Positions 1-64,000 of a DNA stretch of 64,000 nt are shown one piece after another. Origin of the DNA: Apteryx mantelli (Eukaryota > Chordata > Aves > Apterygiformes > Apterygidae); assembly GCF_036417845.1 (NCBI RefSeq), contig NC_089981.1:9937501-10001500 (forward strand). Direction: 5' to 3'. The translations under genes were made by a program, and so were the position numbers. The notes under the pieces are model-generated. The model saw only the letters and a program-made list of their open reading frames with translations. It made no database searches and was not told the origin of the DNA. Position 1 is the stretch's first letter. The number at the start of each line of letters is the position of its first letter.

Positions 1-1127
1 GCTTTTGACACTGTCTCCCATAGCATCCTCATAGACAAGCTCAGGAAGTGTGGGTTAGATGAGTGGACAGTGAGGTGGATTGAGACCTGGCTGAATGGCA
101 GAGCTCAGAGAGTTGTGATCAGTGGCACAGAGTCTAGTTGGAGGCCTGTAGCTAGCGGTGTCCCCCAGGGGTCAGTCCTGGGTCCAGTCTTGTTCAGCTT
201 CTTCATCAATGACCTGGATGAAGGCACAGAGTGCACACTCAGCAAGTTTGCTGAGGATACAAAACTGGGAGGAGTGGCCGATACCCCAGAGGGCTGTGCT
301 GCCATTCAGAGAGACCTGGACAGGCTGGAGAGGTGGGTGTAGAGGAACCTCCTGAAGCTCAACAAAGGCAAGTGCAGGGTCCTGCACCTGGGGAGGAATA
401 ACCCCATGCACCAGGACAGGTTGGGGCAGACCTGCTGGAAAGCAGCTCTGTGGAGAAGGATCTGGGAGTGCTGGTGGACACCAAGTTAAGCATGAGGCAG
501 CAATGTGCCCTTGTGGCCAGGAAGGCCAATGGTATCCTGGGGTGCATCAGGAAGAGTGTTGCCAGCAGGTCGAGGGAGGTGATTCTCCCCTCTACTCAGC
601 CCTGGTGAGGCCACATCTGGAGTACTGCGTCCAGTTCTGGGCTCCCCAGGACAAGAGGGATGTGGCACTACTGGAGCAAGTGCAGCGAAGGGCTACAAAG
701 ATGATTAGGGGACTGGAGCATCTCTCTTATGAGGAAAGGCTGAGAGAGCTTGGCCTGTTTAGCTTGGAGAAGAGAAGGCTGAGAGGAGATCTTATTAACA
801 TGTACAAGTATCTGAAGGGAGGGTGTCAAGAGGATGGAGCCAGACTCTTTTCAGTGGTGCCCAGCAACAGGACGCGAGGCAATGGGCACAAACTGAAACA
901 CAGACAGTACAATCTGAACATGAGGAAAAACTTCTTCGCTGTGAGGGTGACAGAGCACTGGAACAGGTTGCCCAGAGAGGCTGTGGAGTCTCCTTCTCTG
1001 GAGATATTCAAAACCCGCCTGGATGCGATCTTGGGCAACTGCTCTAGGTGACCCTGCTTGGGCAGGGGGTTGGACTAGATGATCTCCAGAGGTCCCTTCC
1101 AACCTCAACCATTCTGTGATTCTGTGA
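1..1127 (+). mobile_element. CR1 LINE, 3' portion with broken reverse transcriptase
   Basis: This is the 3' end of a CR1 non-LTR retrotransposon. It begins inside ORF2 at RT motif A (AFDTVSH) and runs off the left edge of the window. It carries [13 protein letters not shown] (motif B) and the catalytic box region, where the usual FADD reads FAED, so the first catalytic Asp is lost. A TAG stop lies at 340-342. Small deletions near 425 and 588, seen by comparison with the copies at 4.3-5.5 kb and 21.7-24.2 kb, shift the frame twice, and the C-terminal RT frame runs on to a stop at 1051. The element ends with the GGTTGGACTAGATGATCTCC tail and short ATTCTGTG repeats around 1112-1127. It is a dead copy. 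Confidence 0.95.
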
Positions 1128-2496
1128 AATGACTTCAGGAATACTGTTACCCCATAGAATTAAAATGAACAAAAAAGAAAAGTTTTGACCCCTGTTAGTT
1201 CTTTGAATGTTCTGGTGCAGACATTTTCCCTTCTTTCTCTGCCCTCAACTTAATTTCAAAAAATCAGATTTAGATCCATTCCTTTTAAATCCAGCCCTTC
1301 ACTTGCTCATAAACTGTTTTAGTGTTAATTAGATCCACGCACCAGCCAACCCAGAAAGAGAGTAATGGAGACACAAAGGAGGGAAGGATTGAGGGCAGGA
1401 GCCAAAAATAAAAAAAAAAAAAATAGAAAGTCTGGAGAGCTGGATGGAGAGGCAGAGAAATGCCCTTTCAGCCCTGCAGCAACAGGCAAGTGCCAGTGCC
1501 AGGAAGAGAGGTGACCCTCACAGCAGCTACTGGGAAGACAGTGAGATAAGGTGCTGTGGCTGGGAGCTGAAAGCTTTCTCAGAAGCACTAGGGTGAGAGG
1601 CCTTGCATGGCACTGCGTAAGGGGAGCGAGGCATCCGCAGCGTGGGGCGAGACGGTGGTGGGGAAGAGATTTGGCACAGGGACAGGAGGGTGGCTGATGG
1701 CTCAGCAGGAGCTGTGTGCTGCAGCCACATAGGGAAGGGAAAAGCTCCTTACAAGCACCTTTCTCTCCACTGCCTGTACAGGCAGCCTAGGGCAACTAAC
1801 TCATCTGGAGATGGCCATCTTGGGCGAAAGCTGGGAGTGATGAGTTGAGATGTCCTCTGGGGACAGCGATGGAGAGGCTCAGGGTGTAGGTGAGGAATTG
1901 GTGCTCTTCTCTACACACACAGAAGCACCACGCATCACTCCAGGACCCCTGTGTGTTGACCAGAGCAGCCGTGGCACCAGCTGAACGGTCCCCTAGGTGT
2001 TCAGACCTGAAGGATGTTTCTATACAAGCCCAAAATAGCCAGGATGAAACTCATCCCTGCTGAGAATGGCCTCCCAGGAGCTGCCAGAATGCACTGGAGT
2101 CCTGCAGGCTTGGCCTCAAGTCAAAGTGAGGGAAAAGACTCCCTGTAAGGTTCAGGGTCCCAAAGACATGCCCAACATCCTGGGTCACTCTTCCTCCCCG
2201 CACTCTGCATGCTCTGCATAGCCATGCTCTGTGCACCATGTCCCCTTCCACAAGGGGGGACCACGTAATGAGAAGAGGCACTGGCATGGTGTGCAGACAA
2301 GGATCGCTCTCACCCAGCTCCCTGGTCCCCAGCACAGCCCTGCTCGGAAGGGGCACGTCACCAGCTGAGCTGCTCCCACTGCAGTGGAGATGCCCTGGCT
2401 CTGCTGGGGGCTGAGCACTGCTGCCCACCTCCCCTCAGTCCCCTCTGCAGGCTGCCCCACCCTCCCACACCTCCTCGCCAGCAGGGATTTATACGC
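1128..2496. other. Intergenic, no gene recognised
   Basis: I see no recognisable coding or repeat family here. There is an A-run near 1410-1425. The short open frames lack homology I can recognise and lack splice context. Confidence 0.5.
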
Positions 2497-2727
2497 AGTC
2501 TCTGCAGCAGTGTCTCTGGGCACTTGGCCTCCTTCTCCGCACGTTGCTTTCTCTGCAAACGCTTGTTGGAAGGTGACTTTCCCAGAGCCATGGAGCCGGT
2601 GGTGACGGTTGCTCCTGCCCAGGAAGTAAATGACTGGGTTGGTGCTGCTGTCCCAGAGAGATGAGCCAGGGACCATCAAAAATGGGAATTTACCAATGTT
2701 TGGCATGCAATAGTAATGCTTTTTCAC
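2497..2727 (-). pseudogene. MRGPR-like receptor fragment: TM7 and C-terminal tail
   Basis: Read on the minus strand, this frame encodes the last part of a Mas-related G-protein-coupled receptor. It has a TM7 with the NPVIYF motif (2623-2640), then a basic segment RSNRHHRLHGSGKVTFQQAF typical of the MRGPR juxtamembrane helix 8, then an EKATCGEGGQVPRDT tail, also typical of the family. No TM1-TM6 sequence precedes it. The frame opens only 12 or so codons before TM7 and runs on past the expected C-terminus, so this is a fragment and not a gene. The matching N-terminal part of an MRGPR gene lies on the same strand at 31806-32495. The two pieces do not overlap in content and together would cover most of one receptor. 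Confidence 0.8.
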
Positions 2728-2929
2728 TACTTCTCCCTTCTTCAGACAGTCTCACGATATAAAGAACACAAGAACTGTCTGTCCAAAGTTATAGCTTGAC
2801 TCTTGCACTGATGCTTTGCTTCCCAGATGCATCCATGAGCAGCTCTAGCTTCACAGACCTTGCAGAAGATGCTCTACTGCTGTTCAGGGTCACACAGATT
2901 GAGAAATTGTCAGTCCTCTTCCATAATGC

Positions 2930-3560
2930 CTGCTGCTGATTTCACAACCTCCCTCAACACAGCTTCTCATTCCCCAAGGGTCCACTGTCACTGCAGAACC
3001 TCCCTTAGCACACTCATCACTACCGAGTGTCCTCTTCTGACCTCAAAACCTCTCCCAACACAAGCTGTCACCATACATTGTCCCCTACTATTCACACTAC
3101 CTGTTCTACTGTAGGGTCTCCTTGAACTCTCTAGCCAGCCTTATGACACCTCAGCAGCCACAATTCTGCAACCTCTCCTAGTGTTACCCTTCAAAACACG
3201 ATGCCCGCTTCTGATGTCACAAGGTCTTTCAACACAGCTTAGCACCCACAGTATTACCTGCCACTTCATACGATCTTTCAGCACAGTCCCTCACCACACC
3301 TCAGGCACTTCTGATTTCACAAACTCCATGAAGACAGCCCCTGGCCATGTAGCATCCATTTCAAGTTTCACAACTTCCCTCCACACCCTGCCTTGTCCCC
3401 ATCCTGCCCATCATCAAATTCACAACACACATTCACCATGGCTCTATCAACAAACCCCTTGCCAGTATTCACTATCCAGCTGCAAAACCTCGTTCATCTC
3501 ACCATGCACAGTCCCTCCTTGTCCAAATCACAGCTCCCCTGAGCATGACCTGCTGCCATA
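2930..3560. repeat. Degenerate ~50-bp tandem repeat (unit A)
   Basis: A motif of the form TTCACAACCTCCCTCAACAC recurs, strongly diverged, at about 2944, 2995, 3045, 3094, 3146, 3168, 3219, 3268, 3319, 3370, 3422 and 3484. The spacing is mostly 49-52 bases. The strand is pyrimidine-rich and CACA-rich. The open frames across it (84 and 126 codons) follow from its composition and I do not call them genes. Confidence 0.7.
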
Positions 3561-4293
3561 GTGGTGTCCAGAGCCAGGTGCCAAGGTAAGTGGAATGAAA
3601 ATGGAGAAAAGACCTTTCTCCTTTGCTGGCACTAAGCACACCCCTACGGGGAATTATTTTGCAGCAGGAGGTAGCAGCAATTCTTCATTTGGACTTGTGC
3701 ATTAAGTCACCTCTGGAGGTCCATTTGGCTAGGGAAACAAAAGGACATGAATGTGATGCTAGCCAAGTTGCTGCCATGTGTGCCACTGGGTACAGAAAGT
3801 GGCAGGCTGACTCATACTAGGTTAGCAGGCCAGATGCTATTGGCCTGATCTCTGGCTTCTGTCATCTGTTGCTCCTCTTCCTTTCCCAAAGACTGTAAGA
3901 CTTTGTTTACCTTCTTACCCAATACTCTTGTTTCCTGTAGTGACTACTGTTAACCCTCATTAAGCTGCCCAAGGCTCCAGGCAGCAGTAAAAGGACATTT
4001 AAGTTAGGGGACTATTTTCACCAAGGCATTTCTTTACCAGTATTTATTCTCATTAACTGTAGGATTTCTGTTTTCACTGTGGAGATCGCTGGCATTCTGT
4101 GCAGAGGAGATGGAGACATTAACTATGTTGCTATCAGGCCATTCCACATTTCCAGAAATTTCAGCAAAACAAAGCAAAGGACAGTAGCTGAGACAATGTC
4201 TTTCCTGACATCCGTGAGGCATAAGCTACAAATACACAGTAGAGTTGAGAGAAACAATGAATTTGACTTGGGCCTTGGTTGAGATGATATGCA
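3561..4293. other. Intergenic inside unit A
   Basis: Unique-looking sequence matched closely by 35323-36050 in unit B. I see no gene. Confidence 0.5.
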
Positions 4294-5546
4294 GATCACA
4301 GAATCACAGAATCACAGAATCACTGAGGTTGGAAGGGACCTCTGGAGATCATCTAGTCCAACCCCCCTGCTCAAGCAGGGTCACCTAGAGCACATTACAC
4401 AGGATTGCATCCAGGCGGCTTTTGAATATCTCCAGAGAAGGAGACTCCACCACCTCTCGGGGCAACCTGTTCCAGTGCTCTGTCACCCTCACAGTGAAAA
4501 AGTTTTTCCTCATGTTCAGATGGAAGTGTCTGTGTTTCAGTTTGTGCCCATTGCCTCGCGTCCTGTCGCTCGGCACCACTGAAAAGAGTCTGGCCCCATC
4601 CTCTCGACACCCTCCCTTCAGATACTTGTACACATTGATAAGATCTCCTCTCAGCCTTCTCTTCTCCAAGCTAAACAGGCCAAGCTCTCTCAGCCTTTCC
4701 TCATAAGAGAGATGCTCCAGTCCCCTAATCATCTTTGTAGCCCTTCGCTGCACTTGCTCCAGTAGTGCCACATCCCTCTTGTACTGGGGAGCCCAGAACT
4801 GGACGCAGTACTCCAGATGGGGCCTCAGCAGGGCTGAGTAGAGGGGGAGAATCAGTTCCCTCGACCTGCTGGCAACACTCTTTCTGATGCAGCCCAGGAT
4901 ACCATTGGCCTTCTTGGCCACAAGGGCACATTGCTGCCTCATACTTAACTTGGTGTCCACCAGCACTCCCAGGTCCTTCTCCGCAGAGCTGCTTTCCAGC
5001 AGGTCAACCCCCAGCCTGTACTGGTGCATGGGGTTATTCCTCCCCAGGTGCAGGACCCTGCACTTGCCTTTGTTGAATTTCATGAGGTTCCTCTCTGCCC
5101 ACCTCTCCAGCCTGTCCAAGTCTCTTTGAATGGCAGCACAGCCCTCTGGCGTATCGGCCACTCCTCCCAGTTTTGTATCATCAGCAAACTTGCTGAGTGT
5201 GCACTCTGTGCCTTCATCCAGGTCATTGATGAAGAAGCTGAACAAGACTGGAGCCAGGACTGACCCCTGGGGGACACCGCTAGCTACAGGCCTCCAACTA
5301 GACTCTGTGCCACTGATCACAACTCTCTGAGCTCTGCCATTCAGCCAGGTCTCAATCCACCTCACTGTCCACTCATCTAGCCCGCACTTCCTGAGCTTGT
5401 CTATGAGGATGCTATGGGAGACAGTGTCAAAAGCCTTGCTGAAGTCTAGGTAGACAACATCCACTGCTCTCCCCTCATCTACCCAGCCAGTCATTCCATC
5501 AGAGAAGGCTATCAGATTGGTTAGGCATGATTTCCCCTTGGTGAAG
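4294..5546 (-). mobile_element. CR1 LINE, 5'-truncated, present only in unit A
   Basis: This is a minus-strand CR1 whose 3' end, with several ATTCTGTG units, lies at 4294-4321 and whose 5' truncation point lies near 5546. The corresponding place in unit B (about 36045-36060) has no element, so this is a presence/absence difference between the copies. Its RT frame is open from the truncation point to the ORF2 stop at 4385. It starts at the [12 protein letters not shown] segment and includes motif A ([13 protein letters not shown]), GVPQGSVL and an intact FADD box, then the conserved C-terminal domain. The RT fingers, endonuclease and ORF1 are missing, so it cannot be autonomous. Confidence 0.95.
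4385..5546 (-). CDS. CR1 ORF2 C-terminal reverse transcriptase (partial)
   Basis: Uninterrupted RT reading frame of about 387 codons inside the unit A CR1. It holds RT motif A, the PQG motif B, the FADD catalytic box and the cysteine/arginine-rich C-terminal segment ([25 protein letters not shown]) shared with the other two CR1 copies here. The open frame continues about a dozen codons into flanking DNA before a possible start, so that start is fortuitous. The lack of stops suggests a young insertion. Confidence 0.85.
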
Positions 5547-8500
5547 ATATAGATCAGCATGTCTATTTGCTTCGATTGTTTCATTTCATAGGTTCACCTT
5601 TGACTGCAGCTGCTCAGGTTAAGAAAGATGGGGCCCATCATGACAGTGAGATTTGTCTGCCCTAAGTTACTTTGTTTAAAAGCTAGATGTCTATTTCACA
5701 CCTAATCGCATCCTAAAATCAGTTCTGAGGTAGATCAGATGCATCTGCCTCCAGAGACATTCATTTTTTTCTGCAGAAGAGCCTAGAGTGACTAAGTCAG
5801 GGTTAAACTCGCTGACTTCCAATGGCATTAATTAGGTGAATTCCTCCCTCAGTTTCCCAATTCGTAAATGAAGGATTTTTTTGACTGACTTGGTAATTCA
5901 CTGACCTCTGTTAAAACATGCAAATTCTTGCAAAGAGGCTTTACTCACTGGATTTCCAGTGATGAAATTTCTGGTGAGATAGGACTTGGAGGGTCATCAA
6001 GAGGTCACCCAGGACATCTTCTGTCCCTATAAAAACTTCATCGTAACCACTCCTGAGAGAAATGAGCCCAACCTGTCCTTAGAAGACTCCTGTGATAGGA
6101 ATTCTTTACCATCCCTGGAGGATGGTGACTCTTCCTACAGCTTGAGGTTTCTTTCTTTTTTTCCTTTAATGAGGATTTCTCTTTTACATGTTTTTTGGTA
6201 TACACAGAAGTTAAAAAAGGAGAGAAAATATCTAGATTACAAATGGACTGTTTTAGCATTCACAATGCTAGGAAGCCAGAGCAGTGGACCTAATGGCCCT
6301 TTACACATGGGAAATCTATACAACTATCAGCTTGGAGTAAGGAAGAACTCCAGAAGCGTTAACTGGATAGTTCCATGCATATGCTTGTCCAGCTGAATAC
6401 TCAGCTACTCCTTTGACTGTTATTTCTTATGGAGAAACCCTGAAATGCCTTTGTGATATCATTATAAAAGCACTGACTGACAACTGTTTCTTTAAAATAC
6501 ATTTACTTAAACTTTTCAGTCAAGACAGAACTCATTCTCCTCCTTTGCCCCTTTCTTTCACGCCTTCCCTTCACTAAGCCTCCACCCCTCCCTCCTCCAG
6601 CCCCAAGAGCCCTTCAGGTGGAAGATTTCCTGGGAGAGGGTTAAAGATTGGTACTTAAACGGTTTTCTTCTCAGCCCTTTTTGCAGCTGCAGGGGTATGA
6701 AAGCATCATTCAGCACACCCGGGTCACATCATCCACACAGCCTATTAAACCACTTCTCACATAGGCAGGAAACATCAAGATACACTTGTGACACATGAAA
6801 GCAAGTAATAAATTAGATGGGGTTGGATTATACACTAACAGCCACCTCCTAAGCAAGTTTTGGAAGCTTTCCAGAAGCCATTCTATGTTCTTTAAAGGTG
6901 CTGTGCTCTAACACATTCATACCAGGGGAGATAGAAGTTGAGGAGATAAAGTTGTACAGCCCTTACACAAAATATTAGATCTCTAAACACAGGTGAGGTA
7001 AGTTTTGCAGCTTCTCTGCCTTCTCGCTTTGCTACGCTTTGCTTTGCTTTCCTTTCCTTTCCTCTTCCTTTTCCTTTCTTCTTGCACAAATGTGAAAATA
7101 CAGAAAGGAACTTCCACTGAAGTTATATCTAGTTATCTTTGGCTAGAATCATATACAGAGCTAGTTCTACAGCCGCAGATTAGATTGCTTTGAAATTATT
7201 CTTTTGTTTCCCATAACCACCGGAGATTTTAGGGAAGAATGCATGCAGTAAGGAGATGGTGCAATTTCTCACCCTTTCTGAGATGTTAAGAGTACACATG
7301 AGATTCATTTTATTTTGCAGCTGATTGCATTATGTCATATAGCTCAGGTCTACCCCTGCAAAGGCACTTGAAGAGATAAGCCATAACTGGTGGCAATCCT
7401 CTACTGAATTAGTCATTCGAGTAAACCTCTTGGAGTCAGCAGTAAGAAACAGGTACCTGCAGCACATGATTCATCACATCTACAAGTAGACTGGTCAGGT
7501 GTAATCTGCCTAGCTTAGGTACAGGTGCCTACATGACTTAAGGCGATGAGATGAGATCAGACAGATGGGTAGTTTGTTAAATGCAGTTTGGTGGTGATGG
7601 AAATGACGTTATCAAGCAAGATACATAGCCGAGCTGTCTGAATTGTGAATCGGTCCTTTTGTAGATGCACACCTTGTTTTTAGCTCAGGAATTTGCCACC
7701 TGCTGGTATTCAGGCATATAGTTTCCCCTGACCATTTCTCTCTTGGTCACTCCTTTCTGACTGCCTAAATATGGCCCTGCGATTGCTGTGGTATGCTTCC
7801 AGTCATGCTCTGGCTTGGATGGAGCCCAGCTATTTCTTTTCGACTGGGTACTGCACAGCCATAAAGGTGTGCTCATTTCATCCCTGTCATTTATTTTGTT
7901 GAGAAGTCTACGTCGTTGCTCAGTAGAAGGAAGAGGGGTAGAAAGGATCACGACTTGGTAAGACGAGGGAGAAACTGACCTCCCATTGTTCTTACTGATC
8001 CTTTTCCTTGTAGAAATATCTGAAAGGGAACCATCCATGCAAAGTTTACCCTTCTGCTTGAAAAACTTTCATCTAGTGTAAGTACAACTGTAAGCATAGG
8101 AAAAGTCCCTAACTTTGCCCACTTCCTCTCTCGGCTTCACTTTGTGGGTTTGAAAGTAATCTTGGCTTTTCTCAGTTTCAGTGTTTCCTGTGGATGCTTG
8201 ATCCCTTTGTGCCTGCACAAGAATTTCTGATTATGCTGCAGATGGAAGTAGTTGGTAGATAACTTGGCTTAACTGAATCATTCCACAGATTTGCTCACAG
8301 ATCACCAAGACAAATGAGAAGACCTGGTTGTGGTGTAATTCTGCAGGACTTAAAATGGTGCATTTTAACACCAGCTGACGGGGAATGTTTTGATGCTAGA
8401 AGGAAGCCCATACAGTGGATATTTTTATTAAAAGAGTGCCTGCTTTTGGCTGACCTTAAACTCTCTGTGAAGAGTTTCATCTGGTGGTTCCCACACTTCT

Positions 8501-9740
8501 TTGACCAAAGGAACTCTGGTGGTCTGGGTGCATAAAGGCAAGCTAGAAACGTTACACTCTTTCTAAAGATGTAGGCTACTCATTTATTAGTGACACGTAA
8601 TGCTCGATGGGTTGTAGCTGGAATACAGGGTGAACCAAAGAAGTCCCATGTTTATGCTGGAATGTGACCTTGTCTCGAATGAGAAACTGTATGGATGTAG
8701 AAATGCCTAGGGACAAGGAGCTCAGCCATAACCTAAAACAGGTGGATGGCATTACAAAAAGCTCTGAGCTACTTTCAGGAACCAAAAGGGATTATTCTCT
8801 AAAGGTCATTCTAACCTGGTGGTGCTAATTTGCTTAAGCTCCTCATAGTGAGTGGAGGAAAAAAGGGTTCTGCAAAGGACCCTAATTTAGTCATTCTGAA
8901 TCAGCCTATAGAGAGACTTATACTGGCTGTTGGAGGAGTTTAGTTAGATTAGCTTCATTAAGCTAAGTTAACCCTTGAAAGGATCACGCAGAGCGTATCA
9001 AAAATCATACTAGGCAAAATCAGTACAGTGCTGGGACAGAAGATCTCACAAGAGTCTTTCATTCTTCCTTCCTCTGATAGAAACAATGCTGAGATTTAGA
9101 ACAATGTCAAATACTCCATTAAGTCATATGTGCAATTTTTTTCCCCTCCATGATAGATAACCTTCCCAGAACTCATTTTTCAGGCTGTGACATTTCATAT
9201 TTACATTTCAAAATGTATATACACAAGAGAGTTCTTTTCTCTGCATGTGGGTACATTTCTCTTCTAAACAAGAATTCAAAGATCATGTGTACTTATAAAG
9301 CAAATCATCATTCTGAGCAATATTTCCAGGTATTCTTAAAGACACCCATTTTACAAAGATTGCTGTCAGGGACTTTGTCTCCCCTGAGGGCAAACATACT
9401 GCATTATCTGCCTTGTAGTGCCCAAGGTGAACACTCTGGCCTTGTCCTTAGTGCATGGAAGGCTACCAGCCATGGAGCCGGTCCTTCAAAATCCTGGAGC
9501 ACCAGGATTAAGGAACATATCACAGAGTGCACCTATCTCTGTGCCACCAAAGCCATGGCAGAAGCTTTGTACTGTGGAGAATTAAATAGCCGTTTAAAAA
9601 AAAATACATGACAGAAACTAAACACTTCATAAGCTTAATACTAATGCTATATCTTTCTTGGTTTGTATCCACTTCTGATATAGAATCATTATTAATAATG
9701 AAAAAATGCTGATGAATCATGTGTCTGTTTTTATTTTCCC
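5547..9740. other. Intergenic inside unit A, upstream of OR1
   Basis: About 4 kb without a recognised gene. It includes a CTTTG/CCTTT microsatellite at about 7021-7083. The whole stretch has a close counterpart at 36055-40252. A 73-codon frame at 8314-8535 is open in both copies, but I attribute that to the recent duplication. Confidence 0.5.
7021..7083. repeat. Pyrimidine microsatellite (unit A)
   Basis: Interrupted TTTGC/TTTCC pentamer tract. The unit B counterpart (37538-37590) has a cleaner GCTTT run and a different length. Confidence 0.8.
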
Positions 9741-9742
9741 AG
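9741..9742 (+). other. Putative splice acceptor before the OR1-A coding exon
   Basis: The tract TGTTTTTATTTTCCCAG ends 43 bases before the OR1-A start codon. OR genes usually have an untranslated upstream exon spliced to a single coding exon. An equally good acceptor (AG at 40253-40254) precedes OR1-B. Confidence 0.6.
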
Positions 9743-9785
9743 GTGTGTAAGCTGTATATTGCATATTGGCACCCGACTGACCAAC

Positions 9786-10721
9786 ATGGAGAATGCAAGC
9801 AGTGTGAAGGAATTCATTCTTCTGGGCCTTTCAAAGAACCAAGGGGTGCAGAAAATATGTTTTGTGGTGTTTTTGTTCTTCTATATTGTTACTGTGGCAG
9901 GAAATCTGCTCATCGTTGTCACTGTAGTTAGCAGTCAGAGTCTGAACTCCCCCATGTATTTCTTTCTCTGCCACATGTCCATTGCAGATACTTGCTTCTC
10001 TTCTGCCACAGCTCCCAAAATGATTGCTGACTTCCTTGTTGAGAAGAAAACCATTTCCTTTGGGGGTTGCATGGCACTGCTATTTGGGTTTCATATCTCC
10101 GGCGGTGCTGAGGTCTTCATCCTCACAGTGATGGCCTATGATCGCTACTTTGCCATATGCAGACCCCTGCACTACACCACCCTCATGACCAGGCGTGTGT
10201 GTGGCTGGATGGTGATGGGTTCATGGGTGGGGGGTTTTGTGCACTCCCTGGTGCAGACCCTCATAACCATTAGCCTCCCTTTTTGCGGTCCCAACAAAAT
10301 TGACCACTACTTCTGTGATGTCCGTCCCCTACTGCAACTGTCCTGTACAGATACCTATGTTGCAGGCATCATTGTCGTTGCCAATGGTGGAATGATTTGT
10401 TTGGTCTCTTTCATCATCCTGGTCACGTCCTACATTGTCATTTTGTTTTCCTTGAAAAGGCGAACGTCCGAAGGGCGGTACAAAGCCCTCTCCACCTGTG
10501 GGTCCCACATTACTGTGGTGATTCTCTTCTTTGGGCCATGCACATTCACCTACATACGCCCATCCAGCAGCCTCTCGGAGGACAAGAGGTTAGCTGTGTT
10601 TTACAATGTCATCACACCCATGCTGAACCCACTCATCTACACACTGAGAAATGAGGAGGTGAAAAGTGCCATGAGAAAACTGTGGAATAGAAAAGTTTGG
10701 AGTGAAAAGGGTGAGGTGTAG
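9786..10721 (+). CDS. Olfactory receptor 1, unit A (OR family 4-like)
   Basis: Intronless seven-transmembrane odorant receptor of 311 residues, acting at the ciliary membrane of olfactory neurons through the Golf/cAMP pathway. I chose the ATG giving [15 protein letters not shown]. It places an N-glycosylation site (N3-A-S) at the N-terminus and matches the length of OR1-B. Visible OR hallmarks are GN in TM1, the PMYFFL segment, [10 protein letters not shown] at the end of TM3, the HYFCDV extracellular loop, KALSTCGSH at TM6 and [12 protein letters not shown] in TM7. The sequence most resembles OR family 4. It is complete, without stops. Compared with OR1-B it has substitutions in TM3 (LLFGFHISGG versus [10 protein letters not shown]) and loop 2 (HYFCDVR versus LYFCDVH), which may alter ligand binding. 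Confidence 0.95.
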   Translation: MENASSVKEFILLGLSKNQGVQKICFVVFLFFYIVTVAGNLLIVVTVVSSQSLNSPMYFFLCHMSIADTCFSSATAPKMIADFLVEKKTISFGGCMALLFGFHISGGAEVFILTVMAYDRYFAICRPLHYTTLMTRRVCGWMVMGSWVGGFVHSLVQTLITISLPFCGPNKIDHYFCDVRPLLQLSCTDTYVAGIIVVANGGMICLVSFIILVTSYIVILFSLKRRTSEGRYKALSTCGSHITVVILFFGPCTFTYIRPSSSLSEDKRLAVFYNVITPMLNPLIYTLRNEEVKSAMRKLWNRKVWSEKGEV

Positions 10722-13700
10722 AACTGTGGTAACATTTTCTCAGGAGCTGAGAAAATCAAGTCTCTCTCACTATAATTCCATTTTGGAAAATTTACTGAAA
10801 ACTCCCTTTTGAAGAAAAGCTTGGTTTTAGCTGTTGCAGTAATTAGGAAGACGCTGAAAGTTCATGTTTTGATTGGAATGGCATTGTAAACTCTGTGACT
10901 AGCAGGGATTCCCTTTATGTTCTCTTTCTGAATAGCACAGGCCCAGGACTGGGGCTTCCAAGCACTGCTGAGACACCAGCAAATAAAGAAATGAATGCTA
11001 TCAAAAATATTAAAATGTGTTCCAGGCAGAGCATCCCATTAGTCCGAGCTCTCCCAGGTGTAAACTTTCCGTCAGACAAACTCCATCTACTCTGTAATCT
11101 ACTCAGCTAGGAAACAATGGCCCAAGGTGTCTGCAAGGCTGTTGGTCACCTGCTGCTGGAAGCAACTGTGCCAAAGGCTTCCTTCCCCTTTACTTTGGAG
11201 TAAATGCCTTCTTAGGAGTACTGCATTGTCATATGCTGAATCCACGGGTTAGCAATTAAACTGCTGATATTAGATGCTGGCTGGGTCACTTGCTGATGCA
11301 GATGATATGAGGAGAAGCTTCTCCGCTTCCCATTACAGTGCAGCAACTCTCTGCCTTTCTGCAGTAGTTCACCTATCACTAATGCCCTCCTTCCTAGCCA
11401 TCCCCTCTGCCCTTCATCTCTGCCTCAGATTTTGCATTTTACTGTTTATTACTAAAACAGAATCAAAGATCCAAGTGAAAGATAAATTGCTCACTGTAGG
11501 AAATTGTCGCCACCAAAGAAAGCATTGGGGGGCACAATTTTATGTGTCAGTGAAAAAAAAGAGCTGTTTGGGAATAATTAATGTACGCAGGATAACTCCT
11601 AGCCCAACAGGGCACATCTACAGGCCCAGGCAAAGGAAGAAACATGTATTCCAAGGGAATAGCTGGAGCAGCTACTCCTGCAGGAGGGAAGAGATGTGAA
11701 GATGGAAGATTAAATCATCTCAGAGCCAGTCACAGCTGCCACAGGGAGGTTAGTTCTAGCAGCTAAGCTTCTCCACAAGGCCAAAGGAGCCACAAGGAGC
11801 CACGGGACCCTGACTCCTACCTTGCCAGGAGGAAAAGAGCAAATCAGCTGCGTGAGGGAGAAAGACATCTGTGTAATGCACTCTGAAAGTAACTAAAGCA
11901 CTTTCTTTTTTCTTCCTTCACTTCACGTTCCCTATAAACACTTGCTTGCACTTGTGTTGCACCTTAACATGGCTTAAGTGTGGTTTAAGATAAGAAGGTG
12001 TTCCCTGCACAGGAGAGCAGCAGGTCTACAGACCAAACCCTGGGACAATGTCAGAAATGCTCTGGTTCCCCAAATGTCCTCTGCTCTATGCAGGGGGTGG
12101 CAGAGTGGGTTCCCATTTCACAGGCATGCACCAGTACACTGTGGACATCTCAGTGTCTTCTCCTCACCATGGTGGGTTATGTGGATGGCAGCCAGCAGGA
12201 CGGAACTGGGATAAATCCTGATTCTCAAGGCTTAGAGGGATAGTGTCCCTCAGGCCTGGGCCAGCATGTCCCTCACCCAGCATTCACACTCTGTGGACAC
12301 AGCTAAAGGTGGGACCACCCCCACCTATTTGTAGCAGTCTAAATTCTTCATGCAATGAAGGACAGTTGTCTAGCTCAGCACCATTGTCAACAGAGAGGGA
12401 CAGGCGCCTTCAGAGGTTGGTCTGTCTCACCTGGGGTGGGGCAGGTAGAAAGACAGATGGGGCCCACTGACCCCCTTCATACTGAAACTGCTGAGGGGTT
12501 AGGGCACACGGCCAGTTCAAGCTAAGGCTTATTATTTAAAAACTGTTTTGTTTTGTTTTTTTTTAATGTTTTGGGGAAGAATGCCATGATTTTTCTGATT
12601 TCTCTTCTGGCTGCTGGATGCTAGCAGGCAACAGCGGGACCATAGCTTATGGAAGGCGTCAACAACAACATTTGATTCCTCTACACATTGGCCCAGATTC
12701 TTATAATGACTTAATATGAGGACTAAACAGCTGCTTCTATATTTTGCATTGCCTGAGTAAAAATACCTGGCAAGTAGTGAGGCCTGACCACAAACATTTT
12801 TAAAGTCTTGAAATGATTTCCTCGTTTACTTCTTGTTTCAAACGTGTACAGACCAGATGTCTAAGTGCCAACAGTCATATAGCACAGTTCTGATATTTAT
12901 TTATGCTGCAAACATGCAATGGTAAGAGCAAGTTAATAAGAAAGAAGAAAGCATATGTGAAATATTGGCTTGGAAGGGAAAAAATATCTGACACGTGTAA
13001 GAGACATCTTTACTCAAAAAATGTTTGATTGCAAGGGCAATGTGAACACAAAATCTTGCAAATGGTCAGCCGTGACATTGATTTTAAATAGAAATGTTTC
13101 CAAAAGAAGCACATAGCTAATACTAAATGAAGTCCATTTATCTGGACAGCATTGGAAAGCAAGCAAGAAAGCAAGCAAACCCCCCCACAATGTGACATGG
13201 TCTAGGTGATCACGCTCCACAGTCACCCTGTAGAGATTACTCTAATAGCTGTCCAAAATATATATTTTAGCTCCCCGTCCACTGATTCTTTCTGACAAAG
13301 AAAACTTCACATGCCTCTGCGATCTCATTGCTTCTGGTAAGCTTGTGCTTCTGCTGTGCAATTTACTTGAAATATTTCTGCCACAACTTCCCCATCTGGA
13401 GAGAAAGAGAGTTGTTCTTGCAGATGCTCTTGGAAGTTGTTTTTGCAGAATGAGAAATGGAGCTAGACATTCAGGCTGTCCGTTTCATCCTCTGTAGTTT
13501 TCAGCCCTGGCAGAGATGTGGACTGCTCTCGTGACACATAAGAAGCAGCTTGGAGCTGAGAGGTTTTGATGAAACTGCCTGAAGTGGTCCAAGAAGGGCA
13601 TCAGAGGACAATAGCAGGCAATCCTGCCTTCGAAAAGAGACATTATTGTTGAGTGACTTTTGTGAGGTGCATTTTATGAATTAGAGAGAACTCAATTTTT

Positions 13701-15218
13701 TTTACCCTTTTTTTTAATTGGTGTCTTCTTTGCTTATTTTTCAGTTATATGCCATTTCCAGAAATATCTGTCAAAAGGAAGTTTCTGGTGTTACAGAGTC
13801 AAGGAGTCAATAGGTAGCTGCAGCACTGCCTATGTACTCATTCTTAACTTGTCCCCTCTAGCTGTACACATCGTGGCAACAATGCTCTTAACACACACGC
13901 TTTGGGCCTCCCCACACTGCTTTCCCTCTGCCCATGGAGTGGCATGGAGATAGGGCTGGAGACACAAAAGAATATTTCCTCTGCTGCTAAAGTTGGAGGG
14001 TGGAAGAGGCAGAGATCTCGTGAGAAAGAACTGATTGACCTGTGATTGTGGAACAGGATTAAGAGCCCAAAGGACTTGCCAGTATTGTGGACATTGTTAT
14101 GCAGCTCTTGCCATCGATCTTTTCAGTGTAGAAACTGAACACTAGTGATACTTGCGTACTGCACTAGAGTGCAGCAAAGGTGAATACAAGGGTGTTGGTG
14201 AGTAAAGGAGATTCAGCAGCGGTGTATTTATTACCCCAGGGGCATCACAGGTGTGTTTATGGGGGTTTCCATGCCTAGTCCAGAACTTGGCTGAGGTGTA
14301 CAAAAACTTTACTAACACATCACTAATGCAGATTATCTCCAGTATTCACCCATGTACTGTAGGAAAGGTGGTCTGAGGAAATACAAGCCTGCTCTTTTGG
14401 AGACTGAGGTCGCAACCCAGAAACTCATGAGCAATAACCGGAACCAATCCACACAAGATGTAGCCCAGTACAGCACATATAGGACAATGACTCTCCTGCT
14501 TCAGGTTTCCTGGCATGCCTTGAACATGGTCTGATTTCACTTAGGGCGCCTTAAAGACAGTTTGTGCCTAAAGGCACATCTCTGCTAAACAGACATGAGG
14601 TAGGTGTCCACTTTACCGCCTCCAGAAGGATCTACACTGATAGTTGAAGTGGTGTTAATTAGCCAGCTGCCTTGTGTCATGATGTGAATACTGACGGTTG
14701 CACAAAAATGCATGGACATTCTACCAGAGTCAGAGAGCACTAGTAAGGACTAGTTCTGTTGAATTCCTTCAGAGGGTTGAAAAAGAAGGTACGTTCACTG
14801 CTTGAGCAGAATTCCTTAGGGAATGACTAACGTGTTGAGACTCAAATCAAAACATGCACTATCCTTCTCAGTCAGTTTTTCGTTTCCAAATCAACACTTC
14901 AAAAGTGGATGTTTAGGAAGCCTAGTGACTAGTCTTCCTTTTTAAAAGGGGCAAAGATCAGAAATATGAATCTGGAGGATATTTCCACCAACTCCCTCAA
15001 ACAAATAAACGGAACTCGCTATTACACACTTCAGTAATACATTTTGGGTTAGACATCAACTGTCACTCCTTGAGAGAAGCATTGACTTTGAAAGGAAACT
15101 TTCCCCAAAAGGCATAAAAGGGAATACATTGATATTGAACATACCAATGATCGACATGGATGTGTACTGATAACACTGTGTTTCTAATGCCATCACAGGT
15201 GGCTTTATTCTGTACTTC
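10722..15218. other. Intergenic between OR1-A and OR2-A
   Basis: No gene recognised. The part 12694-14256 has no counterpart in unit B, where it is replaced by a block copied from the equivalent of 17452-17745. Confidence 0.5.
12694..14256. other. Unit A-specific segment missing from unit B
   Basis: Unit B jumps from the equivalent of 12693 to the equivalent of about 14257, with about 300 bases of other sequence in between (43231-43532). The segment is AT-rich, with T-runs near 13690-13720, and I see no gene in it. Confidence 0.75.
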
Positions 15219-15234
15219 AGGTCCTGCCTACGTG

Positions 15235-16170
15235 ATGTATGTGAAGAACAAAAACAATGTGACGGAGTTTGTTCTCCAGGGACTCACACAAGATGATGCA
15301 TTAGCAAAAGTATCCTTCACATTCTTCTTCGTCTTCTATGCCACTGTTATTCTTGGAAACCTGCTTAGCATCATCACTATACAGAACAGTCAACAGCTGG
15401 ACTCTCCCGTGCACTTCTTCCTGAGCTACTTGTCCTTTGTAGATATCAGTTACTCTACTGTCACAGTTCCCAAACTCATTTATGACCTTCTTGCTGAAAA
15501 GAAGACTATCTCTTTTGTGGGCTGCATAGCACAGCTCTTTGGGGTCCATCTCTTTGCCTGCGTGGAGATGTTCATCCTCATAGCAATGGCGTATGATCGT
15601 TACACTGCTATATGCAAGCCGCTTCATTACGCAAGCATTATGAACAAGCATGTGTGTGGCCGGCTGGTGGCAGCTTCGTGGGTGGGAGGCTGTGTGCACT
15701 CCCTGGTGCAGACCCTGCTGACCACTCAGCTATTGTTCTGTGGGCCCAATGAGATCGACCACTACTTCTGTGATGTACACGCTTTGCTGAAGCTGGCCTG
15801 CACTGACACCTACGTGGTTGGTTGCATCGTGGTTGCCAATAGTGGTCTGATTTCCTCGGGCTCTTTGCTTGTTCTTGTTGTGTCCTGTGTCATTATTTTG
15901 GTCTCTTTGAGGACACACTCTTCCAAAGGGCGTCTCAAAGCACTCTCTACCTGCACCTCCCTTATCACTGTTGCACTTCTGTTCCTTGGGCCATGCATTT
16001 TCATCTGTACGCGCCCTTCCACCATCTTTTCAGCAGACAAGATAATCTCTGTGGTTTACACCATCATCACGCCTATGCTCAATCCCTTGATTTACACCCT
16101 TCGAAATGAAGACATGAAAAAAGCCTTGAACAAGCTGTGGAGCAGAAAAGCAAAGAGGAGTCAGACATGA
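15235..16170 (+). CDS. Olfactory receptor 2, unit A (OR family 4-like)
   Basis: Intact single-exon OR of 311 residues. I start it at the ATG giving MYVKNKNNVTEF, which puts an N-glycosylation site (N8-V-T) at the N-terminus. An upstream in-frame ATG at 15160 precedes a likely splice acceptor (AG at 15219-15220), so it is probably not used. Hallmarks are GN in TM1, MAYDRYTAIC, the HYFCDVHALLKLACTDT loop typical of family 4, KALSTCTS and [19 protein letters not shown]. One odd point is that the normally invariant PMYFFLS reads PVHFFLS here, while the broken unit B copy still has PMYFFLS. Another is a Ser in TM1 (NLLSIIT) where B has Ile. Function is likely but those changes could weaken it. Confidence 0.92.
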   Translation: MYVKNKNNVTEFVLQGLTQDDALAKVSFTFFFVFYATVILGNLLSIITIQNSQQLDSPVHFFLSYLSFVDISYSTVTVPKLIYDLLAEKKTISFVGCIAQLFGVHLFACVEMFILIAMAYDRYTAICKPLHYASIMNKHVCGRLVAASWVGGCVHSLVQTLLTTQLLFCGPNEIDHYFCDVHALLKLACTDTYVVGCIVVANSGLISSGSLLVLVVSCVIILVSLRTHSSKGRLKALSTCTSLITVALLFLGPCIFICTRPSTIFSADKIISVVYTIITPMLNPLIYTLRNEDMKKALNKLWSRKAKRSQT

Positions 16171-18686
16171 AACAACAGGGTGAGTGTTTGTAAGATGACT
16201 GTAGCTCAAGAAACCATGGGGAGGCAAAGAGAAGTGTTCAGGAGGGACTTTTCAGGAATGTTGTTCTATTTTTGGCATGGCTGTTCAGAATAGAACTGAA
16301 AATAAATTCAAAGTTATATGCAGCTCTCATCTTTCTTTGGAAATTGTCGGTCAAAAGGATGTGAGCATATTGTCACCAGTCAAACCCGAGCCTTTGGGGT
16401 GGTATTGTGGCTTTTACCTTTAGACACCTTAGAGCTGTGTAAGTCTCAGGTCTAGGCTGGTCAGTCGTCTGGTGCTTTACACTATAAAAAAATCTAAGGG
16501 ATAGGTATCTCAGTGGAAATACGGGGATCCAATATCTCTCCATACTCCACACAATATAACCTAATTCCTAGCTGAACACTGAAAATTTCCCTAAAATTCT
16601 TAACAGTACTGTTCTTGATCCATCGAGTTTTCCTCAACTGTTTGCAGCAGGGAAACCCCCAAATGCCCCTACGACCTCCTGACTCTGGGCAATGCTGTTC
16701 TACCGCAAATAGACTTACTTTAGCATTGCTGTCATGACAAGTGATTCAAGGCAGGGATTTTCCCAAATCTCCTCCTGGAACTGAGATTTGGGGAAGGGAA
16801 GAAGAGGAACAGGATTCTGGATGGTGGATCAGAAGGCTTTCTTAGAAAAGCAAACTGTAGATTTGAAGAGACAGCAGCTCTTTAACATTTTAAATTCCCT
16901 AATTTTGTCTGGGTTTCTCGAGGTGGAGGCTAAGGCATAGGTGAATGCAGGGCTTAGATGAATGTGGGGCTTATGAAAATCTGTTCTTTTTGATGATATT
17001 TGTCAGAAAGCATATTTAGGTTTGAGATTGTGATTCTTGATTGAAACATGCTGCCGGTTCTGCTGATGCTTAGCTCTAGATGGCTTTGACTATCATCTTA
17101 AACATCAGCGCAGAGAGAGGTGTGCAGACATGACTCATTGCTGTGCAGGGAAGCTCTTTGATGACGATCTACCTGTCTTTTTCTGGAAGAGTAGTAGTGT
17201 ACATTGCTCTTCCCAGAGACCTGTAAACATACACAGGAAAATAAAATGATGCCTGTGATTTGTTTCCAAGCTATTTCTTTCCTGTGAGCTGGGAGTCCAC
17301 TGAAAGAGACAATTTTGGACACCTCAGAAATCTGGTTTAAAAAGCTCACATCTCTGTTCAAGATAAGGACAACGTAACATTGATACGTGTAAAAACAGTG
17401 ATCTTCACATATCTGATGATACTTAATAATGAGAAACGAGAGACAAACCTTGAGCTTCAGGCTCTGCAGCAACAGAAAGATGACAACTAGCAGGACCAAA
17501 AGGCTACATTTTCCTGAGACTTGTAAAATCCTTCTTTAGGGTGCCATAGATGATCACAGGGACACAATCTTTGCTACAGTTATGCACAGCTTTAAGGAGA
17601 GGAAGTCAGGGGAAATAACAGCCCTAACAGGCTTGCAAAGGGAATCCACAAGACCTCTTTCCATCCCCCTTTGACTGTAAACTTTATGCAGAGGCAGGAA
17701 CCTCTCGCCTGTCTGAGATTAATTCTGTCACTTTCAGCTCAATAAAGATTTCAACTCCTTCTGCCAACTGAGGGACAGCATTTGTAAACTCAGCCAGAAG
17801 GGATGAAACATCGTTTAGTGCTAGAACACCTATCCTTAGAGCTAGCTTAGTTGAATTGATAAAAGGATTCCAAAGCCTTTCCCAACTTTCTCATCTCCCA
17901 GAAATGATTGGTCATTTATTCTCAAAATCACATTGATGACAGACATGTTGTTGGTAAGTCACCATCTTATTCCGTCATTCTTTTAAGTGGAAGAACACTG
18001 CAGCTTGATTAACTTTCAGATTATGTCCAATGTCCTTAAAATAACTACCGGTTCACTCAGTTGCCTCAAGTGGATTGCTGATATGTGGAGATGAAAAGCA
18101 GGAATAAGTTCTTGTTACTTCACAATGGTAGCAAAATTAGAAGTCAATCTTTTCTGCATTGCTGTAGTTTTTTCATGTTTCCAGGCAGAAGGGGAAAAAG
18201 GAGGTAGTAATGAGTGACAGAAGAGGGAGATTTAACAGAAGAGGGACAGTTACTTTTGCTAGTGTTTGGGGGGTGAAAACACGGGTGTGTGTTCTCCAAG
18301 ATTTCCTTTCCAGAACTTCAGGTTCTGTGTGTTGCACTGGAAGAGGCTACTCCTTTCAAATACTGAAGACGTAGCAGAAATGGCCATAAATTCAAATCAC
18401 ATTGCTTTTCTCCTCTTGAATGTCTCTGAAAGCTTTTTCTCATCTTGACGGACTGGTGGTTTTCCTACATGAGCAAACGTTCCTAATAGAACAGAGAACT
18501 GCAATTCTGTGCCACGCACTCCTCAGGCAGGAGTCCTGTTTGTGCTTGGAACTTGCAAGTTAAGAGTCAGGATTCCTCCAGCTTTCAGCAGCAGAGGAAC
18601 ACAGTCTTTCAAGATAGAAGTTGCAGATACAACCAGTTAAAAGTCCACCTAAAATCACTTCTAACAATTAAGTACCTTTCTGAATC
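16171..18686. other. Intergenic between OR2-A and the OR pseudogene
   Basis: No gene recognised. The part 17452-17745 is the source-type sequence of an extra block in unit B (43231-43532). Unit B carries additional sequence inside this interval at 45483-46131 and 47103-47384. Confidence 0.5.
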
Positions 18687-19703
18687 TTACCCTTGGAAGC
18701 TGATCAAATCTTCCTTGGAAGTCCTACTCTTTGTACCAAGGTTTTGATAAATTTTCCCCAAACAAAGTTCTCTTTCTAACAAGTCTGCTGAAGTTTCTCT
18801 GATATGACCTAAAACTCTCCTCAGAGCATCCTTCACCTCCTTATTCCTTAGGCTGTAGCTGGTAAGATTCAGCACTGGAGTCACCACTGTAGAGAACAGA
18901 GAGGCCCATTTCTCTCAGTCCAATGAGTAGCTGGATGTTGGGCTACCGCACATAAAAACGGTGCTGCCATAAAACAAGAAGAGAGCTCTCAGATGGGAAG
19001 CAGAGGTGGAGAAGGCTTTGCATCTGTGCTTGGAGGAGTGGATCCTCAGGGTGGTGGAGATGAGGTAGATGGAGGAGATGAGAATTGCCAGAGATGTGAA
19101 GATGCCACGAAACACACCAAAAATGTGAAGTACCGTCTCTTTGCTATAGGTGTCAGAGCATGAAAGCTGGATCCTAGGGGGATGTCACAGAAATAATGAC
19201 CGATAATACCAAACTCACAGAAAGAGAATGTGAAGGTGGAGATAGTTTGCGGAAGTGCGTGGACAAAGCCAATGAAACAGGAGATGATTACCATCTGTGT
19301 ACAGGCTTTTGAGGACATGACAGTTGCATGAAGGAGAGGGTTACACAGAGCCACATGCAGTCATATGCCATTACTGCCAGCAGGAGACACACAACACTAG
19401 CCATGAGGAGACAAGTGAATAGCTGTGCCACACAGGCACTGACTGAAGTGGCTCTCCTCACTGCTGAAGAGTTCACCAGCAACCTTGGGGAGAGAGCTGA
19501 GGAGTAACAGAAATCCACAGAATCCAAGTTACTGAGGGAAAGGTACACAGTGTGTGAAGCCGGGGGATCAACCTTCATCTACATGATCATTCCAAGATTC
19601 CCTATTAATGTGCTTAAAAAAAGCGGGTTACCTTTACCTCTTGGCTTTCTGTTAGTCCAGAGAGGATAAACTCAGTGGCCACACAGTGATTCCTCTCAGG
19701 CAT
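18687..19703 (-). pseudogene. Olfactory receptor pseudogene, unit A (OR 5/8/9-like)
   Basis: The minus strand shows a decayed OR. The start codon at 19703 opens MPERNHCVATEFILSGLTESQ, a typical OR N-terminus. Most of TM1 is then deleted and a TAG follows GNLGMIM. TM2-TM3 (PPASHTVYLSLSNL, MAYD) is in one frame, and a frameshift follows at the MAYDRY site near 19350. TM4-TM5 with the GHYFCDIP loop is in a second frame, with another shift near 19130. TM6 (KAFSTSASHL) is in a third frame and ends in a TGA after SSYSLD near 18926. The C-terminus (SLRNKEVKDALRRVL) follows to 18687. It cannot encode a receptor. The unit B copy shares the older lesions but not the TGA. Confidence 0.92.
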
Positions 19704-21446
19704 GTTGCTAGCACACTCATATCATCTCCCGACAGGAAACTGGTTCAACACCTAGAAGTGATGGGAAACTGGCAACACACAATGGATTGTCTCAGTAGCC
19801 GCAAGGAAGCACGGCGCATTTTAATCATAGCTTCTGACTAGACTTCTTTAATTACGCATTGAAATGACTTGTGAAACAAGGGAGTACTCTTCCTATTTTT
19901 CAGGTGAGATAAGAAAGCCCAGAAAGACAAAATAATTTATTCAAAAGGCAGCAGCAGCACTGTGAAACACCAGTCCTAGTTTGGCACTACAATGGTTTTT
20001 GTGTGCCCTCTTTCTCCTCTTTTAAGGAAAAAAGTCTTCTTTTCTTGAGGACATCTATGGAGCACTCTTCTCCCCTCACTCATGGCCACGGTTGGGTGTA
20101 CAGTATCATCCAAATGGCCCACTCCAAGGACAATGGCCCGCTTGTTTCTGAAGATACATGGTCTTGACACTAGTTCAGACATCATTCTTCCTGTATTGCA
20201 ATCACCAATACATTTTTTGCCTATTAGCTAACTCTCCCGGGCATTGGTAGCAGGGTAGTTAGAGCTCAGTATGGGCCACAAAGTCCATTAATGGGACAAA
20301 GCAGCCCCCGTTCAGCCTTGCTGAAATAGGAATATAATGGTTAGGCTGCAGCTGTGCCAACTTGCTAAGACCTGCCTTAATTACATGGACCTCCACCACC
20401 CTGACCTTTGGGACTGCAACTTGTAAACATACAAATAACAAATCCACATCCTGGCAGAAGAAAGTAAGAGTTTCCTCTCTTGAATGAAATGGCGGCAAGC
20501 ACTAAATGGCAACAGCAGCAGGAAAACTCAGCTTTGCATCTTCCCAAAGAGGAGGAGATACCACAGGATCCTCCAGGTTTGGCTGAGAAAGGATTTCTCA
20601 TTTGCTTGCATCCCTGTTGTCAAGGAAAAGTGGCCATCTTCTGCTCAGGAATAAATTGGGAAGAGTCACCAAATGAAATACTTTCCATTTAGAGGGGGAA
20701 AAATCTCATGCTAAAAGGGAAGGAATCCTGAACAAAAAGGGAATCACTCATCCCTGTAAAGGTTCTACCAGCTTCACCTCACATGAAAAATTATTGTTAA
20801 TCTATTGGAGGTTACCAGTAACCTGGCTGACGCTCTCAAAGCGGAGTTCTTATCATGTGGGTGACTGAATGGAGGTTTCAATTCTTGCTGAGGTCTGTTT
20901 CTAGCATAGGCTTCAAGGTATTGCATATGTACAAAACTATTCTCTTACTGACCTGTTTCATCCAGAAAGGCAAGAGTATCTACTCTGTACTGTAGATACT
21001 GCAGATACTGTCTATACTGTAGGTACCAAGCCAGTTTATTCCCCCCTTGAGCCAAATCTTCAGAAGTACTTGCCCTTTTCAAGAAGCAGACAGCAGGATT
21101 AAAACCAGCCTATAATGGTTAGGTACACCATTTAAGTGAGGAAAATGCTCACCCTGCTTAGATGCACAAAAGACCAGACTGCCTTTACACACTGAGTTAT
21201 CTTTGCATAGTTGGCTGTTGTTTATCTCCAACCTACCCAACCTTTTCTGCCCTAAAGCACAGCAACTAGCCCAGTTAATTCTCAGAAAAGGGCTTCAATG
21301 AGCTTGCTATCAACAGGTTGCTCTCTTCCATGGACTACTTGGGAAACTGAAGGAGGAAATTTCCCTCTCCTGCCCCAACGTGAGGGATCAAACACTGGAT
21401 TAGGTGCAAATTTGTACAATCTCCATCTGTGCTGACATTTAAAATT
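19704..21446. other. Intergenic inside unit A
   Basis: No gene seen. At 20977-21030 a TACTGTAGA-type tandem repeat is expanded relative to unit B (50870-50880). Confidence 0.5.
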
Positions 21447-21557
21447 CAGCTGGATCAGGCCGGAGCAATCTGATCTGACTGAACCTGCTCTGAGGAGGAG
21501 GTTGGACTTGATGACCTCCAGAAATCCTTCCCAACCTAAATGATTCTATGATTCTAT
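21447..21557 (+). mobile_element. Old CR1 3'-end fragment (unit A)
   Basis: About 110 bases of CR1 tail: GAGGAGGTTGGACTTGATGA, then ATGATTCTATGATTCTAT octamers. It is diverged from the three longer CR1 copies, so it belongs to an older subfamily. It was present before the duplication, since the same fragment is at 51287-51405. Confidence 0.85.
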
Positions 21558-21744
21558 CTGCAGATTGAAAATGATCTTTTTGATCTCTAAAATGAAGAAA
21601 TAGGCCTACCTTCCTTGCACGAAGGTGTGAGATATTTTATGCCATATTGTTCCCAGAAATAAACTCTTATTTCAAAAGCTACAAACTTATGAGGCCTTCT
21701 ACAGACAGCTGGAAGTAGCCTCACGATCCCAGGCCCTGGTTCTC

Positions 21745-22520
21745 ATGGGGGACTTCAGCCACCCTGAGATCTGCTGGAAAGACAACACAGCTAGGCACAA
21801 ACAGTCCCAGAGGTTCCTGCAGAGCATTGGTGACAACTTCTTGACACAGGTGGTGGAGGAGCCAACAAGGAGAGGTGTGCTGCTGGACCTCGTACTAACA
21901 AACAAAGAAGGACTGGTGGAAGATGTGAAGGTCGGGGGCAGCCTTGGCTGCAGTGACCATGAGATGGTGGAGTTCAGGATGCTGCAAGGAGGAGGCAGGG
22001 CACTAAGTAGGATCGCAACCCTGGACTTGAGGAGAGCAAACTTTGGCCTCTTCAGGGACCTACTTGGAGGAATGCCATGGGTTAGGGCCCTAGAAGGAAG
22101 GGGCGTTCAAGAGAGCTGGTTAATATTCAAACATCACTTCCTCCAGGCTCAAGAACGGTGCATCCCTATGAGTAGGAAGTCAAGCAAAGGAGGCAGGAGA
22201 CCTGCATGGATGAGCAAGGAGCTCCTGGCAAAACTCAACCAGAAGGAGGAAGTCTACAGAAAGTGGAAAGGGGGACAGGCCGCTTGGGAGGAATATAGGA
22301 ACATTGTCAGAGTATGCAGGGATGCAACGAGGAAGGCTAAGGCCCGTTTGGAATTAAATCTGGCGAGAGATGTCAAGGACAGCAAGAAGGGCTTCTTCAA
22401 AGACATCAGTAGCAAAAGGAAGACTAGGGAAAATGTGGGCCCGCTGCTGAATGGGGCGGGAGCCCTGGTGATGAAGGATGCAGGGAAGGCAGAGTTACTG
22501 AATGCCTTCTTCTACTGCTC
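21745..22520 (+). CDS. CR1 ORF2 endonuclease C-terminal part and linker
   Basis: The frame encodes the end of an APE-type endonuclease and the linker to RT. It begins at [11 protein letters not shown], where CR1 normally has Asn after GDF, so the Ser may hamper catalysis. It includes LVLTN and the SDHEMVEF motif with the catalytic SDH. A Lys/Arg-rich linker follows, up to AELLNAFF. There the frame breaks through a small deletion near 22515-22525 and continues in the next frame. Confidence 0.85.
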
Positions 22521-24094
22521 AGGTCAGCCCTCAGGAACCCCAGACCCTGGAGGCAAGAGAGAAAGTCTGGAGAAAGGAAGACTTTCCCTTGGTGGAGGAG
22601 GATCGGGTTAGAGATCATTTAAGCAAACTTGACACCCACAAATCCATGGGCCCCGATGGGATGCACCCACGAGTGCTGAGGGAGCTGGCGGATGGTATTG
22701 CTAAGCCACTCTCCATCCTCTTTGAAAGGTCATGGAGAACAGGAGAGGTGCCTGAAGACTGGAAGAAAGCCAGTGTCACCCCAGTCTTCCAAAAGGACAA
22801 GAAGGAGGAGCCAGGGAACTACAGGCCAGTCAGCCTCACCTCCATCCCTGGAAAGGTGATGGAGCAGCTCATCCTGGAGGCCATCTCCAAGCATGTGGAG
22901 GACAAAAAGGTGATCAGGAGTAGTCAGCATGGCTTCGCCAAGGGGAAATCATGCTTATCCAATCTGATAGCCTTCTCTGATGGAATGACTGGCTGGGTAG
23001 ATGAGGGGAGAGCAGTGGATGTTGTCTCCCTTGACTTGAGGAAGGCTTTCGACACTGTCTCCCATAACATCCTCATAGGGAAGCTCAGGAAGTGCGGGCT
23101 AGATGAGTGGACAGTGAGGTGGATTGAGACCTGGCTGAATGGCAGAGCTCAGAGAGTTGTGATCAGCGGTGCGGAGTCTAGTTGGAGGCCTGTAGCTCGC
23201 GGTGTCCCCCAGGGGTCAGTCCTGGGTCCAGTCTTGTTCAACTTCTTCATCAATGACCTGGATGAAGGCACAGAGTGCACACTCAGCAAGTTTGCTGACG
23301 ATACAAAACTGGGAGGAGTGGCTGATACGCCAGAGGGCTGTGCTGCCATTCAGAGAGACTTGGACAGGCTGGAGAGGTGGGCAGAGAGGAACCTCATGAA
23401 GTTCAACAAAGGCAAGTGCAGGGTCCTGCACCTGGGGAAGAATAACCCCATGCACCAGGACAGGTTGGGGGTTGACCTGCTGGAAAGCAGCTCTGCGGAG
23501 AAGGACCTGGGAGTGCTGGTGGACACCAAGTTAAGCATGAGGCAGCAATGTGCCCGTGTGGCCAAGAAGGCCAATGGTATGCTGGGGTGCATCAGGAAGA
23601 GTGTTGCCAGCAGGTGGAGGGAGGTGATTCTCCCCCTCTACTCAGCCCTGCTGAGGCCACATCTGGAGTACTGCGTCCAGTTCTGGGCTCCCCAGTACAA
23701 GAGGGATGTGGCACTACTGGAGCAAGTGCAGCGAAGGGCTACAAAGATGATTAGGGGACTGGAGCATCTCTCTTATGAGGAAAGGCTGAGAGAGCTGGGC
23801 CTGTTTAGCTTGGAGAAGAGAAGGCTGAGAGGAGATCTTATCAATGTGTACAAGTATCTGAAGGGAGGGTGTCGAGAGGATGGGGCCAGACTCTTTTCAG
23901 TGGTGCTGAGCGACATGACGCGAGGTAACGGGCACAAACTGAAACACAGACACTTCCATCTGAACATGAGGAAAAACTTTTTCACTGTGAGGGTGACAGA
24001 GCACTGGAACAGGTTACCCGGAGAGGTTGTAGAGTCTCCTTCTCTGGAGATATTCAAAACCCACCTGGATGCGATCCTGTACAATGTGCTCTAG
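22520..24094 (+). CDS. CR1 ORF2 reverse transcriptase, open frame
   Basis: An uninterrupted RT frame of about 525 codons: the [13 protein letters not shown] region, [19 protein letters not shown] (fingers), [14 protein letters not shown], motif A ([13 protein letters not shown], with the catalytic Asp kept but Leu-Arg replacing Phe-Ser), [13 protein letters not shown] and an intact FADD box. It then continues through the conserved C-terminal domain to a stop just before the 3' tail. It is the best preserved RT here, but the frameshift upstream uncouples it from the endonuclease. Confidence 0.9.
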
Positions 24095-24178
24095 GTGACC
24101 CTGCTTGAGCAGGGGGGTTGGACTAGATGATCTCCAGAGGTCCCTTCCAACCTCAGCGATTCTGTGATTCTGTGATGA

Positions 24179-25406
24179 GGAGTCACCTTCTGGTCCTGAA
24201 GATGAGCCGTTTCCTCCAAGGCCTGGCCAGCAAAAGCAAACCTTCCTTAACTGTAACAGGTAACTGCCCGTGTCCTTTCATTGAAATTCTTCCGATTGCT
24301 GGGGCTTTCCAAGCTGTCGTGGCCATTGCAAGTGGGAGGGGCGTTAGATGAGGGAGGACAGAAGAGTTAGTCCAGGGTGCTCTGGTATCAAAAACTGCAA
24401 GCAGGAAGCATGGGGATATAACTAGGTGCTAGAGTTGTAGGAAAGCAAGTAGCTCCAGCCGATCATCCGGAAGGAGCCAGCCTCCTTTTCCTCCACCAAA
24501 GACGTCCACAGACAATTAGGGCATGCTGATTTCATGCATGCTGTTCTTCAAGGATTCAAGGCCAAAGAAATATGTTGTCCCTCCTCTTAGCTAAAAAAAT
24601 GCAGTGTGGGTTTGTGGAGTCACCTAGCTTCCCAGATTAGGAATGCAGGAGTGACTCAAGAAAATTGAGGAATGGCCAGCTAAAAGAGCATAATAAAAAC
24701 CCTGCAAAAAAGGGCTTCATTTGTGATCTTTAAGCCACTATGCTTACATTCATATTTTGATAGTGCAATGTGAAAGTAATTCAATCCCACAGTGGAGAAG
24801 TTAGCTTATGGGGTCCCAGCTGCGTCAGTAGTTTTTCTCACTCTCTCTTACTGTGCTGCTCAGGAAGGCTTCTGACCCACAGAACTTGGTCCAGTCTCTA
24901 GGCTCCTTGGCCTGAGCCAGAAAAGGTCCTGCAGTACTGGGAGGGCAAAAAAAAAGAAAAAAAAACAGTGCTATTCACAGATGTATTCCATGATAACAGA
25001 GCAAAAACCACGAGAAAGTTGTATTTGCAATCTAGGAGAGAGCACACAAGGAAAGATGAAACCATCTGAATGAAGGAATCTAATAAATATCCTCCAGTTC
25101 TATGGACTCACAGGAATGTTTTGCACTTTGTTAGATACAGCTAAGGCCTTTCAGAGCCCACGGCATTTCTTTTCCCACAAGGTTCTTCTGCTCCTTCCCG
25201 ACCACCTTCTCCATTTCCAGTGGACCCCCTGCACCTAAACTTGACCAAGGCAGAGGCCTCAAGGCTGCTCAGTCAAGACATACTGAACAAAGGAGCCTCA
25301 CGGCCGGGGGGAAGAGAACCAGACCAGCGTGTGCTGGACGAAGAAAGACACCTTGAACATCTGTGTCTTGATCGATCACTTCCTTTGCAAACTTCTTGTT
25401 TTGCAG
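24179..25406. other. Sequence upstream of the first visible ATAD2-like exon
   Basis: No AAA1 exons of ATAD2 are recognisable here, although this is where a full-length gene would have them. A frame at 25220-25404 is open but I could not match it to ATAD2. The stretch also holds A-runs near 24950. Confidence 0.45.
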
Positions 25407-28400
25407 TTACGCTCCTAGCAATGCTTGTTGCCAGCCAGCATGTCACAGGCCCAGGTTCTTAATCGCTGGAGAGCCCGGGTACGGGCAAAGTTCCCACTTG
25501 GCGCCTGCACTAATACACACGCTGGAGAGGTTTGCGGTTCACGTGCTGGACCTGCCGGCTCTCTTTGCTAGCAGCACCTCACCCAAAGAAAGATGCGCAC
25601 AGGTACCTCTTCTCTCTGCAATCTCACAGGATGAATAGACTCAGGGGAAGCAGGCAGACCTCCCGTGGTTAATGGTGGTGGCCTGGCTTTCCTCTGCTTC
25701 CTGTGGTGTTTATTTCGCGCTGAAAGAACACTTTTCTTGTACGCTGAACAATGCAGAAGAAGGACGTTGTGCATGAGCATCTTTTCCATTCCAGGCTAAA
25801 CAGCAATGATGTTGCTAGCAGCTCAGGGAGCTCCAAGATGCTCCTGATAAAGCCCTCTGCATGGCAAGAGCTGCTGCTCACGACAGCAGGCTCTCCAGAG
25901 TTGTTTCCCTTGCCTCTTCAGGCTCTGTAGCTCCCAGGAGGCGCCTCTGCCTCAGCCTGACTGCACATCATGCCCTTTCTCTAGCCTCCCTCTTTATAAC
26001 ACTGAAATGCAACCCAGGCTTGGGAGGGGGGAAGAAAAGGGTTTCTCTTCTCTCATCATACCGCAGGGAAGAGGCAAGAACACGCTTGCTGGATTCGAGC
26101 GGTGTAGCAGTGGCCCCAGGCTGATGTGGACCCTGCTGAAGGGCTGGGCCTGTTTTTTCAAGCACACTACCACTCACACTGGGCGTGAGGCTCTGGGCGA
26201 GTTACCTGACATCTAAGCAGTTTGGAAATCAGGCAGAGATTCAGGCCTGCCTCTCGCTGTGAAGAGGCTGAAGGAACTGGGTCCAAGCAGCAATGTTACC
26301 TTATTCTTGGTGGCTTGTTTGGACGCTTTGTCTTTGTGCACTCCCGTTTTGCAGGCAATTTTGATTGATCCATTGTTGTTCAGCAGCAGCCTCTGCTACC
26401 CGCTTCAACAGTCTTCTCCAAACTTCCTTTTGACTAGTTGATCCGAGAAGCCCAGAGGACAGCACCGAGCATCCTTTCTATTCCACATATCCATGCCTGG
26501 TGGGAGGCTGCCAGACTCACCTTGAGAGCTACGCTCACAACATTACTAGAGGGCATTCCAGCATATGCTCCAGTGCTGTTGCTCGCTACGTCGGATGTTT
26601 GCCATGCAGATCTCCCGCCAGAGGTATTTCTCTCACTGCCTTCCCGGCTTCTTTCAGTCTCATGTTAATTTATCACTCCATTAAGCACCCAAATACTGTG
26701 CTCTCCTAAGCCATTCAACACCGGCATTACTAGGGCACCCTGCTGGCATCTCTTCCCTCTGCAGTTGCCACAAGGCTTCAACCTGAAGGGCAGCAAGGCA
26801 AGTAAATCCAAAACAGGCAACCTAGGAGATGCTCAGTGTCCTCCCTTGGAGCACTGGAACCTCGGGTCGCTTCACAGAGCTTTAATCCTAGAGGTGTTCC
26901 TTAAAGAAGATGCCCTAAATTGCCCTGCCGACCCACTACAATCTCGCCTTTAAGGCCAAGAAGCAAACTTGTTCTAGTCTCTCCCTTATTCAAAGCATTC
27001 CTCAGCTTCACTGGAAAAGGAATTCATCTTTGTGGAGCAGAACACAAATTTTTTTGGGGGGGGGCTTACGGCTGCGCTGTCTTTTCTCCTCCCACCTCAG
27101 GTACGAGCTTTATTTTCTGAGCTTTACGGAGAAGTTTTCAATGTCCAGTCACCTAGCGAGGAGGAAGGGAGAAAGTTTTTCGAGGACTTGTTTGTCCAGA
27201 AAGCTGCTAAGCCTGCTGCACCACAAAAGAAAGCAGGTGAGCCTATTCTACAAACACAGCGTTGCTATCTCTAGCTTAGCAGCCATTCGGCATTTGCTTT
27301 GGTAATAGATTTCCTGGCACGAAGGTTTACTCTGCTTGTGTCCGCGCATCATCACTTGGCTAACCTTTTCTGGTTGACTGAAGCTTGTCAGGCACGGGAA
27401 GTCCTCCTGCCTGTGGCATCACCACCTGAGCCTCGACTGCTGAGAGAGGAGGAGGAGAGGCAGCTCGAGGAGCAAGGGGACGAGACATGGCCAGCGGTGC
27501 CTGCAGAGTCCAGCACACCCCTCTCTACTGGCAAGTCCTTTCTTCCTTTTTTCTTTTTTTCTTTTTTCCTTTTTTGGAGAAGGTGCCAATGACATCGATA
27601 TCTTCCCTCTTGTCATGGCATACCTGCTTTTGGTGATGCCAGTGGCTTTATGCCAAAGGCATTCCACTTCCAAAGGCATTTCCAAAGGCATTCCATTAGG
27701 TGCAGCATGTGAGGTCAGTCCCCAGGACAGTCACTCAACGTGCTTATGAAATAAAGCCCAGCCACAGAGCTTGGCTCACACTGTAAAACACTGGCCTCGA
27801 TGGCCCCGCAACGGCTAACTTCTCAAATGTAACATGTTTAGAGCAGTTGCTGAACACTCCACAAGTTCTTATGGTAATAGGAAACAGTGAGGATTTTTCC
27901 TGTGCTTTTGCTTCCTTTTTCTCTTCCTCTCCCTCTTGCCTTCCTGCCCACCAGCCCCCCACAAAGTCATTGCTGTCTGTCTGTGAGGCTTAGGCAACCT
28001 CTGTTTTTGGAAGACAGGGGAAGGAGAGCTTGTCTCCAAAGACTTTTCTGCTTCTCACCTCTTTTACTTCCTGTGATGAGAGACGAAGCCACCTGAGCTT
28101 ATGACCCTGCTTTGTGCTCTTGCCTTCGGTCTACAGTCTGCTCTGTGCACAAAATCTTCAAGGGCGTTCTTTTATGCATGATATAATCTAACCAGTTCTT
28201 GCGCTTTTTAAGTCTAATAACAATTGGACTCCCTTCACTTGCTGCCTTCTCTCCCTCAACACATGCATGTAGTGAGCCAGCACAATGGTACTTCAGTCCC
28301 TCTCACCATTTCCCTTGTGCACCAAGTAAGACGACGGTGCTAGATTTTGCAGACAGAACTGCTTAGCTAATGCTTTGGCTTGCTTTTTCTCCTATCTCTG

Positions 28401-29571
28401 TGCAGCTGCCTGCAGACAAAAGCGAAGGAGGAACGCATCGCCCTCAGAGAGCCTAGCAGAGAAGAGGAGGAAATGCTCACCCCCTGCTGAGAAGGAAACC
28501 AGCATCTCTCTCAGGGTAGGTTGGAGCTCACTGATCCACCTTTGCTTCCTGCTCTGCTGACAACCCTTGAGCTATCCATTATGCCAGCAGAGCTGCAGGC
28601 ATGGGCAACATTCAGCTAACAGGGAGACAGAAGCACCTCAGGAGGCTCCCACTGCCAGCTGGAAGCCCTCTTTCTAGAAGCTCTGTGGCCTCTCTTCAAA
28701 AGATGCATTTCGCAGGGCCCTGCATTGCAGCCACAGAAGCTCATCCAAGGCAAGAGGGCCTTTGCTGTGGCAGCCGCTGTCCTTTACTACAAAACGGGCC
28801 ATGGCAGTTCCTGCTGTTCTCAGAGAAGTTCACTTGCAGTTAGGATCATGGAGGTGATAGCCTGAGGAACAGCACAATGCTAGCTGAAACTGGAGCCTTG
28901 CTTTTTCTCGCAAGTCGGACACAGCAGCTCATTTCCTCCATGGAAATCTGCTGCGATATTTAGTCTGGTCTTGGACGTTTCACTCCTTCTTTATTTAGCC
29001 ATACAAGGAAGGAGGATGCGAGTTGTGTGGGACCATTTTCTTTTGTGTCTGAACACATCGAGAGCCTATTCAAATGATCTCGTGCTAACGCAAACTTGTA
29101 CTGTCTCCCTTTTTTCTTCAGCAACTTTTGAAGGTCGTTGGCGACACAACAAAGCACTGCAACATCCGCCACCTCGAAAAACTACACCTGGTGCTCAGCC
29201 AGTGTGTTTACCGCCATCGGCAAGACGATGACAAAACGCAGTTGATAGAGGTACTTTGCTTACACAGCACTTCCTGTCACTGTTCTGCACTTCTTCCTTG
29301 TGCACAGTGGATATCCTGCTTATTCGCTATTCCTCTCTTTCCTGCTTAGCAGTCTGTGTTACATACGAGTTGCTGACTTCCACCCGGAAGGCATCTACAC
29401 AGACTTTCATTTTATACAAAGCAGCTAGCTACAGGATTTTACATTTCTATTCCAGCTTATAGCAAGTTTGCCTGTGTCTAGTTGGCAATTATTATTCCTT
29501 TTTTATCTTTTTTTTTAGTCTTTTTTTAGGAAATGAAGGAAGAAATTGAAAACTTCTCCTGTGCTCAGTAA
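25407..29571 (+). CDS. ATAD2-like gene: AAA2 module and C-terminus, seven exons, no bromodomain
   Basis: Exons by splice sites and homology are 25407-25602, 26438-26623, 27101-27236, 27384-27530, 28406-28515, 29122-29250 and 29530-29571. All phases join in one open frame of about 315 codons ending in TAA. Exon 1 has NACCQP and GEPGYGQSSHLAPALIHTLE (degenerate Walker A of the second AAA). Exon 2 has IREAQRTAPSI and HIHAWWE. Exon 3 has GEVFNVQSP and KFFEDL. Exon 4 has PPEPRLLREEEERQLEEQ. Exon 5 is Lys/Arg-rich (QKRRRN, AEKRRK). Exons 6-7 carry LSQCVYRHRQDDDKTQLIE and the C-terminus EIENFSCAQ. ATAD2 is a chromatin AAA ATPase with a bromodomain between the regions of exons 4 and 5. That domain is absent, and no AAA1 exons are visible upstream. 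The exon 4 donor would be GC (G|GCAAGT). It is a partial paralogue, either expressed or a young pseudogene. Confidence 0.85.
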
Positions 29572-29711
29572 CAGGAAACATGCTTCTACTCTGCCATTCT
29601 TTTTCATTATTTGCTGTTTAGTCCTCAGTGCACAATTCAGTGAAGAGAGCCTGTAGTTATCATATAAAGACATCTGTTTGTATATATATCCAAATACAGC
29701 GAGGCTATACC

Positions 29712-29717
29712 AATAAA
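29712..29717 (+). terminator. Polyadenylation signal of the ATAD2-like gene
   Basis: AATAAA lies 141 bases after the ATAD2-like stop codon on the same strand, a plausible short 3'UTR. Confidence 0.6.
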
Positions 29718-30019
29718 GCTCATATAAATCCTTTTAAGCTTTCTTACTGGCTGTTTGTTGCTGTTGTTGTTCCATACCTATTGCGTATACATACATGATC
29801 TGTTGACATAGAGGCGTTTGGCCTTCCTTTCGCATGTGCATTGCCTGAAAGTCACGTGCCTGGCATTTTTAGGAGACCAATGGTTGTCAGTGCCTTTGAC
29901 CTACACACATCTGGACGTCTTCCAAGTAATCTCAGTGCCTCTCTCAAAAGAAAGCAAGGGAAAACTCGACCATCTTTGCCCAAACGGTGACAGGCGGTTT
30001 TTCTGGCGCCGCCTGGGCT

Positions 30020-30900
30020 ACTGCTTATGCCGTTGTCTATTAGGCAAGGTTGCAAGGCAGCGCAGAGGTCATTCTTCTTCGGACCTGCTCGCGCCCCCAG
30101 GGGTTCTCAGAGAAGGAAAACAAAGCTGCAGCAAGCGTCGGGGAGGAAAACTCTTCCCCAGGCAGCGGCACTTTGCTGTGCTCGGGGCGCCCCGCGCCCG
30201 GGCACGTCTCAGCCCGCAGCGCTGCCTGCTGCCCGCCGCCCCCCCCCCCAGCAGCTCTCCTCTGCCCGCTCGGCGGCAAGCGGCGCTCGCGCTCTCTCGG
30301 CCCCTCGCCTCGGCCCCGGCCCCCCTTCTCGGCCCGCCAGCGCCCCCGGCAGCCGCTCCGCCGCCCGGCATGGCTCTCCCGGCGCAGCTCTCCGCCCGGG
30401 CGGCCGAGCCGAGCTGAGCCGCGCCGAGCCGCGCCGAGCCGAGCCGAGCCGAGCCGAGCCGCACCAGCCCCCGGCTCCCCCGGTGCCCACCCCCGCCCAC
30501 AGCGCCCGCCCGGCCCCCACCCGCCGCCACCCGCCGCGACCCCCAGCGCCGCCGGCAGCCGCGCTCCGCGCCGGGAGCCGCCCTCGCGCCGGGAAGCGCC
30601 CCCGAGCCCCGCCGAGGCTGCGAGCCTGCCCGGGGCTGCAGCGCCCATGGCGCCAGCTGCCCCCGCACCCTCGCCCCCGCCGCGCCTGCCGCGCTCTCGG
30701 CTCCGCGCAGCGGCCCCGCGCCCCGACGCCTCGCCGCCCGGCGCCCACGCTCTGCCCCGCCACTGCCCCGGCCCGCCACGCCCGGCCGCAGCCTGTGCTA
30801 GCGTGCCCCGCAGCCACGGCGCTCCAGCCCAGGGCGCTGCTGTTGCCCAGCGCTCTCCTGCTCGCCCCCGCCGAGCCTCTGCGCCTTCGCCACGGATGCG
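30020..30900. promoter_or_regulatory. CpG island
   Basis: About 0.9 kb of extremely G+C-rich sequence with many CpG dinucleotides, in otherwise AT-richer DNA. It includes a C-run at 30238-30250. Long open frames run on both strands (for example 30027-31385 + and 30040-31086 -), as expected from stop-codon scarcity. It probably marks a promoter or a remnant of one. I cannot say which gene it served. The nearest candidates are a transcript reading right, or one reading left toward the ATAD2-like 3' end. Confidence 0.75.
30408..30467. repeat. GAGCC pentamer repeat in the CpG island
   Basis: Repeated GAGCC/GCGCC units in tandem, with near-perfect copies at 30436-30462. The minus strand is the complementary GGCTC array. 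Confidence 0.85.
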
Positions 30901-31805
30901 AGCAGCGTGTACATTGCACTGCTTTAAAGGCTCGCGTCTGGCATTGTAACACAAGAAATCGGCTTGGGGCAATGGTAACTCCCTTGCCAGGCTTGCTTGC
31001 CTGGATCGGCAGCGGTAATGGGCCTTCTTCCCAACGGAGAGCTGCCAGAGGCTGGTCACAGCCTGCCCTTCTGAGCGCAGATCCAAAAGCTGCCCTGGCA
31101 GATGGCCGTTGGCAGACGTCCGTCGCAGAGCAAGCGGCCATGGGAGCGTCGTCTTTCTTTTCCTGCTTCTGCCTACTGCAAACAGAAATCAAGCAAAGAG
31201 CAGGCAAGAAAATCAGGAGGAGAGAGCGCTTCTGCCCTTCCCCTTTGTGCAGTGCAGTGCTGTGTGATGCAGCAGGAAGAGCCGAGAGCGAACAGCTGAA
31301 GGCGCCACACACACTTTACCCCAGACTTTGGAGAAACTCCAAGGCAGCTAAGCGCTTACGAAGGAAACAACCACCCGAGCTGTAAAACTGTGAGCATCCC
31401 TCAAGGGACACAGCCTTTGCTGATCTGGTTTTACATTTGACTCTCTGTGTCCTCTCAGAGAGGGCTGCTGCCCAGGCGCTACTGCTCCTCCACCTCTTCT
31501 ACCCTTTCACTTGAAAAGCCCTCCCTCCTGCTCTCTCTCCTTGCTGCTAGCACTGGTGTCGAATGGTAGTGCTCCGAGTGGGGCTGCTGCTTGCCTAGGT
31601 GCTTGCCCAGCACTCCCTGGCAGGGCAGCGCTACCCAATGCAGTGCACTTGCCCTGGACGATGGGAGCATCAGTGCAGCCCTCTTTGGCTTCAAGAGGTT
31701 CCGAAACCTCTTAGCCTGGGATTTGCACCTGCATCTTAGGGAGCAGAGTGTGCTGGGAACTGACAAGGATGGACTTGGTGGTGTGGCTGTGTGTTTCCAT
31801 CCCCT
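30901..31805. other. Right flank of the CpG island
   Basis: No gene recognised. MRGPR homology on the minus strand stops at about 31806 and does not continue into this stretch. Confidence 0.5.
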
Positions 31806-32495
31806 TCAGAATGAGCAGAAGAAGAGGACAGTGAGCATAATCAGGGTGAAGAGCCTGCCTGTTTGGAGGTGCTGGGAGCTGCACTTGCCTTTGAGGAAGA
31901 GGGTGAGGCTGAATACCAGCATGAGGGGCGTGCAGAAGAGGAAGTCCAGGACTCCAATGGTGATGAAGAGTCTGTGGCAGTTGCTGGAGGGGCGAACAGT
32001 GCAAGAAACGTACCCCAGCATGTTCAGCAGCAGCGAGAGGCTCCAGAGCAGGCTGGAGATGATGCCGGACAAGTGCTTTGGGCGATGGCTTCGGCACCAG
32101 CTGGGACAGAGGACAGACAGGCACCTCTCAATGCTGATGGCTGTCAGGAGATAGAAGCCAGTCCCGCACGTGAAAAGATCCAGGAAGAGGAATATCCCAA
32201 ACTGTACTCCCACATTGAAGTGCATCAGGCACTGAACTGTTTCGATGGCAATGCAGAGCAGGTAGCCAAAGTCAGCGGCAGCCAGCTTCAGGATGTAGAC
32301 AGTGAAGCGGTTCCTCTGGATGCGGAAGCCAAGGTACCACAGGACCGTGCCATTTCCCACCATACCAGAGGCAGAGCTGATGAGGCAGAAGCTTTCCATG
32401 AACTTGAGGAGAGCATATGACGGCCCTGCCTTTTGCACAGTCCCACTGTAATTAGTCCCTTCAGCCAGGCTTGAACTGCTTTGAAAGGAGAGCAT
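31806..32495 (-). pseudogene. MRGPR-like receptor, N-terminus to TM6, truncated
   Basis: The minus strand encodes 229 residues of a Mas-related G-protein-coupled receptor, a sensory/peptide-sensing class. I start it at the ATG giving MLSFQSSSSL. It has an N-glycosylation site (NYS), TM1 with GNGTVLWYLGF, the family motif NRFTVYILKLAAADF in TM2, TM3 ending in SIERCLSVLCPSWCR (the MRGPR version of DRY), TM4 (SLLWSLSLLLNML), and TM5-TM6 (LTLFLKG, TLIMLTVLFF). The frame stops inside TM6 and downstream sequence lacks TM7. About 90 residues of a normal receptor are missing. A TM7 plus tail fragment occurs 29 kb away on the same strand (2497-2727). The N-terminal part has no internal lesion. Confidence 0.9.
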
Positions 32496-32596
32496 TATGA
32501 ACTGATCAGTCACTATGAAATAACCAAAATGGAGAAAGTTTCTTCTTCTCTCTGTTTCTGCAAGAGACAGAGGGGAATTTGGTGACTGATACACTG

Positions 32597-32605
32597 CTTT
32601 TATAC
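32597..32605 (-). promoter_or_regulatory. TATA-like box upstream of the MRGPR-like gene
   Basis: TATAAAAGC on the minus strand, about 100 bases upstream of the chosen start codon. The position suits a core promoter, but I have no other support. Confidence 0.4.
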
Positions 32606-34602
32606 TTACAGCCTTGTGGCCTGGGACAGCTATCGCTCACGGAGTATGCATGGTTGATGTCTGGGAAGGTAACAGCAAGATGCTACATACTGAGGAGAAG
32701 GCAAAATCATGCAGAAATTTGGAGAGGTTGAAGCAGGAAGACAGGGTGAGACAGTTCAACAGAGTTAAAAAAAAGAAGCAGAAGAAAACATTGCTGCTTA
32801 TAGACAGGGAGGAGCAGGAGATGGGGAGGGGGTAACTCTACGCAGTGATCGTGTGTGTGTGTGGATGTCTGTGAGAGAGGACATGAAGATGGAACAGCAG
32901 AGACAGAGAACATCCCAAAGCATTAATGATGGCAAGGAAATGCTGAACCTATCCCAGAAATGCTTACCTTCCTGCCCCAGTGCATCGGAATTGACTGCTC
33001 AGAGAAGCTGGGACCTGGCACCAGCTCTAGTGTCTTTCTCTTGGTTTCTGATTCATCCCATGGATATTCTGGGAAACAGTTTCTGTGAAAAAGACAAGGA
33101 AGTTCTTTCAGCCTGCAGATTCAGTTTCTGTCTCCTGTGGCGTAATGAAGCAGGTGTTGTCAGGAAGGAGTGTTTTCGCTGTACTGAGGAGGCTGGGACG
33201 AAGTCAGTGGCAGATGAGAATGGGGCTCTCTCATGTTGTGAGGCAGTTTCCTATTTCTGCTCTACTTCTCTGGTTGCTTTTACAGTAGGTGGGGAGAAAA
33301 TTACCTGCCAGGGATTCCATTCCCAGGGATGCTGTGGGATTTTGCATGCATCTGTGAAAGGCTCTTGGTGCGTTCGTACTCTGGCCAAATGCTGTTATAA
33401 AGGAGATGTACAAATGAGCAGTCGGTAGAGATTGCGGGAAGTTTTCAGAGTAACTGTATTCTGTTTTGTTTTTTCTTTCTTGGAATATGAGAGTCAGCTG
33501 GAATGGGATTATTCCAGAGGAGGATGTCCCTTCTTCCAATGTTGGACTGCTCTGAAACACGCATATGCACCTACAGATTCCTTCGTCCAGACCTCAACCA
33601 CATTGCAGAAATACCAACAGTACCCTGAGTGCCTTATGTTGCAATCAATGAGAAAATAAAGACTATTTCAAACTCTGGTGTCTAGGAGCTCTTGTGATGA
33701 GTGGAGTCAGGTTTGCTGCCCTCAGGGCGGCAGGTGTCCCTTGCAGGCACCTCATGCCACTAGTACATGGACTACGTTGAGGAACACACTCAGCACTAAC
33801 ATCCTTGGCTGCCTGTCTCCTTTCAACCGTCCCCAGGGAAGCAGAAATGTGGTTTTTTTTCAGGGTGCTGGTGGCCCCCGAGGAACGCATTCTTCTTAGC
33901 CATGACCACTGACCTTCTAGAGTGCTCTGTGTCCTGGCATCTTCCCAGAGAGATACTGAGCAAGTCAGAGGACAAACATAGCTCACTTGCTGAGGGCATG
34001 CTCCATGGTAGGCTGGGCTGGCTATCTTAATGTTAGTTCAGGGCAGAAAATTCTGCACATGATCCCTATTCCTTGCAGTCATCCTATCACTGACTTCTTT
34101 TGGACCACAAGAAATATATTGCAAACACGTGGCAGATGGCACCTCTGAGAATGCTTGTCTCTTACTGTCAGTGATTGAGAGGGTCTACGATGGTGGTTTA
34201 CATCCTCTGGAGGTGCCTCTCTCTCCATTGGGCATTCAGGGAATGTCAGGTAATTAGCTTTCTATCTAAGACATTTCAAACAGATTTCATAATGTTAAAT
34301 AGCATCAGCCTGGGCCATTGATATGTACTGTCATGTACTGTCATACTGGTTGTAATGGACGCCCTGTGGAGATATGCCGAATCATCAAAAACTTTGCATT
34401 CCATATAATGCAAGTGAAGTAACCATCCTATGACTTCCATAGACCGTGCAAAAGCAAGCTGTAAAAGTCACTCACATTTCTCGTATATCTATTATAAGGC
34501 TTTGGTAAGATTGGTCTCTTGTCTCCAAAGCATATTCAAAACCTGAGTCTACTTCCTTAATGAAACTAATTAATGAAAGCCTGCATCAAATAGCAGCAGC
34601 AT
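32606..34602. other. Intergenic left of unit B
   Basis: Not part of the duplication and without a gene I recognise. A 191-codon frame at 32853-33428 shows no family motif. Confidence 0.5.
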
Positions 34603-34691
34603 AGATCTAGTTTCACAGACCTTGCAGAAGATACTCTACTGCTGCTCAGGGTCACACAGATTGAGAAGTTGTCAGTCCTCTTCCATAATGC

Positions 34692-35322
34692 CTGCTGCTG
34701 ATTTCACAACCTCCCTCAACACAACTTCTCATTCCCCAAGGGTCCACTGTCACTGCAGAACCTCCCTTAGCACACTCATCACTACCGAGTGTCCTCTTCT
34801 GACCTCAAAACCTCTCCCAACACAAGCTGTCACCATACATTGTCCCCTACTATTCACACTACCTGTTCTACTGTAGGGTCTCCTTGAACTCTCTAGCCAG
34901 CCTTATGACACCTCAGCAGCCACAATTTTGTAACCTCTCCTAGTGTTACCCTTCAAAACACGATGCCCGCTTCTGATGTCACAAGGTCTTTCAACACAGC
35001 TTAGCACCCACAGTATTACCTGCCACTTCATACGATCTTTCAGCACAGTCCCTCACCACACCTCAGGCACTTCTGATTTCACAAACTCCATGAAGACAGC
35101 CCCTGGCCATGTAGCATCCATTTCAAGTTTCACAACTTCCCTCCACACCGTGCCTTGTCCCCATCCTGCCCATCATCAAATTCACAACACACATTCACCA
35201 TGTCTCTGTCAACAACCCCCTTGCCAGTATTCACTATCCAGCTGCAAAACCTCATTCATCTCACCATGCACAGTCCCTCCTTGTCCAAATCACAGCTCCT
35301 CTGAGCATGACCTGCTGCCATA
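34692..35322. repeat. Degenerate ~50-bp tandem repeat (unit B)
   Basis: Counterpart of 2930-3560 with the same unit number and only scattered substitutions. The array diverged before the segment was duplicated. Confidence 0.7.
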
Positions 35323-38300
35323 GTGGTGTCCAGAGCCAGGTGCCAAGGGAAGTGGAATGAAAATGGAGAAAAGACCTTTCTCCTTTGCTGGCACTAAGCA
35401 CACCCCTACGGGGAATTATTTTGCAGCAGGAGGTAGCAGCAATTCTTCATTTGGACTTGTGCATTAAGTCACCTCTGGAGGTCCATTTGGCTAGGGAAAC
35501 AAAAGGACATGAATGTGATGCTAGCCAAGTTGCTGCCATGTGTGCCACTGGGTACAGAAAGTGGCAGGCTGACTCATACTAGGTTAGCAGGCCAGATGCT
35601 ATTGGCCTGATCTCTGGCTTCTGTCATCTGTTGCTCCTCTTCCTTTCCCAAAGACTGTAAGACTTTGTTTACCTTCTTACCCAATACTCTTGTTTCCTGT
35701 AGTGACTACTGTTAACCCTCATTAAGCTGCCCAAGGCTCCAGGCAGCAGTAAAAGGACATTTAAGTTAGGGGACTATTTTCACCAAGGCATTTCTTTACC
35801 AGTATTTATTCTCATTAACTGTAGGATTTCTGTTTTCACTGTGGAGATCGCTGGCATTCTGTGCAGAGGAGATGGAGACATTAACTATGTTGCTATCAGG
35901 CCATTCCACATTTCCAGAAATATCAGCAAAACAAAGTAAAGGACAGTAGCTGAGACAATGTCTTTCCTGACATCCATGAGGCATAAGCTACAAATACACA
36001 GTAGAGTTCAGAGCCATGATAAATTTGACTTGGGCCTTGGTCGAGATGATATGGTGATATAAATCAGCATGTCTATTTGCTTCGTTTGTTTCATTTCATA
36101 GGTTCACCTTTGACTGCAGCTGCTCGGGTTAAGAAAGATGGGGCCCATCATGACAGTGAGATTTGTCCGCCCTCAGTTATTTTGTTTAAAAGCTAGATGC
36201 CTATTTCAGACCTAATCGCATCCTAAAATCAGTTCTGAGGTAGATCAGATGCATCTGCCTCCAGAGACATTCATTTTTTTCTGCAGAAGAGCCTAGAGTG
36301 ACTAAGTCAGGGTTAAATTTGCTGACTTCCACTGGCATTAAATAGGTGACTTCCTCCCTCAGTTTCCCAATTTGTAAATGAAGGATTTTTTGACTGACTT
36401 GGTAATTCACTGACCTCTGTTAAAACATGCAAATTCTTGCAAAGAGGCTTTATTCACTGGATTTCCAGTGATGAAATTTCTGGTGAGATAGGACTTGGAG
36501 GGTCATCAAGAGGTCACCCAGGACATCTTCTGTCCCTATAAAAACTTCATCGTAACCACTCCTGAGAGAAATGAGCCCAACCTGTCCTTAGAAGACTCCT
36601 GTGATAGGAATTCTTTACCATCCCTGGAGGATGGTGACTCTTCCTACAGCTTGAGGTTTCTTTCTTTTTTTCCTTTAATGAAGATTTCTCTTTTACATGT
36701 TTTTTGGAATACACAGAAGTTAAAAAAGGAGAGAAAATATCTAGATTACAAATGGACTGTTTTAGCCTTCACAATGCTAGGAAGCCAGAGCAGTGGACCT
36801 AATGGCCCTTTACACAGGGGAAATCTATACAACTATCAGCTTGGAGTAAGGAAGAACTCCGAGAAGCATTAACTGGATAGTTCCATGCATATGCTTGTCC
36901 AGCTGAATACTCAGCTACTCCTTTGACTGTTATTTCTTGTGGAGAAACCCTGAAATGCCTTTGTGATATCATTATAAAAGCACTGACTGACAACTGTTTC
37001 TTTAAAATACATTTACTTAAACTTTTCAGTCAAGACAGAACTCATTCTCCTCCTTTGCCACTTTCTTTCACGCCTTGCCTTCACTAAGCCTCCACCCCTC
37101 CCTCCTCCAGCCCCAAGAGCCCTTCAGGTGGAAGATTTCCTGCGAGAGGGTTAAAGGTTGGTACTTAAACGGTTTTCTTCTCAGCCCTTTTTGCAGCTGC
37201 TGGGGTATGAAAGCATCATTCAGCACACCCAGGTCACATCATCCACACAGCCTATTAAACCACTTCTCACACAGGCAGGAAACATCAAGATACACTTGTG
37301 ACACACGAAAGCAAGTAATAAATCAGATGGGACTGGATTATACACTAACAGCCACCTCCTAAGCAAGTTTTGGAAGCTTTCCAGAAGCCATTCTATGTTC
37401 TTTAAAGGTGCTGTGCTCTAACACATTCATACCAGGGGAGACAGAAGTTGAGGAGATAAAGCTGTACAGCCCTTACACAAAAAATTAGATCTCTAAACAC
37501 AGGTGAGGTAAGTTTTGCAGCTTCTCTGCCTTCTCGCTTTGCTTTGCTTTGCTTTGCTTTGCTTTCCTCTTCCTTTTTCTTTCTTCTTGAACAAATGTGA
37601 AAATACAGAAAGGAACTTCCACTGAAGTTATCAACTGTCTCTAGTTATCTTTGGCTAGAATCATACACAGAGCTAGTTCTACAGCCGCAGATTCGATTGC
37701 TTCGATATTATTCTTTTGTTTCCCATAACCACCGGAGATTTTAGGGAAGAATGCATGCAGTAAGGAGATGGTGCAATTTCTCACCCTTTCTGAGATGTTA
37801 AGAGTACACATGAGATTCATTTTATTTTGCAGCTGATTGCATTATGTCATATAGCTCAGGTCTACCCCTGCAAAGGCACTTGAAGAGATAAGCCATAACT
37901 GGTGGGAATCCTCTACTGAATTAGTCATTCTAGTAATCCTCTTGGAGTCAACAGTAAGAAACGGGTACCTGCAGCTCATGATTCATCACATCTACAAGTA
38001 GACTGGTCAGGTGTAATATGCCTAGCTTAGGTACAGGTGCCTACATGACTTAAGGCGATGAGATGAGATCAGACAGATGGGTAGTTTGTTAAATGCAGTT
38101 TGGTGGTGATGGAAAGGACCTTGTCAAGAAAGACACATAGTCGAGCTGTCTGAATTGTGAATCGGTCCTTTTGTAGATGCACACCGTGTTTCTAGCTCAG
38201 GAATTTGCCATCTGCTGGCATTCAGGCATGCAGTTTCCCCTGACCATTTCTCTCTTGGTCACTCTTTTCTGATTGCCTAAATGTGGCCCTGCGATTGCTG

Positions 38301-40252
38301 TGGTATGCTTCCAGTCATGCTCTGGCTTGGATGGAGCCCAGCTATTTCTTTTCGACTGGGTACTGCACAGCCATAAAGGTGTGCTCATTTCATCCCTGTC
38401 ATTTATTTTGTTGAGAAGTCTACGTCATTGCTCAGTAGAAGGAAGAGGGGTAGAAAGGATCACGACCTGGTAAGACGAGGGAGAAAGTGACCTCCCGTTG
38501 TTCTTACTGATCCTTTTCCTTGTAGAAATATCTGAAAGGGAACCATCCATGTAAAGTTTACCCTTCTGCTTGAAAAACTTTCATCTAGTGTAAGTACAAC
38601 TGTAAGCATAGGAAAAGTCCCTACCTTTGCCCACTTCCTCTCTCGGCTTCACTTTGTGGGTTTGAAAGTAATCTTGGCTTTTCTCAGTTTCAGTGTTTCC
38701 TGTGGATGCTTGATCACTTTGTGCCTGCACGAGAGTTTCTGATTATGCTGCAGATGGAAGTAGTTGGTAGATAACTTGGCTTAACTGAATCATTCCACAG
38801 ATTTGCTCACAGATCACCAAGACAAATGAGAAGACCTGGTTGTGGTGTAATTCTGCAGGACTTAAAATGGTGCATTTTAACACCAGCTGACGGGGAATGT
38901 TTTGATGCTAGAAGGAAGCCCATACAGGGGATATTTTTATTAAAAGAGTGCCTGCTTTTGGCTGACCTTAAACTCTCTGTGAAGAGTTTCATCTGGTGGT
39001 TCCCACACTTCTTTGACCAAAGGAACTCTGGTGGTCTGGGTGCATAATGGCAAGCTAGACACGTTACACTCTTTCTAAAGATGTGGGCTATTCATTTATT
39101 AGTGACATGTAATGCTCGATGGGTTGTAGCTGGAATACAGGGTGAACCAAAGAAGTCCCATGTTTATGCTGGAATGTGACCTTGTCTCGAATGAGAAACT
39201 GTATGGATGTAGAAATGCCTAGGGACAAGGAGCTCAGCCATAACCTAAAACAGGTGGATGGCATTGCAAAAAGCTCTGCGCTACTTTCAGGGACCAAAAG
39301 GGATTATTCTCTAAAGGTCATTCTAACCTGGTGGTGCTAATTTGCTTAAGCTCCTCATAGTGAATGGAGGAAAAAAGGGTTCTGCAAAGGACCCTAATTT
39401 AGTCATTCTGAATCAGCCTACAGAGAGACTTATACTGGCTGTTGAAGGAGTTTAGTTAGATTAGCTTCATTAAGCTAAGTTAACCCTTGAAAGCATCACG
39501 CAGAGTGTATCAAAAATCACACTAGGTAAAATCAGTACAGTGCTGGGACAGAAGATCTCACAAGAGTCTTTCATTCTTCCTTCCTCTGATAGAAACAATG
39601 CTGAGATTTAGAACAATGTCAAATACTCCATTAAGTCATATGTGCAATTTTTTTCCCCTCCATGATAGATAACCTTCCCAGGACTCCTTTTTCCGCCTGT
39701 GACATTTCATATTTACGTTTCAAAATGTATATACACAAGAGAGTTCTTTTCTCTGCATGTGGGTACATTTCCCTTCTAAACAAGAATTCAAAGATCGTGT
39801 GTACTTATAAAGCCAATCATCATTCTGAGCAATATTTCCAGGTATTCTAAAAGACACCCATTTTACAAAGATTGCTGTCAGGGACTTTGTCTCCCCTGAG
39901 GGCAAACATGCTGCATTATCTGCCTTGTAGTGCCCAAGGTGAACACTCTGGCCTTGTCCTTAGTGCATGGAAGGCTACCAGCCATGGAGCCAGTCCTTCA
40001 AAATCCTGGAGGACCAGGATTAAGGAACATATCACAGAGTGCACCTATCTCCGTGCCACCAAAGCCATGGCAGAAGCTTTGTAATGTGGAGAATTAAATA
40101 GCTGTGAAAAAAAAAATACATGACAGAAACTAAACACTTCATAAGCTTAATACTAATGCTATATCTTTCTTGCTTTTATCCACTTCTGATATAGAACTCA
40201 TTATTAATAATGAAAAAATGCTGATGAATCATGTGTCTGTCTTTGTTTTCCC
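35323..40252. other. Intergenic inside unit B, upstream of OR1-B
   Basis: Counterpart of the stretch before OR1-A. No gene is recognised. It contains the empty CR1 site and a GCTTT pentamer tract at 37538-37570. Confidence 0.5.
36045..36060. other. Empty CR1 insertion site
   Basis: GATGATATGGTGATATAAAT is continuous here. In unit A the same flanks are separated by 1.25 kb of CR1 (4294-5546), so this preserves the pre-insertion state. Confidence 0.85.
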
Positions 40253-40297
40253 AGGGGTATAAGCTGTATATTGCATATTGGCACCTGACTGATCAAC

Positions 40298-41233
40298 ATG
40301 GAGAATGTAAGCTGTGTGAAGGAATTCATTCTTCTGGGCCTTTCAAAGAACCAAGGGGTGCAGAAAATATGTTTTGTGGTGTTTTTGTTCTTCTATATTG
40401 TTACTGTGGCAGGAAATCTGCTCATCGTTGTCACTGTAATTAGCAGTCAACGTCTGAACTCCCCCATGTATTTCTTTCTCTGCCACCTGTCCATTGCAGA
40501 TATTTGCCTCTCTTCTGTCACAGCTCCCAAAATGATTGCTGACTTCCTTGTTGAGAAGAAAACCATTTCCTTTGGGGGTTGCATGGCACAGCTTTTTGGC
40601 GTACATTTCTTCGGCGGCGCTGAGGTCTTCATCCTCACAGTGATGGCCTATGATCGCTACTTTGCCATATGCAGACCCCTGCACTACACCACCCTCATGA
40701 CCAGGCGTGTGTGTGGCTGGATGGTGATGGGTTCATGGGTGGGGGGCTTTGTGCACTCCCTGGTGCAGACCCTCGTAACCGTTAGCCTCCCTTTTTGCGG
40801 TCCCAACAAAATTGACCTCTACTTCTGTGATGTCCATCCCCTACTACAACTGGCCTGTGCCGACACCTATGTTGCGGGCATCATTGTCGTTGCCAATGGT
40901 GGAATGATTTCTTTGGTCTCTTTCATCATCCTGGTCACGTCCTACATTGTCATTTTGTTTTCCTTGAAGAGGCGAACATCCGAAGGGCGGTACAAAGCCC
41001 TCTCCACCTGTGGGTCCCACATTACTGTGGTGATTCTCTTCTTTGGGCCATGCACATTCATCTACATACGCCCATCCAGCAATCTCTCGGAGGAGAAGAG
41101 GTTAGCTGTGTTTTACAATGTCATCACGCCCATGCTGAACCCACTCATCTACACGCTGAGAAATGAGGAGGTGAAAAGTGCCATGAGAAAACTGTGGAAT
41201 AGAAAAGTCTGGAGTGAAAAGGGTGAGGTGTAG
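40298..41233 (+). CDS. Olfactory receptor 1, unit B (OR family 4-like)
   Basis: Intact 311-residue OR, paralogous to OR1-A, starting [15 protein letters not shown] with an N-glycosylation site (N3-V-S). It has [25 protein letters not shown] and [19 protein letters not shown]. Relative to OR1-A it keeps the commoner residues in TM3 ([10 protein letters not shown]). In loop 2, however, it has Leu where most family members have His (DLYFCDVH). A pyrimidine tract with AG at 40253-40254 precedes the start. Several of the A/B differences seem to fall in TM3 and loop 2, regions that line or cap the odorant pocket. Confidence 0.95.
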
Positions 41234-44200
41234 AACTGTGGTAACATTTTCTCAGGAGCTGAGAAAATCAAGTCTCTCTCACTATAATTCCATTTTGGAA
41301 AATTTACTGAAAGCTCCCTTTTGAAGAAAAGCTTGGTTTTAGCTGTTGCAGTAATTAGGAAGACACTGAAAGTTCATGTTTTGATTGGAATGGCATTGTA
41401 AACTCTGTGACTAGCAGGGATTCCCTTTATGTTCTCTTTCTGAATAGCACAGGCCCAGGACTGGGGCTTCCAAGCACTGCTGAGACACCAGCAAATAAAG
41501 AAATGAATGCTATCAAAAATATTAAAATGTGTTCCAGGCAGAGCATCCCATTAGTCCGAGCTCTCCCAGGTGTAAACTTTCCGTCAGACAAACTCCATCT
41601 ACTCTGTAATCTACTCAGCTAGGAAACAATGGCCCAAGGTGTCTGCAAGGCTGTTGGTCACCTGCTGCTGGAAGCAACTGTGCCAAAGGCTTCCTTCCCC
41701 TTTACTTTGGAGTAAATGCCTTCTTAGGAGTACTGCATTGTCATATGCTGAATCCACGGGTTAGCAATTAAACTGCTGATATTAGATGCTGGCTGGGTCA
41801 CTTGCTGATGCAGATGATATGAGGAGAAGCTTCTCCGCTTCCCATTACAGTGCAGCAACTCTCTGCCTTTCTGCAGCAGTTCACCTATCCCTAATGCCCT
41901 CCTTCCTAGCCATCCCCTCTGCCCTTCATCTCGGCCTCAGATTTTGCATTTTACTGTTTAGACTAATAGAGAATCAAAGATCCAAGTGAAAGATAAATTA
42001 CTCACCGTAGGAAATTGTCGCCACCAAAGAAAGCATTTGAGGACAAAGAAAGCATTGGGGGGCACAGTTTTATGTGTCAGTGAAAATAAAGAGTTGTTTG
42101 GGAATAATTCCTGTATGCAGGATAACTCCTAGCCCAACAGGGCATATTTACAGGCCCAGGCAAAGGAAGAAAAAAGTATTCCAAGGGAATAGCTGGAGCA
42201 GCTACTACTGCAGGAAGGAAGAGAAGAAATGTGAAGATGGAAGATTAAATCACCTCAGAGCCAGCCAAAGCTGCCACAGGGAGGTTAGTTGTAGCAGCTA
42301 AGGTTCTCCACAAGGCCAAAGGAGCCACAAGGAGCCACGGGACCCTGACTCCTACCTTGCCAGGAGGAAAAGAGCAAATCAGCTGTGTGAGGGAGAAAGA
42401 CATCTGTGTAATGCACTCTGAAAGTAACTAAAGCACTTTCTTTTTTCTTCCTTCACTTCATGTTCCCTATAAACACTTGCTTGCACTTGTGTTGCACCTT
42501 AACATGGCTTAAGTGTGATTCAAGATAGGAAGGTGTTCCCTGCACAGGAGAGTGGCAGATCTACAGACCAAACCATGGGACAATGTCGCAAATGCTCTGG
42601 TTCCCCGAATGTCCTCTGCTCTATGCAGGGGGTGGCAGAGTGGGTTCCCATTTCACAGGCATGCACCAGTACACTGCGGACGTCTCAGTGTCTTCTCCTC
42701 ACCGTGGTGGGTTATGTGGATGGCAGCCAGCAGGACGGAACTGGGGTAAATCCTGATTCTCAAGGCTTAGAGGGATAGTGTCCCTCAGGCCTGGGCCAGC
42801 ATGTCCCTCACCCAGCATTCACACTCTGTGGACACAGCTAAAGGTGGGACCATCCCCACCTATTTGTAGCAGTCTAAATTCTTCATGCAATGAAGGACAG
42901 TTGTCTAGCTCAGCACCACTGTCAACAGAGAGGGACAGGCGCCTTCAGAGGCTGGTCTGTCTCACCTGGGGTGGGGCAGGTAGAAAGACAGATGGGGCCC
43001 ACTGACCCCCTTCATACTGAAACTGCTGAGGGGTTAGGGCACACGGCCAGTTCAAGCTAAGGCTTATAATTTTAAAACTGTTTGGGTTTTTTTTTAATGT
43101 TTTGGGGAAGAATGCCATGATTTTTCTGATTTCTCTTCCGGCTGCTGGATGCTAGCAGGCAACAGCAGGACCATAGCTTATGGAAGGCATCAACAACAAA
43201 AACATTTTATTCCTCTACGCATTGGCCCATGAGCTTCAGCCTCTGCAGCAACAGAAAGGTGACAACTGGCAGGACCAAACGACTGTATTTTCCTGAAACG
43301 TGTAAAATCCTTCTTTAGGGTGCCATAGATGATCATAGGGACACAATCTTTGCTATAGTTATGCACAGCTTTAAGGAGAGAAACTCAGGGGAAATAACAG
43401 CCCTAACAGGCTTGCAGTGAAATGCAAAGGGAATCCGCAAGACCTCTTTCCATCCCCCTTTGACTGTAAACTTTATGCAGAGGCAGGAACCTCTCACCTG
43501 TCTGAGATTAATTCTGTCACTTTCAGCTCAATGAGGGTTTCCATGCCCAGTCCAGAACTTGGCTGAGGTGTACAAAAACCTTACTGACACATCGTTAATG
43601 CAGATTATCTCCAGTATTCACCCACGTACTGTAGGAAAATTGGTCTGAGGAAATACAAGCCTGCTCTTTTGGAGACTGAGGTCGCAACCCAGAAACTCAT
43701 GAGCAATAACTGGAACCAATCCACACAAGATGTAGCCCAGTACAGCACATATAGGACAATGACTCTCCTGCTTCAGGTTTCCTGGCATCCCTTGAACATG
43801 GTCTGATTTCACTTAGGGTGCCTTAAAGACAATTTGTGCCTAAAGGCACATCTCTGCTAAACAGACATGAGGTAGGTGTCCACTTTACCTCCTCCAGAAG
43901 GATCTACACTGAGAGTTGAAGTGATGTTAATTAGCCAGCTGCCTTGTGTCATGATGTGAACACTGATGGTTGCACAAAAATGCATGGACATTCTACCAGA
44001 GTCAGAGAGCAATAGCAAGGACTAGTTCTGTTGAATTCCCTCAGAGGGTTGAAAAAGAAGGTACGTTCACTGCTTGAGCAGAATTCCTTAGGGGATGACT
44101 AACGTGTTGAGACTCAAATCAAAACATGCACTACCCTTCTCAGTCAGTTTTTCATTTCCAAATCAACACAACAAAAGTGAATGTTTAGGGAACCTAGTAA

Positions 44201-44506
44201 CTAGTCTTCCTTTTTAAAAGGGGCAAAGATCAGAAATAAGAATCTGGAGGATATTTCCACCAACTCCCTCAAGCAAATAAACGGACCTCCCTATTACACA
44301 CTTCAGTAATACATTCTGAGTTAGATATCAACTGTCACTCCTTGAGAGAAGCATTGACTTTGAAAGGAAACTTTCCCCAAAAGGCATAAAAGGGAATACA
44401 TTGATATTGAACATACCAGTGATCGACATGGATGTGTACTGATAGCACTGTGCTTCTAATGCCGTCACAGGTGGCTTTATTCTGTGCTTCAGGTCCTGCC
44501 TACGTG
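41234..44506. other. Intergenic between OR1-B and OR2-B
   Basis: No gene recognised. It is shorter than in unit A because the equivalent of 12694-14256 is missing. Confidence 0.5.
43231..43532. repeat. Ectopic ~300-bp block in unit B
   Basis: Matches 17452-17745 of unit A, which normally lies downstream of OR2. Here it sits upstream of OR2-B, joined to the equivalents of 12693 on the left and about 14257 on the right. Most of the same block also occurs at its native place in B (47385-47620). Confidence 0.8.
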
Positions 44507-45448
44507 ATGTATATGAAGAACAAAAACAATGTGACAGAGTTTATCTTCCAGGGACTCACACAAGATGATACATTAGCAAAAGTATGCTTCACATTCTTCT
44601 TCGTCTTCTATGCCACTGTTATTCTTGGAAACCTGCTTATCATCATCACTATACAGAACAGTCAACAGCTGGACTCTCCCATGTACTTCTTCCTGAGCTA
44701 CTTGTCCTTTGTAGATATCAGTTACTCTACTGTCACAGTTCCCAAACTCATTTATGACCTTCTTGCTGAAAAGAAGACTATCTCTTTTGTGGGCTGCATA
44801 GCACAGCTCTTTGGGGTCCATCTCTTTGCCTGCGTGGAGATGTTCATCCTCATAGCAATGGCGTATGATCGTTACACTGCTATATGCAAGCCGCTTCATT
44901 ACGCAAGCATTATGACCAAGCATGTGTGTGGCCGGCTGGTGGCAGCTTCGTGGGTGGGAGGCTGTGTGCACTCCCTGGTGCAGACCCTGCTGACCACTCA
45001 GCTATTGTTTTGTGGGCCCAATGAGATCGACCACTACTTCCGTGATGTACACGCTTTGCTGAAGCTGGCCTGCACTGACACCTACGTGGTTGGTTGCATC
45101 GTGGTTGCCAATAGTGGTCTGATTTCCTCGGGCTCTTTGCTTGTTCTTGTTGTGTCCTGTGTCATTATTTTGGTCTCTTTGAGGACACACTCTTCCAAAG
45201 GGCGTCTCAAAGCACTCTCTACCTGCACCTCCCTTATCACTGTTGCACTTCTGTTCCTTGGGTCATGCATTTTCATCTATATGCGCCCTTCCACCATCTT
45301 CTCAGCAGACAAGAGTAGAAATGAAACTAAATTCAAGGTTTCATGTAGCTCTCATCTTTCTTTGGAAATTGTCAGTCAAAAGGATGTGAGCATATTGTCA
45401 CCAGTCAAACCCAAGCCTTTGGGGTGGTATTGTGGCTTTTACCTTTAG
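44507..45448 (+). pseudogene. Olfactory receptor 2, unit B, TM7 deleted
   Basis: Paralogue of OR2-A that is intact for 269 residues (MYMKNKNNVTEF, PMYFFLS, MAYDRYTAIC, KALSTCTS) and then leaves homology after FSADK at 45313. A deletion of roughly 245 bases, relative to 16042-16288, removed TM7 with NPLIY and the C-terminal tail. The frame now reads 44 codons of former 3' flank before stopping. In addition the conserved loop-2 Cys of HYFCDV is Arg (HYFRDV), which should break a structural disulfide. A receptor without TM7 should not signal, so I call a pseudogene. It still has an uninterrupted frame and the upstream splice acceptor (about 44491-44492). Confidence 0.92.
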
Positions 45449-45482
45449 ACACCTTAGAGCTGTGTAAGTCTCAGGTCTAGGC

Positions 45483-46131
45483 TTCTCCTGGCATTAAGAG
45501 GAATAACTAGGTATTTTGAGAGGTTATGCTTTCCCACTAGCTCCTGCGAGCTTCGGAGAGTGGTGTCTGCTCACGTTTCCACACAAAAAAAGTGATGGTG
45601 GTGCTAAGCTTCCAAGAGAAAGCAAATCCTTCAGGATGGCACAGCACAAGCAGGTTTCATCTCACATATATTGGTGTGCTGACATGAGGTGCCTCAACTT
45701 GAGAAAGCTGCTGAAGACAGCAAGAGACCTTTGATGGGACTGAGATTCATTGCATGGTAAAAGAGGAGCATGAGAGGAGCAGGATGCTGCACTAGGTGTC
45801 TGCCTTACAGTGAAGGGTGACATACACTGTACTAGGCTTTCCAAGGCTCCCAGGAACACTGATGGACACAGAGGTCGTTCCCTGATGCCAGGCATTAACT
45901 AGGATTTTCATCAGTCTGTGCCAACCTGGTATCTCTGGGAACGCTTCATTTAAAGGAGCTCTGCTAACACCTTTCCAAGGCCTTGACCTTATGTCATAGC
46001 TGAGCTTTGTAATCTATCAGAGCAGCAATCCAAGCACGGTTAAATACCATAGTCAATGCTGGAGCCACAATCCAGTTTAATCGTTGGGACATTTTTCACC
46101 GCTTTATTTAGAGGCTGGAGACTTTGGCCAG
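45483..46131. other. Unit B-specific segment (about 650 bp)
   Basis: In unit A, GTCTAGGCTGG runs directly into TCAGTCGTCTGG (about 16451-16470). In unit B these flanks are 650 bases apart. I recognise no transposon ends or repeat family in the segment, so I cannot tell insertion in B from deletion in A. Confidence 0.75.
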
Positions 46132-47102
46132 TCGTCTGGTGCTTTACACTATAAAAATCTAAGGAATAGGTATCTCAGTGGAAATACAGGTATCCAATAT
46201 CTCTCCATACTCCATAAGATATAACCTAATTCCTAGCTGAACACTGAAAATTTCCCTAAAATTCTTAACAGTACTGTTCTTGATTCATCGAGTTTTCCTC
46301 AACTGTTTGCAGCAGGGAAACCCCCAAATGCCCCTAGGACCTCCTGACTCTGGGCAATGCTGTTCTACCGCAAATGGACTTACTTTAGCATTGCTGTCAT
46401 GACAAGTGATTCAAGGCAGGGATTTTCCCAAATCTCCTCCTGGAACGGAGATTTGGGGAAGGGAAGAAGAGGAACAGGATTCTGGATGGTGGATCAGAAG
46501 GCTTTCTTAGAAAAGCAAACTGTAGATTTGAAGAGACAGCAGCTCTTTAACATTTTAAGTTCCCTAATTTTGTCTGGGTTTCTCGAGGTGGAGACTAAGG
46601 GATAGGTGAATGCAGGGCTTATGAAAATCTGTTCTTTTTGATGATATTTGTCAGAAAGCATATTTAGGTTTGTGATTGTGATTCCTGATTTAAACATGCT
46701 GCAGGTTCTGCTGATGCTTAGCTCTAGATGGCTTTGACTATCTTAAACATCAGCTCAGAGAGCGGCGTGCAGACATGACTCATTGCTGTGCAGGGAAGGT
46801 CTTTGCTGACAACCTCCCTGTCTTTTTCTGGAAGAGTAGTAGTGTACATTGCTCCTCCCAGAGACCTGTAAACATACACAGTAAAGTAAAATGATGCCTG
46901 TGATTTCTTCTCAAGCTATTTCCTTCCTTTGAGCTGGGAGTCCACTGAAAGAGACAATTTTGGACACCTCAGAAATCTGGTTTAAAAAGCTCACATCTCT
47001 GTTCAAGATAAGGACAACGCAACATTGATACGTGTAAAAACTGTGAACTTCACATATCTGATGATACTTTATAATCAGAAAGGACCAAAAGGCTACATTT
47101 TC

Positions 47103-47384
47103 ACATTCTTTTTCCTGCATTTTAGGACTGTCAGGCCAGTGGGATAATAGTGCATATAGTCCAAATGCTTTTACTACCCCGTGCATATTCTAATTTTAGC
47201 GTTACTGAGATAAACGGCTTCTGAGATAGTGATGGCCTTTAATCATCACTACTTGATCAAAATTCAGACTATAACATACTGAAGATAAGTTTTCTCCCCA
47301 GCCGTGTGTCTTTGGGCAGAAATAATGATGTTTCGCAGTCATATCACCTCTCTGTAAAATATGCTGGCAGCAGTTTGAAAGAAA
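47103..47384. other. Unit B-specific segment (about 280 bp)
   Basis: Sits between GGCTACATTTTC and GAGACTTGTAAAATCC, which are joined in unit A (about 17502-17520). No family is recognised. Confidence 0.7.
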
Positions 47385-48565
47385 GAGACTTGTAAAATCC
47401 TTCTTTAGGGTGCCATAGATGATCACAGGGACACAATCTTTGCTATAGTTATGCACAGCTTTAAGGAGAGGAAGTCAGGGGAAATAACAGCCCTAACAGG
47501 CTTGCAGTGAAATGCAAAGGGAATCCGCAAGACCTCTTTCCATCCCCCTTTGACTGTAAACTTTATGCAGAGGCAGGAACCTCTCGCCTGTCTGAGATTA
47601 ATTCTGTCACTTTCAGCTCAATAAAGATTTCAACTCCTTCTGCCAACTGAGGGACAGCATTTGTAAACTCAGCCAGAAGGGATGAAACATCTATTAGCAC
47701 TAGAACACCTATCCTTAGAGCTAGCTTAGTTGAATTGATAAAAGGATTCCAAAGCCTTTCCCAACTTTCTCATCTCCCAGAAATGATTGGTCGTTTATTC
47801 TCAAAATCACATTGATGGCAGACATGTAGTTGGTAAGTCACCATCTTATTTCGGCATTCTTTTAAGTGAAAGAACACTGCAGCTTGATTAACTTTCAGAT
47901 TATGTCCAATGTCCTTAAAATAACTACCGGTTCACTCAGTTGCCTCAAGTGGATTGCTGATATGTGGAGATGAAAAGCAGGAATAAGTTCTTGTTACTTC
48001 ACAATGGTAGCAAAATTAGAAGTCAATCTTTTCTGCATTGCTGTAGTTTTTTCATGTTTCCAGGCAGAAGGGGAAAAAGGAGGTAGTAATGAGTGACAGA
48101 AGAGGGAGATTTAACAGAAGAGGGACAGTTACTTTCCCTAGTGTTTGGGGGGCAAAAACACGGGTGTCTCTTCTCCAAGATTTCCTTTGCAGAACTTCAG
48201 GTTCTGTGTGTTGCACTGGAAGAGGCTACTCCTTTCAAATACTGAAGACGTAGCAGAAATGGCCATAAATTCAAATCACATTGCTTTTCTCCTCTTGAAT
48301 GTCTCTGAAAGCTTTTTCTCATCTTGACGGACTGGTGGTTTTCCTACATGAGCAAACGTTCCTAATAGAACAGAGAACTGCAATTCTGTGCCACACACTC
48401 CTCAGGCAGGAGTCCTGTTTGTGCTTGGAACTTGCAAGTTAAGAGTCAGGATTCCTCCAGCTTTCAGCAGCAGAGGAACACAGTCTTTCAAGATAGAAGT
48501 TGCAGATACAACCAGTTAAAAGCCCACCTAAAATCACTTCTAACAATTAAGTACCTTTCTGAATC

Positions 48566-49583
48566 TTACCCTTGGAAGCTGATCAAATCTTCCTTGGAAG
48601 TCCTACTCTTTGTACCAAGGTTTTGATAAATTTTCCCCAAACAAAGTTCTCTTTCTAACAAGTCTGCTGAAGTTTCTCTGATATGACCTAAAACTCTCCT
48701 CAGAGCATCCTTCACCTCCTTATTCCTTAGGCTGTAGCTGATAAGATTCAGCACTGGAGTCACCACTGTAGAGAACAGAGGGGCCCATTTATCTCGGTCC
48801 AATGAGTAGCTGGATGTTGGGCTACCGCACATAAAAACGGTGCTCCCATAAAAGAAGAAGAGAGCTCTCAGATGGGAAGCAGAGGTGGAGAAGGCTTTGC
48901 ATCTGCCCTTGGAGGAGTGGATCCTCAGGGTGGTGGAGATGAGGTAGATGGAGGAGATGAGAATTGCCAGAGATGTGAAGGTGCCACGAAACACACCAAA
49001 AATGTGAAGTACCATCTCTTTGCTATAGGTGTCAGAGCATGAAAGCTGGATCCTAGGGGGATGTCACAGAAATAATGACCGATAATACCAAAGTCACAGA
49101 AAGAGAATGTGAAGGTGGAGATAGTTTGTGTAAGTGCATGGACAAAGCCAATGAAACAGGAGATGATTACCATCTGTGTACAGGCTTTTGAGGACATGAC
49201 AGTTGCATAAAGGAGAGGGTTACAGAGAGCCACATGCAGTCATATGCCATTACTGCCAGCAGGAGACACACAGCACTAGCCATGAGGAGACAAGTGAATA
49301 GCTGTGCCACCCAGGCACTGACTGAAGTGGCTCTCCTCACTGCTGAAGAGTTCACCAGCAACCTCGGGGAGATAGCTGAGGAGTAACAGAAATCCACAGA
49401 AGCCAAGTTACTGAGGGAAAGGTACACAGTGCGTGAAGCCGGGGGATCAAGCTTCATCTACATGATCCTTCCAAGATTCCCTATTAATGTGCTTAAAAAA
49501 AAGCAGGTTACCTTCACCTCTTGGCTTTCTGTTAGTCCAGAGAGGATAAACTCAATGGCCACACAGTGATTCCTCTCAGGCAT
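48566..49583 (-). pseudogene. Olfactory receptor pseudogene, unit B (OR 5/8/9-like)
   Basis: Copy of the pseudogene at 18687-19703, sharing the TM1 deletion, the TAG before the TM2 region and the two frameshifts (at MAYD near 49230 and near 49010). The gene was therefore dead before the duplication. It differs from A in reading through the TM6-TM7 region (SSYSLDRDKW, where A has TGA for the Arg codon). The last 149 codons are consequently open. The TM7 motif is already degenerate (NLISY instead of NPLIY). Confidence 0.92.
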
Positions 49584-51286
49584 GTTGCTAGCACACTCAT
49601 ATCATCTCCCGACAAGAAACTGGTTGAACACCTAGAAGTAATGGGAAACTGGCAACACACAATTGATTGTCTCAGTAGCCACAAGGAAGTACGGCACATT
49701 TTCATCATAGCTTCTGACTAGACTTCTTTAATTATGCATTGAAATGACTTGTGATACAAGGGAGTACTGTTCCTATTTTTCAGGTGAGATAAGAAAGCGC
49801 AGAAAGAGAAAATAATTTATTCAAAAGGCAGCAGCAGCACTGTGAAACACCAGTCCTAGTCTGGCACTACAATGGTTTTCGTGTGCCCTCTTTTAGTGTG
49901 CCTATTTTAAGGAAAAAAGTCTGCTTTTCTTGAGGACATCTATGGAGCACTCTTCTCCCCTCACTCGTGGCCACGGTTGGGTGTACAGTATCATCCAAAT
50001 GGCCCACTCCAAGGGCAATGGCCCGCTTGTTCCTGAAGATACATGGTCTTGACAACAGTTCAGACATCATTCTTCCTGTATTGCAACCACCAAAACATTT
50101 TTTGCCTACTAGCTAACTCCCCGGGGCATTGGTAGCAGCGTAGTTAGAGCTCAGTATGGGCCACAAAGTCCATTAACAGGACAAAGCAGCCCCTGTTCAG
50201 CCTTGCTGAAATAGGAATATAATGGATAGGCTGCAGCTGTGCCAACTTGCGAAGACCTGCCTTCATTACATGGACCTCCACCACCCTGACCTTTGGGACT
50301 GCAACTCGTAAACATACAAATAACAAATCCACATCCTGGCAGAAGAAAGTAAGAGTTTCCTCTCTTGAATGAAAGGTGCCAAGCACTAAATGGCAACAGC
50401 AGCAGGAAAAGTCAGCTTTGCATCTTCCCAAAGAGGAGGAGATACCACAAGATCCTCCAGGTTTGGCTGAGAAAGGATTTCTCATTTGCTTGCATCCCTG
50501 TTGTCAAGGAAAAGTGGCCATCTTCTGCTCAGGAATAAATTGGGAAGAGTCACCAAATGAAATACTTTCCATTTAGAGGGTGAAAAATCTCATGCTAAAA
50601 GGGAAGGAATCCTGAACAAGAAGGGAATCGCTCATCCCTGTAAAGGTTCTACCAGCTTCACCTCACATGAAAAATTATTGTTAATCTATTGGAGGTTACC
50701 AGTAACCTGGCTGACGCTCTCAAAGCGGAGTTCTTATCACGTGGGTGACTGAATGGAGGTTTCAATTCTTGCTGAGGTCTGTTTCTAGCATAGGCTTCAA
50801 GGTATTGCATATGTACAAAACTATTCTCTTACTGACCTGTTTCATCCAGAAAGGCAAGAGTAGATACTGTAAATACCAAGCCAGTTTATTCCCCCGCTTG
50901 AGCCATATCTTCAGAAGTACTTGCCCATTTCAAGAAGCAGACAGCAGGATTAAAACCAGCCTATAATGGTTAGGTACACAGTTTAAGTGAGCAAAATGCT
51001 TACCCTGCTTAGATGCACAAAAGACCAGACTGCCTTTACACACTGAGTTATCTTTGCATAGCTGGCTGTTGTTTATCTCCAGCCTACCCAACTTTTCTGC
51101 CCTAAAGCACAGCAACTAGCCCAGTTAATTCTCAGAAAAGGGCTTCGATGAGCTTGCTATCAACAGGTTGCTCTCTTCCATGGACTACTTGGGAAACTGA
51201 AGGAGGAAATTTCCCTCTCCTGCCCCAACGTGAGTGATCAAACACTGGATTAGGTGCAAATTTGTACAATCTCCATCTGTGCTGAC
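49584..51286. other. Intergenic inside unit B
   Basis: Counterpart of 19704-21446 with scattered differences. No gene seen. Confidence 0.5.
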
Positions 51287-51405
51287 ATTTAAAATTCAGC
51301 TGGATCGGGCCGGAGCAATCTGATCTGACTGAACCTGCTTTGAGGAGGAGGTTGGACTTGATGACCTCCAGAAATCCTTCCCAACCTAAATTATTCTATG
51401 ATTCT
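51287..51405 (+). mobile_element. Old CR1 3'-end fragment (unit B)
   Basis: Same fragment as 21447-21557, with ATTCTATGATTCTAT at its end. It predates the duplication. Confidence 0.85.
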
Positions 51406-51470
51406 ATCTGCAGATTGAAAATGATCTTTTTCATCTCAGAAATAAACTCTTATTTCAAAAGCTACAAACA

Positions 51471-54400
51471 TTTCATGTACCTTCGTAAGAGTGAGTAGCT
51501 TCCTTCTTCACTTCAAAGACATCTTACTGAAACAAATCAGAAGATTTATCTAAATAGAAAAACTTTACGACTTCACACTTGCAGTAGAGCCCCTCCCTGC
51601 TCCAGATAAATGCCCAGATAAATGTTCTTTGCTTCGATGTTTGCAGAACTATGCAATTCAGTACTGCCTTTGGAGCAACAGCTCATTCTTTTCCCTATAT
51701 GTTGCAGCTGACCTGCAGCCTGGGTGTTGTGAAACATTAGTGGAGTGACACGCTGAGAAACAACTTCAATATGAAATGTGATATTCCAACACTCAGCTTG
51801 CCGCTTTGGAATTCTTTCTTCAGAAAAATGGTGTTACTGAAGTACTTGGTGTATTTATGACTCTTGATGCAGTTTAATGTCTGTAAATTAGATCTCCTGC
51901 AAGACACCAGGCCTTAATTAGGAGTCTCAGCAGTTGCACTGTAATGAAGAATCTTTCTGTGAATTAATTTCCCCTACCCTTGGTTAGGGGTCCAGTCAAC
52001 ATCTATTCTGGGCTCCCCCTAGAGACAAAGGGAGCAATATCACCTTCAAAGGACAATTCATCCCATCTTAAGATAAGTGTGATAAGCAGAAGGAATCATC
52101 CTCTAAGGGTGTCTTTGTTGTCATTGATTATAGGACATGCCCATCTCATTCCCTGCCCTTACTACTTTTTACTAGCGAAACTGATGACATAAGTGTCCTA
52201 GCAAATTCAGTGAACCCTCGTCATGTCTGTCCCTATCAACTCACAAACAAAGCTTAACAAAGCTTTAGACTGCAAACTTTAATACAAATTCTTTTAATAA
52301 TAATAAGACCATATTCATGTAAATAGCAGTACAGTGTAAGATATCAGAGGAATCAGTTCTGCTTATCTGACTCTGAAGAGCTGCAGTGCAACTCTGTGGA
52401 GTTTAAGCATTAAGTATGCCATCTGAATGTGAATCCACCTCTGTTATTAATTATGATCAAACTTGATAATTCTTCCTCTCATTAAAATGCACAGTCCTGA
52501 TACACAGTTAGCTGGTTTTTCCACAGAAGACTCCTGTTGTCTCTAATAACACATCTACCCTTGGACTTGTGCCCTTTGTTAGATAACCTCTTTGGCTCAT
52601 GGACAATCTAGTTTCAAGCAGCCTGCTCATCTGCGGAGCAGATATTTTGCTGTGATAACCTGTTCATGTGTGGACCATCCAGGCTCAGATTATGTGTCCA
52701 TCCATCGGGGTAGATTTTTCTTCAAATGCAGATACAAAATTCTTCAAGTAGGTAATCGCTGCTGATTTGCTTAGAGTTCTGGTGCCTCTGCCTTAACACT
52801 GCCTTTGCACTTTCACCTAATCCCACATATAATTTTCTTCTAAGGTCCTTGAATAGTTAACTCTTTTGAAGAAAAGAAAAATAATGGTCTATTGGAAGAT
52901 GTTGACATAGATATCATGCTTTAGTAACAGCTTGCCATTAACCTCTCTCCCTGTTCTTGCAATATCACTGGACACTTATTGAAATTACTTTACAATAAGA
53001 TGATGAAGAAAGCTGTTCTGGGAGGCTGAGGAGCCTTTGAGACATATGAACAAAGACCCTTCCCCTGATTCTGGCATGAATTTAAGGACATCTCTACCTG
53101 CCAGAAAAGCTAGCTTATTTGTACTTCTTCGAGGGCTTAGAGGTTGTTCGACAAACTGTTGGCCTTCAGAGCAGAGAGCTGAATTGGGTTACTCAGCTGA
53201 AGAGTGATCTGCTCTGACTGTCCCTAGCAGGGAAAGCCATCAGTGGGGCTTAGGCAGGCAGAAATGTCCCAGGTAACGCAGCCTTAGTTAGACTGTGCTT
53301 ACAGTGGCTGCTCGTGTTGTGGAGTGGGGGCGACTCCTGGGACAATGAATGTGCAGTGCCGTGTGTAAGATGATGAGTGAGGGAAGCTCGTCTCTTTGGG
53401 CTGCACCATGAGGTCTGCAATGTATTTGCATTGGACTGAGTCCTCTTCCAGACTGCATTAGACTGGCAATGTAATGGCTTCTGGAGTTCTCGTCTAGACT
53501 ATGAGAAAGCCGTGGTGTTCAGGAGATAGCTGGGTTAAAAGTGGATCAACAGGTATTGCTTGTCTGGGTTATTTATTTTTCTTTGCTGTAGTCCTCTCTC
53601 ACAGTTTAGTCAGGAATATCTGAAACCTCCATGGTATTCTAGGAAGCATGAAAATGTTTGCTTGCAGAAAATTTGTACTTCTAGATGCTGCCAGAGTTGC
53701 TCTGGGAACTGACTGCTTATTGTTTAATAACACCTGTCAGTCTTAATGATAAAGCTAAGGATATGGAAGAGTGGAACATATTTCTTCCTCAGACACTACG
53801 TTTACACATTAAGGGGTCTAAGTGGTTCAGGATGGGCAGAATGGGTTGCTCTGAGTGATGACCCCCAGTGAGAGGGAGTGTAGCTTTTTATGGGACCTTT
53901 ACTTGCAGTCCTTCCTAAGAATAGGGAAAAATGGTCGTACACCCATTTGTCTAATAACTCTGTGTGTTGAGGCAGTGTTATAGCAAGTTCCGTTTCCTTC
54001 TCTGTGCTACTTCCATGGCCAAAGCAGCTGAGACTGAAGTCTTTCCCTACTGAAGCCAGTGGCTTTTTGTTCTCTGAGAGCCAGCTCCCTGAGTCAGATG
54101 GAATGTGATCCAAAACCAGAACTCAGGGCAGCATTAAGCTGCATTAATGTGGACTTGAAATAATTCCATAAACCTGAGCTGGTCACTCTACACTCTTCCT
54201 GTAATTCATAGATATAAATATAGACCTTTCAAGGGAGACAGAGACAGGTGTGATCAAACTATGGAGGCAAACAGACTTTTATTTGCCTTCATGAGCTATA
54301 GAAAGAGCCTACAAGTTTGGTTTATGCTTTAGCAGCTCATTAACAGAACTCTAAACTTAGGTTAGATGAATCCCAGTCTCATTTTTAGCCTGACTGTGAG

Positions 54401-54823
54401 TCAGGAAAAAAAAGACTACAAGGATGTATGAGGTAAGGGAATGGAAACAGAACACGGAAGCGATACTGCTGAACTGGAACTAGTTAACAACAGTTGAAAT
54501 CAAAGCTGGGATATCTTCAAGGCATCAAACTTGAAAGTAAAAACTTAGGTGAAACTAATCACCTTCAAAAGTGTCACAATTGTACTTTCTCACAGTAAAG
54601 CTGTAGCTCTTGCTATTACAGAAAAGTCTTTAATATTACAGTTATTTCTTTCTTCACTTCTGCATTCACTTTTCTCCTACTTCTGTTGCCTAATGAGCAA
54701 TTATTTCAGAATAAATTCATCCATGAACAGCTGTACTCATCATTTTACTTTTTTAAGCACCTGTTCCAACTCCTTTGGAGGTTTTATTGACTGACAAACA
54801 ATTTTCTCCATGTAACAGTCTGT
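51471..54823. other. Unique intergenic sequence right of unit B
   Basis: AT-rich, without recognisable genes, CR1 or LTR sequence. Confidence 0.5.
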
Positions 54824-55759
54824 TCAGTGCCTCATTTTGAGGACCTCCTTGGTCCTCAAGCTGCAGACTGTGGGGCTTACCATTGTATAAAACACAGATA
54901 TCACCTGGTCTTGGTCAGGCAAGGAGCCAGAACTGTGGGGTGTGTAGCTGGAGTGCCAAAGGATATGGCAAAAACTATCAAGTGCACAGGATGCACAGGT
55001 GGAGAAGGCTTTGTGTCCCCCCTTCCCAGGATGGCAGAGATGATGTAGATGTAGGAAATGTGTACCTCCAGTATGACGAAGATGTCACCTAAAATGCAAA
55101 ATGCTGCGAGGATGATCTTGTTAACCCTGATGTCAGAGCAGGAGATACCACAGATCAGGGGTACCACACCACAGAAGTGACTGGTGATGCTGGAATGGCA
55201 GAAGGACACCCAAAAGGCACAGCTGCTGTGTATCATTGAGATTAGAGACCCACAAGAGTAAGAACCAAGTCACAGCTGGATGCTGAGGCTTCATGACATG
55301 ACAGCTTTGCATAGCAGTGGTTTCCAGCTGGTCATATGCCATCACAGCCAGAATGAAACATTCGTTGGTGCAAAATGTAGAGAAACAATACATCTGGGCA
55401 GCACAGCCACCAAATGAGACAGCTTTGCTCTCTGCTAAGAGACTGGCCACCGTCCTGGGGGTGATGACTGAGCAGCAGAGGTCTAAGACTGCCAAATGGC
55501 TAAGGAAAAGCTATTTGGGAGGGTGGTTTGGGGAGATAATCCTTATTAATGCGGTCAAGCCCAGATTTCCAACTACAGTCATCAGGTAAATAATTAAAAG
55601 CATTACAATGAGAGTGGGCTGTGCTTCTGCCTCATTGATTAGATCTAGGAGGAGGAACTCAGCTACTGTGGTGTAATTTTCTGCTGCCGTTTTGCTCAGA
55701 TATTTGTTCACATTAGGTAAGCAATCTTGTCTTGATACACTCTGGAGAACAACTGGCAA
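54824..55759 (-). pseudogene. Olfactory receptor pseudogene (OR 5/8-like)
   Basis: Heavily damaged minus-strand OR outside the duplication. The N-terminus with ENYTTVAEFLLLDL and TM1 (TVVGNLGLTALI) is in one frame that stops before PMYFFL. TM2-TM3 (MAVLDLCCSVITPRTV, FGGCAAQM, ILAVMAYDQ) is in a second frame, and the DRYVAIC segment after MAYD is missing. TM5 with CSDIRVNKIIL and YIYIISAIL is in a third frame. A short C-terminal part, DQVISVFYTMV followed by SLRTKEVLKM, is in a further frame from which the NPLIY core is lost. It stops at 54824-54826. It is clearly non-functional and older than the other OR pseudogenes here. Confidence 0.9.
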
Positions 55760-56149
55760 AAACCGATCATGATCATATGTTCCCGCTAGCGGTGAGCAGC
55801 TTACTTCCTTTGGTCAACGAGGACAATACTGATTTCGTCCAAAATGCCATTCTGAAACGGAATCACTTGTCTGTGTTATCCCAAACCAGCTGTAACATAC
55901 ATTATCTACCTAGATTGTTCCAGTGTGAAGCTGGAGCACTATGAATGCCACTAAGTCACAGTCTAATAATGGTAAATACATATGTATCAATGTTCAAGAG
56001 TTGTTAGTGGGAAGTAGGCTAAATGAGACTGGAAAGAGAAGAAATAGTCTCTGACAGACCTTAAAGAGGTAGTAACATTTCCCAGTTCTTTGAATTCTGA
56101 AATCAAAATTACATATGCTAGTGAGCATTTCAATTACTACTGTTTCCAG

Positions 56150-56700
56150 GGTCTGAAGGCACTAACAGGCCTTAATGGGCCTGATCATCCTCGCCTGAGG
56201 CAGCCACTTGCACCTCCTGCCCATGGGCCCAGGAGCCCCATTTAAGCTCAACCCTGGGCCTTCAGTTTCTGTCTGAGCTACCCTAGACGAGCACTGATCT
56301 CCAGCTCAGCTCAGCTCAGCGTGCAGACTCCATTGCTCTGGACCCTGCCCTGTGGGCTGACTTCCCAGCTTGACCCTGCACCTATCTTGTCACTTTGGGC
56401 CTGCCCAGTAGGCACTGGACTCTCTCTGTCCCTCGTTACCCTAACCAGGCCTGATCCTGGCTCTGACCCGCAGGCTGACTTCTCAGCTTGACCTCACACC
56501 TGCTTCATCACCAGGAACTCTCCTGGTCATCTGGACTCTTGGTTGAACTCGGCTACCATCTCCAGGTCTTCTCTGCCCACCTGGCTCAGGGCCAGAGGGA
56601 CAGGCCCTGGCTGCAGCCTCCTGAGCTTATCATTCTACACATCCTGAACAGGGAAAAGGAAGGAAAAATGGGCACTTCTATGGCATAACTCATCTCATCA
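56150..56700. repeat. Candidate interspersed repeat with an internal ~120-bp duplication
   Basis: Pyrimidine-rich block more G+C-rich than its surroundings. The unit GGCTGACTTCCCAGCTTGAC (about 56355) recurs as GGCTGACTTCTCAGCTTGAC (about 56473), with similar sequence around both. I cannot assign it to a family. A solo LTR or a satellite monomer pair is possible. Confidence 0.45.
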
Positions 56701-58731
56701 TGTAGCAGATGTCTAAGATACTCACATGAACCATTCTGTAAAAACACCTGTTACTTTTTTTTCCTCCCCCTCCCTATTGAGAAGAAACTAAGATGGAAGA
56801 CAGAAACAAAGGCATGCTTAAAGGTATATCTCTAGGTGAGATGAATTCCATAAGCAGGCATATGCATGTAGAGCTACTCCAGATTTATTACAAATAAACC
56901 AACTATTCCTTCAGTGCTGTATTTATAACTGTGATACTAATATTTTTTTAATTCAGAAAAGGATATTAAAGTCCACTGGTTGGATTCCAACTGTTTCCAG
57001 TCAACTTGATGGCATTCTACTAGACAAATGCCTGATAGAAAACACTCTTTGATTAATTCTGCTCGTTCCTGCACCAAACCAAGCTCCATTCACACTCATA
57101 ACAAACTGACTGTCTGACTAGTAGGTACATGGACGTATGAATTCATGAGCTGACTTTTGAAGGTGTGCAGGATATACAAAGTTACCTGTGAAGACAGAAA
57201 TGGATGGTCAGCATCTCTGGGGAAAATAAGGTTTCAAATGCATTTGTCTGCATGGGATTACAATGATATTCCAGAGTAGATGTCAACTGCACTTAAACTC
57301 CACGACTATGAAAAGAGTTAAATTCATATCCATTTTCACTTATCATGTCTTTATTAAACCAAAGGTAAGTAACTACAATTTGTTTGCACAGAAGAATACA
57401 TCACTACAGTCTGCTGCTGCTGTATCAATTCTATCAATAAATTGGACATACAAGCCACAAAGAACACGTGTGAAAATGAGGCTATTCTAGGATTCCTAGA
57501 CTGTAACCTTCTAGTTCCACATTGTCCTGAAATGATGTTTTGCTAAATTTCAGTCTACTTTTAAATAGAAACAGACTTTATCTCTGTTATTTCTGTTTTG
57601 TATAACAGAGATGGTCTCTTTCCAAAATGTTGAGAAGATTTGGATTTATTCCTCTCTTGGTAATACCCACCACTCTGAAAAAGAAGGAGATCTGAAAAGG
57701 CTTTCGTCTGGTTAACAATGGAGCTTCTATATGTGTGTATAGACATCTGGAGATCAAGGGTCTATAAGCAAATCTGGTAAATAATCCAGTCCTTATTGGG
57801 GAAAAAAAAAAAAAAAGCTTGCAAGCAATTACATAGCAACTTATGGTTGGATCATACAAGAACTTCCAAAGTGAACACAGATGTTACTTCCCAGTTGAGA
57901 AAGCAAGCAACTCCACCTGTGTTGAAATCCACTGTTGTAGCAGGCAGGATTAAGCAGTGGGTGTAAGAAAATGAATGGCCATCCTTCATAGCAAAGAAAC
58001 TAGAGATGGGAAATAGATCTTTCAGCTACTAATTTCTAAGGCCAGGAAAACGCAAATTTCATACTTAACAAGTGCAACTAGTAAATCCCCTCCTACATAA
58101 TGTAAGAGTTAGAAAAAAGAAAAAGAGAAGTACTTTTTTTTTTTTTTAATTTGATCTTAGTATGTAATATGGCTCAGATATCTTTCTCAGCTCCAATATT
58201 TCAGGATACATGAGAAAGTAACCAGGTTCTAATTACACTCACTGACTTGGATTCCCCAGTTGGAAGGACAAGATGTGAGGTTTTTGCTGTCTGCGCTTTG
58301 GCTGTCTATGATGTAAGAGATATGATCTCAGAAGTAATCGCCTTCACCTAAGCTGTTCATCTCATGTTCTTCATAGTTTACAAAGAAGATTCATGGATCC
58401 CGGGCTATGAAGATGTCCCTTCTAAGAAAAGATGAATGGTGCCCAAGAAGTGCCCCCCTTTTTCTTTATTAACCTTAAAGGAAGATTAGATTGGTGAGGT
58501 CAGATGGACTCAAATCTGCTGCAGAGGTTTAAATTTGGGTAAGATCAGTCAATGGGCCCACATATGACTGGAATAAGCTGGGACAGCCTTTTGCTCAAGC
58601 CTATGACTAGATGCGTAGTCAACTATCTGAAAAGAGCATGTCAGATATTTTTGTGCCACAACACTCAGATATGATGCAATGCAATGTTGTTCACTACAAT
58701 ATAATTACAAGACGATACATTAAAACAAGTG

Positions 58732-58757
58732 TATATATATATATATATGTATATATA
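58732..58757. repeat. TA dinucleotide microsatellite
   Basis: GTATATATATATATATATAT tract with one interruption. Confidence 0.9.
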
Positions 58758-60149
58758 ACTGATATTATCAATAAACGTTGAAAAATGGAAACTTTCTCAA
58801 CCATCTTACTTATTTCGAATTCTCCTTTTCAAACAAATAGATAGGGTCCAAAAACTTTCTCAGCTCTTTGGCATGCTATGATCATGCCTTGCCACCAGAT
58901 GGCGAAGGCACAAACCTGAGTGTGTATAAATGAGTATACACTGGTGCTGATGTTTTCCAGTAAGTTGAAGATGGCTATTTTATTTGTTGGATTTTTCTTT
59001 AGCCATAGTAGGGCGCTATATTTTAAAAAACTTTTCTGAAAATTGTCATAATTCTCCTGCACAAGTTAATTATGAAAAATCATACAAGGGGACATCCATA
59101 GGTAAAGGAGGAAGTGACACAATCCAGTATTATAGCTGGGGAGGCAGCACAAGTATTTGGGGAAGCAGAGTAAAGGGAAGACAAGAGGATTTTCTTCTGT
59201 GAGGTGAACTGAATAACTGTGAAACTTCCACCTTGCAGCAATTAAGTTACTGTGCTCCTTCAGCAAATTATCCATTATGAATGTATTAATTATGTCACCA
59301 AATACGTCAAAAGTTCAACATCTGCCAACAAGAGAAATACAGGGAGTTACATTATCTGTTTGTGTTAGACTAACTGACTCTTAGGATTCAGTTCATCCGC
59401 CTAAATTCAGGCATCCTACTGAAGGACCTCATGCTGGTGCCCGGGTAGTTGGAGATCTCTCAGTAGAGATAAAAGGGAGAAATTGGTGAGGATTGTGGGT
59501 GAAAACGCTCATGTCATCTACCAGGAAGCACCTAAAAGCTTTGTCTGAATCTAATCTAGTCATCTAAACCCCCTCTGGACTCAACGGAGAGAGACAGGCA
59601 GTTCCTGGAGATGATTCAACTTGTCCTAAGGAAGAAGCGCTCTGTGAAGATGCTAACTTCTTTCTCTCTGATGAACACAGAGGAAGCCTGATTAGCTTTA
59701 AATAGGTCACTTGCATACAGCTAAAGCTCAGCAAGGAAGTCTTCCTGTATGTTTTCCCCAAGTGTTTCACACCTATGAGCATTTGAAAGAGTAATCATGG
59801 AGCCTGGCCTCCTGCATTGCTGTGGTATGGAAATATGGTGTGATGGCATGGCGCAGAACTGCAGGCTTGGGAGGGTAAGGCTGGTGGATTTCCAGGGAAG
59901 GGTTTTTGGTTTTGTTTTTGTTTTTACACATGCACGTGCAATTTCACACATACTTTCTCCATGTCATGTTGATTAGGCTGAATGCATCCCAGATTTTGGG
60001 ATGTGCATAGTTTACCGTGCACTTAAAGAGAGTCAGAACAGCACACGGTGCAGCTCAGTGTGATATTTCAGAGAATGTGAAATGCATCTCCTGGACAGAG
60101 CTGTGCAGTAGATCCAGACCCATCATGGATCTTGAGCACATGCCACATG

Positions 60150-60635
60150 TGTCGCGGTCCGCGGGAGTGACGGGAAAGAATCATACGCATTCACAGAATG
60201 CAGGTTCAATTCCAACTTTATTCGGCAATTTGCCCATCTTATATATGTTTGTGCAGTCGTACACTTTGCTAGGCCAATCACCATGCAGATTATGTCACAG
60301 GTAGCCAATCATGGCACCGATCACGCACGCAGCGATCATGCCTTGTACCTTGCTACTTATTTAGCAAAGCTATCTTACCCTTAACCTTGGTTCCCACTGG
60401 CTTCTGCTAGTTTATCTGTACTTTCTCAGGATGTATCATTTCCAGCTGCGCCAGTGTCCTTGGTGGACTACTTCAAAGCACGTAGCAGTGGCTATAGCCT
60501 GAGGCCTAAGGCTTCAGCAAATTTAGCTACTAATGCTAAGCAAGTTGTGCTAAGCAATTAATCCTAAACAGTGTTAGTTCCATGCTCTATATCTCATATA
60601 GATTATTGTTCTGAAGCACCGCAAGGGCCCCAACA
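60150..60635 (-). repeat. 3' LTR
   Basis: On the minus strand the LTR begins TGTTGGGGCCC, directly after the polypurine tract, and ends CCGCGACA near 60150. That gives about 486 bases with TG...CA ends. It has a TATA element (CATATATAAG, about 60239-60248) and an AATAAA signal at 60217-60222, a compact U3/R arrangement typical of alpharetrovirus-type LTRs. A second LTR for comparison is not in the window. Confidence 0.8.
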
Positions 60636-61918
60636 CTTCCCCCTCTTCTTTCAAATAATAGATCAACCATTTTCTGTACCCGAGCTAGGATGCATTGTAG
60701 TATACAAGGCCCACAAATCAATGGGAACATGCCCACGACACCTACGGTAATCAGCTGTTTTAGTCCAGCTGCCAACCAGGGCCCTATAGCAAGCATATTC
60801 AACCAATCAAACAGTCCCCACAAGTTTTCACCATCGTCTTCTTGCAGTTGTTTTGTTAACTCCTTCAATTTTGCAATGCTTGTATGTACTGACTCAGAAT
60901 GATCACTCAGGTTCATACAACACATTCCTTCAAAGTCTTGACGGCCATGGCCTTGGGCCAATAGCAAAAAGTCAATTGCAGCCCGATTTTGTAAGGTGGC
61001 ATATCTAATTGAATCTACGTCTGTTAATAAGGTACTTAAAGCAGTACTAGTAGCATTTGCTTCTTTTGCAAGCCAGCATCCTAATCTGTTAAGTTGTGAT
61101 AAAGCATGAGCAGTCCCTATTCCTGCAAAAATACTACTCAAGATACGTTCTGCTGGATTCCAAAATTCTACGTTACTATCGCAACCTGACATAAAGCTGT
61201 GGGTGGATCGCTTTGCTCGAAGATGGACCGTTCCATCAATTAACCATTTTTCAGGATGGAATATTGTCAAAAGTCCAAAGATACATGGTCCCCCCACAGC
61301 TTTACCTGGTACGCCTTTCCAGGCTCTCTGACCACGAATTAAGAATATCTTAGCAGCCAACCCTATGGGTTGCGGTCCAGGTGTTATTTGACCTGAGGTG
61401 GTGTGATTACACCATACAGATGTATTGGCATAAATGCCTGAGGGAGATACATCAACGTCGCCCTCTTTGGTAGGTGCCCTTGCAGTATAATTTAGATAAA
61501 AGCAGACTGCAGCCTGTGTAATTCCCAATAAGTCAAGTTCTTGTGGCTGCAGTGGCAAGGCAGGAAAATTGTGTACATTGTGCATATTGTTATACCATGT
61601 GGAAATATTCCACTCCTGCGTCTCCATTCTGCATCGCACCACCACCATTTGGGCTGAAGTGTACCTGGCGCACTACAATTTGCTAACACCGTATCATTGT
61701 AAAGAGACCCCATGAGCTGTATATCAAGAGGAAGTCCGGTCAAGCAAGTGTGGAAAGGGTCTGATGGCATCGTCATTGATAAACAAGGTGTCCGTATTGG
61801 TTACATTCGCAAGAGTCACCCAGATGTTGCCACGTTTCCAGGTGCCTGGTCCGACGGGCATGCTTGTTGCTCCGAGGATGAGGCAACATAAGGTCATAAA
61901 CGTTGCGACGGCACCCAT
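60587..61918 (-). pseudogene. env: Retroviral env, frameshifted
   Basis: Encodes surface and transmembrane subunits. The start at 61918 opens a hydrophobic signal peptide (MGAVATFMTLCCLILGATS) and overlaps the end of integrase by about 25 bases. The surface part is split across two frames: the middle (about 61640-61776) is in another frame than the regions before and after it, which share one frame. A furin-type site RAKRS lies at 61205-61219. The transmembrane part has the conserved LQNRAAIDFLL segment. The first Cys of the expected CX6CC motif is Arg (60941-60943), while the last two Cys remain (60917-60922). A membrane anchor follows and the frame ends inside the LTR. It is defective through the frameshifts. 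Confidence 0.88.
60636..60652 (-). other. Polypurine tract
   Basis: GAAAGAAGAGGGGGAAG on the minus strand, immediately before the LTR TGTTGGGG start. This is the plus-strand primer site of the retrovirus. Confidence 0.85.
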
Positions 61919-62580
61919 CGTAACCGAATTCCTGTAGAAACACAAGCATTTCCCCTCCCCCAGGTTATCAGTTCCATTGGTCCCACCCATTGGTCGGAAA
62001 CCAAGTCTTTGACCAAAACTGGGGGCTTTTGTATTGATCTCATGTCTGTGGCTTGCTGACGTTCGAAATTATTATGACCTGCTTCATCACAATTCAAAAA
62101 ATTAAGGACATATAACGCTTTGTGTAGTCATTCTTGTGGGGTGAGCAGTGTCTCCCCCCCTTTTTTTTTTTTTTGTTTTTGTAGCATGTCTTTCAGGCTG
62201 CGGTGTGACTGCTCAACAGTGGCTTGGCCAGCTGGGGAGTGGGGTATGCCTGTTACATGAGAGGTGCTCCATGTATTGAGGAATTGACGTACACGGCCTG
62301 AGCAATAGGCTGGGCTGTTGTCCGTTTTGATGGTTGTTGGCACCCCCAAGACCGCAAAGCAGGCAAGCCAATGGCGAGTCACATCCCTAGCCTTTTCACC
62401 AGTGTGGGCGGTGGCCCACAAAAATCGAGAATGGGTGTCGACTGTGACATGTACATATTTAAGATGACCAAATTCTAAAACATACGTAATGTCTGTTTGC
62501 CCTAATTCATTAGCCTTTAAAACTCTAGGGTTCGCCCCTTCCTTTGAAGGCATTGGGGTGAACTACTGACAGTCTGAACA
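61894..62580 (-). pseudogene. pol: Retroviral integrase
   Basis: The catalytic core retains the D,D-35-E signature: Asp in VTVDTHSRF, Asp in IKTDNSPAY and Glu in ATVEQSHRS, with exactly 35 residues between the last two. An AT-rich lysine stretch and an in-frame TGA after LLTPQE interrupt the protein near 62125. The same frame then continues into the C-terminal DNA-binding domain (VKDLVSDQWVGPMELITWGRG, RWVPSQRL) and stops at 61894. The two His of the N-terminal zinc finger are in the upstream RNase H frame. The CxxC (CSDC) and the core are in a different frame, so there is also a frameshift near 62580, with a TAG just after it. Confidence 0.88.
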
Positions 62581-63130
62581 AGACAAAAATAATGTCTCTG
62601 GCCTGCTGGATGGGTAGCTGAAACTGCCTCTTCAGCGAGCAGGTGTTTTGATGAAAGAAGGAGTGAGACAGCCTGGCTTGTTCCAGAAGGTTGAGTACCA
62701 CCGCTGGCATGGCTGCAGCATCAGCACGTCGATTTCCCTCAGCGATGGGTCCGGCCAGGTCCGTGTGTGAGCGTACATGTAAAACATAAAAGTCATGCTT
62801 TCTGTGATTAATAAGAGTCCAAAGAGCATAAAGTTCTGCAAAGAGCAATGGATTGGAGATCTCACGAAGAAAGGAGGCCTCCAACCTTTGCACAAGGCCT
62901 GCAGCATAACAGGAATCAGTAACAACATTTACAGGTTCATTGGCACAAAGTTCAAAAGCCATACGGATGGCCACCATCTCCAGTACCTGTACCGACCCTC
63001 GTTCCTGTGTACGTACGGTTGTTCTCCATTGTTGCATGACAGGGTCCTGCCACATGATAGCAGCCCTTTTAGACCTGCCCGAAGCATCGGTGAAGACAGT
63101 CAAATCAGGAACCGGGACAGGGCGACAGCG
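62581..63130 (-). pseudogene. pol: Retroviral RNase H and start of integrase
   Basis: One open frame holds a complete-looking RNase H domain with the four acidic residues of the active site: Asp in VFTDAS, Glu in VLEMVAI, Asp in VTDSCY and Asp in NRRADAAA. The conserved HVRSHTD segment precedes the last one. It continues into the first half of the integrase zinc finger (SHSFFHQNTC) before the frameshift. The domain is joined to the upstream RT connection through a frame change near 63130. RNase H itself shows no lesion. Confidence 0.85.
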
Positions 63131-63742
63131 ACTAGGGGTAGGCTGCCAGCCTCTGCCCATAACCTGTGCCGAGGATAATGGATGGAAAGCTGTCCAGTGA
63201 AATCAGCAAGGGCTACTTGAAAACCCCAATCTTCTGAAATTAACCAGTTCAAATTGTCTGTAGTGGCTGGGATATAAATAACTTCAGGGTCACAGCCATT
63301 CATGGTTTGCAGTCTCTCCCTGCCCTTAATGATAAGCTTAGAATACATTTTTGTAAGAGTCCATAAGTTTTTCGGTGGAGTATGTTACAGAAAAATCCAT
63401 TCCAAAATGTGCAAGGGATCTGTGCTTTTTGTATCCCATCAAAGTAATACTGCAAAAGGCTGGAAGCAGTTAGCAATCAGAGCTAAATAAAAAGGCAATG
63501 AGAAGTCATGTCGCCAACTCTGGCATTCCTCCAGAGCACGGGCACATAACTGGAGTGCCTTTCTCGCTTCAGGTGTCAAAGTTTGAGTGGAAGTTAGGGA
63601 GGTGTCCCCTTTGAGCTTTTCAAAAAGGGAGTGTAGCAGTTCCGTGGAAAGTCCTAGCACTGGTCAGAGCCAATTAATGGCTCCTAATATTTTTAGTAGG
63701 TCATTAAGCATGACAATATCGTTTAATTGCAGTTGGACTGGC
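63131..63742 (-). pseudogene. pol: Retroviral RT thumb and connection, 5'-truncated
   Basis: The thumb starts at about 63742 with LNDIVMLNDLLKILGAINWL, followed at once by a TGA where an Arg codon is expected, and then PVLGLSTELL and LTPEARKALQL. A connection-type segment follows (about 63130-63348: DNLNWLISEDWGFQVALADFTGQL). No fingers or palm and no YxDD box are present upstream. RT homology ends within about 50 bases of the VAPA-like sequence. The enzyme is therefore truncated by a recombination junction as well as by stops. Confidence 0.8.
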
Positions 63743-63782
63743 TGCAATTACAACAAGAAGTGAAGGAAGAGAATTAGAGCCA

Positions 63783-64000
63783 TTATCTCTGAGGATCATA
63801 GTCAAAAGGTTGTAGCATTACTTTGAATTTGAGGTCGGTGGGTGGATCGAGCACCAGGATCTGCTTGTGCTTAGCCAGAGCCCTGGCGGCCGCCATCTCG
63901 CTCGCTCGCTACCGCGGGGGGGGGGGGGGGGGAGGAGCGGGAGGGGGAGGCGGGGAGGCCGGGCGGCGGCTCGGTGCTGGTGCTGGCGCTGAGGGGCGGC
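63783..64000 (-). pseudogene. VAPA-like processed fragment: 5'UTR, exon 1 joined to exon 3, fused to the retrovirus
   Basis: On the minus strand a start codon (63896-63894) in G+C-rich 5'UTR-like DNA opens a frame of 37 codons. Its residues 11-25 (KQILVLDPPTDLKFK) are the beginning of the MSP domain of VAPA, the ER membrane protein that binds FFAT motifs. The next ten residues, VMLQPFDYDP, are the VAP segment that normally lies about 50 residues further on, at the start of exon 3. There is no intron and exon 2 is skipped, so the template was spliced RNA. Homology stops after DYDP; two more codons and TAA follow, then retroviral pol on the same strand. It encodes no functional VAP. The 5'UTR continues beyond the window. 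Confidence 0.85.
63916..63932. repeat. G17 homopolymer in the VAPA-like 5'UTR
   Basis: Seventeen G in a row on the plus strand (C17 in the transcript sense), 20 bases upstream of the VAPA-like start codon. Its length should be treated with caution, as such runs are sequenced unreliably. Confidence 0.85.

Follow-up and report, generated by a model that had tools for sequence, protein, structure and literature searches.

A defective endogenous retrovirus family of Apteryx mantelli carrying a spliced VAPA fragment, very probably captured by template switching

Avian acute transforming retroviruses such as MC29 and MH2 are defective: an mRNA-derived insert follows a shortened gag, replication genes have been lost and a helper is needed. 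The element described here is likewise defective, with a host insert after a shortened gag and with viral genes lost, but it differs from MC29 and MH2 in that its cargo is not an oncogene and, as far as tested, is without sign of function, and in that it is present in the germ line in many copies. Among endogenous retroviruses (ERVs), CrocERV29 carries a KIT-ligand and CrocERV31 a nectin3 mRNA (PMC4299795). They resemble the present case as ERVs with a host mRNA inside the provirus and several copies, whereas their cargo consists of a long open reading frame for which purifying selection is indicated and which lies either between pol and env or where env sequence has been given up (PMC4299795); here, the fragment is collapsed and apparently neutral, it replaces nucleocapsid (NC), protease (PR) and the reverse transcriptase (RT) palm, and its splice join is found at 131 places. 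In LTR-mediated retroposition, with chicken among the reported cases, a host mRNA is captured by template switching at microsimilarities (PMC5408686). Host-ERV chimeric cDNA and short shared stretches at the joins are common to that process and to our element; the present chimera differs in still having its two LTRs and in having multiplied as a family of proviruses. Capture of host mRNA by ERVs was known already, and the present element is notable for the nearly complete set of joins and the copy number; among the literature matches listed, including passages of PMC6523648, no VAPA-carrying ERV is named. Host-gene capture is seldom seen with all joins, the donor gene and related ERVs in one genome. 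In the present case, the splice skip, an internal jump, a common deletion and both outer joins are readable nearly base by base, and a retrovirus without an RT palm of its own has spread widely with a piece of a host gene, which provides a datable and testable system for the pickup of ordinary cellular mRNAs by ERVs in birds.

The window analysed comprises 64,000 nt (C4:9937501-10001500, in an assembly of 1.504 Gb and 408 contigs); positions given without a contig refer to it. We conclude that it very probably contains part of a defective host-gene-carrying ERV that captured VAPA mRNA by template switching and was then amplified. An earlier note, made from the letters of the window alone, had read RT thumb, RNase H, integrase, env and LTR in one orientation, and this is confirmed by domain matches and the LTR pair. 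On the minus strand, the RT thumb occupies 63550-63744 (identity to PR/RT-bearing ERV relatives from 63744; Pfam thumb match 63663-63550), RNase H 62708-63106, and integrase 61906-62677, with its zinc-binding, core and DNA-binding domains in separate frames; an env open reading frame (60587-61672; Avian_gp85 and TLV_coat matches) overlaps the 3’ LTR (60150-60635, TG...CA). Extension past position 64000, as the note had suggested, revealed gag, the primer site and the 5’ LTR (C4:10003774-10004259). The window copy is a complete provirus with an LTR pair of 486 bp (4 mismatches, no gaps) and a 6-bp target duplication, CATGTG at 60144-60149 and a second CATGTG preceding the 5’ LTR. The note had further assumed VAPA to stand in place of gag, pro and the RT palm; this holds for pro and the palm, but gag is present just past the window end as a 696-codon frame with p24 N- and C-terminal matches that reads into the VAPA 5’UTR. 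The window copy has a TGA after gag codon 24, and gag extends into the first zinc knuckle of NC, of which the first half is present. Thus, the chimera keeps LTRs, leader, gag to capsid (CA), RT thumb, RNase H, integrase and env and is without PR and RT palm. Judged from the aligned relatives, in which all of them are present, the rest of NC, PR and the RT fingers and palm are what VAPA replaces, as they are absent between the joins here.

With respect to classification, the integrase is not closest to that of RSV/ALV: the best PDB chain was 5cz2 (148 bits versus 80 bits for 1c0m, labelled RSV integrase), which we take to be MMTV. This match of the integrase core may point to a pol of betaretroviral type. 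Env matches Avian_gp85, and the primer-site letters read beside the 5’ LTR are presumably tRNA-Trp-like; env may be recombinant. Avian proteins were among the closest matches for VAPA and env. A database search with Gag gave one homologue, 32% identical and without VAPA similarity, and scans of viral contigs gave one weak locus for env and none for RNase H or the join pattern.

In message order, the VAPA insert of about 300 nt comprises 5’UTR from which 33 nt are deleted, then exon 1, then 28 nt belonging to exon 3 and finally about 50 nt from the last exon. The 5’UTR and the coding part of exon 1, assigned by comparison with the host gene, occupy 63821-64000 on the minus strand (ATG at 63896-63894, exon 1 end at 63821), the 5’UTR running 44 bp past the window end to C4:10001544. 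The minus strand at 63896-63792 encodes MAAARALAKHKQILVLDPPTDLKFK joined to VMLQPFDYDP, that is, 25 residues of exon 1 followed directly by the latter; in a PDB sequence search, VAPA was matched as two separate stretches with the exon 2 residues missing between them. Alignment to the host VAPA gene on contig C2 places the junction precisely at the exon 1 and exon 3 boundaries: exon 1 ends in AAATTCAAAG before GTGAGG at 56675762, exon 2 (56692271-56692423; 153 nt, a multiple of three) is skipped, and exon 3 starts after AACAG with TAATGCTACAACC at 56697946, its first 28 nt forming 63793-63820 of the window in exact join to exon 1. Since these exact boundaries lie 22 kb apart in the host genome, the source was a spliced RNA with exon 2 skipped. 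The exon 1/exon 3 join claimed in the earlier note thus stands on the host gene alignment and on its 131 recurrences; the host gene has introns between the VAPA blocks and the provirus none, and genomic unspliced VAPA as the source is ruled out by the donor and acceptor sites in the host gene.

The same note had left some 50 bases before the RT thumb unexplained. They are present (63739-63792, minus strand) and turn out to belong to the VAPA last coding exon, with 20 of 20 nt identical to the host exon and a translation, RDNGSNSLPSLLVVIAA, that agrees in 17 of 17 residues with avian VAPA P0124 close to its end. Other candidate identities were an intron end, suggested by a 3’ splice site-like look, and ERV sequence; no convincing match was found when the piece was compared with ERV relatives and with the first 70 kb of host VAPA, and the identity with the last exon overrides both. 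In the host gene itself, a second exon 5-like reading resembling an exon duplication was seen at C2:56703953, about 300 bp past VAPA exon 5.

The viral sides of the joins were read from two ERVs of the same genome, which gave gag matches as L080 and L077 and pol matches as L092 and L093. Their gag has 81% DNA identity over the matched part, running into the zinc knuckle (GCSLCGAAGHFKKDC in L080). The chimera departs from the knuckle at GGGGCAGCA, 9 nt common to the VAPA 5’UTR and L080 NC, for which the chance at a random join is about 3e-5, the ERV side being deduced from relatives only about 81% identical; L077 shares just 7 nt (GGGCAGC) with VAPA at this place. In the window copy, the reading frame is shifted already before the knuckle, where copy L009 reads CSRCGAA. 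On the other side, identity to pol begins at 63744 or adjacent to it (89% for L092, 86% for L093, both with a YMDD palm upstream). Here, CAGCCA of L092 pol equals the chimera, and the VAPA residues fix 4 of the 6 host bases, the other 2 being third-codon positions; the overlap of the VAPA last exon with pol (63744-63739) thus amounts to up to 6 shared nt, possibly fewer. Both outer joins would accordingly fall where ERV and VAPA sequence briefly coincide, over 9 nt at one and up to 6 nt at the other, as predicted for RT template switching. The inner join of exon 3 to the last exon is not at a splice site and has only CCC in common, expected by chance in about 5% of cases. A further ERV (L088/L097) is 89% identical to the element in the LTR and 94% in the leader and 5’ gag, with a PR match adjoining, while CA and pol of the element match the L080/L092 type. 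By these similarities, the element is a mosaic with LTR and 5’ gag from one ERV type and CA and pol from another, so that more than one recombination would lie behind it.

What the earlier note had taken for a single element is a real provirus, but not one locus. Allowing up to 2 mismatches, the 24-nt exon 1/exon 3 join occurs at 57 + 74 = 131 places, with none for the reversed-pattern control; of 100 listed sites, 83 are exact and 28 lie on contig C11. As some sites are tandem or duplicated, independent insertions must be fewer than 131. When loci were retrieved by a query of pol only, 29 of 30 (the best of 40 scored, from 139 candidates) carried the VAPA join. We then compared 34 copies, the best-scoring ones and hence chosen by likeness to the window, after reducing loci that overlap within one copy to a single entry. 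At a tolerance of 2 to 4 mismatches, the gag/5’UTR join was found in 32, the 33-nt 5’UTR deletion in 31, the exon 1/exon 3 and exon 3/last exon joins in 33 each and the last exon/pol join in all 34. Neither joins nor deletion occurred in the host VAPA stretches, nor in eight short PR-bearing ERV stretches, the majority of them covering a single such place. Pol distances among the 34 copies averaged 3.2% (maximum 5.7%). The simplest reading of these common joins and the common deletion is one capture followed by amplification. One locus, L044 on contig C142, was considered as a VAPA-free parent and rejected: it still holds the last exon/pol join, with a CR1 end replacing the remainder. The VAPA last-exon piece adjoins the 3’ end of CR1 there, the contact lying within 1-2 bases of the exon 3/last exon join, and no LTR, gag or VAPA matches were found in the 3.5 kb beyond.

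Two observations concern the distribution of copies. Contig C11, which may be the W chromosome, has a length of 29.7 Mb, about 2% of the assembly, and holds 28 of the 100 listed join sites. At C4:17645212-17663737, four VAPA-carrying copies follow one another at an exact spacing of 6078 bp, three of the loci being identical over 4001 bp, which suggests either a tandem proviral array or an assembly effect; regular spacing of PR-bearing ERVs was also seen on contigs C3 and C5.

Retroviral template switching on a spliced VAPA mRNA, as put forward in the earlier note, is supported as the most probable origin, with the short shared stretches at the joins in its favor. While an ERV RNA was being reverse transcribed, the polymerase would have left pol just 5’ of the thumb and switched to a packaged VAPA mRNA with exon 2 spliced out. 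After some 50 nt of the last exon, it would have jumped inside this message to where exon 3 begins, proceeded through exon 1 and the 5’UTR and finally returned to ERV RNA at the first NC zinc knuckle. The product would then have given rise to many copies, which left 6-bp target duplications, and related ERVs of the same genome most likely supplied RT and PR. The packaging of VAPA mRNA, the order of the switches and the help in trans are what we infer, the last in view of the absent catalytic RT palm. Possible helpers would be ERVs bearing PR and RT palm: at least 150 PR family matches were scored in the genome, from 3157 candidates, and L092 and L093 carry the palm. As in transducing retroviruses, a spliced host mRNA lies inside the provirus in the same orientation, viral genes are replaced and the chimera was replicated.

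Alternatively, the chimera may have arisen first at the DNA or transcript level, with the 3’ half of an ERV residing in or near VAPA, readthrough from the VAPA promoter being spliced, and template switching taking place only at the 5’ join. Classical two-step models of gene transduction work in this manner, and the VAPA part, spanning 5’UTR to last exon, implicates a host transcript in any case. We nevertheless regard this route as unlikely, since VAPA and ERV have 9 nt in common at the 5’ join and perhaps 6 nt at the 3’ join, and the inner join is not a splice site. In a weak test, an 800-nt query (gag end, insert and early pol) gave no notable gag or pol match on the plus strand of C2:56632001-56702000.

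A further idea is that the VAPA piece aids the element, whether through a truncated peptide, through a Gag tail encoded by the 5’UTR or through an internal promoter, and that this explains the amplification. The 37-codon VAPA frame is indeed open in 33 of 33 copies, and the gag frame of the window copy enters the VAPA 5’UTR and is closed by a TAG that shares the frame of the VAPA ATG. However, the 33 copies (25 distinct sequences of 111 nt, hence low power) show 10 synonymous, 18 nonsynonymous and no stop variants, close to the neutral 28/69/3%, and thus no sign of purifying selection on the 37-residue peptide, and the frame from gag to VAPA shifts with homopolymer length among eight aligned copies. 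The promoter role that the earlier note had envisaged finds no support, the CpG sites decaying as in the flanking viral sequence (insert 12.0%, gag 11.7%, pol 14.2%; 32 copies versus the window copy). An aid by the VAPA piece thus appears quite improbable, and the piece would most probably be a passenger. It is conceivable, if doubtful, that the collapsed insert was advantageous, for instance through loss of PR and RT with the leader kept or through the GC-rich VAPA 5’UTR in the RNA, and that the VAPA-carrying RNA became parasitic on complete ERVs and, in this bird, outpaced many of these.

Bird LINEs make few processed pseudogenes, and the insert is bounded by gag and pol within one LTR pair rather than by a poly(A) and target duplication of its own, as would be the hallmark of LINE-type retroposition. 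That a VAPA processed pseudogene was hit by a separate retroviral insertion, or that the locus is an assembly chimera, can hardly be entertained when gag and pol flank the insert and a single LTR pair with target duplication encloses all three, the splice join recurs at 131 places, and a query of exons 2-4 (6 matches among 15 candidates, all scored) gave three VAPA places on C2 and, on C18, three that are presumably VAPB, without a processed copy containing these exons.

Several insertions can be placed in time through the LTRs. Ten further copies were sampled for LTR pieces. In three, the 6-bp flanks agree and the LTRs differ at 2 to 4 positions over about 488 bp; two retain complete LTR pairs, with 11 and 18 differences and flanks that do not match; and in five the LTR match is partial or missing, one being without a 5’ LTR match. 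Among copies with partial LTRs, one has 2 differences in 314 aligned bases and three have 10 to 17 in 182 to 302. With the avian substitution rate being near 2e-9 per site per year, the LTR differences give an age of about 1 to 2 million years for the window copy and the three clean copies, a figure that depends on this rate; the capture must be older than those insertions. The LTR pieces of L057, L060, L061, L063, L067 and L069 match the window LTR from base 173 only, which suggests LTR subtypes with a different first part of U3.

Beyond the provirus, CR1-like and olfactory receptor-like frames were seen by eye in the window, as was a G-protein-coupled receptor-like frame of 276 residues on the minus strand at 31806-32636. 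A long duplicated block with olfactory receptor-like frames occupies 5546-12695 and 36056-43229, the two copies being 96.5% identical.
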